From Panaeolus papilionaceus (Eukaryota; Basidiomycota; Agaricomycetes; Agaricales), in the NCBI GenBank assembly GCA_015501605.1, contig JADNRZ010000006.1, positions 1,364,001 through 1,428,000 of the forward strand: a stretch of DNA of 64,000 bases, written 5' to 3'. The first letter of the stretch is position 1. Every line of letters starts with the position of its first letter. Below the pieces are notes generated by a model. The model searched no databases. It saw nothing but the letters and a program-made list of their open reading frames with translations, and was not told the origin of the DNA. Shown piece after piece: positions 1 through 64,000 of the stretch. A program made the position numbers and the translations under genes.

Positions 1-190
1 TCGACGTTTTGGACGGGGTAATATGCAATACGTAGAGTCCAATATAACCGATGACGACCAGCACCTATGTTTGTCGCGCATAATTAGAAAAGGGTGAAAC
101 AGTGGACGAATTCGTCGTGCTATGGACTCACCTCGAGTAAAAATCCAACCAGGGATGTTGTACCAGACAAGAAACAACTGGTGTCGAAGA
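1..190 (-). pseudogene. Edge fragment of a repeated membrane-protein gene
   Basis: This stretch matches two other places in the window: around 1480-1650 and, more weakly, 7990-8050. Shared landmarks are the plus-strand string gacgaccagcacctat and the block cctcgagtaaaaatccaacc. On the minus strand the shared block can encode a hydrophobic segment ending at a CTCGAG/GTGAGT donor near position 133. After an acceptor near 57 the frame continues as a second hydrophobic stretch (V-L-V-V-I-G-Y-I-G-L-Y-V). It therefore looks like membrane-spanning exons of a further copy running off the left edge. No start codon or complete gene can be placed. Confidence 0.35.
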
Positions 191-536
191 GGCTGACTTA
201 TATCCGTTCGCTTAGGATATGCTGACAACGACTTGGCATCAAATGTCCGTAAACTCGACATAACAGCGTTTCAGGATTTCAGGTCCAGTTCAGGGTCGCA
301 GACTGATCATCGAAGACAATATTGTTAGAGAAAACATCTCGTATCGTTCAACATGTTTGTAGACTTGCATTCCCTTTCTTCCAATTGTATTTGCTCATAT
401 GTTTCTCGGTTTAGCGCCGACAATTGAAGACTCTTGAGGGCCATATCATCAACAATTTACGAATGCTTCATCTGGTCCAGGAGCTACCTACAACACCTTG
501 AAAGTCTCTTGAGTACAGGATAACCTAATGTTCAAA

Positions 537-1399
537 TCACCTCTTTACCGTGGAGTTCTGGCCCCCTTCCGCACGGTATCGAGAAATCCCGTGGAACTCT
601 AATGCAAGCCATTTAAACGCCTCAGCGTCGTGAATGGTTGCCCAGTAAGCCTCACTCCCCAAACGAAGAAACCCATCATCCGTCAAAGTGTCAATAACGT
701 CGACCTTGTCTTTCCCAATGGTTTGACTCCGCGGGACAGGGTGCCACCGTCCGAATTTGTTCTTCATAAACGTGTCCTGGGCGTCGCATATGATTTTAAA
801 CGCAGCTGCAATGACGAGACCTGCGCGACGTGGGGGTGCTCTTATGGGATCAAAGAAGGCAGGATAGAAGGCGATAGCTTTGGCGGCTCTGTTAATGGCA
901 TACACCGAACCCCTTGTGAGCGTCGCTCCCAGCGGGGTTTGACCATTGGAACTGGGTTGACCTATGTCGCTTGTTGACATCTGGTTGTCGGGAGTTTGGA
1001 TGTAGAGATTCTTCACAGTAATTGTCGACCCTTGAACCTTCTTCGTCATCATCTCCAACTCCTTGACATCTTTGGTACCAAGATCTCGTCCAAAGTTGTT
1101 GTAGAGAGCCTCTTGATGGAGCGGGTTTGTGTTGTACTCTGTAAAGACATGTACAAAGAACTCGAGCATGTCGTTGACTATGGAGGATTGCAAGAGTAGC
1201 ATGAGGCAAAGTATAGTGCATACAACAGGAGCAACGCACCATCTCTTTCAATCATCTTTACCTCGGTCACGAGGGCATCAAAATCTTGTGTAGATGCACT
1301 CAGTTCCGGAGGAATATCCAGTTTAAAGTCGGCCAAAGCAGGTAGAGCTACAAGAGGCTTCTTGTTAAGACGAGTGCATCCGTTTGTAGAAAAAAAATT
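537..1399 (-). CDS. Uncharacterised protein, soluble C-terminal exons
   Basis: Two exons join in phase: 1399-1240 and 1177-537, separated by a 62-base intron with a GTGCGT donor and a CATAG acceptor. Together they encode about 266 residues with no stop. The product contains a segment rich in Leu, Val and Phe (NDMLEFFVHVFTEY) and ends at a stop at 537. I do not recognise the family. The first exon opens in phase 0 after an AG acceptor and has no ATG in frame, so the true N-terminus must lie upstream. The membrane-segment exons at 1400-1860 end in phase 0 at a GTAAGT donor and could supply it, giving a membrane-anchored protein of roughly 350 residues. That join is an inference, and its intron would be longer than the local norm. 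Confidence 0.5.
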
Positions 1400-1586
1400 C
1401 TATGATGAGCGACTAACATATATATAGACCGAGACCTAGTTGAGCAAGGAAAGCGGCGAATTTCATGATGGAAAGGTGATGATTAAAAGTGATCTTCCTA
1501 TTAGACCTCGATGGCGACCAGCACCTAGTATATTGCAGAAGTAGAGGGTCAGTAAGCAGAGGTACTCGGCGGGAAAAGCCCCGTCG

Positions 1587-1862
1587 GCACTTACCTCGAG
1601 TATTAATCCAACCAGGGATAAAAAGACTTGAAGAGAAAGACAGTTCTGCTACCACTCGTGATTTATGTCTTTTTCAATAACTCCGTTTGGGGACATGTTG
1701 TGACATAATTCATACCTCGGGGAGCTCGGGCACTGGTTACCAACCAATACCAATGCCTGCTGAGGCTTCCTGGACGATTGCTGAATGGCATAGAGACACG
1801 AAATATAGACAACAGCAAGCAATAGGAGTATTGGAATTAACAAAATGTGGAAGGACTTGATA
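1587..1862 (-). CDS. Membrane-segment exons of a repeated small gene (copy A)
   Basis: On the minus strand a hydrophobic helix (IPILLLLAVVYISCLYAI) is followed by QSSRKPQQALVLV. Across a possible intron (G/GTAACC to CTTCAAG) comes a second hydrophobic stretch, V-F-L-S-L-V-G-L-I-L-E, which stops at a CTCGAG/GTAAGT donor. The same order is found at 7990-8316 (copy C), with only a trace in copy B near 4360. A TAG acceptor precedes the first helix in both copies, so these are probably internal exons rather than a gene start. They lie just downstream of each BTB gene and just upstream of the 537-1399 exons. They may be the N-terminal membrane anchor of that protein or a separate tiny gene. Confidence 0.35.
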
Positions 1863-2023
1863 CACAGACTATATAGCTACGAATGAGCTACGTCGGGTTC
1901 GCCAACCCTGCTGTATCATCACCCTTAAGCTTCTCCCTTGGATTCGGTTAGAAAGAGGGCACTACTAACCCTCCAGCGTCGATCAGAAAATGTCCGTATT
2001 TGGAGCAGCAGGCTTTCTATGGA

Positions 2024-4066
2024 TCAAAACCGGGGTCGGAGGCCTTCCAGCCAGTTTCCAAATTCCTCCTTCGATATTGTAATTTTATGTACCACTTTCC
2101 CAGTTTCGCGGTCAGACTGGGGCGTCCATGAATCCCGAAGCCTGTCGTTGACAAACATTTGCGATGAAAAGTTATATCTATGAAATTAAAACAGAGCAAT
2201 GTGTGTTAGAATGCAGTAAAGCCCAAGATTATGTTCGAAAGACATTCAGAAAATTGACGACAGTGCGAATGCGAAAACACCGATTTCAACTCACCGCCCC
2301 ATAATCACGCGTAGTGTGGTTTCCCTTATCCGTACATTAGTGCTGTACTCGCCTCTGCCCATCTTGATAGAAAGGAACAAAGATCGTGTGTGTGGATGCA
2401 ACAGGTTTTGGATAGCTTGTTCAAGAATCTGACGAGAACCTAGTTCATGATGCCCAGCGAGATCAACATTGCTATATTTATTGGCTATGTCTTCCGGTGA
2501 ATGCGATGATAGCAGTCCAGTTGCTGTGAGCGCAAGGCAACATAACATTAACGCTTCAGACAATACGGTTTAAACAGCATTCAATGGAACTGCACCTTTT
2601 CCCCAGTATTTGCAAAGCTTGCGATTGTTTTCTTCTGCAATGACCGTTAGTTCCTGCATCCTCGAGTCTGCCTCACTGACTCCATTCGTTTTTAACTCTT
2701 CTATCAGCAGGTTAGTCCGAGTCTTTTCAGCATGGAGAAGGATAAGCTTTTCGGTACGCGCCGCAGCATCAGCTGGGGGGTCCACGTCGATTTCGCTGGA
2801 GTCGGAACAGGTGTAATCAGATGAGCCTTCACCACCATGCGCTTCGGATTCTTCAGATACAGCTTGATTTTCTGGCATCTCGTCTTCTTGTGTTGATCCT
2901 TCAACATGCCCCTGTGCTGCACACTCATCCTTTTCAGCTTCCTCCATGAGCCTCACTTCATTGTCCAAACGTTTCGCCTCATCTTGTTTCCAATGTGCGT
3001 CCATGTCCGTCTCCTCCTGGGACATTGTTTTGGGACCAGGCCCAGCGAAGTGGTCTTCAATGATCTTCTTCGCAGACAACCTACGAGGGAAAATGCTGGA
3101 AACCCCATTTCCTGACCCTTTATCTCCCCAAAGCATGCCACACGTCCATTTGTCCCTCAGATGTGTTAACAGCAACACCGTTTCTGTGTCGATACCCCGA
3201 GCCAGCATCGTCGCGTGATCGAGAGGTGTGATTGAGATAATAAGTGCCTCGAATTGTTGTTTCATGTATTTCTGGATGTTGTATTTCTGGCAGAGATAAA
3301 GAGCATGGATGGGGTCATGACAAGGCGAATTGGATGTAAAAATGTGGTCAAGGTGAAGGAGAGCGGTTTCTCGGGCCTAAGAGTATTGAAGGAAACATTG
3401 GATAAATGAGACTATTTCGTGGCAGAATTTTAGAAGGCTCACACACCTCTTGGAAACCCCATTTCGTGGCAAGGTCGAGTATACCAAGCCAATGCTCGTC
3501 GCCCGATGGAAAGTCGATACCTTGGCTAGTGCAGAAAGACCAGGTGAGTGACTTTCAAACACCAACTGGGCTCAAACACGTACAACGGATATATTACCCT
3601 CAAAAGGTTGTGGAAATCGACCTTGGAAATGCCCTTTAAAACGATAGGGTGCTGCTCAGAGCTTCCTGCAGCAGGTATTCTCAAGTCGGTGTCTTTGAGT
3701 ATCTGAGGACCAAAAAGCGAGTGAAAGTAGGTCCCGTTATTGAGCAGTCCCCCTTTAGGAACGGAGAATACTCTGTCTTCAGCCTTCAAACCACCGTGAA
3801 TACACCTCAGATCAAGTGCAAAACGTGTATCAACGCACCATGAGGACTACATTCTCGCAGAAATAGATTGGGTCTCGTTCAATCGCAGCCTCCTTCCGCG
3901 TTTCTTGATCCTTGGGCTTCGAGTTTGTGGTGTCCGGATGCACTTCAGATGAAGCATTGGCGGAGTCTATATCCATCTCGAGTTGACTCGAGTCGATTTC
4001 GGAGTATGATAAGTCAATACTGGGTCCCCTGGTAGATGCTTCAGAGATAATACCCGAGCGCGACAT
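2024..4066 (-). CDS. BTB/POZ domain protein, tandem copy A
   Basis: Six exons fit perfectly in phase: 4066-3839, 3783-3584, 3525-3447, 3376-2596, 2523-2295 and 2177-2024, giving 556 residues. The first exon is acidic and low in complexity. Residues about 75-165 form a BTB/POZ domain of the Agaricomycete type: F-S-V-P-K-G-G-L-L-x-N-G-T-Y-F, then H-P-I-V-L-K-G-I-S-K-V-D-F-H, then an L-x-I-L-D-L-A-T-K-W-G-F-like turn across exon 3. A long charged coiled-coil-like part (EEAEKDE) follows, then a C-terminal domain of about 130 residues shared with copies B and C. BTB proteins act as dimerisation or CUL3-adaptor modules; the partner here is unknown. Start chosen at MSRSG because the same start is conserved in copies B and C. 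An in-frame ATG further upstream exists only here. Confidence 0.8.
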
Positions 4067-4439
4067 GAAAACGCGGGAGTAAAGAAAGAACCAGTTACAA
4101 GAGGCGAGCACGTTGTTGTAGCTTGTTGAGTATGAAAGGTGTGATCTCAATGTGGTGGTCACAGGTATGTGGGCGCCTACTTTGGGATTAGCTGTCCAAT
4201 GAAGAGCAGAGTCGTGTTGCGATTACTGTCTCATAATCATGGCGGGTCTGAGAATTATAAAACCCGAATTTAGTATACAGCTTCTTCAATGGTTTCTGAT
4301 TGCAATTAGGTCATAACATATAGACAACAGCAGCATTGGATTCAACAAGATATGGAAATATTTCACATAGAACTATTAACAACGCGAGCAATTGGTCCAA
4401 CTTGTCAGGTCTCCATCCCATGTCCGACTCAAAGGAGGA

Positions 4440-6477
4440 TTAACGCGATCTAAAGCCTTCCAACCAATCTCCAAACGACGCCTCCGGTATCTCGATTTGG
4501 TGTTCAATTTTCCCATTAAAGCGGTCATAAAAGGATATATCGGTAGCATATGGGGTTAGCGGTTTACGATTGGCAAATGTCCGAGAATATAAGCAAAACC
4601 TAGTGAAGAGAAGCAATTAAATGAATGTTAAAAACGATGGTGGAACACAGCAAGTTTAATATGAATATTGAGAAACATGCCAGTGGAAATGTAGAATGAA
4701 TATGAATTTAATTATATAACTCACCGTTTGTCAATATCAGCAATCACGGAAAGTCGTATCTTTACGGGTTGATAGTATTCGCCAGCACCCATGCCAATAG
4801 AAAACTCCAACGATTTTGCACCGGGATGCAACAATCTTTCGATTGCCTGTTCAACCTTCTGACGAGAAATCTGCCCATCGTCACCAACTAGGTTGATCCT
4901 CTTATAATTTTTGACTATGTCGTCCAGCGAATACGACGACAGACCAGTGGCTACAAGCATAACAGTCAATGCTCCAGTCTTAAACGGGACTAAAAGAAAA
5001 TGACACCTTTTTCCCAGTATTTGCAAAGTTTTCGTTCATTCTTTTCCGCAAGGTCCATTAAAGCCTGCAACCTTGAATCGGTCTCATCAACGCCTTGCAA
5101 TTTCAAGTCTTGTATAAGCATGGCGGTCTGATATTTATCACTGTGAAGAAGGATAAGCTTCCCAATACGCGCTTCAGTATCAGCAGGGATATCCACGTCG
5201 ACCTCGCTGATATCGGAGCGCGTGTTGTCCGGTGGGTCCTCGCCACAAGGGGGCTGGAGTTCTTCAGTTGAGGCTTCGTTCTCTTGAGCCACCTCTTTGT
5301 CGTTTGACCATTCGACACCCTCTTCCGCTGCACGCTTCTCCTTCTCAGCTTCCTCCATGCGTCTCACTTCATTATCCAGTCGTTTCGCCTCCTCTTGTTT
5401 GCAATATGCGTCCGCATACTTCTCCTTCTGCGACATTGGTCGAGGACTGAGCCCAGTGAAGTGGTCTTCAATGATCTTCCGCGCAGACAGCCTACGAGGA
5501 AAAATGCTGGAAGCCTCATTTCCTAACGATTTATCTCCCCAAAGCCCCCAAAGCATGCCACACGTCCACTTGTCCCTCAGATGCGTTAACAGAAGCACTG
5601 TTTCAGTGTCGATACCCCGAGCCAGCATCGTCGTGTGATCGAGAGGCGTGATTGAGATAATAAGTGCCTCGAATTGTTGTTTCATATATTTCTGAATGTT
5701 GTATTTCTGGCAGAGAAATAGAGCGTGGATGGGGTCGTGATGAGGTGAATCGGATGTGAAAATATGCTCGAGATGAAGGAGAGCGGTTTCTCGGGCCTGA
5801 AGCGTCGTTGAATGAACGATATTACTTCGTGGTAGGATTTTGGGAGGCTAACACACCTCTTGGAAGCCCCACTTTGTGGCAAGGTCAAGTATACCAAGCC
5901 AGTGCTCGTCGCCCGATGGAAAGTCGATACCTTGGCTATTACAGAAAGACCAGGTGAGTGACTTTCAAACGCCAACTGGGCTCAAACACGTACAACGGGT
6001 ATATCACCCTCAGGAAGTTGTGGAAATGGATCTTTGAAACGCCCTTCAGGATGATAGGGTGCTGCTCAGAGCTTCCTGCAGCGGGTATCGTCGACTCGGT
6101 GTCTTTGGGTATCTGAGGACCAAAAAGCGATTCGAAATAGGTCCCATTGTCGAGTAGTCCTCCTTTTGGAACGGAGAATACTCTGTCTTCAACCTTCAAA
6201 TCAACATTGTTACTCCCTCAGATCCAGGACAAAATGTGTGATAACGTACCATGAGCACTACATTCTCGCAGAAATAGATTGGGTCTCGTTCAATCGCAGC
6301 CTCCTTCCGCATTTCTTGATCCTTGGGCTCCGAGTTCGCGGTGTTCGGATGCAGTTCATATGAGGTGTTGGTGGGGTCCATATCCATCTCAAGTTGACTG
6401 GGGTCGATATCGGAGTACGATAGATTAATACTGGATTCTCGAGTAGATGCTTCCGAAACAATGCCTAAGCGTGACAT
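4440..6477 (-). CDS. BTB/POZ domain protein, tandem copy B
   Basis: Six exons with the same phases as copies A and C: 6477-6250, 6193-5994, 5935-5857, 5796-5007, 4950-4725 and 4599-4440, giving 560 residues. Exons 1-3 match copies A and C exactly in length (228, 200 and 79 bases), and the first exon is almost identical in protein to copy C. The BTB core reads F-S-V-P-K-G-G-L-L-D-N-G-T-Y-F. The middle part is a Glu/Lys/Arg coiled coil, and the tail ends F-G-D-W-L-E-G-F. The exon 4 extension and tail are the most diverged parts. The stop codon is TAA here and TGA in A and C, but at the same position in the alignment, which supports this as the true end. Function beyond protein-protein interaction cannot be read from the sequence. 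Confidence 0.82.
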
Positions 6478-6664
6478 GAAAACGTTGCAACAGCAGTTTG
6501 GGTAAGGTGAGTCAACGAAGTTGTTGCCTTTCAGGGAGTGAGGAAGTGTTTACAGTATTTGCGGGTTCAAGATGAGTGCCTGAGGAAAAGAACATGACGC
6601 GAGGTTGTTGTAACTTGTTGTGAAAGGTGTGATATCAATGAGGCAGTCACGAGTACGTGGGCGT

Positions 6665-6830
6665 CTAACTCATCCAAGGATTCGTCATCCAATCGAGCCC
6701 GAACCTTCCTTTATGCTCTCCATTCCCACTTGAATGTGCAACTGGAGCCCATCCACAGCCTAACCCCCCCATAACAGTATTAGGAGTCTCCTCTTGTAGT
6801 AATATCGTTCGTCGATGTTCTGTGAACTTA
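6665..6830 (-). pseudogene. Stranded copy of the F-box gene 3' end
   Basis: The minus strand encodes T-E-H-R-R-T-I-L-L-Q-E-E followed by M-G-G-L-G-x-G-W-A-P and G-R-F-G-L-D-W. This matches the last 55 or so residues of the F-box protein at 10834-13017. The match begins abruptly upstream of BTB copy B, where the intact F-box gene lies upstream of BTB copy C, so the fragment marks the edge of the duplicated block. It ends early (N-P-W-M-S then stop), while the parent continues R-V-R-R-F-V-G-L-H. Nothing resembling the F-box domain is present nearby. It is a dead fragment. Confidence 0.8.
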
Positions 6831-6859
6831 TCAGGAAAAAATGACATCATCATTAGCAC

Positions 6860-7990
6860 TACTGGTGCCCAGTTGTGATGGTAGGCTGGTAGGATAGTCT
6901 CTTCAATGTAGACGTAGTAGCTGTGCGCCAGTCTACTTCGTCTATTGTAGCCACAATAGATCGAGGCTGTGCTACGGGGTAAATGATACTAGGCCGCTCT
7001 ACCCGGCCTACCATGACTACATAACTTGATGTAGTCAACATAATTTCCCTTCTACGGGGTCAATGCTCTCAGTCATCATGGACACCCTTGATAATGCAAG
7101 AAAAACAATTAATTGAATATAATGGATAATATACATAAACGACAAGTACTACAATGCGAGTCCTAAATACAATTCAGATCACCTTCCTTCTTTCCAAACC
7201 CCTCCACTCCAGATCACAGTTCACCTTAATCTGCATGCAAGGTCTTCATCCACCTGAGCCCATACACACGTCACCCTCACGGACTACAGTTGGGACTGTG
7301 CAACCTTGGTCAAATGTTAAACCAGTAGTACGTTAACAGAAACCAAAAAAAAAAAAAAACAAGGACAAGGGGCACACCATTGCTGAATGACAATGAAAAC
7401 ACCCTTTCAATTGCGTAAAGATATCCCTGAATCACCTTGTGAGTCGGGATAGAAGGTATAAGTGTTAGTTTGATTAACTTACATAAAGCTTTTGGGAGTA
7501 CTGGTGGGGACACTGCAGCCAAAGCAAAATGCAGAATTGAGAGACAAGAAGTGATCATGATGCAATTAGTGAAGAAATGGATTCTGGAAGAGACGGGTCA
7601 CGGAGCGCAATGGAAAATTGGCGTGTGGGGCGTTCGGATACCACGTGATCGCGTCATCGCCCGAAATTCGAGCCTTTCAATTTGCTTTCGAATCTCGATT
7701 ATCCAAGTCTCTCCCAATCGCACCTTGGACACCACAGAAATAACACACCATCATGATAGATCAACACTCTGTCATTCATTTTTTGACTGTATTAGCTATG
7801 CCAAGGCCCAAGGTTCTGTTTCAATCATGTATACGGATGATATGTGTTATGCATCCCGACTATGTAGCACTACCTGGTACACTGATCCACCTACGTTGTG
7901 CTACCGAGTCTACATAGTGTAGCTATTTGTCTTCGACAAGCTGCTGGGACTAAAAGAGTCTACGAAGATTGCCACCGTGACTATAGACAT
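6860..7990. other. Gap between BTB copies: no supported gene
   Basis: I see no convincing gene. The stretch has a perfect 8-base hairpin (GACTACAT AACTTG ATGTAGTC, 7015-7036) and a second imperfect hairpin built on ACTATGTAG and CTACATAGT near 7859-7916, both embedded in GTAG/CTAC-rich sequence that looks like debris of a small DNA transposon. It also holds a 15-base A run at 7347-7361. A short minus-strand frame (7310-7558) starts with a hydrophobic leader but has nothing else to support it. Confidence 0.4.
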
Positions 7991-7994
7991 CAGT

Positions 7995-8316
7995 AGATTT
8001 GGTGGCAACTACGAGTATTAATCCGACCAGGGATGAAAAAGACTGAAAAAGAAATAACATTTCTGCTACCATTTGTGGTTTATGTGTTTTTCAATAACTC
8101 TGTTTGGGTACAGACTGCGTTATACTTAATTAATGCAAGGGGCAGCAGGGCACCGTTTACCAACGTCTGACTAACCTTTACCAACACCTCCTGAAGCTTC
8201 CTTGATGATTGCAGAATGGGATTGAGAAACAAAATACAGGCAACAGAGAGAAACAGGAGTATTGTAAGTAACAAGACATGGAAGGACTTGATAACGGATA
8301 GAGCTCTAAACGACAC
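7995..8316 (-). CDS. Membrane-segment exons of a repeated small gene (copy C)
   Basis: The minus strand encodes a hydrophobic helix (VLLLTILLFLSVACILFL) followed by QSSRKLQEVLVK. After an intron with a GTTAGT donor and TTTTTCAG acceptor comes S-L-V-G-L-I-L-V-V-A and a stop shortly after. It is the counterpart of 1587-1862. Unlike copy A, the second-helix donor (GTAAGT in A) has become GTAGTT, and no downstream soluble domain like that at 537-1399 is found, so this copy appears truncated. An ATG is available at 8316, but a TAG acceptor just inside it suggests an internal exon. Confidence 0.35.
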
Positions 8317-8470
8317 AAGCGATCAGCCTAACTCAGGGTCTCAAAACCCACTGTTCACCATGACTTGGTTGGAGTTGGTTCAACAGAGGGCACTACTAAC
8401 CCTGATGACACTGCAATACCCAGCGTCGATCAGATAATGTCTGTATCTGGTGTGAAAGGCTTTTCCAGAC

Positions 8471-10479
8471 TCAAAACCGCAATCGGACACTCTCCAACCA
8501 ATTTCTAAACCCCTGTCCCTCGAGCGCGATTTTGCGTTCAACTCTCCCAGTTGCGCTGTTGACCGACCCACAACGTTGATCGTTGATAAATACATCTGAA
8601 GGCAAACCATACCTAGCGAGCCAAAGCAGGGAAATAAATGTTAGAAGAAAGTAAAGCACATGGGACCCGAAGATGAGAAGCAATGACATGGCGAAGGAAT
8701 GGAAGATGAACGAAACTCACTGCCCCAGAATGCGAACTATAGTGGCTTCCCGTATCTGTACATTGACCTTGCTGTCGCTTTTACCAATCTTGATGGAAAG
8801 TTTTAAGGATTTCGCATGCGGATGTAACAGGCTCTGGATGGCCTGTTCAATCATCTGACTAGAGCCCAGTTCATGGTGGCCAACAAGATCAATACTCTTA
8901 TTATTATTGGCTATGTCTTCGAGTGAATGCGATGACGGTAGCCCAGTTACTGTTGGCGTAAAACAGCGTCATATCCAGGCTTCAGACAAGATCATTTTAA
9001 ATAGCATTCAATAGGACTGCACCTTTTTCCCAGTATTTGCAGAGTTTCTGGTCGTTTTTTTCCGCGATGCCCATTAGTTCCTGAATCCTCGAGTCTGCCT
9101 CGCTGACGCCATTCGCCTTCAACTCTTGTATCAGCAAGTCAGCCCGACTCTTTTCGGCGTGGAGACGAATAAGCTTCCCAATACGCGCTTCAGTATCAGC
9201 AGGGATATCCATGTCGATTTCGCTATTAGTGTCTTCCAATCGGTCTTCAGAACAGGAGGGTTCAGGTTCTTCGGAAGTAGCTTCGTTGTCTTGTGCTTCT
9301 GGTGTTTCGTTCGACCCTTCGGAGTCCTCTTCAGCTGCACACTCCTCCTTTTCAGCTTCCTCCATGCGCCGAACTTCATTATCCAATCGTTTCACCTCAT
9401 CTTGTTTCCAATGCGCGTCCGTATCCTTCTCCTCCTGCGACATCTGTCGGGGATCAAGTCCAGCGAAGTGGTCTTCAACGATCCTCCTCGCAGACAGCCT
9501 ACGAGGAAAAGTGGTGGAGGCCCTGATTCCTTTATCTCCCCAAAGCATGCCACATGTCCACCTATCCCTCAGATGCGTCAACAGCAGCACAGTTTCCGTG
9601 TCGAGACCCCGAGCCAGCATCGTCGCGTGATCGAGAGGCGTGATGGAGACAATAAGTGCCTCGAATTGTTGTTTTATGTACTTCTGGATGTTGTATTTCT
9701 GGCAAAGATAAAGAGCGTGAATGGGGTCGTGATGAGGTGAATTGGATGTGAAAATATGTCCAAGGTGAAGGAGGGCTGTTTCTCGGGCCTAAGAGTATTG
9801 CAGGAAATGTTGAATAAACGAGACTACTTCGTGGCAGAATTTTAGAAGGCTCACACACCTCTTGGAAACCCCATTTCGTGGCGAGGTCGAGTATACCGAG
9901 CCAGTGCTCGTCACCCGATGGGACATCGATGCCTTGGCTAGAGCAGCGAGGTCAGCTAAGTGACTTTCAAACGCGAAGTGGGCTCAAACACATACAACGG
10001 GTATATCACCCTCAGGAAGTTGTGGAAATGGACCTTTGAAACGCCCTTCAGGACGATAGGGTGCTGCTCAGAGCTCCCTGCAGCCGGTATTTTCGAGTCG
10101 GTGTCTTTGCGTATCTGACAACCAAAAAGCGATTGGAAATAGGTCCCATTGTCGAGTAGTCCTCCTTTAGGAACGGAGAACACTCTGTCCTCGACCTTCA
10201 AATCAACATTATTACTCCCTCAGATCCAGGACAAAACGTGTGATAACGCACCATGAGCACCACATTCTCGCAGAAATAGATTGGGTCTCGTTCAATCGCA
10301 GCCTCCTTCCGCATTTCTTGATCCTTGGGCTCCGAGTTCGCGGTGTTCGGATGCAGTTCATATGAGGTGTTGGTGGGGTCCATATCCATCTCAAGTTGAC
10401 TGGGGTCGATATCGGAGTACGATAGATTAATACTGGATTCTCGAGTAGATGCTTCCGAAACAATGCCTAAGCGTGACAT
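8471..10479 (-). CDS. BTB/POZ domain protein, tandem copy C
   Basis: Six exons: 10479-10252, 10195-9996, 9937-9859, 9788-9023, 8949-8721 and 8612-8471, giving 547 residues with every phase consistent. Exon 2 carries the BTB start (V-E-D-R-V-F-S-V-P-K-G-G-L-L-D-N). Exon 3 carries W-L-G-I-L-D-L-A-T-K-W-G-F-Q-E, the typical end of fungal BTB domains. Exon 4 adds helices (LYLCQKYNIQKYIKQQFEAL) and a long acidic coiled-coil region. Exons 5-6 give a conserved C-terminal domain ending N-W-L-E-S-V-R-L-R-F. It lies immediately downstream of the F-box gene on the same strand, which is likely the ancestral arrangement of this cluster. BTB plus coiled coil suggests an oligomeric adaptor; no enzymatic motif is visible. 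Confidence 0.83.
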
Positions 10480-10833
10480 GAAAACGTTGCAACAGCAGTT
10501 TGGGCAAGGTGAGTCAAAGAAGATGTTGCCTTTCAGGGAGTGAGGAAGTGTTTATAGTATGTTCTGATTCAAGATGAGTGGCTGAAGGAAAAGAACACGA
10601 GGTAAGGTTGTTGTAACTTGTTATGATGAAAGGTTTGGTTCCACAATCAATGAGTCGGTCACGAGTACGTGGGCGCCTACTTCGAGGTTAAGATTATCAA
10701 CACTACATTTACCCAACATTGTAACAGTTCAAACTCTCTTCATACTCTAGATACCAACTACTTATATCATACAAATGTATCCAAATTAAATGAAAATTGT
10801 CCCATAGATCATAAATAATGAACAACCAATGTC

Positions 10834-13017
10834 TCAATGCAGCCCAACAAACCTCCTCACCCTCATCCAAAGGTTCGTCGTCCAATCAAGCCCGAACCTC
10901 CCCTCATGTTCTCCATTCGCACTCGAATGGACAAACGGAGCCCATCCACCACCCAACCCTCCCATCGCAGCACCAGGGTTCTCCTCTTGCAACAAGATGG
11001 TCCTTCGATGCTCCGTGAACGTAAGCTTCCCGAGGGGCAACGGGTGCACGCTCGATACAACTGTAGAGAGAATGTAATCCTTCGAAGATGACTTCGACGA
11101 ATAGCCCTCTTTAATCTTATGCGGTGTCACCGGACGGCTAATATTGAAGTCGTCATCCGAGTCATCATCCGAATCGCTAGCAATACTATTGGCAACCGAG
11201 GCTGATGAAGGCGTTCGAAGCGACTCTGGTCGTTGCTTAGGCAGTGCGTCTGCATTGGCGGGATCCCATGCCTCAAAGTCTCCGCTTATCAGTTGCTTCC
11301 TCCTATCCCGACGGGAGCACTCCTTTCTCAGCACCTTCCAGCCTTTACGATGACAGCCCTCATTATTTCGAATGCGTCCCCACACGGCTGTACACATGCC
11401 GGTCCAATAGATCCCGTAGTTCACCTCGGCTCGTCGAAGGTTAGGACACAAGTCGGCTAGCCCTTCCATAAACTCGGCTGCCGTGTGCTCTTGTGAGGAG
11501 GCGACGCAGAGTTTACTATTGGATTGCGAGGATGTACTGTCGTTGTCATTGGTTGATGTGTGAGGAGGTGGCGTGTGTCGAGATGAGTAGGGGGTACTGC
11601 TGAGTCGTGTGTGTAGTGTGAGGTACTTGAGTGACTGAGGGAACTTGGTACGAAGCATCAAGGCATATAGCGTCTTTACGAATTTGCTTAACTGACTATC
11701 AAAAAATACTGGAGAGAAATAACATACCAATATCGGTGCTTTCGTTCGCATGGGGTGGGACAAGAACAACTCCCTATTCGTCGGCGAATCCTGGGAGTGA
11801 ATTTCCAGAGTCTCCAACTCCTCGAAGTGGTGTAAAACATCAAGCAACCCCGATGTAATACGCGTAACAAGAAGCCTCAGCTCCTTCAAGCCATATCTGC
11901 CATAGGCGTTCGGAACAAGAGAAGACAACGCATCAGCAATAGTATCAGGATTGGCAAAAGCCGGTCGTTCGTCCAATCCCCAAAGTGACAACCTTTCGAT
12001 GAACCTCTTCCGTCTCGTAGCAAAGAATGGGAGGAGATGGTAAGGTCCTTCGTACGCTCGAAGGTTGGGAAGAAGCGTCGCAATGGCAGAATCCGTTTTT
12101 CGAACCTTGAACCTGTCCTCAGACGTCGGAGGAAAGATGCACAAGGTATGCAGGGCCGCACACGCTCTGAGTGCAGGCAGCAAATTGACATCGCGAATGA
12201 CTGAGTAGGGAATCTTGAGCGCACGCAGTTGAGTGCCTGTCTGCTCCATCGCAGCGGGGAGAACACCGAATACTTCTGGAGGCACGTAGTTGGCCAGAAC
12301 CTCAAAGAGGCGCACAGCGGTATTCATGCGGGGTACAGTGATGGTTTGAATGACGTCAGGCTGAATGATTTTGTTGAGCACGTCGAGATCAACTCCTGCT
12401 GAATTCGATTCATGAATCGAGACCTGATTGGTGATATTGCCCTCCCAAGGCCACTGATCCAAATCTAATCGTTCCACGTATCGTAATGCTTTAGGTGCAA
12501 CTTCATCACCTTCCTCGCCAAACCCCACAAAAGCACTCGAATTAATCCACAACCTCGTCAGCCTCAACTTTGACAGCGCACTCCACCACCTCGGGGTCAA
12601 ATCAATACAATGCCACGACACCGACCTCAAATTCGGAAACTCGGGCAACACCTGCAGCGCCGCATCAATGATCAAGCCCGGATCCAAATCATCATTTTCG
12701 TCTCGTGGGGGAAAGCCCGCTCGAGTATACGGCGAAATCCAACACTGCTCAACAGCGTGCACAATATGGGGTTGTTTATAATATTCGAGTCGATGCATGA
12801 ACCTCGTAAAATAATGCTGGGGTCGGTTAATCGGGTGTTCATTATACGTCCGAAGGAAAGGCGAGACATCGAGCACTGTGAAGAGCGATGGCTGGGCGAG
12901 ACGAAGGAACCGCTTGTCGACGAGTGTGAGTGATCGAAGGTCGTTGGGTTTGAGATAAGAGAGAATGAGGAGCCATATTTCAGGAAGCAAGCCAGTGGTA
13001 CTGGTGGGCGAGTTCAT
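10834..13017 (-). CDS. F-box protein
   Basis: The frame starting at 13017 (MNSPTSTTGLLPEIW) gives about 727 residues, or about 709 if a 54-base in-frame intron is removed. An F-box lies right at the N-terminus: L-P-E-I-W-L-L-I-L-S-Y-L-K-P-N-D-L-R-S-L-T-L-V-D-K-R-F. The rest resembles the irregular leucine-rich repeats of fungal F-box proteins, and there is an acidic Ser/Asp patch near the C-terminus (SDSDDDSDDDF). F-box proteins recruit substrates to SCF ubiquitin ligases through SKP1. The frame stays open another 80 codons upstream, but that part is Pro/Arg-rich and unlike the family, so I take the later ATG. A likely intron (11727-11674, donor GTATGT) interrupts K-A-P-I-L / T-L-Y-A-L-M. Its 3' end is duplicated at 6665-6830. 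Confidence 0.75.
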   Translation of the reverse strand: MNSPTSTTGLLPEIWLLILSYLKPNDLRSLTLVDKRFLRLAQPSLFTVLDVSPFLRTYNEHPINRPQHYFTRFMHRLEYYKQPHIVHAVEQCWISPYTRAGFPPRDENDDLDPGLIIDAALQVLPEFPNLRSVSWHCIDLTPRWWSALSKLRLTRLWINSSAFVGFGEEGDEVAPKALRYVERLDLDQWPWEGNITNQVSIHESNSAGVDLDVLNKIIQPDVIQTITVPRMNTAVRLFEVLANYVPPEVFGVLPAAMEQTGTQLRALKIPYSVIRDVNLLPALRACAALHTLCIFPPTSEDRFKVRKTDSAIATLLPNLRAYEGPYHLLPFFATRRKRFIERLSLWGLDERPAFANPDTIADALSSLVPNAYGRYGLKELRLLVTRITSGLLDVLHHFEELETLEIHSQDSPTNRELFLSHPMRTKAPILVCYFSPVFFDSQLSKFVKTLYALMLRTKFPQSLKYLTLHTRLSSTPYSSRHTPPPHTSTNDNDSTSSQSNSKLCVASSQEHTAAEFMEGLADLCPNLRRAEVNYGIYWTGMCTAVWGRIRNNEGCHRKGWKVLRKECSRRDRRKQLISGDFEAWDPANADALPKQRPESLRTPSSASVANSIASDSDDDSDDDFNISRPVTPHKIKEGYSSKSSSKDYILSTVVSSVHPLPLGKLTFTEHRRTILLQEENPGAAMGGLGGGWAPFVHSSANGEHEGRFGLDWTTNLWMRVRRFVGLH

Positions 13018-13257
13018 AGATAAGGGCGCAGACGAGGTGAAGGTTATGTAGGCGAGACGTCGATCTAGGCTGGGCTGGTTGGTGTGAGGGGTGTCAAGCA
13101 ACTTTCTTGTCAGGGGTCTTGGGACCAGAGTATTAATACTTTCTGTCAATCTGGGGACTCGGCGAGATGTCCGGCGTTGGGGTAAATCTATTTGAGGTCC
13201 CGGTAAGGAGGAAGCGGGCGGTATCAGTGCAACATGCAAGCCGTCTAAATAGACCAA

Positions 13258-14894
13258 CCCAGTTTAGCAGACTTGGTACTTACGTACGGTGCTCCGTTAT
13301 GCACGTGAGAAATGACATCATAAGCGAGTCGTCTAATTAGGGGCCTAACAGCTTGGAGTTCGTTTGGAGATATAAAATAGTATAGAATTGACAGCGAGCA
13401 CTAGGACACTAACAGGACGAGAGAAAATTGTAAAAGAAAAAATGACGTAAAAAGGTATGCAACAAGAACTGAAAAAAAGGGGGGAGGGAAGGAAAAATGC
13501 GGCGATGAAAAAGTACAAATTGGAGAAGAAAAGAAGAGGGGGGTGAAAATAGAATGAAAGGGGAGAGAAAAAACACGCAAAAGCGACAATGAATTGAAAG
13601 GTTAAAAGTAAACACAGAAATAGACCAAGGAGACAACACAGGGAAAAAGAGAAAAAGGAAAGAGTAAAGAGTAAAGCCAAAACACAACAACAAGCACAGA
13701 TGATACTACTAATGTTCGAGGTGAGAATCAAACCATGGACGAAGGTGCGACAGGAGGGAGGGGAAGAGGCAGATATAGGCATCTGAGTGGTGGTGGTGGT
13801 TTGAAAGGGACGTGCGAAAGGGACGAGGGAAAGGAAGTCATGATCATGGAAACAGTCGTTAAAAATGAATGGAAAGAAAGACAAGCGAGTGACACGTAGA
13901 TATGAATTGCTGGGTTGAGATTGGGTTGCAGTAGGAGTGATAGCAGAATGACCGGTAGTGATGACCACGCGAAGGACACGGATGGGGCGGAGTGAAGTGA
14001 AAAAGCGACAGAAGTAGGATGGTGCGGGGAGAATGACGAGCGAAACGACCTCCAACATAAATTAAAAAAAGGGGAAGGAAGAGTAAAAAACCAGACTGTG
14101 ACAACAACACGAAATGCCAATGTAAAATGACAAGTACAGAGCAAAGAGACAGCGACATGGGATGAAGTTGAGTGAGTGACCGGGTGACATGAAAAGGGAA
14201 GAGAAGGGGGAAATTGCTAACGATGATTCTAAGAATAACACAATGATATAATGACAGATGATGGAGATGATAATGCCGATGTTGATATAAGGTGAGCGAG
14301 AGATTTGAATGACAGGTATGTTTGCGGTCTGAATGATGAGCGTCAATGCATGCGTCGATTATGTATGAAGAGGAGAGGGAGAGGATGACAATAAATGAGC
14401 GACTAGCAGTAGGGCAAGTCGAAAGAGTGTGAGGGTTTAATCATGACGAGGCAAAGTCGTAGACAATGCCACAAATGGCGAAAAATGCAGAGAGTGTGGG
14501 CCAACGGTCAAACCAAAATCAAAACCAAAAAAAATCAAATATCATAAACCATGAAAAGTGTGTGCGTGAGAGAATATGCCGTGAAAAAACCCTTGCTAAC
14601 TGCATGTCGAGTACTACATTGGAGAAGAAAAAGGAGAGCGTAAAAAGGGGCCAGGGGGAAGGAGGAGGGGGAGGAGAATAGAAGAAATACGAAAAAAGAA
14701 TGTGGTGCGTGTATGTGAAGGGTTTGAGGGGAATTCTCTCGACCTGTAAAGAGGGGTCTATAAAGTTCGTCGAATAACCACCTTCATTCCGTCGATTTCC
14801 GTCCGTTAACCCATGTTAGTGTGCGTGATCGACCCAAGAACCAGTCTCAAAACCAAATCATCCTGCTTTCTTGCTGCTTGCCCAATAAACCCAT
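13258..14894. other. Purine-rich intergenic region, no supported gene
   Basis: The plus strand is strongly purine-rich over about 13,400-14,700 (runs such as aaaaaaaggggggaggg). The open frames seen on the minus strand are strings of Phe, Leu, Ser and Pro with no domain, as expected from a pyrimidine-rich strand. I read this as non-coding sequence between the F-box gene and the 3' end of CCR4, possibly including a long 3' untranslated region. Confidence 0.5.
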
Positions 14895-17342
14895 CTACGA
14901 TGATGACGAAGATGATGTTGTCTTGGGAAGCGCAGGACGAGGTGGCTTGATGCGGAACTCGCTGACGATTGACACGTGGCTGTGAAGAGAAAGGCAAAAG
15001 CAAGAGCACCTTCAGCAACCTAACAAAACACAACAAAAATATAATGCTCACTCGGAGGGGTAATGAGGATTGGGGAACCCGACCACTTTCTCCAAGTAAC
15101 CCTTATCCACATCTCCCAGCACAGCCTTGACACCCAGTGTCGCATTCGAATACCAGACGTAGTCGAGAACACCCTGGAAACCTGGGGTATAATTTGTCAT
15201 CGACAACAGCTCACCAGCAGGCGCATTCGGGTTAGTCGCAGCTGCCTGCAGATCCGCATAGGCACTCTTCAATCCTAACCGGTGTCGAATTCCTTCACTC
15301 GTGTACCGCCCATAAATATGAGACATAAAGTCACCGTGGTCAGACGGTAACGAACCCGTGCTCAAGAACTCATAAACACCGGAATTGGGCACAGAGTTGA
15401 AATCACCGCAAATGATCAGCGGGATCTTCGTACCATCCGAGTACGTGGGGATGGGTCGGGGTGGTGTTGATGAGTCACCATTGGTACCGTCTGACCCATC
15501 CTTGCTCTCGGAATTGCCATTGCGCAAGGTAGGAGGTGGAGGATAGCGGGCGAAATGGTCTGCTTGCTTCTCGATTTCATCCACCAACAGCGCCACCTGG
15601 ACAAGCTTGACGTCGCGGTAAGCGTGATCCCAAGTGATGTGGACGTTAGCCACAATTAGACGGGTGCCAGTGTTGACATCCTCCAGCAGACAGACAATCG
15701 CAATGTTGTCCTTCTGAAGCACACGGTTGAACATGTCGTCTGTCTTCTTGAAGTCCTGACGTTGCATGGCCACGGAGCTAAACTCGATCTCGTTGAACTC
15801 CACGAGCTTGTACCTATAATAAAACAAAAAACATATCAGCGAATCAATTCCCAAAATAAGTATGTGGGGGAGATGACGCACCTGTCCTTCTTGTAGAAGA
15901 TGGCACAGCCATCTACCTGCATCTTCTCTGGTCCTGACATGGTCTTGAACCGCGACTTGGGGTGGAAAACTCCATCATAACCTTCTGGCGCGAGGCTGGT
16001 GAGGAAGAAGGTCTCGTATTGCGTCTTGTCGACTTCCTGCAAGCAGAGGAACTCTGCGTCGTAACTCTTGATTTCTTCAAGAATCTTATCCCTGCGATAT
16101 AACCATGCCAGAGCCCAGGATGGCGTATAGCCATACAGCTTCTCGGTGGCGTACTTCTCACAGAGGATGTTGAAGCAAAGAACCTTAAAGGTCTCCGCGT
16201 AAGGGTCCTGCTCCAGCGCTTCTAGCTCTGCAGGCTTCATCAGAGTCTTCCATGGACGGGGTGGGGGCGTTATACCCGGCCCTGCTGTATCCCGTAGGTA
16301 ACGAACGAGGGCTGCTGTACCCTCCTTCTGCACCATGGACTTGAGTTGTTGTGACAAGGGGTTACCCTCAACTCCAAGTGTTTGTAGCTGGTGCATATTC
16401 CCTAGTTCATTAGGGAGTGTTACGAGGTTGTTGTCGAAAATGTAAAACTCCTTGAGCTGTGTGAGTAGACCCACCTCAGCGGGGAGGGAGCTGAGATTAT
16501 TGGCGGAGAGATCAAGAAGTTCCAGGTGTCGCAGCTTTGAGATTTCTGGAGGGACATTTCCAAGGTCGTTGTGATTTAGGTAGAGTTGTGTGAGGAATGT
16601 GAAGGAGAAGAGACCGGAGGTTGAGGGGAGATTCTTGAGACGCAGACCTCCCATATCGAGAGAGTTCCATGTACTCGCTGGTGGCTTCGAGTCTGATGAA
16701 TTCTCTTGTTCCTGAATAGGACCCACTGTTGATGAAGGATGATTTAGGGCACTATTTGGAGCATTGGGTGATGAGTCTGGTGATTTGGACGAGTTTCCAT
16801 TCTCCTCTGGAGGTGGTCGGACAAGATTGGGGTTTGTGATGGGAATAGCGGATCTGACGGTACGAGCGGCCATTGCACTAGCTCTTGCTCTATGAAAAGG
16901 AGATCTAGCTTGACGAGACATCTAATATAAAAAATAGGTATAAAAATATTAAGAATATTCGAGTTAAATAATATGATGAATGATAACATACCTCACACTT
17001 CATAAGCTGCTGCTGCCAATGATGGGTCATGGCGGGAGTATGTGGAGAGCTAGTTAACATGTGCTGCTGGTGATTATGAGCGGTAGGAGGTGAATTAAAG
17101 TGGGATAAAGAATTCTGGTGATGATGCATTGGCGGGTGGTTTAGAGGATGATGTGGTGGTGGATGTTGCAGTGCTCCATTAGTGTACAAAGCATATCCTG
17201 GTGAAGCTGGAGGAGGTCCAACTGAAGATTGCTGAGCAGACTGCTGCTGCTGCTGGTGGAACATTTGCATGCGCCATGGGCTGTTGTCGTGCTGAGTTGA
17301 AAGCTTGTGCGAGATGCCTGGTGATTGTTGTGGGTAATACAT
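14895..17342 (-). CDS. CCR4: CCR4 poly(A) deadenylase (CCR4-NOT catalytic subunit)
   Basis: Exons read: 17342-16992, 16921-15882, 15813-15052 and 14979-14895. Order of parts: a Gln/His/Pro-rich N-terminus; H-W-Q-Q-Q-L-M-K-C-E joined to M-S-R-Q-A-R-S; four or five leucine-rich repeats (L-Y-L-N-H-N-D-L, L-D-L-S-A-N-N-L); then the endonuclease/exonuclease/phosphatase fold. Catalytic signatures are all present: F-N-I-L-C, L-C-L-Q-E-V-D, N-V-H-I-T-W-D, I-C-G-D-F-N-S, L-D-Y-V-W and the final S-D-H-V-S-I formed across the last intron. CCR4 shortens mRNA poly(A) tails, docking through the leucine-rich repeats on CAF1. The start at 17342 is provisional: the frame stays open upstream to an acceptor-like TAATAG, so a further 5' exon is possible. 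Divergent from the mevalonate gene at 18257. Confidence 0.93.
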
Positions 17343-18256
17343 CGCATTTGCGAGCCGATGTATAAGTCCAAGCTGGCTCTCAAGCTATTAATTATAAAGA
17401 AAAAGTCAAGAAAAAAGGGTTGTCGTCGCTGTTGATAACGGAGAGATGGTGGTGGTCACTGCCTTTGTTGTTGGTCCAAGGAAACACTGGCACTCTAGAG
17501 ACCTCGACAGCAATACAACGTGAGAATCAGCTTACCAATCATTCAGATCTTCAAAGGTCCACGCAATTGCTTTAGAGTTCATCGAATATTCACCTTTTTG
17601 AATCTATTTTCTTTCTTTATGTCTTTCTTATATTTCTGATCGTTGTTATCTTGAAAACTTTTCAATTGTTCAAAGTCTTCAGGGTTATTTCAGGTCCGTC
17701 AATAACCAACCGCTAGTTCCTGATGCAACGAGGCGCGTGGAGCTACCGAAAATGAAAGAAGCCATTTATTTACATATTAACCTTGCTTGACTTTATATTC
17801 AATCTTATCCGCCTTCAAGCACTACTGGTAGTTTTACTTTTTATTATTATAAGCGCTGAGAATGAATAACAACTCGAACAGCACTGCCATTGTTGTCGCA
17901 ATTTCGGCAATACGCAAACCCGAGATATCATTCGGCCGTTGTTCTTGACAGTCAACTCTCCACAGACATTTACCTACGACAGAGACGCTCTACTCATCCT
18001 TCGACAGCATTTGATCCAGCCGGAACCTTATGTCATCCGACAACTGCTATAAAACACCCAAATTATATTTATTCTTGACATTCTTCCGTCTTATACCGGT
18101 CATGTTTAATAAAATATAAACCACGGACAATATAACGATCCGGTCAATGCGCAAGAATGTTGAAAAACGCGCTAATTAACGTCGTTTAATGATCTCGTAC
18201 GAGATTAAAAGCTAACCATCTCATTTTGTTTTCATCACTCCTTCCTCTGTTCCATC
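17343..18256. promoter_or_regulatory. Divergent promoter region between CCR4 and MVD1
   Basis: About 0.9 kb separates two diverging start codons. It is AT-rich with pyrimidine tracts near both ends and may include a 5' exon of CCR4. No coding frame here is convincing. It must hold the promoters of both genes, but I cannot point to specific factor sites. Confidence 0.5.
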
Positions 18257-19592
18257 ATGTCCACTTACCAGGCAACTGCTACTGCTCCAGTCAACATCGC
18301 AGTAATCAAGTATGTTGCTCATTAAAAACATATAAACCCATGTATTAATTTAAATTGTTGCAGATACTGGGGTAAACGCGACACCAAGCTCATCTTGCCC
18401 ACCAACTCGTCGCTCTCTGTCACTCTCGATCAAGACAATCTGCGATCTACCACAACATCGCGCGCCGATCCATCATTCACCAGTGACACGCTCTGGCTTA
18501 ACGGTGTCGAAGATGAGATCAAACCAGAAGGACGTCTGTCGACGTGTATCAAAGAGATGAAGCGTCTCCGCAAGGAACTCGAGGATAAGGACGCATCTCT
18601 TCCAAAGGTATATATTAATTCTAGAACAAATTCAAGATAGTTCCAACTAAAATCGAATCTAGTTATCAACATTCCACGTCCACATCGCTTCATACAACAA
18701 CTTCCCCACCGCCGCCGGACTCGCTTCCTCCGCATCCGGCTTTGCAGCTCTCGTCTCCTCCCTCGCACTTCTCTACCAACTTCCCGCAACCCCCTCCGAG
18801 CTCTCCCTCATCTCCCGTCAAGGCTCGGGCTCCGCATGCCGCTCCCTCTTCGGCGGATTCGTCGCATGGGAGATGGGCACATCCCCCAACGGCACCGACT
18901 CGCTCGCCGTACAAGTCGCTCCAGAGACCCACTGGCCCGACCTCCACGCCCTCATCTGCGTCGTCTCATCCGCTAAGAAGGGCACATCCTCCACCAGCGG
19001 CATGCAGCGCAGCGTCGCCACCAGTCCCCTCCTCCAACACCGCATCAAACACGTCGTCCCCGAGCGTATGAAAAATATGATCCGCGCCATTCAAGAGAAG
19101 GATTTCGACAGCTTTGCGCAGATCACGATGGCGGATTCGAATCAGTTCCATGCAGTGGCGTTGGACACGGAGCCTCCTATCTTTTACATGAACGACGTGT
19201 CGAGGGCCATTATCGCGTTGATCGTCGAGCTAAACAGGGTGTCGGTGGAAGCTGGGAATGGATACGTTGCTGCGTACACTTACGATGCTGGCCCTAATGC
19301 TGTTATCTATGTCCGCGAGAAGGACCTCAAGAGGGTGTTCCAGCTCGTGTTGGCTTACTTCCCTCAACCTGCTGGTGAATTCAAGGATCTTCTCAACGTG
19401 TTCGGAGGAAACGTGCAGGATATTAACGTCCACGCTGCGATCCCTGAAGGATTCAACAAGGACGTCGCAGCAACTTGGGAAGTCGGAGCTGTCAAGGGAT
19501 TCATTCACACCAAGGTAGGAGATGGACCCAGGAAGTTGGAGGCATCCGACTCTCTCTTGGGTGTAGATGGATTCCCTAAGACCCTCGCTTAA
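18257..19592 (+). CDS. MVD1: Mevalonate diphosphate decarboxylase
   Basis: Three exons (18257-18309, 18364-18607 and 18663-19592) encode 408 residues, close to the fungal norm of about 400. The enzyme converts mevalonate 5-diphosphate to isopentenyl diphosphate with ATP, the last step of the mevalonate route toward ergosterol. Family marks: A-P-V-N-I-A-V-I-K-Y-W-G-K-R near the N-terminus; N-N-F-P-T-A-A-G-L-A-S-S-A-S-G, the GHMP ATP-binding loop; G-S-G-S-A-C-R-S-L-F-G-G-F; and A-Y-T-Y-D-A-G-P-N-A with the catalytic-region Asp. The first intron splits the Lys codon of IKYWGK, with an unambiguous GTATGT donor. Nothing appears broken. Confidence 0.97.
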
Positions 19593-19894
19593 AATACGTA
19601 ATATAATAACACTACTATCCTCTCTTATCTTTGGGATACGACGCAGGAATTTGAACACTCATGGAACACACAAATTTTTGATCACCCCAAAACGGAAATA
19701 AATCCCTGATATGGAAATAAGTACCCCTATGATAACAACTCACCAGAGGTCTTACTCTTTCTCGAAAACGCAGTTCACAGAATTCAAAGCATCAACGAAA
19801 ATAAATTTAAATTACATCTAATGGTTACAATCTCAACAATTAGTTAATTTTGGATTTCACTCTGTCCCATTACATCGACCACTGTACTGGCTAA

Positions 19895-22800
19895 TCAAGT
19901 CTGAACACCGACGATAGGGCTCAACCAAGACTCGTAATCCTCCTGTCTTGAGGGATCTCCGAATGGCTTGAGTGCGCGAAGGAGGAACCTGTATTGGCCG
20001 TTGGGAATGACGGTGCCGTTGGCGAAAGTGGGAGCAGTGAGATCGAGGACGCTCCATGCGTTTCCTCCACCGGAGTTCTATTAAGAAAAGCATCAGTATT
20101 CCAATTCATCAAATGATGTAGACTGGGAAAATACTAACCTCGTTCTGGCGGGTAAGATAAGAAAGCGACGACAGCGTGCCCATAATCTTCACATTCGCGA
20201 ATGAAGATCCTTTCGAAGGATGGAAGATGGGGAAAGTGAAGATTGGAGCCAATCCAAACAATCCACGAGGGGCAATCGTAGGCGTGAACTTGATGTTGGG
20301 GTCAACGACATCAATCTGGAGGGATCGGGTACCGAACACCAAGCGCCAGAGGAGAGCGGGGTAGTCGTCGCCCTGGAAAGTATAGTTGGTAGGCGCAGTC
20401 TGCGCTGAACCAGTGCTATCGAGCAAAGTGGGAAGCTTGTATCCAAAGTAGGTATCCGTATCATCGACGACCTTCTTATCCTTCAAACTTCCATGCAAGC
20501 CGAGGTACGACACATGGTACCTCTCCCCACCCGAGGACTCGTCGACTTGGATGAAGCCGCTGTAGACAGGGAAAGTAGCCTTGTCAACCCTAGGAGAGGT
20601 GAAGAGTGCAGCGACGGTGATGGATTGACCGGGGCGGAGGGTGATAGAGCTGGGGACGATGGTGACGCCGGCGGGGGCGGAGGTGAGAGGCACAGGGCCG
20701 AGAGCGGGGAAGATGGAGCCTGGCTTGACGGTTTGAGCTGTTCCAGCGGGGACGTGGGTGAGCTTGAACCTCTTGACGGCAGTGCCAGTGTTGCGAACGG
20801 TGAAGGTTTGGCTATGAACATCACCAGTAAGAAAAAGTAAACAACAAGGAATAATGAAACAGAGGACGCACAGAGGCTTGAAGTTGGCAGTATCATTCAA
20901 CACCAATTGTCCAGGGGAGATGATAGTCTCAGCATGGAGAGCCCTGTACACATCAACCAATCCAGCACCAGCCTGAGTGAGAGTCTGGAGGGGAGCATCG
21001 TCGTTCTTGCTTGACTGGATCTTGTTGGCAGTAGTCTCAAAGAGGTCACGGGCAACATGCCTAGCAGCGACACCCTTGCCTTTGGCCTGGAGGAGAAGAG
21101 CTGCGCTGCCGGCAACGAAGGGGCAAGCCATTGAGGTTCCAGACTTGACTCCGAAGCCTCCAAGGTTGAGAGGGATGGTGGACATGATGTTTCCACCGGG
21201 AGCAGCGACGGCAGGCTTGAACAAAAGTTGGTTGGATGGGCCATAACTAAGGTGTGTACAAGTTGATAAGAAAATGATTCATAGGAAAATAGAGGGCAAT
21301 TCACGTACGAAGAGAACGAGGACATCAAACCACCAGCGGGGTCAGGGTAGTTGAAGGATGCACCAGTCTGGGGGAAGGCGATGGACACATTGACGCCAGC
21401 AGCGACTTGCTTGACGAGCTGTTCACATAAACGTATGAGAAAGAATTCAAGCCATCGGGATTTAGATCACTCACGAATTCACCATCAGCAGCCTGAATCA
21501 AAGAGGCTCTGAAGCTTCCAACGCTGATACCACCAAAGCCACTGCCGTTGCTATAATATAGAGTCAGAATAATTGTAAGTAACACCTGGATCCACTGGAC
21601 TCACTCATAGATGAATGCAATCTTTGCGCCCTTAGCAGCGATGTTGTCGATCTTCTGAGTCTGCAGAACGAATTTAATAAATGGCAAAACCACCACAACT
21701 TGGATAAGTCACTTACGAAGGGGCAAGTTCCGCGCCTGATCACCACAACGTAGTTGGCCAAATCAGGAGTGCTGGCAGGGAGAGGGTCGCAAGCATCGTT
21801 GGAGACGGTGATATCATGGGAAACAGCGTAGACGGGGAGAGTCTCAAGAACGGGCCAAGGGTCGGGAGAGAAGTAAGTGACCGGATGACGATCAGCGCCC
21901 ACGACAGTTGCGTTTTGCAAAGGAATGACAATGCTAAAATTTTGGTCAACAGTTGCAATATCTTCCAGAGTAGGGGAGGTACATACTTGTTGACACTGGC
22001 AACAGAGATAACGTCGACAGCGTTTCCTGGGGCAGAGGAGTACCATGATCCAGAAGCACCGTCGTTACCGGCGGCAATGGTAACGATTATTCCTTGGTTA
22101 GCAATACGGCTTGCAACAACAGCACTGGAGGAAGTAGACCAGCCATCGGCACCGCCAAGGGAAAGAGTGAGGATATCGTTTCCGTCCTTGACCCCACGGA
22201 GGAGAGCATCAACGATAACTGTGCGTGAAAGAAAATCTGAGCATCTTAAGCAAAAAAGTCAATTTGAAATGCTTACTCTCTTCAGTAGCGGAGCCATCGC
22301 AACCGAAAACACGGTAACCAGACAAAAGGGCGTCAGGAGCAACACCAAGCACGCCATAGGGATTGCCCGCCTGAGCAGCGATAGTTCCAGCGACGTGGGT
22401 TCCGTGGCCGTTACAGTCCTGAGGATCGTCATCGGGAATGGGCTCATTGGTACCGTCATAGGCGTCTCCAGCAAAATCGTAACCGGTGAAAACGAGTTTT
22501 CCGGGGCCGATGCCTCCTCCGAGAGTGGGATGAGTGTAGTCAATACCAGTGTCGATACTGGAATACTGTCAGAAAGGAGAGATAAAAATAAGGAACCAAA
22601 AAACGTACACTCCGATCTTGATACCCTTTCCCGTGATACCCTCGCGATGAAGCTTGTCAACACCAGTCATGACGTGGGTTGAGAAAGGAGTGGGAGGGAG
22701 TTCAGGATCGTCCAAGCCAGTGATGACATGGTCTTTAGCAAGACTGAAACGGTTGAGTGAATAAGTAGACAATAACGGAAACGCGAATTTGAGACTTACG

Positions 22801-23278
22801 TGGGGATGGAAAAGATACGGAGGGGTCGGATGGCCTTGATACCAGGGGTGTTTGCGATAGCGGCGGCATCTTCAGCATCCTGGGGTAATTGTCAGACTCG
22901 AATTGTTGCAAAGTAGAACGTGAAATACAAACATTCAAGACGAGAGACGCTCCAACAAACAAACCTTCGACATCGAACTCCTTGGTCACTTCAAAGGCAA
23001 CATCACGAGCTGCGATTTCAGAATAGACGGCGTCGAGTGACTATACAATTCCACGCATGAGAATGTTTCAACACTAAAAGAAAATACTAAATACTAACAC
23101 GAGTAAAGGAACGTTTCAAGTTGGGTATGCTGGCAAGATCCTCAACTTCAATAATGTATTTGTTGGGAACGGTGCCAGAGAGGGTGGTTGTCTTTTTGAC
23201 TGCTGAAAGAGGGACAACGGCAAGCGCAACGCTTACCAACAAGGACGAGAAAAGCGCTGAGAGCGCGACGTTTCTCAT
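19895..23278 (-). CDS. Secreted subtilisin-like serine protease with PA and Fn3-like domains
   Basis: About 13 exons with short introns give roughly 900 residues. Start at 23278 opens a signal peptide (LSALFSSLLVSVALAVVPLS), followed by an inhibitor-I9-like propeptide (N-K-Y-I-I-E-V). The S8 catalytic triad is complete: Asp in D-T-G-I-D-Y-T-H-P, His in N-G-H-G-T-H-V-A-G-T, Ser in S-G-T-S-M-A-C-P, plus the oxyanion Asn in A-A-G-N-D-G. A protease-associated insert (V-V-I-R-R-G-T-C-P-F) lies between His and Ser. After the catalytic domain comes Q-T-F-T-V-R-N-T-G and an Fn3-like region, as in large fungal subtilases related to bacterial Vpr. The last exon ends S-P-I-V-G-V-Q-T at 19895. Likely an extracellular protease for nutrition or attack. 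It is tail-to-tail with MVD1. Confidence 0.93.
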
Positions 23279-25456
23279 GATGAACCAAGAGCGAAAGGGG
23301 GACGAGGCAAAAGCTTGGGTCCATTGTGCAGGCTCTCCATGCTTTTATACACAACCGCTGTCGTTGTATGTAATTGACACAAACTGAATTCGTCCGAAGC
23401 CGCCTTTGCGATTCTCCACATGGGATGACGCGTCTAGATGAAGCACTGACTGGCAGAATTTCAGATGGAAAAACGCGAGTCAGCATATTGCGTCAAGTTG
23501 CAACGGATATTGAGAGGCTGCAAGGAGGAAATAGGGGGGAACGCTAGGACAACGATGCTTAGCCGACATGGTGTTATCACGTTGCACGAGGATCTGTCGT
23601 TGTGTTGGTAAAGCATCCATGCGCTTCTGTTGTCCCTTCGGAACATACTTTGCACTTCACAGGCTATTAGAAATGGTCGCGGTCGAGTTAAACCAGCGAG
23701 CGTATGTTCAAGCCCAGAGCATGAGAGTTTAGAGGTGAGATTAACACCAGACGCTGGGAGATCGTCGAGTGAGCCTCATGACTCCACTCCGAACCGTAGG
23801 CTTCGTTAGGCGCAATGGGGGTTGGAGAACAGGTCAAGCCATGACAAGTACTGCAGGATGTTGTTACCCAGGTCTTCCCTAGCCTTCCTTCATTTACACA
23901 AGATAATTGCTCTTCCCCAGAACTCGAGCAATTCGTGCTTCCTGGCGCAATTTGGCCCATGCAGGTCTTCCATTCAGCTCTCCTCGTCATATAAGGCAGA
24001 ATCGGCCGATTTAACGTCATTTGTTTCGTTTAGCAGGGAATTTAAACGCTTGGCAAAGGGAAAACAAGAGGTTCAGGATATCCATTTTGTGTGTCGAGCA
24101 TATGATCGTAGAAGACCAGGTGGACATGAATTGATTGGGAGAAGGTGGAAGCTTGAAAACCATATGGACAGTTGCCAGTCGCATTGATTTTCGGTGCTAG
24201 TACAATTCACGTGGTTCCTGGGACCTATTTTAAAGTCCGACGAACTGGGTTCAAAAGTAGACGCCCATAAAAGCTTAGTACAGCGCACATTGTTGGGGCT
24301 TTTGATTCCTAAAAATGTTGGAATAACCCAGAAGAGAATATAACTCTATGGGAATATTCAAACAGGTATATTTTTTTTTAAAATTAACCACCCCTGAAGG
24401 TAACTGACAGTGCATCGGACACAGCGTCAGAGTCAAGCTGAGACTCTCCACGGTCGAGGCACCATGTGGAAGTCCCTTTCACCAGGAACAGCACCTTGTA
24501 CCATGGGTAAGCTTGTATGCCTCTAGGCCCTGTAATTTTCTGTGTATCTCAAGTCCTTCGAGTTCTATTTATACCTCCACCTTTTCCATCAGTCGGTTTC
24601 GATGGTTGCAACATTGTGTAAATGGCACCTGTCCGTAACCAGGCCTCAGAGAAACAGAGAACTAATTTTATTTATAAATCCCCTATGAGCATAAGCTTTC
24701 AGTTTTTTAATAGTGACCTGTGCACAGCTTACAATCAACACTGGGAAATTTCCTATTTTTAACCATTTTGCCTTGCCTGGGGTTGCAACACTCCATCGAA
24801 GGCTTTCGAAGAGTGTGAATTAAGATAATCCATCATAGAGTAGCAGGTTACGTATTTATGCAGATAATTCTATTCATAAAATACAAAGAGTTGAAGGATG
24901 CAGAGGAAACCTACTCGCACGCATCGCAAGCCTCCTGCAGGATCCAGCGTTAGTTCGAAATCTGTAACACCTTGTCGTATACATTCGACTCTCGAGCTCG
25001 CTGATAGCTAGGTTCCTCTCGCACGTCTGTCAAGGTAAATGAACCCCTTCAAACCTGTGCCTTTGAAATAGTATTTATAGACTGAGCATATGCGCAAAAA
25101 TCCCTATTTGAGCTTACGGACTCCTACAAACGTCATTTAACTTGGCAGCGCCCATCTGTCGATCAATCCATAGTCAATCAGTCACTGTCGTCTTGCTCAA
25201 CAACCGTCATGGTAATTCACCGAGGAAGTGACCTCACTAACTACCATCGGGTTCGTACTGGAGTATAAAATCATCGAAAATAATGGCTTCGAATCCTCAT
25301 TAGTGACTGTTTTTCTCTCTCTCTTTCTCTGGGTTTTGTGTTTTCCCTCTTTTTTGGGTCTTTCCTTCGTTGCTCTATACATACTTTTTCCTCTCGAGGA
25401 GGATCTACATTCATTTAACATCCTCACACAAGCAAACTGCTTAATAGCATTCCAAC
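23279..25456. other. Intergenic region with no supported gene
   Basis: Roughly 2.2 kb upstream of the protease and the lysozyme-domain gene. Open frames here are short, lack start context and resemble no family. It presumably contains both divergent promoters. A pyrimidine tract (ttttctctctctctttctct, about 25,310-25,330) lies about 130 bases before the lysozyme start and is typical of fungal promoter or transcription-start regions. Confidence 0.45.
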
Positions 25457-27217
25457 ATGCGGCCAGTTATCCACGTACAATTTCTGCTTCTCGCAGCATT
25501 ACTCGCACATGCCGTGCCCTTGACCCCTTCTATCGAATCCAGACCTACCAAAAGAGCTGTCGGTAAGTGCACTCTTCGGCACTCATAAGGCTCATTGTGT
25601 CTTATATATACCCTTCGACCCCTATTAGCTTCTGTTCAAGTGCGCCAATCAGACGCCTCCTGGACTGGCAGAAAATGGCTTCGCTCCATCATTCCAACCT
25701 CGATCGCTCGCCGAGAGCCAGAATTCAGCATCAACGTTCAGTCTCGACAAGACGACGACGACTTTGGTGGTGATGACGGCGGATTCGACGACTCGGGCGA
25801 CGACTCTGGAGGTGACGACAACTCCGGTGACGATGACACCGGAGACGACGACAACTCTGGTGGTGACGATAACTCTGGGGACGACGTCGATACTAGCGGA
25901 GACGATACCAGTGGTGGGGATGATTCAGGCGACAATGGCGACTTCAACTTTGGCACTGATGATTCCGGAGACGACAATGGTGGCGACGATGGTGGAGATG
26001 ATTCCGCTGGTGATGATACATCCGCAGATGACGACAACTCCACCAATCTTACTGATGTTACTGGTGTCGACGCCGCGGGTGACGATTCAGACAGTACTGG
26101 GGACTCAGGCGACGGCGACCCCTCCCTCGATGACTTAGGCCTGGGAGACGACTCTGATGGCACCGGGGACGACAATTCTGGTGACAACTCTGACAACGTA
26201 GACGGCGGGGATGACACTGGTGACGACAACACAGACAGCGGAGACGACAGCAACACAGATGGCGGGGATGACGGCAACACAGACAACGGTGACAACACGG
26301 ACAGTGGGGACAACACGGACACAGACAGCCCCAACGACGATACAGATCCCAGCGATAGCACCGCAGATAACACAGACACCAGCAACTCTGACGGAACCGA
26401 TAATTCTGACGACTCAGATTCGGATGCTGCCACCAGTACCGCCTCAGGTACCCTTCCAGATGCTAGCCAGGCACCTTCCTCGGATGATTCAGACGATTCA
26501 GACGACTCGGATGCCACAACTACTGCCTCGAGTGCCGCGCCTGACGCAAGCCAGACTCCCTCATCGGATGATTCGGACGATTCTGATGCTGCTAGCAGCA
26601 GCGCAGCAAGTGCTGCACCCGCTGCCAGCCAAACACCTGCCAGTTCCAGCAATAACGGCTCCGGTGCATCATCTCCCAAGCCTTCAAGTACCCCTGCGTC
26701 TTCCTCGAGCGGTACCTGCGCGCCGTCTGCGACCTTGCCCAACGATGCTACAGTCAACCTGATCAAAGGCTTCGAGTCCTTCGTACCATCCCCCAAACCA
26801 GACCCTGTTGGTCTTCTCACCATCGGCTTCGGCCACAAGTGTCAGCAATCAAACTGCAAAGAAGTCACCTTCCCCATCCCAATGACCCAGTCCACGGCTT
26901 CCCAGCTTCTCGCCAATGACGCTATGATCGCAGTGAACTGCTTGCACAAGCTCATCCCAAACAGTGTCAAGCTCAATGATAACCAATTCGGCGCTCTATC
27001 CTCGTTCGCGTTCAATGCTGGTTGCGGTACCTTCCAAAAATCGACACTCCTCCAGAGGTTGAAGGCTGGAGAGGACCCTAACACCGTCGCTGCACAGGAG
27101 CTTCCCAAGTTCAGGCTCTCAAAGGGCAAAGTATTAAGCGGCCTTGTGAGACGACGAGCACAGGAAGTTCAGTTATTCCAGACGCCATCCTCGGTGATTG
27201 CTCATCCATTGTGTTGA
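25457..27217 (+). CDS. Secreted Asp/Ser/Gly-rich protein with T4-type (GH24) lysozyme domain
   Basis: Two exons (25457-25562 and 25629-27217) give 564 residues. The first exon encodes a signal peptide (VQFLLLAALLAHAVPL) and ends near a Lys-Arg site that could be cut by a Kex2-type protease. Residues about 80-380 are low complexity: first Gly/Asp (DDDDFGGDDGG), then Asp/Ser/Thr/Ala. From about residue 405 a lysozyme domain begins. L-I-K-G-F-E-S-F supplies the catalytic Glu; P-D-P-V-G-L-L-T-I-G-F-G-H supplies the Asp and Thr equivalents of phage T4 lysozyme; A-F-N-A-G-C-G-T-F follows. Such enzymes cleave peptidoglycan, so a role against bacteria or in bacterial feeding is likely. The acidic linker could act as a spacer or bind cations. 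The domain may have been gained from bacteria or phage; codon use in the tract is repeat-driven. Confidence 0.88.
25740..26630 (+). repeat. Imprecise GAC/GAT-rich coding repeat
   Basis: About 900 bases of degenerate triplet-rich sequence (ggtgacgac, gatgattccg) encode the Asp/Gly/Ser tract of the lysozyme-domain protein. The pattern keeps the frame open on the opposite strand too, which produces a spurious 366-codon antisense frame. Confidence 0.8.
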
Positions 27218-28379
27218 TGAGCTAGGACTCCTCCTAGATAGTCGGGGATGATCATGAGACAGAAATGGATGTGTAATTCGGCCATTCGGCCATTCGTATA
27301 TACGGACCGAACATGTTTTTATTTTGCTTCACTTGCCATTTGGACTTATAGTTAGTGACACTACTTTTGTGCTGACAACCATGATGCAATGATACACACA
27401 TTCCGTGAACGTCAAAGTTGAACGTTTGTAGAGGGTGTAAAAAATACGGTGTACGCAAGGCGTTGAAGCAGTTGGTCGACATGTCGCGTACCGTTGTGGT
27501 GAGAGATCAAGGCAGTTATGGAATAGAAAACAGTGTCCGTTTCCGCTTCGGTGAGGCGGCTAAAAATAGTGATCCGGTGATTCAATGCATCGTGGTTCTT
27601 GGAATGGACAAGGAAACTCGTGCTGAATCGCATGACAGCATGACCGAAAATAAAGAAGATGACGATTTCAGAGAAGAAAAGATGCCCCAGTATATCCAAG
27701 TCCATCAAATCAGAGAATGCTGATGTCGATTGCAGTCGATTCGTCACTGGCAAGATACAGCAGCAATGGTCATAACGAGCATATTGTGCTGCGGGTGTGG
27801 TGTATGGCAACGTATCGACCTATTAATGACAGTAGACCATGCACCTTCATGGCGTATCTTGATGGATCTATTCAAACGCCAACGAGACAGGTGTGCACCA
27901 ATTTAAGTATGGCACAGCGGCCACTGTACACGAGAAATGTACCATAGAGATGCAGGGATATTTCCCAAGAAGTGTGTGGCCAAGATGTCGATGCTTGTTA
28001 AAGTTGTGCGTTGAACCATGAGACACAGCATGTCGGTCAATGGTGAGCACTAACTCCGGACATCCTCCGAGGCTAATACAATAAATTTATGAGGGCTCTA
28101 CCAGTGAGAGACACAATTAGCGCGATAAAATGATTAAAAACATGAAATAATTGATAGACGAGGTTACCGGAGCAGTTAGAGTGAAAATTGGGGAAGGCGG
28201 AGAAAGGCTTGTGACATTGAACATAAGTGGAAGTCACAGTGTGACCAAGCCAGCAAAAGAAGGTGCTAAAGGAGTGTGGGAGAAAAATAATAAATGACTT
28301 TTCGATTTATTATAACCTCCGGCCATTAGGGTTTCAGCTAATACATGCCCATACTGTCTTCTTCTCCACAACCACCACA
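27218..28379. other. Intergenic region with no supported gene
   Basis: About 1.2 kb between the lysozyme-domain gene and the F-box-like gene, both on the plus strand. Short frames on either strand show no domain or splice support. The last 200 bases before 28380 are A/T-rich and should contain the promoter of the downstream gene. Confidence 0.45.
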
Positions 28380-30511
28380 ATGTCCTCCGCATTGACCTCT
28401 CGTCCTGGTGACATTGTTCCCCAGCAGACGCAGTTGTCACCCCTTGCTAGAACTCCAGGGGACCTCTTGATCGAAATTGCCTTGTTCTTGGAAACGCGTC
28501 TGGATCTGCTTAATTTCTGTCTAAGTGTGCGTATCCATGGTCTCAGGCTCATATTTTATGAACAAGAGGTCTGACACATTTCGCAGTCTGGTTATGTTTT
28601 TGAAAATGTCTCTTCAGTTCTCTATGAAACCGTAGTTCTGAAGACGGCGGAACAATGTCGCCGCACCCTGACCATGCTGGAAAAGCGATCAGATATTGCA
28701 AGACATGTCAGAGAGCTGATAATCAGACCCACTCCAAAGAACAGCCCTAAATTTACCCTGCTGGATAGTGCAACCGCGTCGGCGTGTGTACGAACCCTGG
28801 CCGCGTCCAAGAACCTGGATGCCCTCGTGCGCTTCAATTGGGATTCGGAGGAGTTGCCGTATTATGAGGACATGTGGTTCGCTTTGCGGGTTGGGTACGC
28901 ATATACGCATTCCTTTCAACGTTAAGCACAGGGGTTTAATCTCTTTTCCCCAGCTGCCCACAATTGCGATATATAGGCACGTCATTGGGCTCGATCCTGC
29001 CCAGGGTCAACAACCATGTATGTCAAAACACTCCTATTCACAACCATCAACTAAACTAACACCAACGACTCGTAGATTTTCGACTTTACAGACCTTCATG
29101 GATTCACATTGCATCTGAAGCCTAGGTTTTATGAAAATCATATTGACCTATTTCTAGACGGTATGTAGCATATGTTCCCTGCGTACTATTTCCGCTGCTC
29201 AAGCATCCCTTCAGAGGACGACCCTGTATTTAAAAGATTCTGGGACATGCTCATCCACAAGTGTCCGAATCTCGAGGAGATTGCCATTCTAGGCTCGTCT
29301 TCCGTACCCACCGATCTTCACATCCTTGCCGAGGCTCGCTGGCCCAGGCTGCGAAAGCTCGACTTGGGCGACGTTTGCATTGATTGGTTCCCAAGGTCAC
29401 TCAATCCAGGCGAAAAGCGACCTTTCATCGCCTTCCTAGACGCGCACCCAAACCTTGAGACAATCAACTTGTCGAGGCATACCATTCAACCTGTTCATTT
29501 TACCTCTCTCGAACTTTCATCTCTGAGTCAAGTGACCTCCTTTTCGGGCACACATCAACAATTGCAAGCTTTGCCTCATATCCACCGATCCGTTACGTCC
29601 GTGGCATTTCGGGATGCGGTCGAAACGAGAGAAGTAGCTGCACCGACCGTGACGGGACTTCTGAGAGACCTTCCAAACCTTACCAGCCTCATGATCAACT
29701 TTACCCTTCATTCCATGTACGACAGTGGCAATCTCCTCCGCTCTCTCATCCAATCTTGCCCAAAGTTACGATATCTGGAACTAACGTGCGGTCACAAACC
29801 CTCGTTTCAGTTGGTGCGTTGACCGTCATGCTTATAGGCGATCCCTATCATCTACTTTTTAATTATTCTTCGGAAATTTACTGACCACATATTATCCATC
29901 ATCAGGACACCTTCGCTAAAACGATCCGAGGCTTCCCCAAACTTCGGACGTTGCATCTGACCATCGTCAGATACCCAGGAGATGAGACGCTAGCCGAAGG
30001 TGCCACACGCATCGCCAGCAGCAATCCGCGACTGCACACATTTTCACTTACCTTCATACCCCCTGTGTATCCAGTCCCTCTTCCATTCGCCATCCCTTAC
30101 AGACCCTTCTTTGGCTTCCTCCCATTCCCATCATGCGCCTCGGGCTTGTTTGAAGTCTCTTGTGATACACACGGTTTACCGTTATCACTAAAGGCCGTTG
30201 AACAGTCCAAGTTTGTATGGCCATGGAAATTGGGCGTATCTACACATACATGGCGATATGTGAAAGATCTCCGACCAGCCGGTTACCTTGCTCGTCAAAA
30301 GACAGGGTTGCGCGCTCTGGGATCGCTACTTTTCGAGAAATCGTCAGCCGGCGAGGAGATCAGAATGCTGCTTTTCTGCACGTTCTTGGCGGTGCTTGCA
30401 GCGTGTGGGATCGTGGCGAACAGCGGGAGCGCAAAGGCTGTAGCGAGTGCCGCAGCAGCATCTGCGACGAAAGAGGTTGTGCTATCGACGCTGCCGACTT
30501 CGCTTGCTTGA
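28380..30511 (+). CDS. F-box-like leucine-rich protein with hydrophobic C-terminus
   Basis: Six exons fit in phase: 28380-28526, 28587-28894, 28954-29017, 29076-29160, 29215-29813 and 29906-30511, giving 602 residues. The N-terminus (T-P-G-D-L-L-I-E-I-A-L-F-L-E-T-R-L-D-L-L) is a degenerate F-box, followed by S-x-V-L-Y-E-T-V-V-L, a pattern typical of Agaricomycete F-box proteins. The body has irregular leucine-rich repeats (CPNLEEIAIL, CPKLRYLEL, FPKLRTLHL). Unusually, the last 60 residues hold a hydrophobic helix (MLLFCTFLAVLAACGIVA) and an Ala-rich tail, which could anchor the protein in a membrane. A role as SCF substrate receptor is inferred from the family, not shown. Confidence 0.75.
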
Positions 30512-32112
30512 TTTCCGCTCCCCGCTGTTTGAGGGAGGTTAAGCATTATCGTTTGGCGATTTGTGCCTTTTTCATCCCATCTATCCGGTCGGCATCAATT
30601 CATCTGCCTTGTGTTCTGGTGTTATTATGCACCAAGGGTTGGAACTTTGATAACGTTTAAACGTTGCAAGGGGTCGTTATCACCGCATCCCTGCGTGGCT
30701 TAGCCGTAGGGCTGAATCCCGAGCCGTGGTTGGCATGTATTCAGGACTGGACTTATTGGGATGGTTTAATGATCACGCGCGCTGTGATGCAGTGAATCGC
30801 CCTGCCAGCCCTGCGTCATTCATTCATTTTTCTATATATTTTGTCACCCGCCGTATCGTGTGGCGTTTTCATCTTGGTGTTTTTTTCGGGCCACTGGTGG
30901 AGCAGCAGCATGCTAGAAAGACACCAGGTTTGTGCTTTTCAGGAACTTGCGCCTTGCTTCATCTATTTCCATTTATTTATCACATCTTCAACGATTGCAC
31001 GCATTGCTGCTAGACTTGGCTTTTTGACATCTTGCATTGATTTGTTTTCCTTGCAATTTGCACAACCCATCTTCACACTCTTCCAGCCTATTGTTATTGT
31101 TTATGCCCTCTTACGTCAAGACTCTTGCTTTCTTGTATACGCACCCTTTCTCTCGTTTTCATTGCACAGTTATTCAGTGTCCACAACCACGTATCTATCA
31201 CCATCATCTACACCCCGCTCTTGTTTTTCTGCTCTTGCTTTTACAACTTGTTCTCCTGCTCTCGCCACGACCCTTTACATCCTAGATCGTCACAAACTAC
31301 AACTATCATCATCATCCACTCTAACCATTTGTACTCTTATCTATCTCATCATTGACACGACATTTTGCTACCCTGTGTACATCTATCCACATAGAGAAAA
31401 AAACTTGTACTACCTCTTTCTTGAATATTTAACTGTTATTTTTATCCCCTTACTTCATTCATGATGCAAATTTGAAACAGCTCCGCGCCTTCTTCTCAAG
31501 GTTTGAATGATCTCCGCGATGTATTTTTTCTACATAGATAAATGTAACGAGGGGCAAACATGCCCAGATGCCCGGCGCAAAAAGGGTACAACAATCTACA
31601 ATTTGTATGGGCTGGTGGTGTGGATGGTGAAGTTGTTTGCAAGAAGCAAAAAAGGAACGGACAATGGATGGATAAGCAGTGAGTAAGTAAGTAGGTGTAG
31701 AAAAATAGTGACAACACAGAGCGAAAAAAGGGTTGGGACTAGATTACATCAAGAGCTGGAAAATGCGAAGGATTCGACGCGCTAACGGAATCCGCCGTTT
31801 TTTTCGCTCAGAGATTTTAATACCTATAAGTATACAGATGCACCCGAGATATAAGAACATGAACAAAAATGGAGATGTAGGGGGGAAGTATAAGGGTGAG
31901 GATGTGGTTGTGGAGATGAAGCACATGTAGAGTCGTGTAGAGTAGTGAATCATGAGATTGTCGAGTTTAATGTAGTGAGGTTGGAGTACAGGACACAAGA
32001 CCGAAATAGGGTAAATGTAAGATGAGTGGAAGAGTGAGTTGGTTGCGAGTCGAGTTTTGTGGAGTCGAAGTTGATTATGAGTGCGTGTCAAGAGATAGAT
32101 GAGGATAGGGCA
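30512..32112. other. Intergenic region with pyrimidine-rich stretch, no supported gene
   Basis: About 1.6 kb between convergent genes. From 30,840 to 31,460 the plus strand is pyrimidine-rich, and a 207-codon frame there is a Phe/Leu/Ser string without domain or splice logic. From about 31,700 to 32,110 the plus strand becomes purine-rich. The sequence probably contains the 3' untranslated regions of the two flanking genes. Confidence 0.45.
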
Positions 32113-33719
<1,607 letters not shown>

Positions 33720-33970
33720 AATTGTTGTTGTAGAGGAAGGATGAGATCGATGTTGGTAGTGAGAAATAGAGATAGGCCTTTTCAAAATTTAGCAGTGTCC
33801 AAAAAAATCCAACAGACGCGACTATCATCCACGTGACCTGATCATTTGCACAGCCATCGGCCCCTAATTGATGCTGTCGATCTACCAGAGCTTTCCTGAC
33901 TCTTACTCCGTAACTGCGCCTCCCTCCGCAGCGTTTTTATAAAATCAACAGCTTGCCTCTTACTTCTACA

Positions 33971-34608
33971 ATGCACTCTCATTCTAACCACGACGATTCA
34001 ATGGTAAGCCCATACCTTACAAAGCGGATCGCTATTTCTAATGGAAAATAACAGAAACAACCTCTCCTTGCACCAGAGACACCTCAGGACTGCCCGCCTT
34101 CATACGATGTTGCGACAGATAGTGGAAGTTCCTGTAAGTGATCTCATCCAATTTAGGGAATATTAGAGGATTAATGTGCTCTTAGATTCACCCCAGGGAC
34201 AGCATCACCAGCCAGCATTCATCAAAGTTAACGCGGTAGAAGCCCAGCAGGTCTATGTTAACCCACAAGCAGCTGGACCATCATACACATCGCAACCAAT
34301 ACCTACGCCAGCTCCCACCGTCTACAACTATGTGAACCCTTTGAATGGAGAACAGATTGTCTCCTTGCTTCCTCCAAATCATCCTGAAATGGTTTGTCTT
34401 CAGGCTGGAGGACACGTTACAGAGACAAACTATGGTATCCTAGGTAAGCACAGTTCCGCAGGTGCTGCGATCACTGTAACATCTCTTCTCCTCAGGTATT
34501 CTGGCAGCAGTATTTTGGTTCCCATTAGGGATTGGTCTCTGCCTTCTTGACCGACATGTCAAGTGCAGGCGGTGCGGCGCTGTCCTCAACGAAGGCCTTT
34601 GCGCTTAA
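33971..34608 (+). CDS. Brain protein I3-like small membrane protein
   Basis: Four exons (33971-34003, 34055-34133, 34186-34443 and 34496-34608) give 160 residues. The N-terminal two thirds are Pro/Gln/Tyr-rich (P-P-S-Y-D-V and repeated P-T-P-A-P). The C-terminus is the conserved part: E-T-N-Y-G-I-L-G-I-L-A-A-V-F-W-F-P-L-G-I-G-L-C-L-L-D, then K-C-R-R-C-G-A-V-L. This resembles the BRI3 family, whose members are lysosome or endosome associated, with a hydrophobic hairpin followed by Cys pairs. PPSY motifs could recruit WW-domain ubiquitin ligases. It lies 251 bases from, and divergent to, the PRMT gene. The precise function in fungi is unknown. Confidence 0.8.
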
Positions 34609-35091
34609 ATCTTGCCATCATACTTCCTATCTTGGTTCTTCATTCACGACTATTGTTATGATCATTTTGTATTTTTTTAATTCAGACCTTGGAACTTTTT
34701 GATGCTCGTTATTAGTATACCTATAATTATTTTACCTATTTTGTCTCTCTTCCAATGACTGCTCGTCGTGACAGCGCACAGCCTTGCCCCAAACCATCCC
34801 GACTCACCTGTGCTTTCTTTGAAAATGAGTGTGAAATTTATCAAGAAGTACAACGTTGGCACTGCAGTACTGAATTGTCCTTGTGTATCTGTGCTTCCAT
34901 AGTTCCTAACCCTGATACGGTCTCATGCTCCCGACATGCTATATTCGGACCGACCCGATGAAACTGGTCGTGGGGTGACCAGATGATGTGGTTAGAGTCA
35001 TCTCTCATGATTCCCACAAATTGATCCATGCTCATGCACCGCACTTTATATTGGACTTGCTATTTGGAACCAACTTCCATGCATTTCAATT
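34609..35091. other. Short intergenic region
   Basis: About 480 bases, AT-rich at the left, between two plus-strand genes. It must contain the terminator of the BRI3-like gene and the promoter of the DUF6535 gene. No specific signal or short gene is seen. Confidence 0.4.
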
Positions 35092-37907
35092 ATGTCTCGT
35101 AGCACCCTACCAACACGGCAGCTCTCCAAAGCAGATGTAGGTACTGTTGTCGTTTTCTGGAACATTTTGCTGATTTGTTCCAAGACTTTTCTCAGTGACG
35201 CTCAGCATGTCCTAGAACCAGAATCCTATACGCGTGCGTTACATTGTCAAGGCCAATAATGCAAGCGTGTTTTCATAACACGACGATACCATGTAGGATA
35301 TGATGAACCTGGATTCGAAGCCGAAGAACATGCCCGGGTCTGGCATTTGTACAACGAAGAGTCATCGAAAGTGGATGCTGCGTTGATGGAGGGTTGTAAT
35401 CGGAATATTGACGTGCTGCTAGTCTTCGTGAGTTCTGAATTTGTGACTTTCTTGACTGAGCCTAATTCATGTCAAAGACCGGTCTGTTTTCCGCTGTGTT
35501 AACAACCTTTATCATCCAATCCTACCAACAAATGCTCCCCGACTCCACCGATACCACTAATCTCTTACTTTCTCAAGTCCTCCTTGTTCTTGCTTCTGGA
35601 CCTGATGCTAACAGCACCTCTGCAATGTCGGCCGTAACTCAGGCATTACACTTATCGAACGGCTCCGAACCCAGTTCAAATGACATTAGATGGGTTAACG
35701 GCCTCTGGTTCGCAGCTCTTTCATGCAGCCTCTCCGCGGCCCTAATATCCATGCTCGCAAAACAATGGCTACAAATGATACCCAACTACTCTGGTTCACC
35801 TCGATACCGGGCCCGTCAACGTCAACGTCGACACATGCAGCTCCGAAAGTGGCACGTTTTTACCCTCATCAACAGTCTCCCCATCCTTCTCCACGCCGCC
35901 CTGCTTCTTTTCTTCGCCGGACTCATCGTACTTCTGTGGTCAGGCGACCTTGCCATTACACTTGCTACTTTCATCATTGTCGCCCTCGCCTATCTCTTCT
36001 ACATGGGCTCGATGTGGGTTTCATTGATTTACCCCGAATGTCCGTATCAGCACCCCATTTCGGGGCAGTTACGAGCTTATATCGAACAACGTCGACCACC
36101 TGTTTCTTCCATCTCTGATTTAGAGAAAAATTTAGAGGAAAGGCAACTTCCAGCGTAAGTGCGATCGATATTGTTCATCTCGCATTAGCCTAATTTTAAT
36201 CTTGGTTATAGTCGTGTTAGCCTTGCATCGAAAACCCAAGATCCAGACGACGTTCTCGATGCACATGCGATTGTCTGGCTCCTCCGACAGTGTTCGCATG
36301 ATGACATCCTCGTCGCAAGTCTTCAAGCCATCGGAGGGCTTCCTCAATCATTTACTGCATTCGATATCCTCCGAGATGCTGGTGCAATTCCGCGTGTCCT
36401 CGATCGGCTGAATTCCTGCTTTCATCACGACTCCTCCTTCGAAAAGGAATGTCAGATCGTAGACGCCCAAGGTGCAGAGAGGTATTGCCGGGCGTGGATG
36501 CGCCTTACTAGCGGTACCTCCGAGGCGCTACCAAAACGTCTCTTGGGCCCACTCACCAAGTTAATGACCATGGAAGGGAACCAACATGTCAACGCTATTG
36601 TCACTTGTGTCGCTGCTTTTGACTCCCTTGATTCATGGACGGCGCAGGTCGAGCTTGTCAACAAGCTCGCAGCTATTACCAACAAAGATTCCTCTGTCTT
36701 ACCTGTGAACCGGACGACGGAACGCTGGCTTCTGGATACATTCCTAGAGTGCTCACTAAGCTGGGAGCTTCACGCGCTTTCGACCAAGGACGTCGCCAGG
36801 ACAGCCGTGCCTGTACTACTCAAACTGCTACAGCAACCCACCAAGCCTGATCCAGTATCCCACTCTGTCCGAGATACAGTATCAAACCTCCTCTACGTGC
36901 TCACCACGGGCGACAACAACGGCCTTCAAAACCTCCTCCACTCTGAAGATTCGGTCGTCACCCCAGACTCGCACCATAAAACACTCGTCCCAGCGCTCTC
37001 CATTTTAATTGAACACCCAGACGCATTCGACGTCCCTCCATCTCAGCTTCAATTCGTGGTACTGGAATTCGTCAAGATCGCCAACATGAGCACACGTCGT
37101 TCTGAGCGGCTTCCGCAGGGTGTACGCAGAGGCGCGCGTCATGCGCTGTGTAAGCTCTATCTTGACGGACATCTTCGTACTCCTCGGGTCTCCGAGTCGA
37201 TGTTGTGTGAGATTCTACAAATCTTGCACCCACCTGCAAGCATCCCTTCGAATCAGCATCCTCAGCTTGTGAAAGCACTCCTTAGGACCATTTCATGCTG
37301 CTCTGATACAGCCGTTGGAATCAGAGCTCTACAGCTGCTCGAACACCTACTAGAGGGAGGCGGGACAGAGGTCCTTGAAATCTGTATTACGAACAACGGT
37401 GCATCTGTCCTCCTTCGAAGAGCCCATACAGGAGAAACGGACAGTCGCGTCTTCCAGTTTGCTGCTATCCGAACGCTCTGCGTATTCCTGCGAAGGCTGA
37501 TGGTGAAAAGCTCCAAACGGTACAGCGTTGCGCCATGGACACTCGAGAGCATGAAAGACATCAGTAATGACTCCAAATCCTCAAAATCATCGTCTTCGTC
37601 GCCTGATTCCGTCGTGGTTACCGAGCAACTGGATCAACTTTTCAAATCGGACTTCTTCCCGACTCTCCTCTCGATCATTGGAGGAAGACGGTGGCCGTTA
37701 CCTGAGGTTGTGGAGGTATGGATGCCCGCACTGGTGCTGGTCTGTGAGGCGAGACCTGATGAGACGATTTGGCGCTCGGTGGTATCTGCGTTTAGAGGCT
37801 TCGCAGAGAGAACTGTGCATGGTTCGGATGAGCAGACGCTTTTGGATTTGGTGGAGAGGATGGAGGCAGTCCTAGAACTTGGCAGCGGACTCGAGGATAT
37901 AATCTAA
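35092..37907 (+). CDS. DUF6535-type membrane protein with helical-repeat-like C-terminal region
   Basis: Five exons (35092-35136, 35206-35233, 35297-35427, 35478-36154 and 36212-37907) give 858 residues. Residues about 25-75 carry A-R-V-W-x-L-Y and D-V-L-L-V-F. Across the third intron the frame enters G-L-F-S-A-V-L-T-T-F-I-I-Q-S-Y, the hallmark of the DUF6535 domain of mushroom fungi. Three further membrane stretches follow (LWFAALSCSLSAALISMLA; LPILLHAALLLFFAGLIVLL; LATFIIVALAYLFYMGSMW). The C-terminal 560 residues look like an armadillo/HEAT-like helical region (LLQLLEHLLEGG-like helices). This large lineage-specific family is unexplained. Exon 1 and the tiny exon 2 are less certain, since the second acceptor was chosen to keep the phase. 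Confidence 0.82.
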
Positions 37908-37966
37908 AAATGTGGTAATGTTGGAAAAATATTTTGTAATTGTATGTTACATAAATATGATGTACA

Positions 37967-39126
37967 CTATCTATAGTACCCCAAAAAAGAGACAAATGGG
38001 AATTTCTCAAAGCGAATGGTCTCGAACCAACCCTTGCCCTTTTCGTTCAAATTTGCTTCCCAGTCAAAATCGAAACGTATAGCCTCAGAGCTATATTGTT
38101 GAAGCGATCGTGTGTTAAAGTATCCATCTGTTGGGGCAGCACATTTTGAATACAAGGGACATATCAGATGGAAGGACAAGCTACTGCCAGTGAAATGCAA
38201 ACACATACCGCGCCATGCAGTCACAAAGAGATCTGCAAGATCCCAAAAGTCATACCCATCTCGCAACCCATCAGCCCACATAAACGGCTCGTCTGGATCT
38301 GGAAAAAATTCCCCTGCAAAAAGCACGACTCGGGGATCTTCTTCGTGCATAGATAGAATGCCCATATGTGCTGTATACATTTCTTGCTCGAATAGAACAA
38401 GTGCGAGTAATTGAGGGCAAGCTCTCAAAACATCCTGTACCTCAGAATCTATCCATTCGTGCGAGTTGTCGGAGGCAAAGTGTGTCAGATTGACAACTTC
38501 AGGAAGAAAGGTGACAGCCCATGTGCTATCCGGCTTTTCCATGAGGTGGAGATGGGTAAGTTTTGTGATGTTAGATGAAAGTAGGGTGTTTTTCGAAAGT
38601 TGTGGTAGTCGCAAAGACGTAGATAGCTTTCGTAGGTTGGGCATACTTTGAATGTGTTGAATTAAATCCCTGCCTTTGCTTAAATTAAGCTGAAGGACCA
38701 GATTCTGAATATTGGGACAGTTATTGAGGAAGAAGATGACGGTCTTTTCATCAACATAAAACTCATCCCAGGCCTCGCATAAGTACAGGTGGTGTGCAAA
38801 AGGTCCAATGTCTTCAAGCTTGAGATTGGGGTACTTGTAAAGATCTGGAAAGAAGTTTCGCTCGCAGCATGTGGATTGATACATAATCCGGTAAATCAGT
38901 GGACGAATCCTGTGTAGCAGGAAGCAAAACGTCTGTCAGTCCTGTGATGGGCGCTAGTCGCAAGTTTGGCCTAGTCAAATAGCCCCAATGCTCACCATGT
39001 ACGAACTCGCTGAGCGACGAGCATCATCCTAGCGTTCGATACGTTATCAAGGGGATCGAATGCTAAAATAAATATCTCCCTCTCCAGCTCAACTGGAAGG
39101 ATGGCGAGGTGGGTTTGTTGTGACAT
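37967..39126 (-). CDS. F-box-like protein
   Basis: Exon 1 (39126-38996) starts MSQQTHLAILPVELEREIF and ends ARMMLVAQRVRTW. Exon 2 opens at 38909 with I-R-P-L-I-Y-R. The join is the usual fungal arrangement where the F-box-like helix bundle (L-P-x-E-L-E-R-E-I-F) is followed by W-x-x-P-L-L-Y-R. The body has leucine-rich-like strands (CPNIQNLVLQL, MPNLRKLSTSL, ACPQLLALVLF). A likely in-frame intron (GTATGT to CAACAG) removes the segment after T-A-W-R near 38,215-38,135. Roughly 350 residues. It faces the DUF6535 gene tail to tail with only about 60 bases between stops, so their transcripts must overlap. Substrate unknown. Confidence 0.72.
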
Positions 39127-39464
39127 CCCATATATCGCTTTCGTTTGCTTTTGTGTGTATCCCAAAAGCTAGTCAGTGGTGGCGGCAGGGCGCTATCTGT
39201 GGACTGAAGGAGGAGGTTCACGACCTTATGTATACTTAAGTACATAGATAGCATTTTTTACAGCTCCGACAAGTCTCCGAAGGCCATGATTTCCCAAGGA
39301 CCTAGTGGCGAAGTAAGACCCATCCTTCAACGTTTCAACTGTAAGCCCTGAAGATAAATTCCAAGATTAACATGTTTATACAAACGTGCTCATATTCAAG
39401 TATCTTGAATGAGCCATTACTATTTACAAGTCGACAAGGTCACAAGGGTTCTGGTACTTGTACT
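39127..39464. other. Short intergenic region
   Basis: About 340 bases upstream of the F-box-like gene and downstream of GTPase I. It should hold the promoter of the former. No other feature is seen. Confidence 0.4.
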
Positions 39465-40863
39465 CTACTTCTGAAACTTGATAAGCCTCTTTGCCTTCTG
39501 TTTTGTCTTGTCGACCATCTGCCGCACCTTGCCTTTGCGTACCTCAGGCCCAGGCTCGGGCGTATCAAATAAATAATGAAAGGACACCACACTGCTTGAT
39601 CTAAGAGATGGCATCTCTTTGGCCTCCGAGGTACTCACCCCGGGTGGAGGAGCACCAAATTCTTCCACTTCATCCAATGCAACCCTAAGGTCCTTTTCTG
39701 CCTCCGCTTTATCCTGTAAAAGTATGTTTCTAAGGGTTACATTCCGCTGAGTGAAGGGGTCTCTGAGATCCTCCTCTATGAAATTCAGTCGAAGCTGCAT
39801 TTGTCCGATTCGATGGAGAAGGTTCCTGTACAGCGGGGGCACAAATGGGGCCTGGTGGAAATTCCTCTTGTATTTGTTCCTTTCAAATCTTGAAGCGTCA
39901 TACGCCCATGTTGCCAGAGAATCATCCACAATGCTCAGGGCGGACGATTCCGTGTTTTCGAATTTCACGACACGAGTACCTTCGTCGATGAATTTCTGTT
40001 CGGATATAGAATGAGCTCAGGTCAAGGATCATGCATTGATCAGGCCCCAACCTTCCAATGTTCGTCTTGAAGCTGCCGATATCGTTTCTCGGCTTTCTCT
40101 TTCTGCTCTTCAGTCCAAAGAAGGTCCCACATAGTGGTTACGACGGCAATATTTTTAGCCGCTTGTTCGCCAATTAATGTCTTGAAAATGTCAAGGTTTT
40201 GTGTCTTGCTCCCTGACATCCTGATGTCTGTGATTCTGTCAAAGTAAAGGATACGGTCGAAGGCAGATTTCCTCCTGAATGCCTAGATAAGATTCAGAAC
40301 ATATCCCAACCGACAGGCGTACCGGTCTTCCAACCACTTATACAGCATCTTTGTTATCTTCATCTCGGATATTTTGCGATCTGCAAAGCCAGGCGTGTCG
40401 ACAATGTAGATGTTTCCCTCAAAGTTGACATCCTCCAGGCCATCAAGATGATACGAGACAATTTGTTGGGTAACACCTTCCAGTTGATCCTTGGATATGC
40501 CTAAGGAATTACCACCGGGAAGCCTCTCAATGAACTATAAGTTATGAAATTTATTTAACATTCCTCTCGGCTAAATTAGGGTATCTAAAAGCTCACATTG
40601 CTCTTTCCTACTCCTGTAGGACCCATGAGTCTAATTCATTAGAATCAGCTCGATTTCTGGATGTAAGATGATGAAACACCACACAGAATTACGCAGCTAT
40701 CGGTATCGTTGAGACCTTCGTCATCGTCCGCCACATATTTCATGCATACATGACCTGAAATCTCAATTGTTTTGTACTGCTTTTTTGAGGTCGACGGGTC
40801 TGTGCTTTCTTGAGATGCTGCATCATCGGTGGACTCGTATGAAGAGCCTGTTGAGTCAGGCAT
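39465..40863 (-). CDS. AIG1-like P-loop GTPase, paralogue I
   Basis: Five or so exons: 40863-40685, 40630-40597, 40534 onward, and a last exon ending at 39465. After an acidic Ser/Thr leader, a tiny exon encodes the P-loop L-M-G-P-T-G-V-G-K-S-N, continued as F-I-E-R-L-P-G. The G3 motif is I-V-D-T-P-G-F-A-D-R-K-I-S-E-M-K. A G4-like motif is V-V-T-T-M-W-D-L-L. The C-terminal third is helical (L-Q-D-K-A-E-A-E-K-D-L) and ends basic (K-T-K-Q-K-A-K-R-L-I-K). Fungal members of this group resemble AIG1/GIMAP GTPases, which in animals and plants work in immunity. What they do in fungi is not established. A paralogue with the same architecture lies at 50565-52023. Confidence 0.8.
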
Positions 40864-41108
40864 GACGTTGAATGGTGTTATATGTTGAGTGAACCGTTAG
40901 AGGCCATTGGCTCGCTCGACACAAGCTTTGTCCTAATCAAGCACACGTGTTAGTGGGACCAATATCTGTTTGTCATTTTTAGTCGACCATCGCGGAGATG
41001 ACCAAGAAATTGTAAAAATCCAGACAAACTCAAGGTGAGAATTAGGTAGTGGAACAACATCGATTCAGAATAAATTCTAATGTGCATTCCTTTTGCCTAA
41101 TAAGAAGA

Positions 41109-42783
41109 TTTAAATGGGTGTCATTGTCACTGTGAATCGCTCAGTGCAATCAGGTTACGGTGAATCTGGTCCGGGTATGATGACGGGGAAATCGGACGAG
41201 GAACCTTGGACTTGTCGCTGAAGCCAGTCGCGGTGCATTACAATCAGTTCAATGTCCAAGGCGATATCCACTGTGTGTTCGAGCTTCAGCTCAAGGTCGA
41301 AGTCCCTCGGTAGTCCATAACTCGAGAATAAGTGAGACCATTTTCGTCCAAATCGCCATGCCACGACATCTGGCGCAGGTAAGGAGATGTTGATGGTTGA
41401 CTGACTCCTCACTTTCAAACCAAAACCATGTTCAACAAGCCCATCGCCGTTCCTTGTTAGGGTCTCCATAATGTGGATGGGTGACGACCTGTCTTCGTCA
41501 TGTCTGGGATGTATTCAACTCGGATGGTGAAGCTGGAGAGACGCAGGGGAGGTGAGACCAATGGCGAACACACATTAGGATATGTTTGGTGTCTTTTCGG
41601 TGACGAGGCTCAGATTAGCAAGATAGCATTCATTTCAATCCACTCGTGATTTGGGAGGCGATAAAATGGATGTTGCTTCCATGCGTAGCCACCGTCCCGT
41701 CGTTCATCATCACACGGTATATGAACCTTCGGGCTTGGCACTTGAATATGCGGGCGTCGGGCGTTCATATCCTTTATCAAATCGCGCGTTACAACTTCCA
41801 AACTCGAGCCTTCGGGAAAGGTGCCCTTGTGCTGTTGTTCAATACGACGAAGCTGTGATGTACCAACGGATATGTTAACGGGATTGTCAATAGAGAAGAA
41901 GGAGAAGGTTACATTTTTTCCACGATCATGAAAAGTGCCTGTAGCGTTAATCCAGCAACGGACATTTGTTTTCTGGACCTCCTGGGATAAATCAACACCC
42001 TCCGTTTCCAATAATGAACGAAATGTAGGAAACCAGGTTGTGAATAAGTCGGACGTCAGCACGCACTCCTCTAAGCTACGAAAAATATTCGAAGCCAGAG
42101 TTTGAACAGAAACATAGCTGACCGTCGCTTCTCCACTGTATTAGGAAACAAAGGTGGCACAAAATAATAATATTGGGGCATACAGTTTTTGGATGACGAG
42201 ACTTACAAAGTTGTCGAACTAAGATTTTGTAACAGTGGCGCAAACAGCTGAAAAATGCTTTATATTGGCCAGGGGATAGGTGATTTGGTGTACTCACTGT
42301 GTCTAGCGCCGTTTTCACCTCTCCATAGATCTTACGGGATTCCACAATATTTTCGTAGCCAAAGACGAGTGTTTTCATTATTACTGCAAGGTTCTGGAGG
42401 CTTTGAGAGGACAAACCACTATTCAAATATCGCATCAGTGTGTCAACATCGACGGCGACAGTTGATGCATAATAAAATGCCCCGTAGCTGCAAGAAACAG
42501 CCTGAATAAGGGACGAAAGCTGTGTCTTCTGCTCACTGGTGAAAGACGAACTGGGATAATTCGATTAGAGTTGGTGCTGGCAATCAAACACATAACTTGC
42601 GAAATATCCACCGTTTGTAAGTAAAGGTGCGAGGTCCAACCGTCCAACACCTCGAAGCACCAGGCGCCTGTTGTAGAAACTTCCCACGCTGGCGGTTCTG
42701 CTGAACGGTCTTGAGGCCAATTCTGAATCCGGGCCTTTTTTTACTACATCCATATCTAGCTGACTCATGGATTCCACTGGCAT
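41109..42783 (-). pseudogene. Unknown partner gene X, copy I (apparently frameshifted)
   Basis: Exons carry, in order: a leader with R-P-F-S-R-T-A-S-V-G-S-F-Y-N-R-R; a helical part (K-T-L-V-F-G-Y-E-N-I-V-E-S-R-K-I-Y); a middle domain (L-L-E-T-E-G-V-D-L-S-Q-E, then V-T-F-S-F-F); and an end domain (W-R-F-G-R-K-W-S-H-L-F-S-S-Y-G-L-P-R-D-F-D-L). I do not recognise the family; the leader faintly recalls the start of SNTX-like proteins, which is weak evidence. Compared with copy II, one base is missing between about 41,470 and 41,510, and a CAA codon has become TAA at 41,155, cutting the last 15 or so residues. The gene is either decayed or spliced in a way I cannot see. It lies upstream of GTPase I on the same strand. 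Confidence 0.55.
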
Positions 42784-42977
42784 TTCCTAACAGTCTGATA
42801 TCCGATACATCGATTCTGACATGCAAATTCAGAATAGATAATGTTTCGATTCGTTAGAATCGATGCCATTTAGGCCAGACGAATGACTTATATGAAGTAT
42901 CATCAACGCTGTGACCCACTCCAATTCTCACTTCAACTTGCTCTGTAATAAGGATACCAACCCCAATATCATACTAC

Positions 42978-43670
42978 ATGTCCCAAACGAGACCCTTTGA
43001 TGAGATGGAGCGCTACGTGCGTACCATGGAAGCTAGGTCGCGAAATCTTGCGTACGATACACATACCACTCAAAAAATGTTTGCTGCAACGTTGAATGCT
43101 ATAGTTCCTTCGCTCCGAAACAAACATTTGTACGTATATCTCCCCTGCTCACAAATGTGCTCATAACCCTTACTGAATATATGCTCTGTTAAATAGCATA
43201 GAGGCATTGAGGTGGCAATGTTCGCAAGATTATAGAGGCACGGCCAGTCACCTTCAAGTATTTCGCATGACTTCTTAGATGCTGCTTTGCTCTACTACAA
43301 CATCCCAGATGCACATCATACATACAAAGTGAAACTTTTCAGCAACTCTGTAGCTAGCCCGGGTGAGATCGTGGAAACCTTTTTGAACTGCCTCAAAGTT
43401 ATTGAAGGGAGATTGACCCACGTAAGAATTCCCTCATGCGATCAGCCTTTATGATCAAGCTTTATCGTGATACTGATGAATTTTTTAGGTCTTTCAGTTG
43501 CACTCTACAATGCGCACACGCTGGACACTATCCTATCTATGAGGTCATGGCCATAATGTGGGTCCCAAGGCTAGGGAGGCGTTCAAGGGTAAGCGTTACA
43601 GTTTTCCTCGCAGTACATCAATCTGACGGACTGAACATTCAGCCAAACTTCTCTCCCAGGACACTCCTTT
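42978..43670 (+). pseudogene. Decayed or complex unknown gene, 5' part
   Basis: An opening exon (42978-43131) reads MSQTRPFDEMERYVRTMEAR and ends at a GTACGT donor. Next come I-E-A-L-R-W-Q-C-S-Q-D-Y and, in another frame, D-F-L-D-A-A-L-L-Y-Y-N-I-P-D-A-H up to a GTAAGA donor near 43,422. Then follows V-A-L-Y-N-A-H-T-L-D-T-I-L-S-M. These pieces look like real protein but cannot be joined without a frame change around 43,265, so I call it broken. Family not recognised. It is divergent from gene X copy I. Confidence 0.4.
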
Positions 43671-43976
43671 GAGAATCTGGACAGCCGCAGCCTATTCCGA
43701 GTCTGATGTGTGGATAGTTGTTTTTTTTTCGGCAATCCTTCGCAACTCAGTTCGAGAACATTTGGCCTAGTGGAATGTCATTATGTCGCGATATACCAAA
43801 TTTAACAGCTCTCTTCAGAAGGCTAGCTCCAAGCAACAGAGCACCATTTCGTATATAATTCTCACAACACACAAGATCAGGGATCACGTGTCTGAGTACA
43901 TACACAGTGTACGTTGTCCGAGTCAATAGTCATTGACTCATTGTCTAACGTTTTATTGTCTTTTCCCATACTTTTA

Positions 43977-44884
43977 GATTCACCCCTCTATTGTGGGCCA
44001 CCCAAATTACTTCAAGAGTAACCGAGCGCAAGTTAAAGAGCTCATGGATGGAGCCGGCGACATGGGGGACTCCTTACGTTGCCCTGTCTCTTCCCCGACT
44101 GGCCTATGGATTTTATGAAAGCTGCAGTCACCGCTAACATTCTCGAGGTCCAGCAACTTAGGTCGCAATCTCTTCGCTCGCGCAGTTTGGTCCGCCACCT
44201 GCAAAATCGAAATGCGACCAACACAGCTTCAAACCGCCCACAAGAAACTTACCCTGCCGGTGCACCCGTGTTGATGTCAACTGGAGCTTCTCATACGTAC
44301 CTGGATACAGTGCCCAGGCTGACGCTCTCTCTCTGGAGGCATCATATCCCCCCAATACAAAGGCGGACACGACGGACATCAAGTACACAGTCAAAGACAC
44401 TCAGGCTTATCAGTCCGGGTTTACCATCGACAGCATCCAGAAGAAGGCCATTGAGCTGACCGTTTCCCGCAATCTCTTGTTCCATCGCATAGTCCCCATG
44501 CAGAAAATGGCGCTGCAGAAAGATGCTCCGTGGACTGTAACAGAGAACGGAGCTCTTCGAAAGGGCGTTGAGGCCTTGGAGCTCATGGCAATGGTCAGGT
44601 TGCACGACCCGTCGGAGGAAGAGATTTATACAGTGGTGAGTGTTCAGGCTGATTTCGAGGCTCAAATCCGTAGGAGTACTCAGCAATCGTGGAACTCGAT
44701 TGGGGCTGTCTTTGCAAAGGGGTTCCGTCGCCTAATAATCTCCCAGTGTACGGCCTTGCATGATATCCAGAAGACTGTCCCTCCTGACATTACGACAGAG
44801 CTGGTGACCGTCCAAGGTTCAAGTTTCGAACGTTACTACGAAGGACATTTTTCGCTTTATTCGCTCTGGTGTATCTTCTTGTGA
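43977..44884 (+). pseudogene. Decayed unknown gene next to the lectin repeat
   Basis: A plus-strand frame encodes N-Y-F-K-S-N-R-A-Q-V-K-E-L-M-D-G-A-G-D-M and stops near 44,118. A second frame from about 44,250 encodes V-D-V-N-W-S-F-S-Y-V-P-G-Y-S-A-Q-A, then a long clean stretch (T-D-I-K-Y-T-V-K-D-T, A-L-R-K-G-V-E-A-L-E-L-M) to a stop at 44,884. Amino-acid use is ordinary and the second part is over 200 codons, so this was probably a real gene now broken near its middle. No family recognised. Its stop lies only 26 bases before the left arm of the lectin inverted repeat, so the duplication edge may have removed its tail. Confidence 0.4.
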
Positions 44885-45162
44885 TGTCACTAAACGGGAG
44901 GGAGCTTCGGTAACGAAGCCAGTTCTGCTTATCTGCTCCAGCCACTATAGACCTGAGCAGTTGTATTGAATAGGAGCACATAAGGACTGATGCTCGAAAC
45001 CAGATACGTAGATATTACACAGATTTGATATGATTTGTAAATACACTTGATCCAGCGCCGCCCCTCTGCGAATATTCTCGACATTCGAAAACCCCTTTAT
45101 AACAGAATAGAAATCAGCTTCGATGCCAAATGAAACGCAAAATGGTGAAAAAGGCGCTTACC

Positions 45163-45591
45163 CTATCCAATAATGATGTCGCAGTTGATGTTCTGCGTGC
45201 CAGAACCTGCGCAGTTGACAGAAACGGAACGACCCTGGCTGTTCTTGACGCTGTATTGCGTGAGCACCTTCTCGCGCTGTGCTGCGCTTGCCGTTCCTGC
45301 CTTGTAGTAATCGGGGTGGAGGGCAACACCAGTTTGGGTGTTGCTCAAGTTGGGCTGGATGTCGATCCATGATTTGTAGTTGTGGACTCCGAGAGCGATG
45401 AGGAAGGCTTCGCTATCGGAGGCAAGGCGGAGCGTGCCAGAGGTACCACTGCCGCCCAAGGTGAGAACATGCACATCATTCGATTTGTTCCATTTCGCTC
45501 CGTTGGCGAAGTACCAGGCAGTACTCTCAACAGCACTGAAGAAGGCGTTGGGGTTGGTCTGGTAGACACGGGCGGTGATTTGGTATGACAT
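45163..45591 (-). CDS. Fungal fruit-body lectin, left copy
   Basis: 142 residues in one exon, the usual size of the Agaricus bisporus lectin/XCL family (about 142-144). Family marks: R-V-Y-Q-T-N-P-N-A-F-F near the start, W-Y-F-A-N-G-A-K-W, then the strongly conserved V-L-T-L-G-G-S-G-T-S-G-T-L-R, F-L-I-A-L-G-V-H-N-Y-K, the REK-L-T-like Q-R-E-K-V-L-T-Q-Y-S-V, G-R-S-V-S-V and the final I-I-I-G. Members bind Galbeta1-3GalNAc and GlcNAc-type sugars and are cytosolic, with a proposed role against nematodes and insects. There is no signal peptide, as expected. The protein is identical to the right copy. A TATA box and a 5' leader intron lie upstream within the repeat arm. Confidence 0.95.
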   Translation of the reverse strand: MSYQITARVYQTNPNAFFSAVESTAWYFANGAKWNKSNDVHVLTLGGSGTSGTLRLASDSEAFLIALGVHNYKSWIDIQPNLSNTQTGVALHPDYYKAGTASAAQREKVLTQYSVKNSQGRSVSVNCAGSGTQNINCDIIIG

Positions 45592-45719
45592 GGTAACAAG
45601 TGAGTCTGTAGACTGAATCCAATTGCTGTTAGTTTGAGTGTGGTAGTAGATGTGTGAGAGAGGACTTACTTCTGAAGGAGGTTGCTTCGAGTCTGTTGAG
45701 TTAGGTATTTCGTTCGTGC

Positions 45720-45728
45720 TTTTATATA
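45720..45728 (-). promoter_or_regulatory. TATA box of left lectin gene
   Basis: TATATAAAA on the minus strand, about 130 bases before the ATG, inside the repeat arm and so duplicated exactly at the right copy. Between it and the ATG is a likely 44-base leader intron (45626-45669, GTAAGT to CTAACAG). Confidence 0.6.
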
Positions 45729-46204
45729 TTTCGTGCTGCTCATTTCTATCTCTTTTGGGATGAATATGACCCGATTCTCGATACGGCTTCTTGCATCAGC
45801 GTGGAATTGCGGCGCTAGTTTACGATATCACTAGTGCTCTTTCTAGGTCGTTCACTTATCTAAATCTATGCCTTCAAAGCTCGGATCATACTGCTGCACA
45901 TTTTTGTAACAGCTATTCAACTAGCTTTGCTCTTTGGTCACATATTCTCACTCCGGGACTCGAATTAAGAACGAAAGATATGGCAAGTTGGGCCACCCAA
46001 TAGACCACCCATAGCACTGATCAGCCATAGAGAGAGAACATCAGGCCTTCCGAGTCTGCAGAAAGCAATGTCGAGTTTTGATCAGCGCTTGAGCAAGTTT
46101 TGGTTAAGCTCAAATCTATTACTCGTTTCTAATGGTATACGTAACTTCGCTTCTTTATATTTCAATTCAGTTGGTAGCACAGCTTGTTACCCTTGATTCC
46201 TTAC

Positions 46205-47122
46205 ATACCACCACAAAGCATGGAAAATTCAAATGAGAACGGCTCAGCGATTGACATGTTGCTCCAGCCTGTATTACTCGGAGCTGTGTTCGGACCTCGA
46301 GGCATTACTTTTACATTTGTACTTGGTGGGACATTATCGAGTCGATGTCAAATGTCAGTTCTTGATATGGCGTGGAAACGCGGCGCTTATTATTCGCTCC
46401 AACAGCTTCTTTGGGAACAGTCTGGGATTTGCAAATTATTTCACTGTTCACTATTCAGTGACCCAATTGTAACAGGTTCTGATCCGATTGGTACCCTGTA
46501 ATTCGTTTACATCCCTTTGTTCAGAGCTCGTGGTTGGTGAATGTACACTTACTTTTGATGAGGGTATTTTGGACATCTGTTTACTGCTAAGTGCAAAACG
46601 ATAGACGTTACGCTCCTATATAGTGACATTCGGACCTCGAAAACTAGCTAGATCCAATTCAAATTTGACGCGATTTCCACCCTAGTGTACCAAGCACCTG
46701 ACGCAGCCGTTTACAATGGTTCGCTGCCCTCATTTATAACAAAAAATGTTTCCCATACCATAAACCGACACTTCTCTACAATCTTATGAAGTTTTGGGAG
46801 GAATCACCACATGTAATGAGTGACGGGGCATTCGAAAGCCAGGGTGATATGCATCAGCCATCAACGTAGGTCACAATTGTGAATGTCTGGGGTGACCTAT
46901 CATTTTGTAATTAGCTGTATATCTTTGCAATCTGCTCATTCAGAGGGCCATGTAAGATGAGTGGTCAGCTTATATGCTGTCCTGGACATTTGGTACCATA
47001 GTGGCAACAACTGATGCAGAGTTGTTCGCAAAAGGGAAAGCCGAACTGCATGTGGGTCTACAGCGTGAATCGAAGCATTGAAAAGTCGGAAGCAGAATTG
47101 TCACTGTCAGTCAATTGTCGGA
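46205..47122. other. Spacer between the inverted repeat arms
   Basis: About 0.92 kb of unique sequence separating the two diverging lectin promoters. Short frames occur (for example 46,184-46,501) but have no domain, splice logic or paralogue. No transposon ends were found. Confidence 0.5.
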
Positions 47123-47598
47123 GTAAGGAATCAAAGGTAACAAGCTGTGCTACCAACTGAATTGAAATGTAAAGAAGCGAAATTACATATACCATTAGAA
47201 ACAAGTAATGAATTTGAGCTTGACCAAAACTTGCTTGAGCACTGATCAAAACTCGACATTGCTTTCTGCAGACTCGGAAGGCCTGATGTTCTCTCTCTAT
47301 GGCTGATCAGTGCTATGGGTGGTCTATTGGGTGGCCCAACTTGCCATATCTTTCGTTCTTAATTCGAGTCCCGGAGTGAGAATATGTGACCAAAGAGCAA
47401 AGCTAGTTGAATAGCTGTTACAAAAATGTGCAGCAGTATGATCCGAGCTTTGAAGGCATAGATTTAGATAAGTGAACGACCTAGAAAGAGCACTAGTGAT
47501 ATCGTAAACTAGCGCCGCAATTCCACGCTGATGCAAGAAGCCGTATCGAGAATCGGGTCATATTCATCCCAAAAGAGATAGAAATGAGCAGCACGAAA

Positions 47599-47607
47599 TA
47601 TATAAAA
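47599..47607 (+). promoter_or_regulatory. TATA box of right lectin gene
   Basis: TATATAAAA 129 bases before the ATG at 47,736. A GTAAGT donor at 47,658 and an AACTAACAG acceptor ending at 47,701 suggest a 44-base leader intron. Confidence 0.6.
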
Positions 47608-47735
47608 GCACGAACGAAATACCTAACTCAACAGACTCGAAGCAACCTCCTTCAGAAGTAAGTCCTCTCTCACACATCTACTACCACACTCAAACTAACA
47701 GCAATTGGATTCAGTCTACAGACTCACTTGTTACC

Positions 47736-48164
47736 ATGTCATACCAAATCACCGCCCGTGTCTACCAGACCAACCCCAACGCCTTCTTCAGTGCTGTTGA
47801 GAGTACTGCCTGGTACTTCGCCAACGGAGCGAAATGGAACAAATCGAATGATGTGCATGTTCTCACCTTGGGCGGCAGTGGTACCTCTGGCACGCTCCGC
47901 CTTGCCTCCGATAGCGAAGCCTTCCTCATCGCTCTCGGAGTCCACAACTACAAATCATGGATCGACATCCAGCCCAACTTGAGCAACACCCAAACTGGTG
48001 TTGCCCTCCACCCCGATTACTACAAGGCAGGAACGGCAAGCGCAGCACAGCGCGAGAAGGTGCTCACGCAATACAGCGTCAAGAACAGCCAGGGTCGTTC
48101 CGTTTCTGTCAACTGCGCAGGTTCTGGCACGCAGAACATCAACTGCGACATCATTATTGGATAG
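47736..48164 (+). CDS. Fungal fruit-body lectin, right copy
   Basis: Identical in protein to 45163-45591 and read outward from the repeat centre. The start ATG at 47,736 (MSYQITARVY) matches the family start, so no upstream extension is needed. The stop TAG at 48,162-48,164 is followed at once by GGTAAGC, so a 3' leader-type intron may follow. Two identical intact genes imply either a very recent duplication or ongoing conversion between arms. Higher gene dosage of an abundant defence or storage protein is a reasonable benefit. Upstream regulation is shared to at least 1 kb. Confidence 0.95.
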   Translation: MSYQITARVYQTNPNAFFSAVESTAWYFANGAKWNKSNDVHVLTLGGSGTSGTLRLASDSEAFLIALGVHNYKSWIDIQPNLSNTQTGVALHPDYYKAGTASAAQREKVLTQYSVKNSQGRSVSVNCAGSGTQNINCDIIIG

Positions 48165-48666
48165 GGTAAGCGCCTTTTTCACCATTTTGCGTTTCATTTG
48201 GCATCGAAGCTGATTTCTATTCTGTTATAAAGGGGTTTTCGAATGTCGAGAATATTCGCAGAGGGGCGGCGCTGGATCAAGTGTATTTACAAATCATATC
48301 AAATCTGTGTAATATCTACGTATCTGGTTTCGAGCATCAGTCCTTATGTGCTCCTATTCAATACAACTGCTCAGGACTATAGTGGCTGGAGCAGATAAGC
48401 AGAACTGGCTTCGTTACTGGAGTCCCCTCTTTTTTAGTAACATATGAAGATGCGAGGACGCAAGAGGCCAGTTGTACATGCATTAAAGCAAAGCATTTGA
48501 GAGGCCTCGACGACAACAGATAACAACTCGAACTTTGCTCGAACTTATCGATTCGGTAATCTATTCGAAGTAAGTAGTTCGAAAAAATTAGGGATGGCGA
48601 ACGGATGGCTTTGATTTAAGGTCAAATCTAATTAGAACCCCTGTTGGGTATGTTGGCTAGGAAGAA

Positions 48667-50143
48667 TTAAATGAGTGTCATTATAATTGTGAATTCTTCA
48701 GTGTAGTCAGGTTGCGCTGAATCTGGTCCGGGGATGATGGCGCGGAAGTCCGACGAGTAAGCATGGACTTGTGGCTGAAGCCATTTGCGATGCGTTACAA
48801 TCTGTTCAACGTCAAAGACGATATGCACCGTGTGTTCGAGCTTCAACTCAAGGTCGAAGTCTCTCGGTAGTCCGTACTTCGAAAATAATTGAGCCCACTT
48901 TCGTCCAAATCGCCATTCTACGACATCTGGTGAAAAAGAGGAGATGCTGATGGTTGGCTTACTTCGCACTCTGAAACGAAATCCACGTTCAACAAGCTCG
49001 TCAGCATTCCTTGGTAGAGTCTCCATAATCCGAATAGGTGAAGCCTCGTCTTCCTCGTGTCTTGAATGATATTTAATTTGAAAGTAGACCGCGAGCCGCA
49101 GGAGATGCGAGAGCGATGGCGAACAGACAGTTGGACATGTTTGGTGGCTCTTTGGTGACGAGGGTCAAACTTGCATGATAAAATTTGTTTTCAATCCACT
49201 TAGGATTGGAGCGGCCATAAAACCTATGATACTTTGTTGCATAGCCCGCGTGCCCTTGTTCATCATCAGATGGTACACGAACCTTGGGGGTTGGCACTTC
49301 AACATGCGGGCGTCGGACGTTCATATCCTCTATCAGGTCGTGCGTTACAGCTGGAAAACTTGAACCTGCTGGAAGTAAACCCTTGTGTTCCTGTTTAAGA
49401 CGGCGGAGGGTTGATAAAAAGGCGAATTAACGGAACTGCCAGGACAGAGCAAAAAGGATAGGATTACATTTTCACCTTGCACACGGAAGGTGCTTGCGGT
49501 GTCGATCCAGAGATGAACAACTCTTTGGTGTGAGTCCTGGGATAAATCAATATTTTTCGTTTCTAGTAGTGAACCAAATTTGGAAAACCAGGGTATGAAT
49601 GAGTTGGCCAAACGTATGCACTCATCCAAACAAGGATAGATGTTGGAAGACAGAGCTTGAACAGAAACGTAGCCGATAATCGCTTCCCTCATGTATCAGA
49701 AATACGGGCAACGCAAATAATATCTATGCTCATGGTTTTCGGTGTCATTCTTCGCGGACGAGATTTACAAAGTAGTCGCGCCAAGGTCGCGTATAGCTGG
49801 CCCGAACATCTAAAAATGCTTCGTGTTAGCCCCGCAAAATGGGATATAGCCTGCTCACCGTTTCTAGCGATGTTTTTACCTCGCTATAAACCCTACAAGC
49901 ATCAACAATACTTTCATAGCCAAAGATGAGTGTTTCCATTATTGTCGTGAAACTCTCGAGTTTGTAAGAGGATAAGTGACTGTCCCAATAATGCATCAAT
50001 CTGTCGACCTTGCGGGCGGCAGATGATGCATCGTAAAAGACCCTGTAGCTACGAGAAACGGCCTGAAGAAAGCTTGACAGCTGTACCTTTAGTTGCCTGG
50101 CAAACAATAAACTGAAATACTCAATTAGGATTGGTGCTCGCAA
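48667..50143 (-). pseudogene. Unknown partner gene X, copy II (frameshifted)
   Basis: Parallel to copy I: helical part (M-E-T-L-I-F-G-Y-E-S-I-V-D-A-C-R-V-Y), middle domain (L-L-E-T-K-N-I-D-L-S-Q-D, then V-I-L-S-F-L-L) and end domain (W-R-F-G-R-K-W-A-Q-L-F-S-K-Y-G-L-P-R-D-F-D). Here the last exon is full length, ending E-F-T-I-I-M-T-L-I at 48,667. In the middle, near 49,390-49,420, the frame used before (S-P-F-Y-Q-P) and the one used after (R-R-L-K-Q-E-H-K-G) differ by one base, where copy I reads straight through. The 5' exon does not resemble that of copy I. So each copy is broken, but at a different place. It lies downstream of GTPase II on the same strand. Confidence 0.55.
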
Positions 50144-50564
50144 TAAGCGTCAATCACAACTTGTATGTGTGATAAATCATCGATATCTTTATTGGTGCAC
50201 CATGAGGGCCTACGATTGCCTCAGAGAACATGATCCAGTGAAAACAATAGCAAAGGGGTGTAGGAATAAAGTATTTTGCAGGTTTAGGTCTGCCTTGAGG
50301 CTGTCAATACATCGAGGCGCTGTTGGCAGTCCGGGTAGGTCAGAGTTCTGGTCAACAAGTCGTCCATCTTGAAGTTCGAATCGCCTCCATGTGGGGAATT
50401 CCCACACACGTCATGTTGGTCAAGAAGGCAATTCCCTTGAATTCATGAATAACAGTATGTCCTCTCAACTCAAACCATACTCAGGACTAAAGCCACAATT
50501 AATTGTGATAAATTCATCTACGAAATATTGCAGTGTATACAAATAGAGAGAATGTCGGGATGAT

Positions 50565-52023
50565 TTAACCTTTGTTGCGGGATTTGAAACGAAACAGGTA
50601 GTTCGCCTTCTGCCTCGTTTTGTCGTACATTGTTCGTAGCTTGCTTCTGCGGGTGCTGATTGGGGGTTGGGATTCAGGTTGGGATTCAGGAAACAGGTAA
50701 TGGAATGAAACAAAGCTGGACGTCCCCTCTATGTTCAGGTGTTCGACATCTGCTACAAAACCAGGTGGCGGTGGGCCAAAGTCCTCCACTTCCCTTAATG
50801 CACCTCGAAGGTCTCCCTCTACCTCTGCCTTGTCCTGCAAGAATATATCCCTAAGGATCGCATTTTTCTGGGTTGAAGGCTGGATCAGATCCTGCTCGAT
50901 ATACTGCAGGCTGCTTTGGAGTTGTGAAACTCGATCGAGAAGGTTTTTGTAAAGGGGGGTCGCATAGGGTGCTGTGCGTAAGCTTTTTCTGTGTGCGTTC
51001 CTCTCGAAGTTCGATGCGGTATAAGACCATGTCGCCATAGAATTGTCCAGAATACCCAAAGCTGAGGATTTGGAATTGGCAAACTTCACGATGCGAGCTC
51101 CTTGGTCTATGAACTCCTATCCGACATGTTAGAATGCTCTCGGAAGATGGGCGTGTAGCCAAACGGGCGAAAGCCACTTACCTTCCAATGCTGATCTTGC
51201 AACTGTTGGTAACGTTTTTCAGCCTTAATTTTCTGTCCTTCATTCCAAAGCAGATCCCACATCGTAGTTACGACAGTGATATTTTCCGCGGTGTTCTCAC
51301 TGGTCAATGCCTTGAACAGGTCAAGATTTCGTCCCTTGCTCCCTGACATCCTGGTATCTGTAATCCTGTCGAAGTACAGGACTCGGTCGAAGCCTGATTT
51401 CTCTCTACAAAACATTTCATTTTGACGGTTCATTTAGAAAGCATGTAACATACCGGTCAGCTAGCCACGCTTGTACCATTTTGAGGATCTTCATTTCAGA
51501 TATTTTTCGATCTGCGAAGCCAGGTGTGTCGATCAAGTATATGTGACCCTCATCATCGACATCCTCTACGTTGACCACACGGTATGTCGTAATGTCTCTT
51601 GTTACGCTTTCCAACTGATCTTTCGAGATGTCTAGAGATTCGTCACCAGACAGGCATTCAATGAACTAGGGAGTTGATTCCCTAATGTATTAGTACGAGT
51701 ATGTCGGAAAGAAGACAGGGCTTACATTGCTCTTCCCTACTCCTGTAGATCCCAGAAGCCTGAAAGAAAGCAGTCAGAAAGATGCGCTGAGGATCAATTA
51801 AAGAGAACGCGCACAGGATTGTGTAGCTGTCATAATTCGCGGCGCCGTCATCGTCATCTGGAACACGCTCAACTGAAACGTCGCCTGTGACCTTGATTTC
51901 CTTATACACATCATCGACATCTTTTGAAGTTATTGATGACGCGCCAGTCAGCTCTCGTAGCAATTGAAGGTTCTCTGTGGCTTTTCCATCGCCATCAGAG
52001 ACATCCAACACTGGGTGTGCCAT
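50565..52023 (-). CDS. AIG1-like P-loop GTPase, paralogue II
   Basis: Same exon plan as paralogue I. The start at 52,023 (MAHPVLDVSDGDG) is preferred, although the frame stays open another 67 codons upstream. P-loop: L-L-G-S-T-G-V-G-K-S-N, in a tiny exon as in paralogue I. Next exon: F-I-E-C-L-S-G-D-E-S-L. G3: L-I-D-T-P-G-F-A-D-R-K-I-S-E-M-K. G4-like: V-V-T-T-M-W-D-L-L. The helical C-terminus carries D-K-A-E-V-E-G-D-L-R and a basic end (F-R-F-K-S-R-N-K-G). All frames are intact, so the GTPase survives while its neighbour gene X is damaged. Likely role: nucleotide-dependent switch or polymerising GTPase; partner unknown. Confidence 0.8.
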
Positions 52024-52522
52024 ATTGGAAGCGCAGCACAGGCAGTTGGCTGCATGACCAACAGAAAGTACACACGGTGACATTCGTCGGGGTTCACGGA
52101 GATTGCTTATCAGGTTATTTATTATTAGAAAGTCATAACGATACTGTGCCCATCCCGATGGTGCTGCAAAAGTGTACCTCTCGCACGAATAGACAACACA
52201 ACACAGCAAATAAAATGCCAGCATGAGAAGGAAGTGGACTTGACATGCAGTCGGTATGGTGGCATACTTGACAGTGAGGTCAGCTGCTCAACCAAAGTGG
52301 CAAAGCGTCACATTACTTGCAAGCTGAAAGCATCGTCCACCTGGCTTGGGGAATAAGTACGGGTGGTTAAATTAGCAATTGCTGAGACAAAACAAGAAGC
52401 GCTTGGGTATCATAGGGGGAACATCAATGCGAGTAATGAAATTGAAAGAAGTAATAACGAGTTCGAAGCACTGTATCGGAAAATGGATGAGATAATGCTG
52501 TAAATCCCGGCGAAAACTAAAC
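52024..52522. other. Intergenic region between GTPase II and GH16 gene
   Basis: About 500 bases with no convincing gene. It contains the promoter of GTPase II and the 3' end of the GH16-like gene. Confidence 0.4.
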
Positions 52523-53989
52523 TCACGTCGTGCTTAGTGCGCCGCCAGACGGCAGCTGAGTGGTGTCAGAGCCTGGTGTGGTCCGTAGTGAATTATCTCC
52601 CTGTGGAGAACTGGGGGTAGGGAAGGCGGTGGAAGGCGTCTGCGATAATGCGCTGGAGGGTGTAGATGTTCTTGAAACCGGCGATATTGTTGCAGTTCTT
52701 GGTGTCGTCGCGGCTGGTGTTCCCTGCGATTCAACCTCAGTATGACAAACTATAAAATGAGTGATTAATCGCCTTACTGGACACGACGTAACACTGTCCG
52801 AATAGCCTGTGAAGATGTCTATTGAGCGAATCTGGGTGACAGAGTCTGCTTGAGGGGGCCATTAGACCAGCATGGGTCGCCACTGCTCCAGGCATTCCAT
52901 ATCCATCTGCCTGCTTCTGTTGGTATCTGGTATTCGCAAAAAATCAGTCAGGGTGTCGAGAGAACAATACAGGAACACACATTGGTAGTGAGGGTTGCTC
53001 GTAGCTCCCCGTCAATGTAAAATGTCGTCGCATTCGAGCTCCACTCAGGCGGTGCTGGCGTTACAGTATTGCATACCATCTAAGGCATGGAACTTACATC
53101 TACACGATATTCTGAAATGATTTGGGGCACAATGTTAGTAGGCTCGATGACGTAGTTACAAAAAAGGCATCATACCATGGAAGTCGTCAGCAGGATCAAA
53201 CGAAAGCAGGATCGGCTGGGAAGTAGAGGTTTGCCCGGCAACAAGGGGCTGTACAACAGGATGGTCAATTGAAGTCTCGCACAAAAGATATATATGACGC
53301 CGACCTGATTTACAGCCCATATACCTGCAGGTACACATGGCGTTGAGGTGGTGATTGTGCTAGTCAAAATTTCCAAATCGATTTCCTGGTTATCATTTAC
53401 TGCAGAGGTGTTGGTCAGTCCAGAAGGAGCACTGAGCACATCGATATACATACGGAAGAAGAAGTTCCCCTGGACAACTCCAGGAGTCCGGCTTGACTTT
53501 AGCACAGTTCGGACAGAGGCATACTTGAATGTATCCTCGGTGAGTACTTCTGCACTGTACACCGTCCCATCCGTCTCCGAATACGCGTTAACGTGTAGGT
53601 CCAATGTACCCTGCCCAAGCTTGACGTTTTCTCGTCGGAAATCACGCGTGACTGGGCGACTAGGGACTGGGTAATTGCTGACACCTAAACCGTATGATCT
53701 AAGTTGAAAAGTCAATCGGTTACCACACAACGTATTATCATGGAACGCACCGGAGGGATGCAGCAGCGTCATCTCCTGCATTCACAGTTGAGAAATCCAT
53801 TGTCCTTCGTTCTGTCAATCCTCCTGGCATACCAGGCAAGGCGAGGAGACAGTTACCCCTCGCTTGTCGAGAAGATAGCAACGAATCGAGGATGTCGCCA
53901 AGGGCGTGACTCGGTGCATGAAGAAGGAATGCAAGGGAGAATATGTAGACAGAATAAATGCTTCCTCTGAAAGATTGCATGGCCGTCAA
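52523..53989 (-). CDS. Secreted GH16-like beta-glucanase-fold protein
   Basis: Multi-exon gene from 53,989 (or the ATG at 53,980). It opens with a signal peptide (VYIFSLAFLLHAPSHA). Then come R-S-Y-G-L-G-V-S-N-Y and T-L-D-L-H-V-N, followed by the catalytic motif N-Q-E-I-D-L-E-I-L, the E-x-D-x-E form of glycoside hydrolase family 16. Later marks are D-P-A-D-D-F-H-E-Y-R-V-D, W-S-S-N-A-T-T-F-Y-I-D-G-E and W-I-W-N-A-W-S-S-G-D. The C-terminus is a Ser/Thr/Pro-rich tail. Such proteins usually act on beta-1,3/1,6-glucan or transfer glucan in the fungal wall. Several introns are short, and one donor (GTCGGC after A-V-N-Q) is non-standard. The exact end is uncertain, because GTGAGT overlaps the stop at 52,523 and a further exon could follow. 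Confidence 0.78.
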
Positions 53990-56900
53990 GGTGGGGAACT
54001 AACAATTTCAAAAGGCTATTAAGGTCGTTGACTATGACTGGGCATCCAGGCTCTATCAGCACCATCAATGCAATTAAGCAAACGGATGATCTCACCATAG
54101 GACGAGAGAGGGATGGTGGAGTCTACACGAAGTATATTTCTCCTGGCAAGATGCAACTCTCCAGTTACGAGTCTTTACGGAGTAAAGGGAGTTCTTAGGG
54201 AGAACTGTCCAAAAACCCTGAAAAGCCTTGCCCGGTATCCATTTAGAAAGTTGCCGGTCTTGCCTCGGTTCGCAAGATATGATATCATGACATCACTTCC
54301 CAGTTCTGCTTCCTGCACACGTAGGCCTGCATAGCACACTATTCTACCCTATACAAAGCACCATTTTGTTTCATATTAATCAATATAAACAAAGGTATTT
54401 TACCTCGACTGAGCTTCGGATTTGTTCCGCCAGACAGTCAGACTGGGTCAGACTGAGTCACTTGATTTTCGAGCCTTATTCATGTCTGCCCTTGATGATA
54501 GACTGATGTGATATGAGCAGATATCTGACTGCACACCCAGGCCAACAGCTGCATAGATGTATTCAAACGGTAATTGAATGCTGATGTTGAGCACTGCATG
54601 CGAGACTCTATCTCATCAAAAAAGAGTTAAATCAATAGCATATGGGCAATCTGAAAATGCAAAACGGCCCGCTGCCGTGAAAGCAAGGGGACCTTGCACA
54701 GCAGTATACTCAGACTGGCTCTGCGCCACGATAAATTCTATGGCTTTGCACGGTTTTCCACTGGACAGCATGGCAATGAATTGCTCAATAATCAACTTAT
54801 AAAGCAATTAAATTAAATAGAATAGAATATCTGTTCCACAACAACCTTACATCAGATAGGAGCCCATACTATCTTTCATTTGAACAGCCAGTAATGACCA
54901 ATTGCGACAGCTGGGACCTCTTGTCGTGTTTTTATGACAACACAACACAGCACAGCACACATTAAGGAAGCAACATATGTTGCATCAAGTACTGAAATTT
55001 CACTGGGGTACCTAGGTACAAATACTCGAGTATTTATACTATTCCGCAAGTACCTTAAGTAATACTAGCACAATATGAGTCCTACTTATGGGGATACTAA
55101 AGCTGTGGTTGAGCTAAGGGATCGAGGTGAGTAGAGATAAGGAATATCAAGAATTACGGGTACTATAGATGGAGGTAGCGACTCAGATGGCGGAGTGTTG
55201 AGGCGGGGACTGCCGGGGTGCGAATGTTACACCAATCAGACTCTATCTGACTCAAATATATGTATGTACTCGAAACTTGAATCAAAACGGAAACCGTTTC
55301 AAGATTTCCAACCCCATATCCAGCACAGTAATTTAATGTCACTGCAGGGCTGACTCTCTCTAGGGCGTTTTACGGTTATCGTCTGATGGTCGCACCCCAA
55401 GCTCAAAGAAAACAAGATGGAAAGACTCGTGTGCCGTGCCGCTTTGGCAGCGGCCCTTTACCCAAGTCAATACAGAGCAGCGGGTGATAACCATCTGGTA
55501 ATCAAGTTACGGTGCTGTGCATGGCAACCTCGCGCGACCAACGCGCGACCTCAGTAGTTCTTGGTGTTAGCTCTTTAATGTCCCTTTTGATTGTTTCACC
55601 TCGATATAAGGCTAAACTGAAGGTTCGAATATTCAAATTTCGGGTTGTTGAGGGCTCATGATTGGGTCTGTTCAAGGGCAACAAGGTGTAGATTGCAAGG
55701 TTGAGCATTGACCTGGAGCGTGAGAATATACTCCAGGAACGATCATGCAGTGTGTCTGCCGACGCATCAACGACGCATTTCAATTTGTCGCCAGGCAGAG
55801 TGCCTCAGAATTCCTTCAAATTGACCTATTCAACAAACAAAATAAAATAAAAGGAATAGGCTGGTTAAACATGACGAAATTTCTCAGCCAAAAGCTTTGA
55901 TTAGCTACCAATATTTCAATCTCATAGGATCTTCAAATAAGCCTGCTCTCGACACCACAGGCTCAAGCAGTGGCACACCAGAATTCTTCTCCTCAGATGG
56001 AATCTGGATAGGGCGTTGACGATGTCTATGTTCCGGGACGGATCGAAGCCAATGTGTGTACTGGTTTGACCCCTATCTAACTTGCTGACAGTGACGATGG
56101 CAGCACAGATGCTACGGCGGATCCGACGAGATATGATTGTTGAGAATTGAGCTTCGATGAATTCGAAGTCTACTGGAAGAATCAAAAAAAAAAAAAAAAG
56201 ACATCTCCTTTGTTTAATTAGGACGCGTATACTGGTTTTCAGTGCCTACTACCAACTTTATTGGTCCCGCGTAAAGGCGTGTATACAAGTTTTATGTGGG
56301 ATCGATCTGGTACACCCCGAAAGAAGCGTTTCAGTCAAACCTCGAAGGGGGGGATCTTGACAACAGCAACAGGATGCGTCCCGAACTTCAAGGCCCCGCA
56401 TCGCAACAAAATGAGTACCAAAGTTACAGAATGAACCTTTGGCGGAGGTTTAAAAAGTTTTAAATAAAGTAAAACTCGATAGAATATCGAGATTAGTTAA
56501 AAGTCATACGGCTCAGCGCCGAACCACGCTATAGTACCAGATGAGCACCGACCCAGCTGACACCCCTATCCCCGGGCTCCCAACGCGCCTCATGCGCCTC
56601 CCCTCCCAACCATACGCATCAGCCGATATAATTGCTTCTCAAGTCGTTGGAAGCGCAACAGCAGCTTCAGCTATTTATCCTCGCAGAAGAGAATTTGCAG
56701 AAGACTTAACCGGGCTTCGAAGAAGAGCGCATCAAGGCTTCGACGACTCGGAGACTTGAAGAAGCTGGGGGAGAGCGTGAGTGCTGAGCTCCGGGCCCGA
56801 GTCTGGATGGGGCCGAGGGCGGTGGACTATATGCAGGTTAGGTCTCGTGGGCGTTGTGATGTTGGGTTGAGAGGTGCAGTATTAAGAGGTGTAAAATGCG

Positions 56901-57180
56901 ATAGCTACGCCAACTGCGACAGGTATGAAGCAGTAAATAGTATTAATCTTTGGCTGACGGAGGTTAGTGTATTTGTAGTTACGCCATCCATGTAATTTGT
57001 ATCTAAGGGAAGCTGAGCCTCCATCATTGGTTGGACTAATAATAGAGGTGGCTCCGAGGTTGACATCGAACAATTACTGTGCTGAAGCTCGGTGTAGGAA
57101 CAACCATATTGATAGAGTTCATTTCTACGTTAAATAAGCGCCGTTGTGATGTGAGTATACTCATTTTGCCAACCACAATG
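53990..57180. other. Gene-poor region
   Basis: About 3.2 kb with only short frames on either strand. A poly-A run (16 A, about 56,185-56,200) and a short purine tract (cctcgaagggggggatc, about 56,340-56,355) could be retroelement debris, but no coding remnant or matching terminal repeat supports that. A 72-codon plus-strand frame at 56,541 starts MSTDPADTPIPGLP and has no relatives I know. Confidence 0.4.
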
Positions 57181-60100
57181 TTAGGATAGATGGCGAGATG
57201 CGTTGATGAGCGGCGCGCCCATCTACCTCCGTTTTCGCGATTTTGGACTATTTTAGCGACTCGCCGCTCACGCGCCTATGCACGGCATCAGCATCGCGCT
57301 CACACACGCACGCTATCACGCCCACACTACCTACCACTTGTAAATTTTCATACCTTCTTTTCATTCATTTATTCAAAAACCATTGTTCCATCTTTCGTTT
57401 CTTTGTTTCCTATGTCAACCTCCATAATTATTCAATCGTTTTCTCATGTGATAGATGCACAGCTGTAGTTACAATATCTTTGTATCCTAGCTTACCTCGA
57501 AAAATCAGATCATTCTTACTGCCCACATTTCGTGTCTAGGCTTGGTTTCACCCTCGTTTCGTCGTAGCAGTCATACCAGCCGTCGTCTGGTTCGTTTCCT
57601 ATCGTATTTCGTCGTCTCTTCGTCTCTCAGCGTCGCCAGCCGTGTTTCTTGCTTATTCTTCGTCTCCTCGTCCTCCTACGTAGCCACCGTCGTTGGCTTT
57701 CGTTCCTAGTCGCCGCCGTCGTCGGTTTCTGTCTTTATATCTCTTCGTTTCGTCTCTCAGTGTCGCCGTCGTCGACCTGAACCTCTCTCCATCGCCCTCA
57801 GCATTCCTCTTCAAACCTCAGCTCTCCGGACCCCACGGATTTGTACACGAGCGCTCTTTCTCATCACTCACCTCACTCACCAACGCCCTCATCCTCACAC
57901 TTCGACTCACCATCCCATTTCTCATTTGTTTTCATTCCCCATTCGTCCTCCCACTGTAGCGCTCATCATCAGCGTTCTCAAGCATTAGATGTGATTTTAC
58001 TACTACGCATACTTAGCTTGGTGCTAGCTCATCGATGCAATCCCATCATCGCCCAATTGCATGTTAGCAAAGATCTTCGAAGACAGTACTCACACACCCA
58101 CTCAAGTAAAACAAGCTTTAACCTCTATCTTTTTTCGTTTTCGTAAGCACTAAGCAGCTTACACCAACTATCGCCGACTGATTCTGCATAGAGTCAACCT
58201 CATAATCTCATTTTAACATTTACCTTTCACTTCATTTGTTTATCATCTTCATTTACTGGTTGACCCGTTCATATACATACGATAGTTTGACCCTGATTCC
58301 TGATTCTGTTGCGCGCCGAATTGGGCCGTTCTCGAATGGCCAAAAAAGAAAGAAAGAAAAAGAGGAAGGGTGGTGATGAGGTAACAGGTGTGAGGTAATG
58401 CTAGGTATGTGTGGTCTGCAACGTCGACGGCGAGTGTGGTTCGTATGTAAGGTATAAGAATTGTAATACGTTTGTGTAATGCCAATGGCGCTGGAGACCG
58501 TGGTACGTGATTCGGACCGGAAACTGAAGGGAGGATGTCCTGAATGCCCCTTGGAGTGTTACAGTTCAAGAGCTCTTCGAAGCGTTTCCTGTTCTAATTA
58601 TATTCACGTGAAGGTCGGTGGAGGTACACCCCCGTCTTCATGACCTGCCTACACGGCGATAGAATCAGTAGCAAGGGATCGACGGGATTGTCAGATGCCT
58701 CTGTAGACTGTCGAAGCGCGAGCGGTTCTCAGTCTTAGCTATATCTGAAAGTGCAGGGTTATAGCTGACCCTACCCGACCTCAGAAGACTGCATTTGAAT
58801 CAAAGCTCGGAGCTATGCGGCCTCGAACGCGTCGTAGTTCAAACGGTCGGAATTGAAGGATGTAAAAGTGGTTCTGGAGCTCTGGACACGACGGGACCGC
58901 CTAGAATAACACGTGGAATAGCGTCTTCTGTGTTCTTTGACCCGGTGGGCTTTGAAATCAGAAGAACATGAATGTGTTATCAGTCCTATGAAATGAATTG
59001 CTGGAACGATGTTCGAGAATCGTGGTGTAAAGGGCGATCCAGAAGCATGGGTGCTCGTATATCTTCTTTAAGTGCAGGGAAGTTGAGGCGGTCGAGAGAG
59101 TTCACCGAGGCTTCGTTGTCGTGATCATTTGCGAGGAACGTAAAGAATCAGGTAATACGGGGAGTGTGTCTAAAGACGATAGGCTAGTATTAATGAGCTG
59201 CACAGTGTCCAGGCTCTCGAGAGGTGCATGATCTAGGCGTTACAGTATATTGTCAGTCACTCTTCAACGGCTTCGAGTTAACCCTTCGCTTGTTCTTTTT
59301 TAACATGTGGACATGTACATGCGTAGCGAGTTGGCGTGCACCCATGCACATTGCTACGTTCACAGATGAACTTAATGTGGGTGGATCTGATGCGGGGCAG
59401 CGTTGACCTGGATTATCTCACCAATTAAGTAAATGTGTTCATACGCCGCTCAAAGAGCGCCCGAGTGCCAGTGAGCCTATGTAAGGGGCCAGGTCGAGAT
59501 GAGGTTACGTAGCACGCGGGGTTTGAGTGAATATGTTCAAGTAGAATTATTTAGCACGGTTAACATTGTAGGGTGCTTATATATAGTGCCATGTTGTGGT
59601 ACGACAAGGTCTGTACTAGTATGCTGGCAATCGTCATCGTATGGTATAAATTGAACTAATTAGTGGCAACACGATACACGGGGTTTTCCATGTCTGACTC
59701 ACGCCTTGACTTGTGATTACGAGGCACCCTTGGGACTCGTTCTTATCATCCCGATTTTTGTGCAGCTTTTCCCCATTGCATGCTTGTGTTTGGCAATGGT
59801 GGCTATTCCTTCTGCCACTGGTGGTAATTATAAGCACTTGGTATTATGAGGTGGATTCAGGTGCCTTGCTACGAGTATACTCGGTCTATCATTGTCATGT
59901 AATTACTTAGCTCGTTAACAACGACGCTTAATAAGTACACTAGTCGTCCTACCCCATGCTTGGTGCTAAGATAGTGAGATGATAAGATATCGAGTCGGTG
60001 AAATAGGGGCGTGTGCTTCTAATTAGTGGCACTGTCGTTGACGTTGACGTCGACATATCGAGCCGATGACATCGTTGAGTTGGTCGGTGGATGAAATATG

Positions 60101-61722
60101 GGATTTGAGGGGTTGTGAGCGCACTGATGTGCGCGCGACGTCTTCAGGTGCGTAAACTAATCACACTGATGACCGGAGTGAGGTCAACGTCGCAAGAGTC
60201 GCTCTGAGGGTGCGTGTAGGTGTTTCCGTAGTTGACTAGGCCTTCGTAGCGATAGAATAAACAGATATTTGAAGCAGACGACGCTTCCTAGGACTGATAT
60301 ATGAGACTAAAACTTAGAGGTTCGAAATGTGGGCATAAAAGTAGCTTCTGTATTTTTACGAGGCCCCATAGACTATGTACAAATGTGCTACGGAGCTAAA
60401 CTACCAACTAAGGGGGTTCGAAACGAAACAAGAAAGCGCTGAGGCGCAGCAGGAAAGGGTTCAAAACAAAAGGAATGACTTGAAATGGGTGAAATGAGGG
60501 GGTGAAGTGAGGGGATATGGGAGTTGGAATAAGAAAAGAGGGTAAAGGTTGAAGAAATTGATGAAATAAACGGACTTAACGCCCGTACGCATCATGGGGT
60601 GCGCTGGTTGTAAGGTACCATGGTCGGGGCTATCCCGTTTGGTATTGTGGCGGCTGATAGTAATGGAAACGAGCGACGCTCGTAGTGATAAAGTCGCGCC
60701 ATGAGTTGGTGACGAAGCCGTGATAACCGGGATGGGAAAGCGTCGTGATTAGGAGCGCGTGCGTGCGTGCATATTGGCGAAAATGCGAAATTGATGGGTT
60801 ACGGGTGCAGGTGAGCGCGCTGCTCATCATATCCTCCTGACTGAAATGCTGACTGTCCGCAGTCAGTCGTTCTCGAGGTCGAGTGGTAGGTGCGGATTTA
60901 CGATGTGATGATGGTGGTAATGAGTGATGTCGAGGATACGAAAGGAAAGAGCATGTGTGGTGGTGAATGTGCATACCCGATGGTGGACGCGTTGAGTCGT
61001 TTACCCGAAATAGAAGGTATGATGCAATAACGGTCAACTTCTTCAATGTTGGACGGTCAATGACATCATTGGATACGAAGAAAAAGAAAAGAAGAAAAAT
61101 TGGGTGACGGAGTAAAAGGACGGAATGATATATGAGTGAGTGAGTGAATGGAAGAGAGGAATGAAATAAACGAGGGAATAAGTTGCGACTCGCGAGAGAA
61201 TAGAGTCGAGTTGTGATAGTACAACGAATAAGTATGAAGGAACAATAAATAAAGTGTAATAGCGCCAAGGCGACGCACTTGCAAGGGACTATGAATTTAA
61301 ATGTAAATGGTAAGTTTCGAGGTGTAATTGGAAGTGATGTTGACCGAAATTTTGGGATTGTGATAGGCGGCGGAATGTGGGGATGTGAAGTGTAAAATAG
61401 CAAGGCATAATGAAACATAATTGAACAAGTGACGAGTAAAGGGAACGGAGGGGGAATAAATCGGGGATAAAACGAATACGTGGCTTCAAACGAGTGACTA
61501 ATTTGAGTGAACAGAAATAACGAACGACAAGGGAACATGGTAATGATATGAAAGGAATGGTGATGATAAATGTTGAAAAGAGCGACGAAATGTCGGCGAA
61601 AATAGAGATAGTAGTTTAAAATGGTGTATAAAGTGACGAAGATATGAAGTAAAATAAGAAAAATGATTAAGAAGATCAAAACATACGACGCCTCCTCCTC
61701 CTGACTGAAATTTCGACTGTCC
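57181..61722. other. Gene-poor region with strand-skewed sequence next to the retroelement
   Basis: About 4.5 kb without a supported gene. The plus strand is pyrimidine-rich at 57,190-58,250 (many cgtcgt and ctctc units near 57,550-57,780) and purine-rich at 60,400-61,680. The string tcctcctgactgaaat followed by gactgtcc and cagtc occurs near 60,828-60,870 and again near 61,693-61,735, so some duplication is present. Part of this stretch may be the 3' long terminal repeat of the Ty3-type element read leftward, but its boundaries cannot be set because the other terminal repeat is outside the window. Confidence 0.4.
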
Positions 61723-62303
61723 TCAGTCGGGTTGAGGCAAAGCTTCGTCTTTATCATCCAGGAACTCGTCCTCTGGGTCTTCTTCAACTGATTCTTCGAG
61801 TTCACGAAGGCGCTTAAGCGAAACGTCGAGTAATTCTTCGAGAGGCGGGAGAGGGATGGATTCTCGAGGGAAATAAGGAATGACACGATATGCGGCGACT
61901 GGGCGATCGAGAAGGGTGCCATCGAGTTCACAGATGATATAAGCGCCGCCTCGATTGCGTGAAATGACGATTAATGGTCCTAAATAGCGAGCGCGCATCT
62001 TGCGATTGAGAGATTTCTCGATGGCGGTGTTGCGGATAAGGACGAGGTTGCCGAGTACGAAGTTGAAGTCACGGATAGTATGAGCGTGGTCAATCTCGAA
62101 TTGACGCGCGGCTTTGAGTCGAGCTTCGAAGACGTTGGAATGGAGAAGGGAGAGATGCTCACGTCGCTTTTGAAGAGCAATAGCTCGACGAGCGATGAGA
62201 TCGGTGGTTGAAAGAACGGAATCGGGAGGCGGAAGGAGGTAATTAGCCTCTGCTTTGATATACTTTGCATCAACCTCAACGATGAGGTTTCGAAGCCCAA
62301 TAA

Positions 62304-62427
62304 TGTTGTAATTCGGTATTTCCGTATTAGGTAGTCACCCCAGAATCCCCAAATTGGGGTATTCTGTTACATAATATACTAAGTTGAACTTCACTCTTAC
62401 CATCGTGTATCGTCGTATATCACAAAA
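62304..62427 (+). repeat. Left LTR of the miniature element
   Basis: 124 bases beginning TGTTGTAATTCGG and ending ATATCACAAAA. Identical at every base to 63,134-63,257. Confidence 0.92.
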
Positions 62428-62444
62428 GGTTATGGGCCCCGAGC
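62428..62444 (+). other. Probable primer-binding site, half-tRNA type
   Basis: GGTTATGGGCCCCGAGC directly after the LTR. The part GGTTATGGGCCC is close to the complement of the anticodon loop and stem of initiator methionine tRNA (CAT anticodon). That is the priming used by Drosophila copia and yeast Ty5, and differs from 3'-acceptor priming. Confidence 0.6.
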
Positions 62445-63123
62445 TACATTAATCTGTGTCTGCTTGCACATCCACTGGGGATATTTCATTGCTTGCTCAC
62501 TACCTGCTTCACTGTCAATTATTACATCAGCAAAATAACTGTTATCTATGGTTGGAAGCCTCGTATAACCACCACTTTGCTCTTGCTAGCTGCCAGCTAA
62601 GCAGTTCAATTCACCACCACTTTTTTTATTTCCTCATTCATTTCATTCCCTGTCCTTATTCCTGGCATCACCACTATCACTATCATTAACATTGATTCTG
62701 CACCACCACCACTATGTTATCTGGAAGTCCTTGGATGGCTACACCTACTACTTCAAGTTGGACCAGAGGGTGTTATTGGAGAAGTTGATGGAAGGATATG
62801 TTTGCTTGTAAAGGGTTAGAGGAGGCATTTGAGATGAAGAAGAAGATATAGAAGGGAAAGCTAAGATTGGTTAAGTCTTGATTTATTCCATCTCTCTTTT
62901 ATCATTGGTTTGGTAGACTTATGGTATCTATTGATGGCTCTGGCAGATGTTGGCCATTTTAGTTCTGTAGTTTTCTTTCTTAATTTACTTTGCCATCCTC
63001 TTCCCCTTCACAAAGCATCATCCTTTCCTTAATTACCTGGATTTATTTTTCTTTTGCATTCTCATTTATTTTTTCTCCTTGTTTACCTGTTTTTACAGCT
63101 ACTTTAGATTGGAGATTCTGGTT

Positions 63124-63133
63124 TGAGGGGGTG
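63124..63133 (+). other. Polypurine tract of the miniature element
   Basis: A G-rich tract (gagggggtg) ending directly at the right LTR, in the expected place to prime plus-strand DNA synthesis. Confidence 0.65.
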
Positions 63134-63257
63134 TGTTGTAATTCGGTATTTCCGTATTAGGTAGTCACCCCAGAATCCCCAAATTGGGGTATTCTGTTAC
63201 ATAATATACTAAGTTGAACTTCACTCTTACCATCGTGTATCGTCGTATATCACAAAA
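63134..63257 (+). repeat. Right LTR of the miniature element
   Basis: Exact copy of 62,304-62,427. The following AATAA is the target duplication. Confidence 0.92.
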
Positions 63258-64000
63258 AATAAGGTAGACTTTGAGCGACTTGAGGGCACGATAGAGACCG
63301 TACAACTCAAGCTTGGGTTGTGAAAAGCGAGCCTCACGCTCATTAAGAGTAATGGAACCAAAACGAGAGTAATATCGACGATTGGGATTGCTGGCATCGC
63401 ACTGAGCCAACAGATAACCAACTGCGATGTATGAGGTATCAACAGCCAAGATAATCGGAGGCGCATCCTCTGAATAATCAAGAGGACGAAGCGCTGGCGA
63501 CTCTAGAAGCGCACGCTTAAGGTCTTCCTGAGCAGTGACCTGCTCAGGTCCGAAAATAAAAGGTGCATCCTTGCGTGTCAACTTATTCAAGTGATGCGCT
63601 TGGTGTGCGAAGTTTCGAATGAATATACGGCAAATGCCAATGGTACCAAGAAATGCACGAAGCTCGGTAAGGGAAGAATAAGGTCCCCAGTTAACAATCT
63701 TGTCAACTCGGGAAGGATCAGGAATGCGACCATTAGGTGTGCACAAATGACCAAGAACGATGAAACATAGAGCAAATAAAACAGATTTTGATCCTGAAAA
63801 CGTACCACCTGCGTACTTCATACGCTGAATAACACGATTAAGATTAAGAAAATGCTCCCAAACGAAGCGTCGAATCCCAGGATTACCGGGAATCGTTTCG
63901 AATGAACCATCCTCAAGACGGTAATAAGAAATGGGACCCTTCACTGGCACATCATCAATGTATGGTACAGTGACGTGTGGGATCTCAGGTTGAAGAATAA

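Follow-up and report, generated by a model that had tools for sequence, protein, structure and literature searches.

The window, the 64,000-nucleotide stretch of Panaeolus papilionaceus DNA analysed here, contains two fruit-body lectin genes arranged as mirror images within an inverted repeat. The left arm (arm A, 44877-46204, gene-sense strand minus) adjoins the start of the spacer (46205-47122) and the right arm (arm B, 47123-48450, plus strand) adjoins its end. The two arms, each of 1328 nt, are 98% complementary with no indels and have 918 nt between them. The arm A gene (45163-45591, minus strand) and the arm B gene (47736-48164, plus strand) each encode 142 amino acids followed by a stop codon, with an intron-free coding part, and are equal in both protein and DNA. 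Each coding part is preceded by a predicted 64-nt leader intron (GTAAGT...CTACAG; 47658-47721, plus strand, mirrored at 45606-45669) and a TATATAA box (47599-47605, plus strand, mirrored at 45722-45728); in arm B, 137 bp separate this box from the downstream ATG. The sequence-only reading had described this arrangement as two 1.3-kb mirror arms without an indel, each with a TATA box and a leader intron, from which genes for identical lectins read outward around a 0.9-kb spacer. Base-by-base alignment bears this out, the intron being a reading of the sequence, with 12 differences and no indels in the 1295 bp of the narrower arms then delimited (44910-46204 and 47123-48417).

Both genes are assigned to the FB_lectin family (PF07367) on the strength of a whole-domain match, which covers profile positions 1-138 of 140 and scores 158.6 bits where the curated cut-off is 25. 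The protein also gives nearly full-length sequence matches to two fungal fruit body lectins of solved structure, from Sclerotium rolfsii (2ofc, E 9.8e-40) and Boletus edulis (3qds, E 2.9e-31), the likeness here being by sequence alone. Fruit-body lectins are reported to be active in defence against fungus-eating animals, and the window lectin may have such a defensive role. Counting the window pair, the genome has six head-to-head arrangements of lectin genes. No Pfam family was found in five neighbouring ORF stretches.

The 23 mismatches between the arms are unevenly placed. Eleven fall at 44881-44909, a frayed outer end outside the narrower arms, one at 44951, none at 44952-46085 and eleven at 46086-46192. 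The mismatch-free tract is thus 1134 bp long (44952-46085 in arm A, 47242-48375 in arm B) and spans the lectin gene with its leader intron and TATA box, together with the 3' flank. A perfect inverted repeat of this length is far beyond chance and, as 705 of the identical base pairs are non-coding, selection at the protein level does not explain the identity of the arms. This identity is read from the assembly of one genome (50.9 Mb, 71 contigs), and so high a value is what a fold-back or collapse with an artefactual second copy would give. Such an artefact is extremely improbable and was rejected, as the 918-bp spacer is asymmetric, the flanks are not mirror images when the window is compared with itself, and eleven clustered differences occur at the inner arm ends. 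Furthermore, a sister pair elsewhere in the genome (C16) matches a public P. papilionaceus protein record, which backs C16 rather than the window pair itself. The first exon of that protein is antisense to one C16 arm and the second is sense in the other (173/173 residues); two adjacent exon joins fit, one of which is GT-AG. The two identical lectin genes are well supported as a real mirror-image pair.

The same unit, with a homologous spacer and recognisable spacer ends, is present at two further loci, C16 and C56b, the latter on the same contig as the window. C16 retains both genes, with 3 differences in 1213 bp between its arms. C56b has a single lectin gene, and 93 bp of its inner B arm remain, with a 92% match to its own A arm. 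No distant flanks are shared between the loci, which differ from one another at 9-13% of positions. The window differs from C56b at 125 of 1398 positions (90 of them transitions) with 107 gap columns, and from C16 at 155 of 1205 positions (103 transitions) with 240 gap columns. Arms of one locus have no gaps within the stretch common to both; in the comparison, window arm A was trimmed by one base too many on its outer side, and one gap column is therefore spurious. The innermost 119 positions of arm A (46086-46204), past the homogenised tract, include 11 differences, all of them transitions; since transitions are common between loci too, this is slightly unusual at most. The window and C56b lectin proteins are identical and their gene DNA is 97.4% alike, an observation compatible with purifying selection or with conversion between loci.

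The ends of the unit are also held in common. The A-side spacer ends of C56b and C16 are alike, as are the B-side ends of all three loci, and the points at which near-identity of the arms begins in C16 and in C56b coincide to within a few bases. Homology of the window arm B to arms elsewhere begins further inside the spacer, at 47014. Both C16 and C56b have this innermost ancestral arm part (47014-47122) on either side of the spacer, but it is lacking on the A side in the window, where about 232 bp were apparently deleted at 46204/46205.

When the four arms of the window and C16 are compared, 134 sites group by locus, none by like arm, and 11 show other patterns; 107 of the 134 lie outside the coding part. 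Taken alone, this pattern fits either conversion or an independent duplication at each locus, and only the common spacer and arm ends discriminate between the two. Dispersal of a single lectin gene, each copy of which was then recently duplicated in inverted orientation, would account for arms that are nearly identical at each locus although the loci have diverged, but is contradicted by the spacer and both asymmetric A and B ends being common to the loci, by the shared onset of near-identity in C16 and C56b, and by the stub of a second arm at C56b. It is very unlikely and was rejected. Because of the common spacer ends and the shared onset in C16 and C56b, the pair is placed before the dispersal of the loci; and because the site pattern is joined to a common origin, exchange is placed within loci. 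Comparison of the aligned loci establishes a common origin for the three and homogenisation within two of them, and by the same comparison the window pair is not a recent duplication. It can be described as a concerted inverted pair, with two mirror-image genes at one locus, a duplication that predates the separation of the loci, and greater likeness within than across loci, non-coding positions included.

The reading that we strongly favour is that an ancestral pair spread as a unit and that its arms were then re-equalised by conversion within each locus. The ancestor would have been an outward-reading lectin pair in an inverted repeat whose arms measured about 1.2-1.4 kb each and whose spacer measured about 0.6 kb, and would have been copied to at least three places in the genome. 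Afterwards gene conversion between arms of the same locus would have covered promoter and leader intron as well as the coding sequence and 3' flank, and meanwhile the spacers and loci diverged. The claim that such arms can exchange sequence is upheld by the site pattern and the common origin of the loci. A likely consequence would be that two genes under identical promoters double the dose of a single lectin. Searches of the immediate flanks on either side did not indicate a mobile element as the carrier, and the left flank (43900-44876) has no further copy in the genome.

The outer flanks suggest that exchange may also have reoriented the spacer. The B-side outer flank of the window (flank F, 48451-48624) is homologous to the arm B outer flank in C16 and to the arm A outer flank in C56b, and the junction of arm and flank is continuous in both orders. 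In addition, flank F of C56b includes a piece of a duplicated stretch that lies beside arm B in the window, with an 88% match to 49214-49305, the outermost piece of the block common with C56b; the duplicated stretch belongs to no known protein family. It is fairly probable that an exchange between arms inverted the spacer in the C56b lineage, although the homology to C16 is short (reaching about 48540) and only about 70% alike. Moreover, another copy of this stretch lies in direct orientation to the left of the palindrome (41658-41749, 71% match to the C56b piece), which lowers the odds, and a flank F once present on both sides with separate one-sided losses would need no flip. The suggestion that inverted repeats of this size are prone to recombination gains from both the conversion pattern and the probable flip.

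As an alternative to recombinational gene conversion, template switching during replication could have homogenised the arms, and the likely flip is a point in its favour, as arm homogenisation and spacer inversion are both known products of template switching in yeast, according to the available text of PMC8604942. The yeast cases described there are repeats that are short and only a few bases apart, whereas the tract here is 1.1 kb, and we consider this explanation improbable. The two processes are indistinguishable from sequence alone; we infer gene conversion as against other copying of this kind.

In gene pairs with a bidirectional promoter, one promoter serves both genes and less than about 1 kb separates their start sites. 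The TATA boxes of the window pair, taken as a guide to the start sites, are about 1.9 kb apart and place it outside this class, and with its own TATA box and leader in each arm the pair has no compact bidirectional promoter. The idea of one shared central control region stands only in part: the separate TATA boxes and leaders speak against it, and an invariant run and a lectin-promoter-like element in the spacer speak for it. The run is 33 bases long and invariant across the three loci, a length reached by 41 of 5000 shuffles. The promoter element AGCGCCGCAATTCCA lies at 47511-47525 (plus strand, mirrored at 45802-45816), and a third copy in the spacer (46373-46387, minus strand) is oriented as for a leftward gene and resembles the promoter of the left lectin gene at another locus, C45 (C45L). 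A scan of the 50.9 Mb gave 9 matches to TGGAANNGCGGCGCT, of which 8 lie in the window, C16 and C56b loci, and none to its reversed control; since the three loci are copies of one another, this enrichment is no independent proof of function. Among 12 other lectin upstream regions scanned, the element was present in C45L with 2 mismatches, in six only with 4, and was not found in five. The window spacer further contains a MITE-like insert with imperfect terminal inverted repeats (46582-46919), which is not in the C16 and C56b spacers and has six other relatives genome-wide (73-77%). The proposal that the repeat may attract silencing is not backed by the anatomy. As the genes read outward, ordinary transcripts do not contain both arms, so that silencing by hairpin RNA from them was rejected; a hairpin would arise only from read-through, as in the odd C16 gene model.

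The C45 locus carries a head-to-head pair of dissimilar lectin genes (61% DNA) and may show the state that preceded the palindrome. Possibly, though with somewhat less than even likelihood, the left gene of a C45-like pair was overwritten by its right-hand neighbour, copied in inverted orientation, and the left promoter element stayed behind in the spacer. The right gene of C45 is the closest to the palindrome genes (71%) and has a common leader with them (score 47, against a maximum of 31 in 200 shuffles). In the appropriate orientation, 34 of 39 bases of the C45L promoter are matched by the window spacer (score 53, against a maximum of 29 in 200 shuffles), with scores of 48 and 53 for the C16 and C56b spacers. 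In that orientation the arm upstream region scores 24 against C45, below the highest of 200 shuffles (30). Against such overwriting, a form of this element that differs from C45L by 2 mismatches is found in the arms too, so that it may be merely an old common promoter motif, and tree support for grouping the right gene of C45 with the palindrome genes is only 0.74. The fuller proposal, that a dispersing lectin unit was born by overwriting, that the spacer element controls both genes, and that arm exchange equalises genes, introns and promoters and flips the spacer, is unlikely as a whole; with such flipping, spacer orientation should vary between strains.

The head-to-head lectin pairs C13_135/137 and C12 are alike only in coding sequence. 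At these pairs 27 sites group by lineage, 3 by locus and 1 in a third way. Their upstream regions are 92% alike between loci and show no match within a pair. By these patterns the C13 and C12 pairs have not been homogenised, which is opposite to the window and C16.

Palindromes on the human and ape Y chromosomes, which are much larger and on a sex chromosome, reportedly undergo arm-to-arm gene conversion (Rozen et al. 2003). Inverted pairs in Drosophila (Hsp70 and amylase) and Caenorhabditis are precedents for the window pair, as far as the available texts describe them. Hsp70Aa/Hsp70Ab and Amy-p/Amy-d are likewise tightly linked mirror-image pairs with concerted evolution and ectopic gene conversion within the pair, in a different kingdom and gene family (PMC3924832). 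Homogenisation of the D. pseudoobscura amylase genes is described there as coding-only, whereas in the window the promoter, intron and 3' flank are included, and the comparison here, unlike that of the Drosophila pairs, is among dispersed loci of one genome. Inverted divergent pairs of Caenorhabditis, for example F44E5.4/F44E5.5, are similar in that structure outlasts sequence, the arms are near-identical in each genome, both members of a pair are usually duplicated together and gene conversion is proposed, in the text available (PMC1803023). That evidence is drawn across species, whereas here it comes from paralogous loci of one genome, and the present case adds a single-gene locus and a class of non-homogenised pairs as internal contrast. 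A literature search gave no paper combining fungal fruit body lectins with gene conversion, and no paper on mirror-image lectin genes was among the matches listed. A search for Panaeolus papilionaceus and lectin gave a match that by its title is on another subject, and one for gene conversion, inverted duplication and basidiomycete gave a match concerned with Penicillium.

One genome thus offers a natural experiment on inverted gene pairs, comprising the window and C16, C56b, C13 and C12, and C45. The contrast lets one ask how much flanking homology concerted evolution requires, and whether concerted evolution sustains the dose of fruit-body lectin.

The window is part of contig C56 in a 50.9 Mb genome assembled into 71 contigs and contains an inverted repeat formed from two arms of 1328 nt each (arm A, 44877-46204; arm B, 47123-48450), separated by 918 nt and aligned without indels. 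Each arm carries an outward-reading gene for a fruit-body lectin of 142 aa (PF07367, 158.6 bits), which bears out the sequence-only reading of mirror-image arms that each hold such a gene. The protein matches solved lectins from Sclerotium rolfsii, Boletus edulis and others (seven distinct sequences). On the right arm, the TATA box precedes the ATG by 137 bp; the sequence also predicts a leader intron on the arms. The arms differ by 23 mismatches: 11 at 44881-44909, where the outer end is frayed, one at 44951 and 11 at 46086-46192. Between 44952 and 46085 there are none, so that arm A and arm B differ at 0 of 1134 positions of this tract, 705 bp of which are non-coding; outside it, 11 of the 119 positions at the inner arm ends are mismatched. 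All 11 of these inner differences are transitions, and arm A is the sole deviant at five of the nine sites that can be compared with another locus.

Two sister loci of the pair are present in the same genome. The first (C16) has two arms of 1213 nt with a 575 nt spacer and three differences between the arms. The second (C56b) is located on the same contig as the window pair, approximately 83 kb before it, and consists of one lectin gene encoding the same protein, a spacer homologous to that of the window and a second arm represented by a 93-bp stub, its remainder having been lost or never copied. The block common to the three loci extends at most over window 44884-49305. Beyond it, the 22 kb around each of C16 and C56b gave no further match to the window except for one of 92 bp, from C56b to window 41658-41749, the left member of a duplication whose other copy falls inside the block. 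The two ends of the spacer are unlike each other; the A end is recognisable in C56b and C16, and the B end in the window, C56b and C16. As both distinct ends can be recognised at other loci, the inverted pair predates its spread.

The four arms of the window and C16 were aligned and the site patterns counted over five compartments, the innermost and outermost parts, each absent from one locus, being left out. Two-versus-two splits group the arms by locus at 134 sites (inner end 13, upstream 38, leader 14, coding 27, 3' side 42) and by arm at none; a further 11 sites show other patterns, nine of them at the inner end. Between loci, the window differs from C16 at 155 of 1205 positions and from C56b at 125 of 1398. 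Given that the pair is ancestral, this within-locus pattern calls for sequence copying from one arm to the other at each locus, gene conversion being the simplest mechanism. The proposal that the arms can exchange sequence is therefore supported.

The outer flank that starts at window 48451 is found on the B side in the window and C16 and on the A side in C56b, with the arm joined seamlessly. It is possible that this flank was lost from one side at each locus; the simplest reading of the C56b order would be an exchange between the arms that inverted the spacer. The spacers have also changed by insertion and loss. That of the window has gained a MITE-like insert with inverted ends (46582-46919), which has at least six other relatives in the genome, and at 46204/46205 it lacks approximately 232 bp that are present in C56b and have counterparts in C16. 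A different insert of approximately 650 bp in the C56b spacer (L010, C56:1321001-1331000, at about 6639-7291) is bounded by strong terminal inverted repeats (GGGGGACAAT...) together with a short target duplication, and looks like a DNA transposon relic.

Further repeats are observed in the window. Stretches to the left of the palindrome (39640-42584) recur to its right (48658-51566) on the same strand in swapped order: 41101-42584 matches 48658-50144 (73%) and 39640-40435 matches 50761-51566 (67%). Three ORF stretches from these copies matched no Pfam family, and a fragment of the first duplication belongs to the block common with C56b. Several long direct repeats at 1597-10679 (76-82% identity over 1.7-2.5 kb) read as a tandemly duplicated gene or element, and a perfect 124-bp direct repeat (62304-62427 and 63134-63257, copies 830 bp apart) possibly represents mobile element ends.

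A profile search of this genome gave at least 20 PF07367 matches. Those listed fall at 11 places, counting two same-strand C11 genes 4.4 kb apart as one, and among them a leftward match is followed by a rightward match at six: the window, C16, C45, C13 at 107/108 kb, C13 at 135/137 kb, and C12, where the left partner is broken. Head-to-head is a recurrent layout of the family, partly by descent. The left C12 copy lies in two opposite-strand pieces (L017, C12:36001-46000, at 2920-3551), the 3' part on the plus and the 5' part on the minus strand, as if an inversion had occurred inside the gene. A degenerate head-to-head pair is found at 4470-6043 of L013 (C13:103001-113000); its left copy lacks an ATG at the position aligned with the start, and the match of its right copy is split between two reading frames.

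C13 (135/137 kb) and C12 carry copies of one and the same pair, oriented oppositely on the two contigs, and 86% of 1158 aligned intergenic positions agree between them. Within the C13 pair, the genes are 87.6% alike. Upstream regions are approximately 92% alike across the loci and give no match when compared within a pair. With the broken C12 copy represented by one 324-nt piece, 27 sites group by lineage, three by locus and one in a third way. This pattern indicates that a head-to-head layout alone is insufficient for homogenisation, for which, judging from these two groups of pairs, arms that match over a long stretch seem to be required.

The C45 locus contains two dissimilar lectin genes head-to-head (61% DNA identity). 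Its right gene is the nearest to the palindrome genes (71%, with a tree support of just 0.74) and has the same leader. The promoter of its left gene and the palindrome spacer, compared in corresponding orientation, agree at 34 of 39 bases. This suggests that, in a C45-like pair, the right gene may have been copied in inverted orientation over the left gene, forming the palindrome. Of 431 ungapped columns in the alignment of the window, C16 and C56b spacers, 330 are identical, and they include one invariant run of 33 bases, a length reached in 41 of 5000 shuffles. An element inside this run is present also in the arm promoters, and a control role for it is plausible.

The best protein match is P0001, a 173-aa Panaeolus papilionaceus record. 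A P. papilionaceus genome, of strain CIRM-BRFM 715, is reported in PMC8480192. All 173 residues of P0001 are reproduced from C16 (L009, C16:363001-373000) when an exon on the antisense strand of the left arm (3885-4033) is joined across a GT-AG intron to an exon on the sense strand of the right arm (5998-6370); a join one base onward gives the identical protein without GT-AG. P. papilionaceus or a very close relative is thus the probable source of this genome, and a public assembly has the same inverted arrangement at C16. The gene model is probably erroneous, an artefact of gene prediction across the palindrome; if transcribed, it would produce a hairpin RNA.

Mirror-image gene pairs are described for Drosophila Hsp70 and amylase, which behave like the lectin pair as far as tested (PMC3924832). 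The same holds, as far as tested, for Caenorhabditis, whose inverted divergent gene pairs likewise have a tendency to be duplicated as units (PMC1803023). At short repeats in yeast, template switching is reported to lead to both arm homogenisation and spacer inversion (PMC8604942). The lectin pair is a new, well documented fungal case of homogenised inverted gene pairs.
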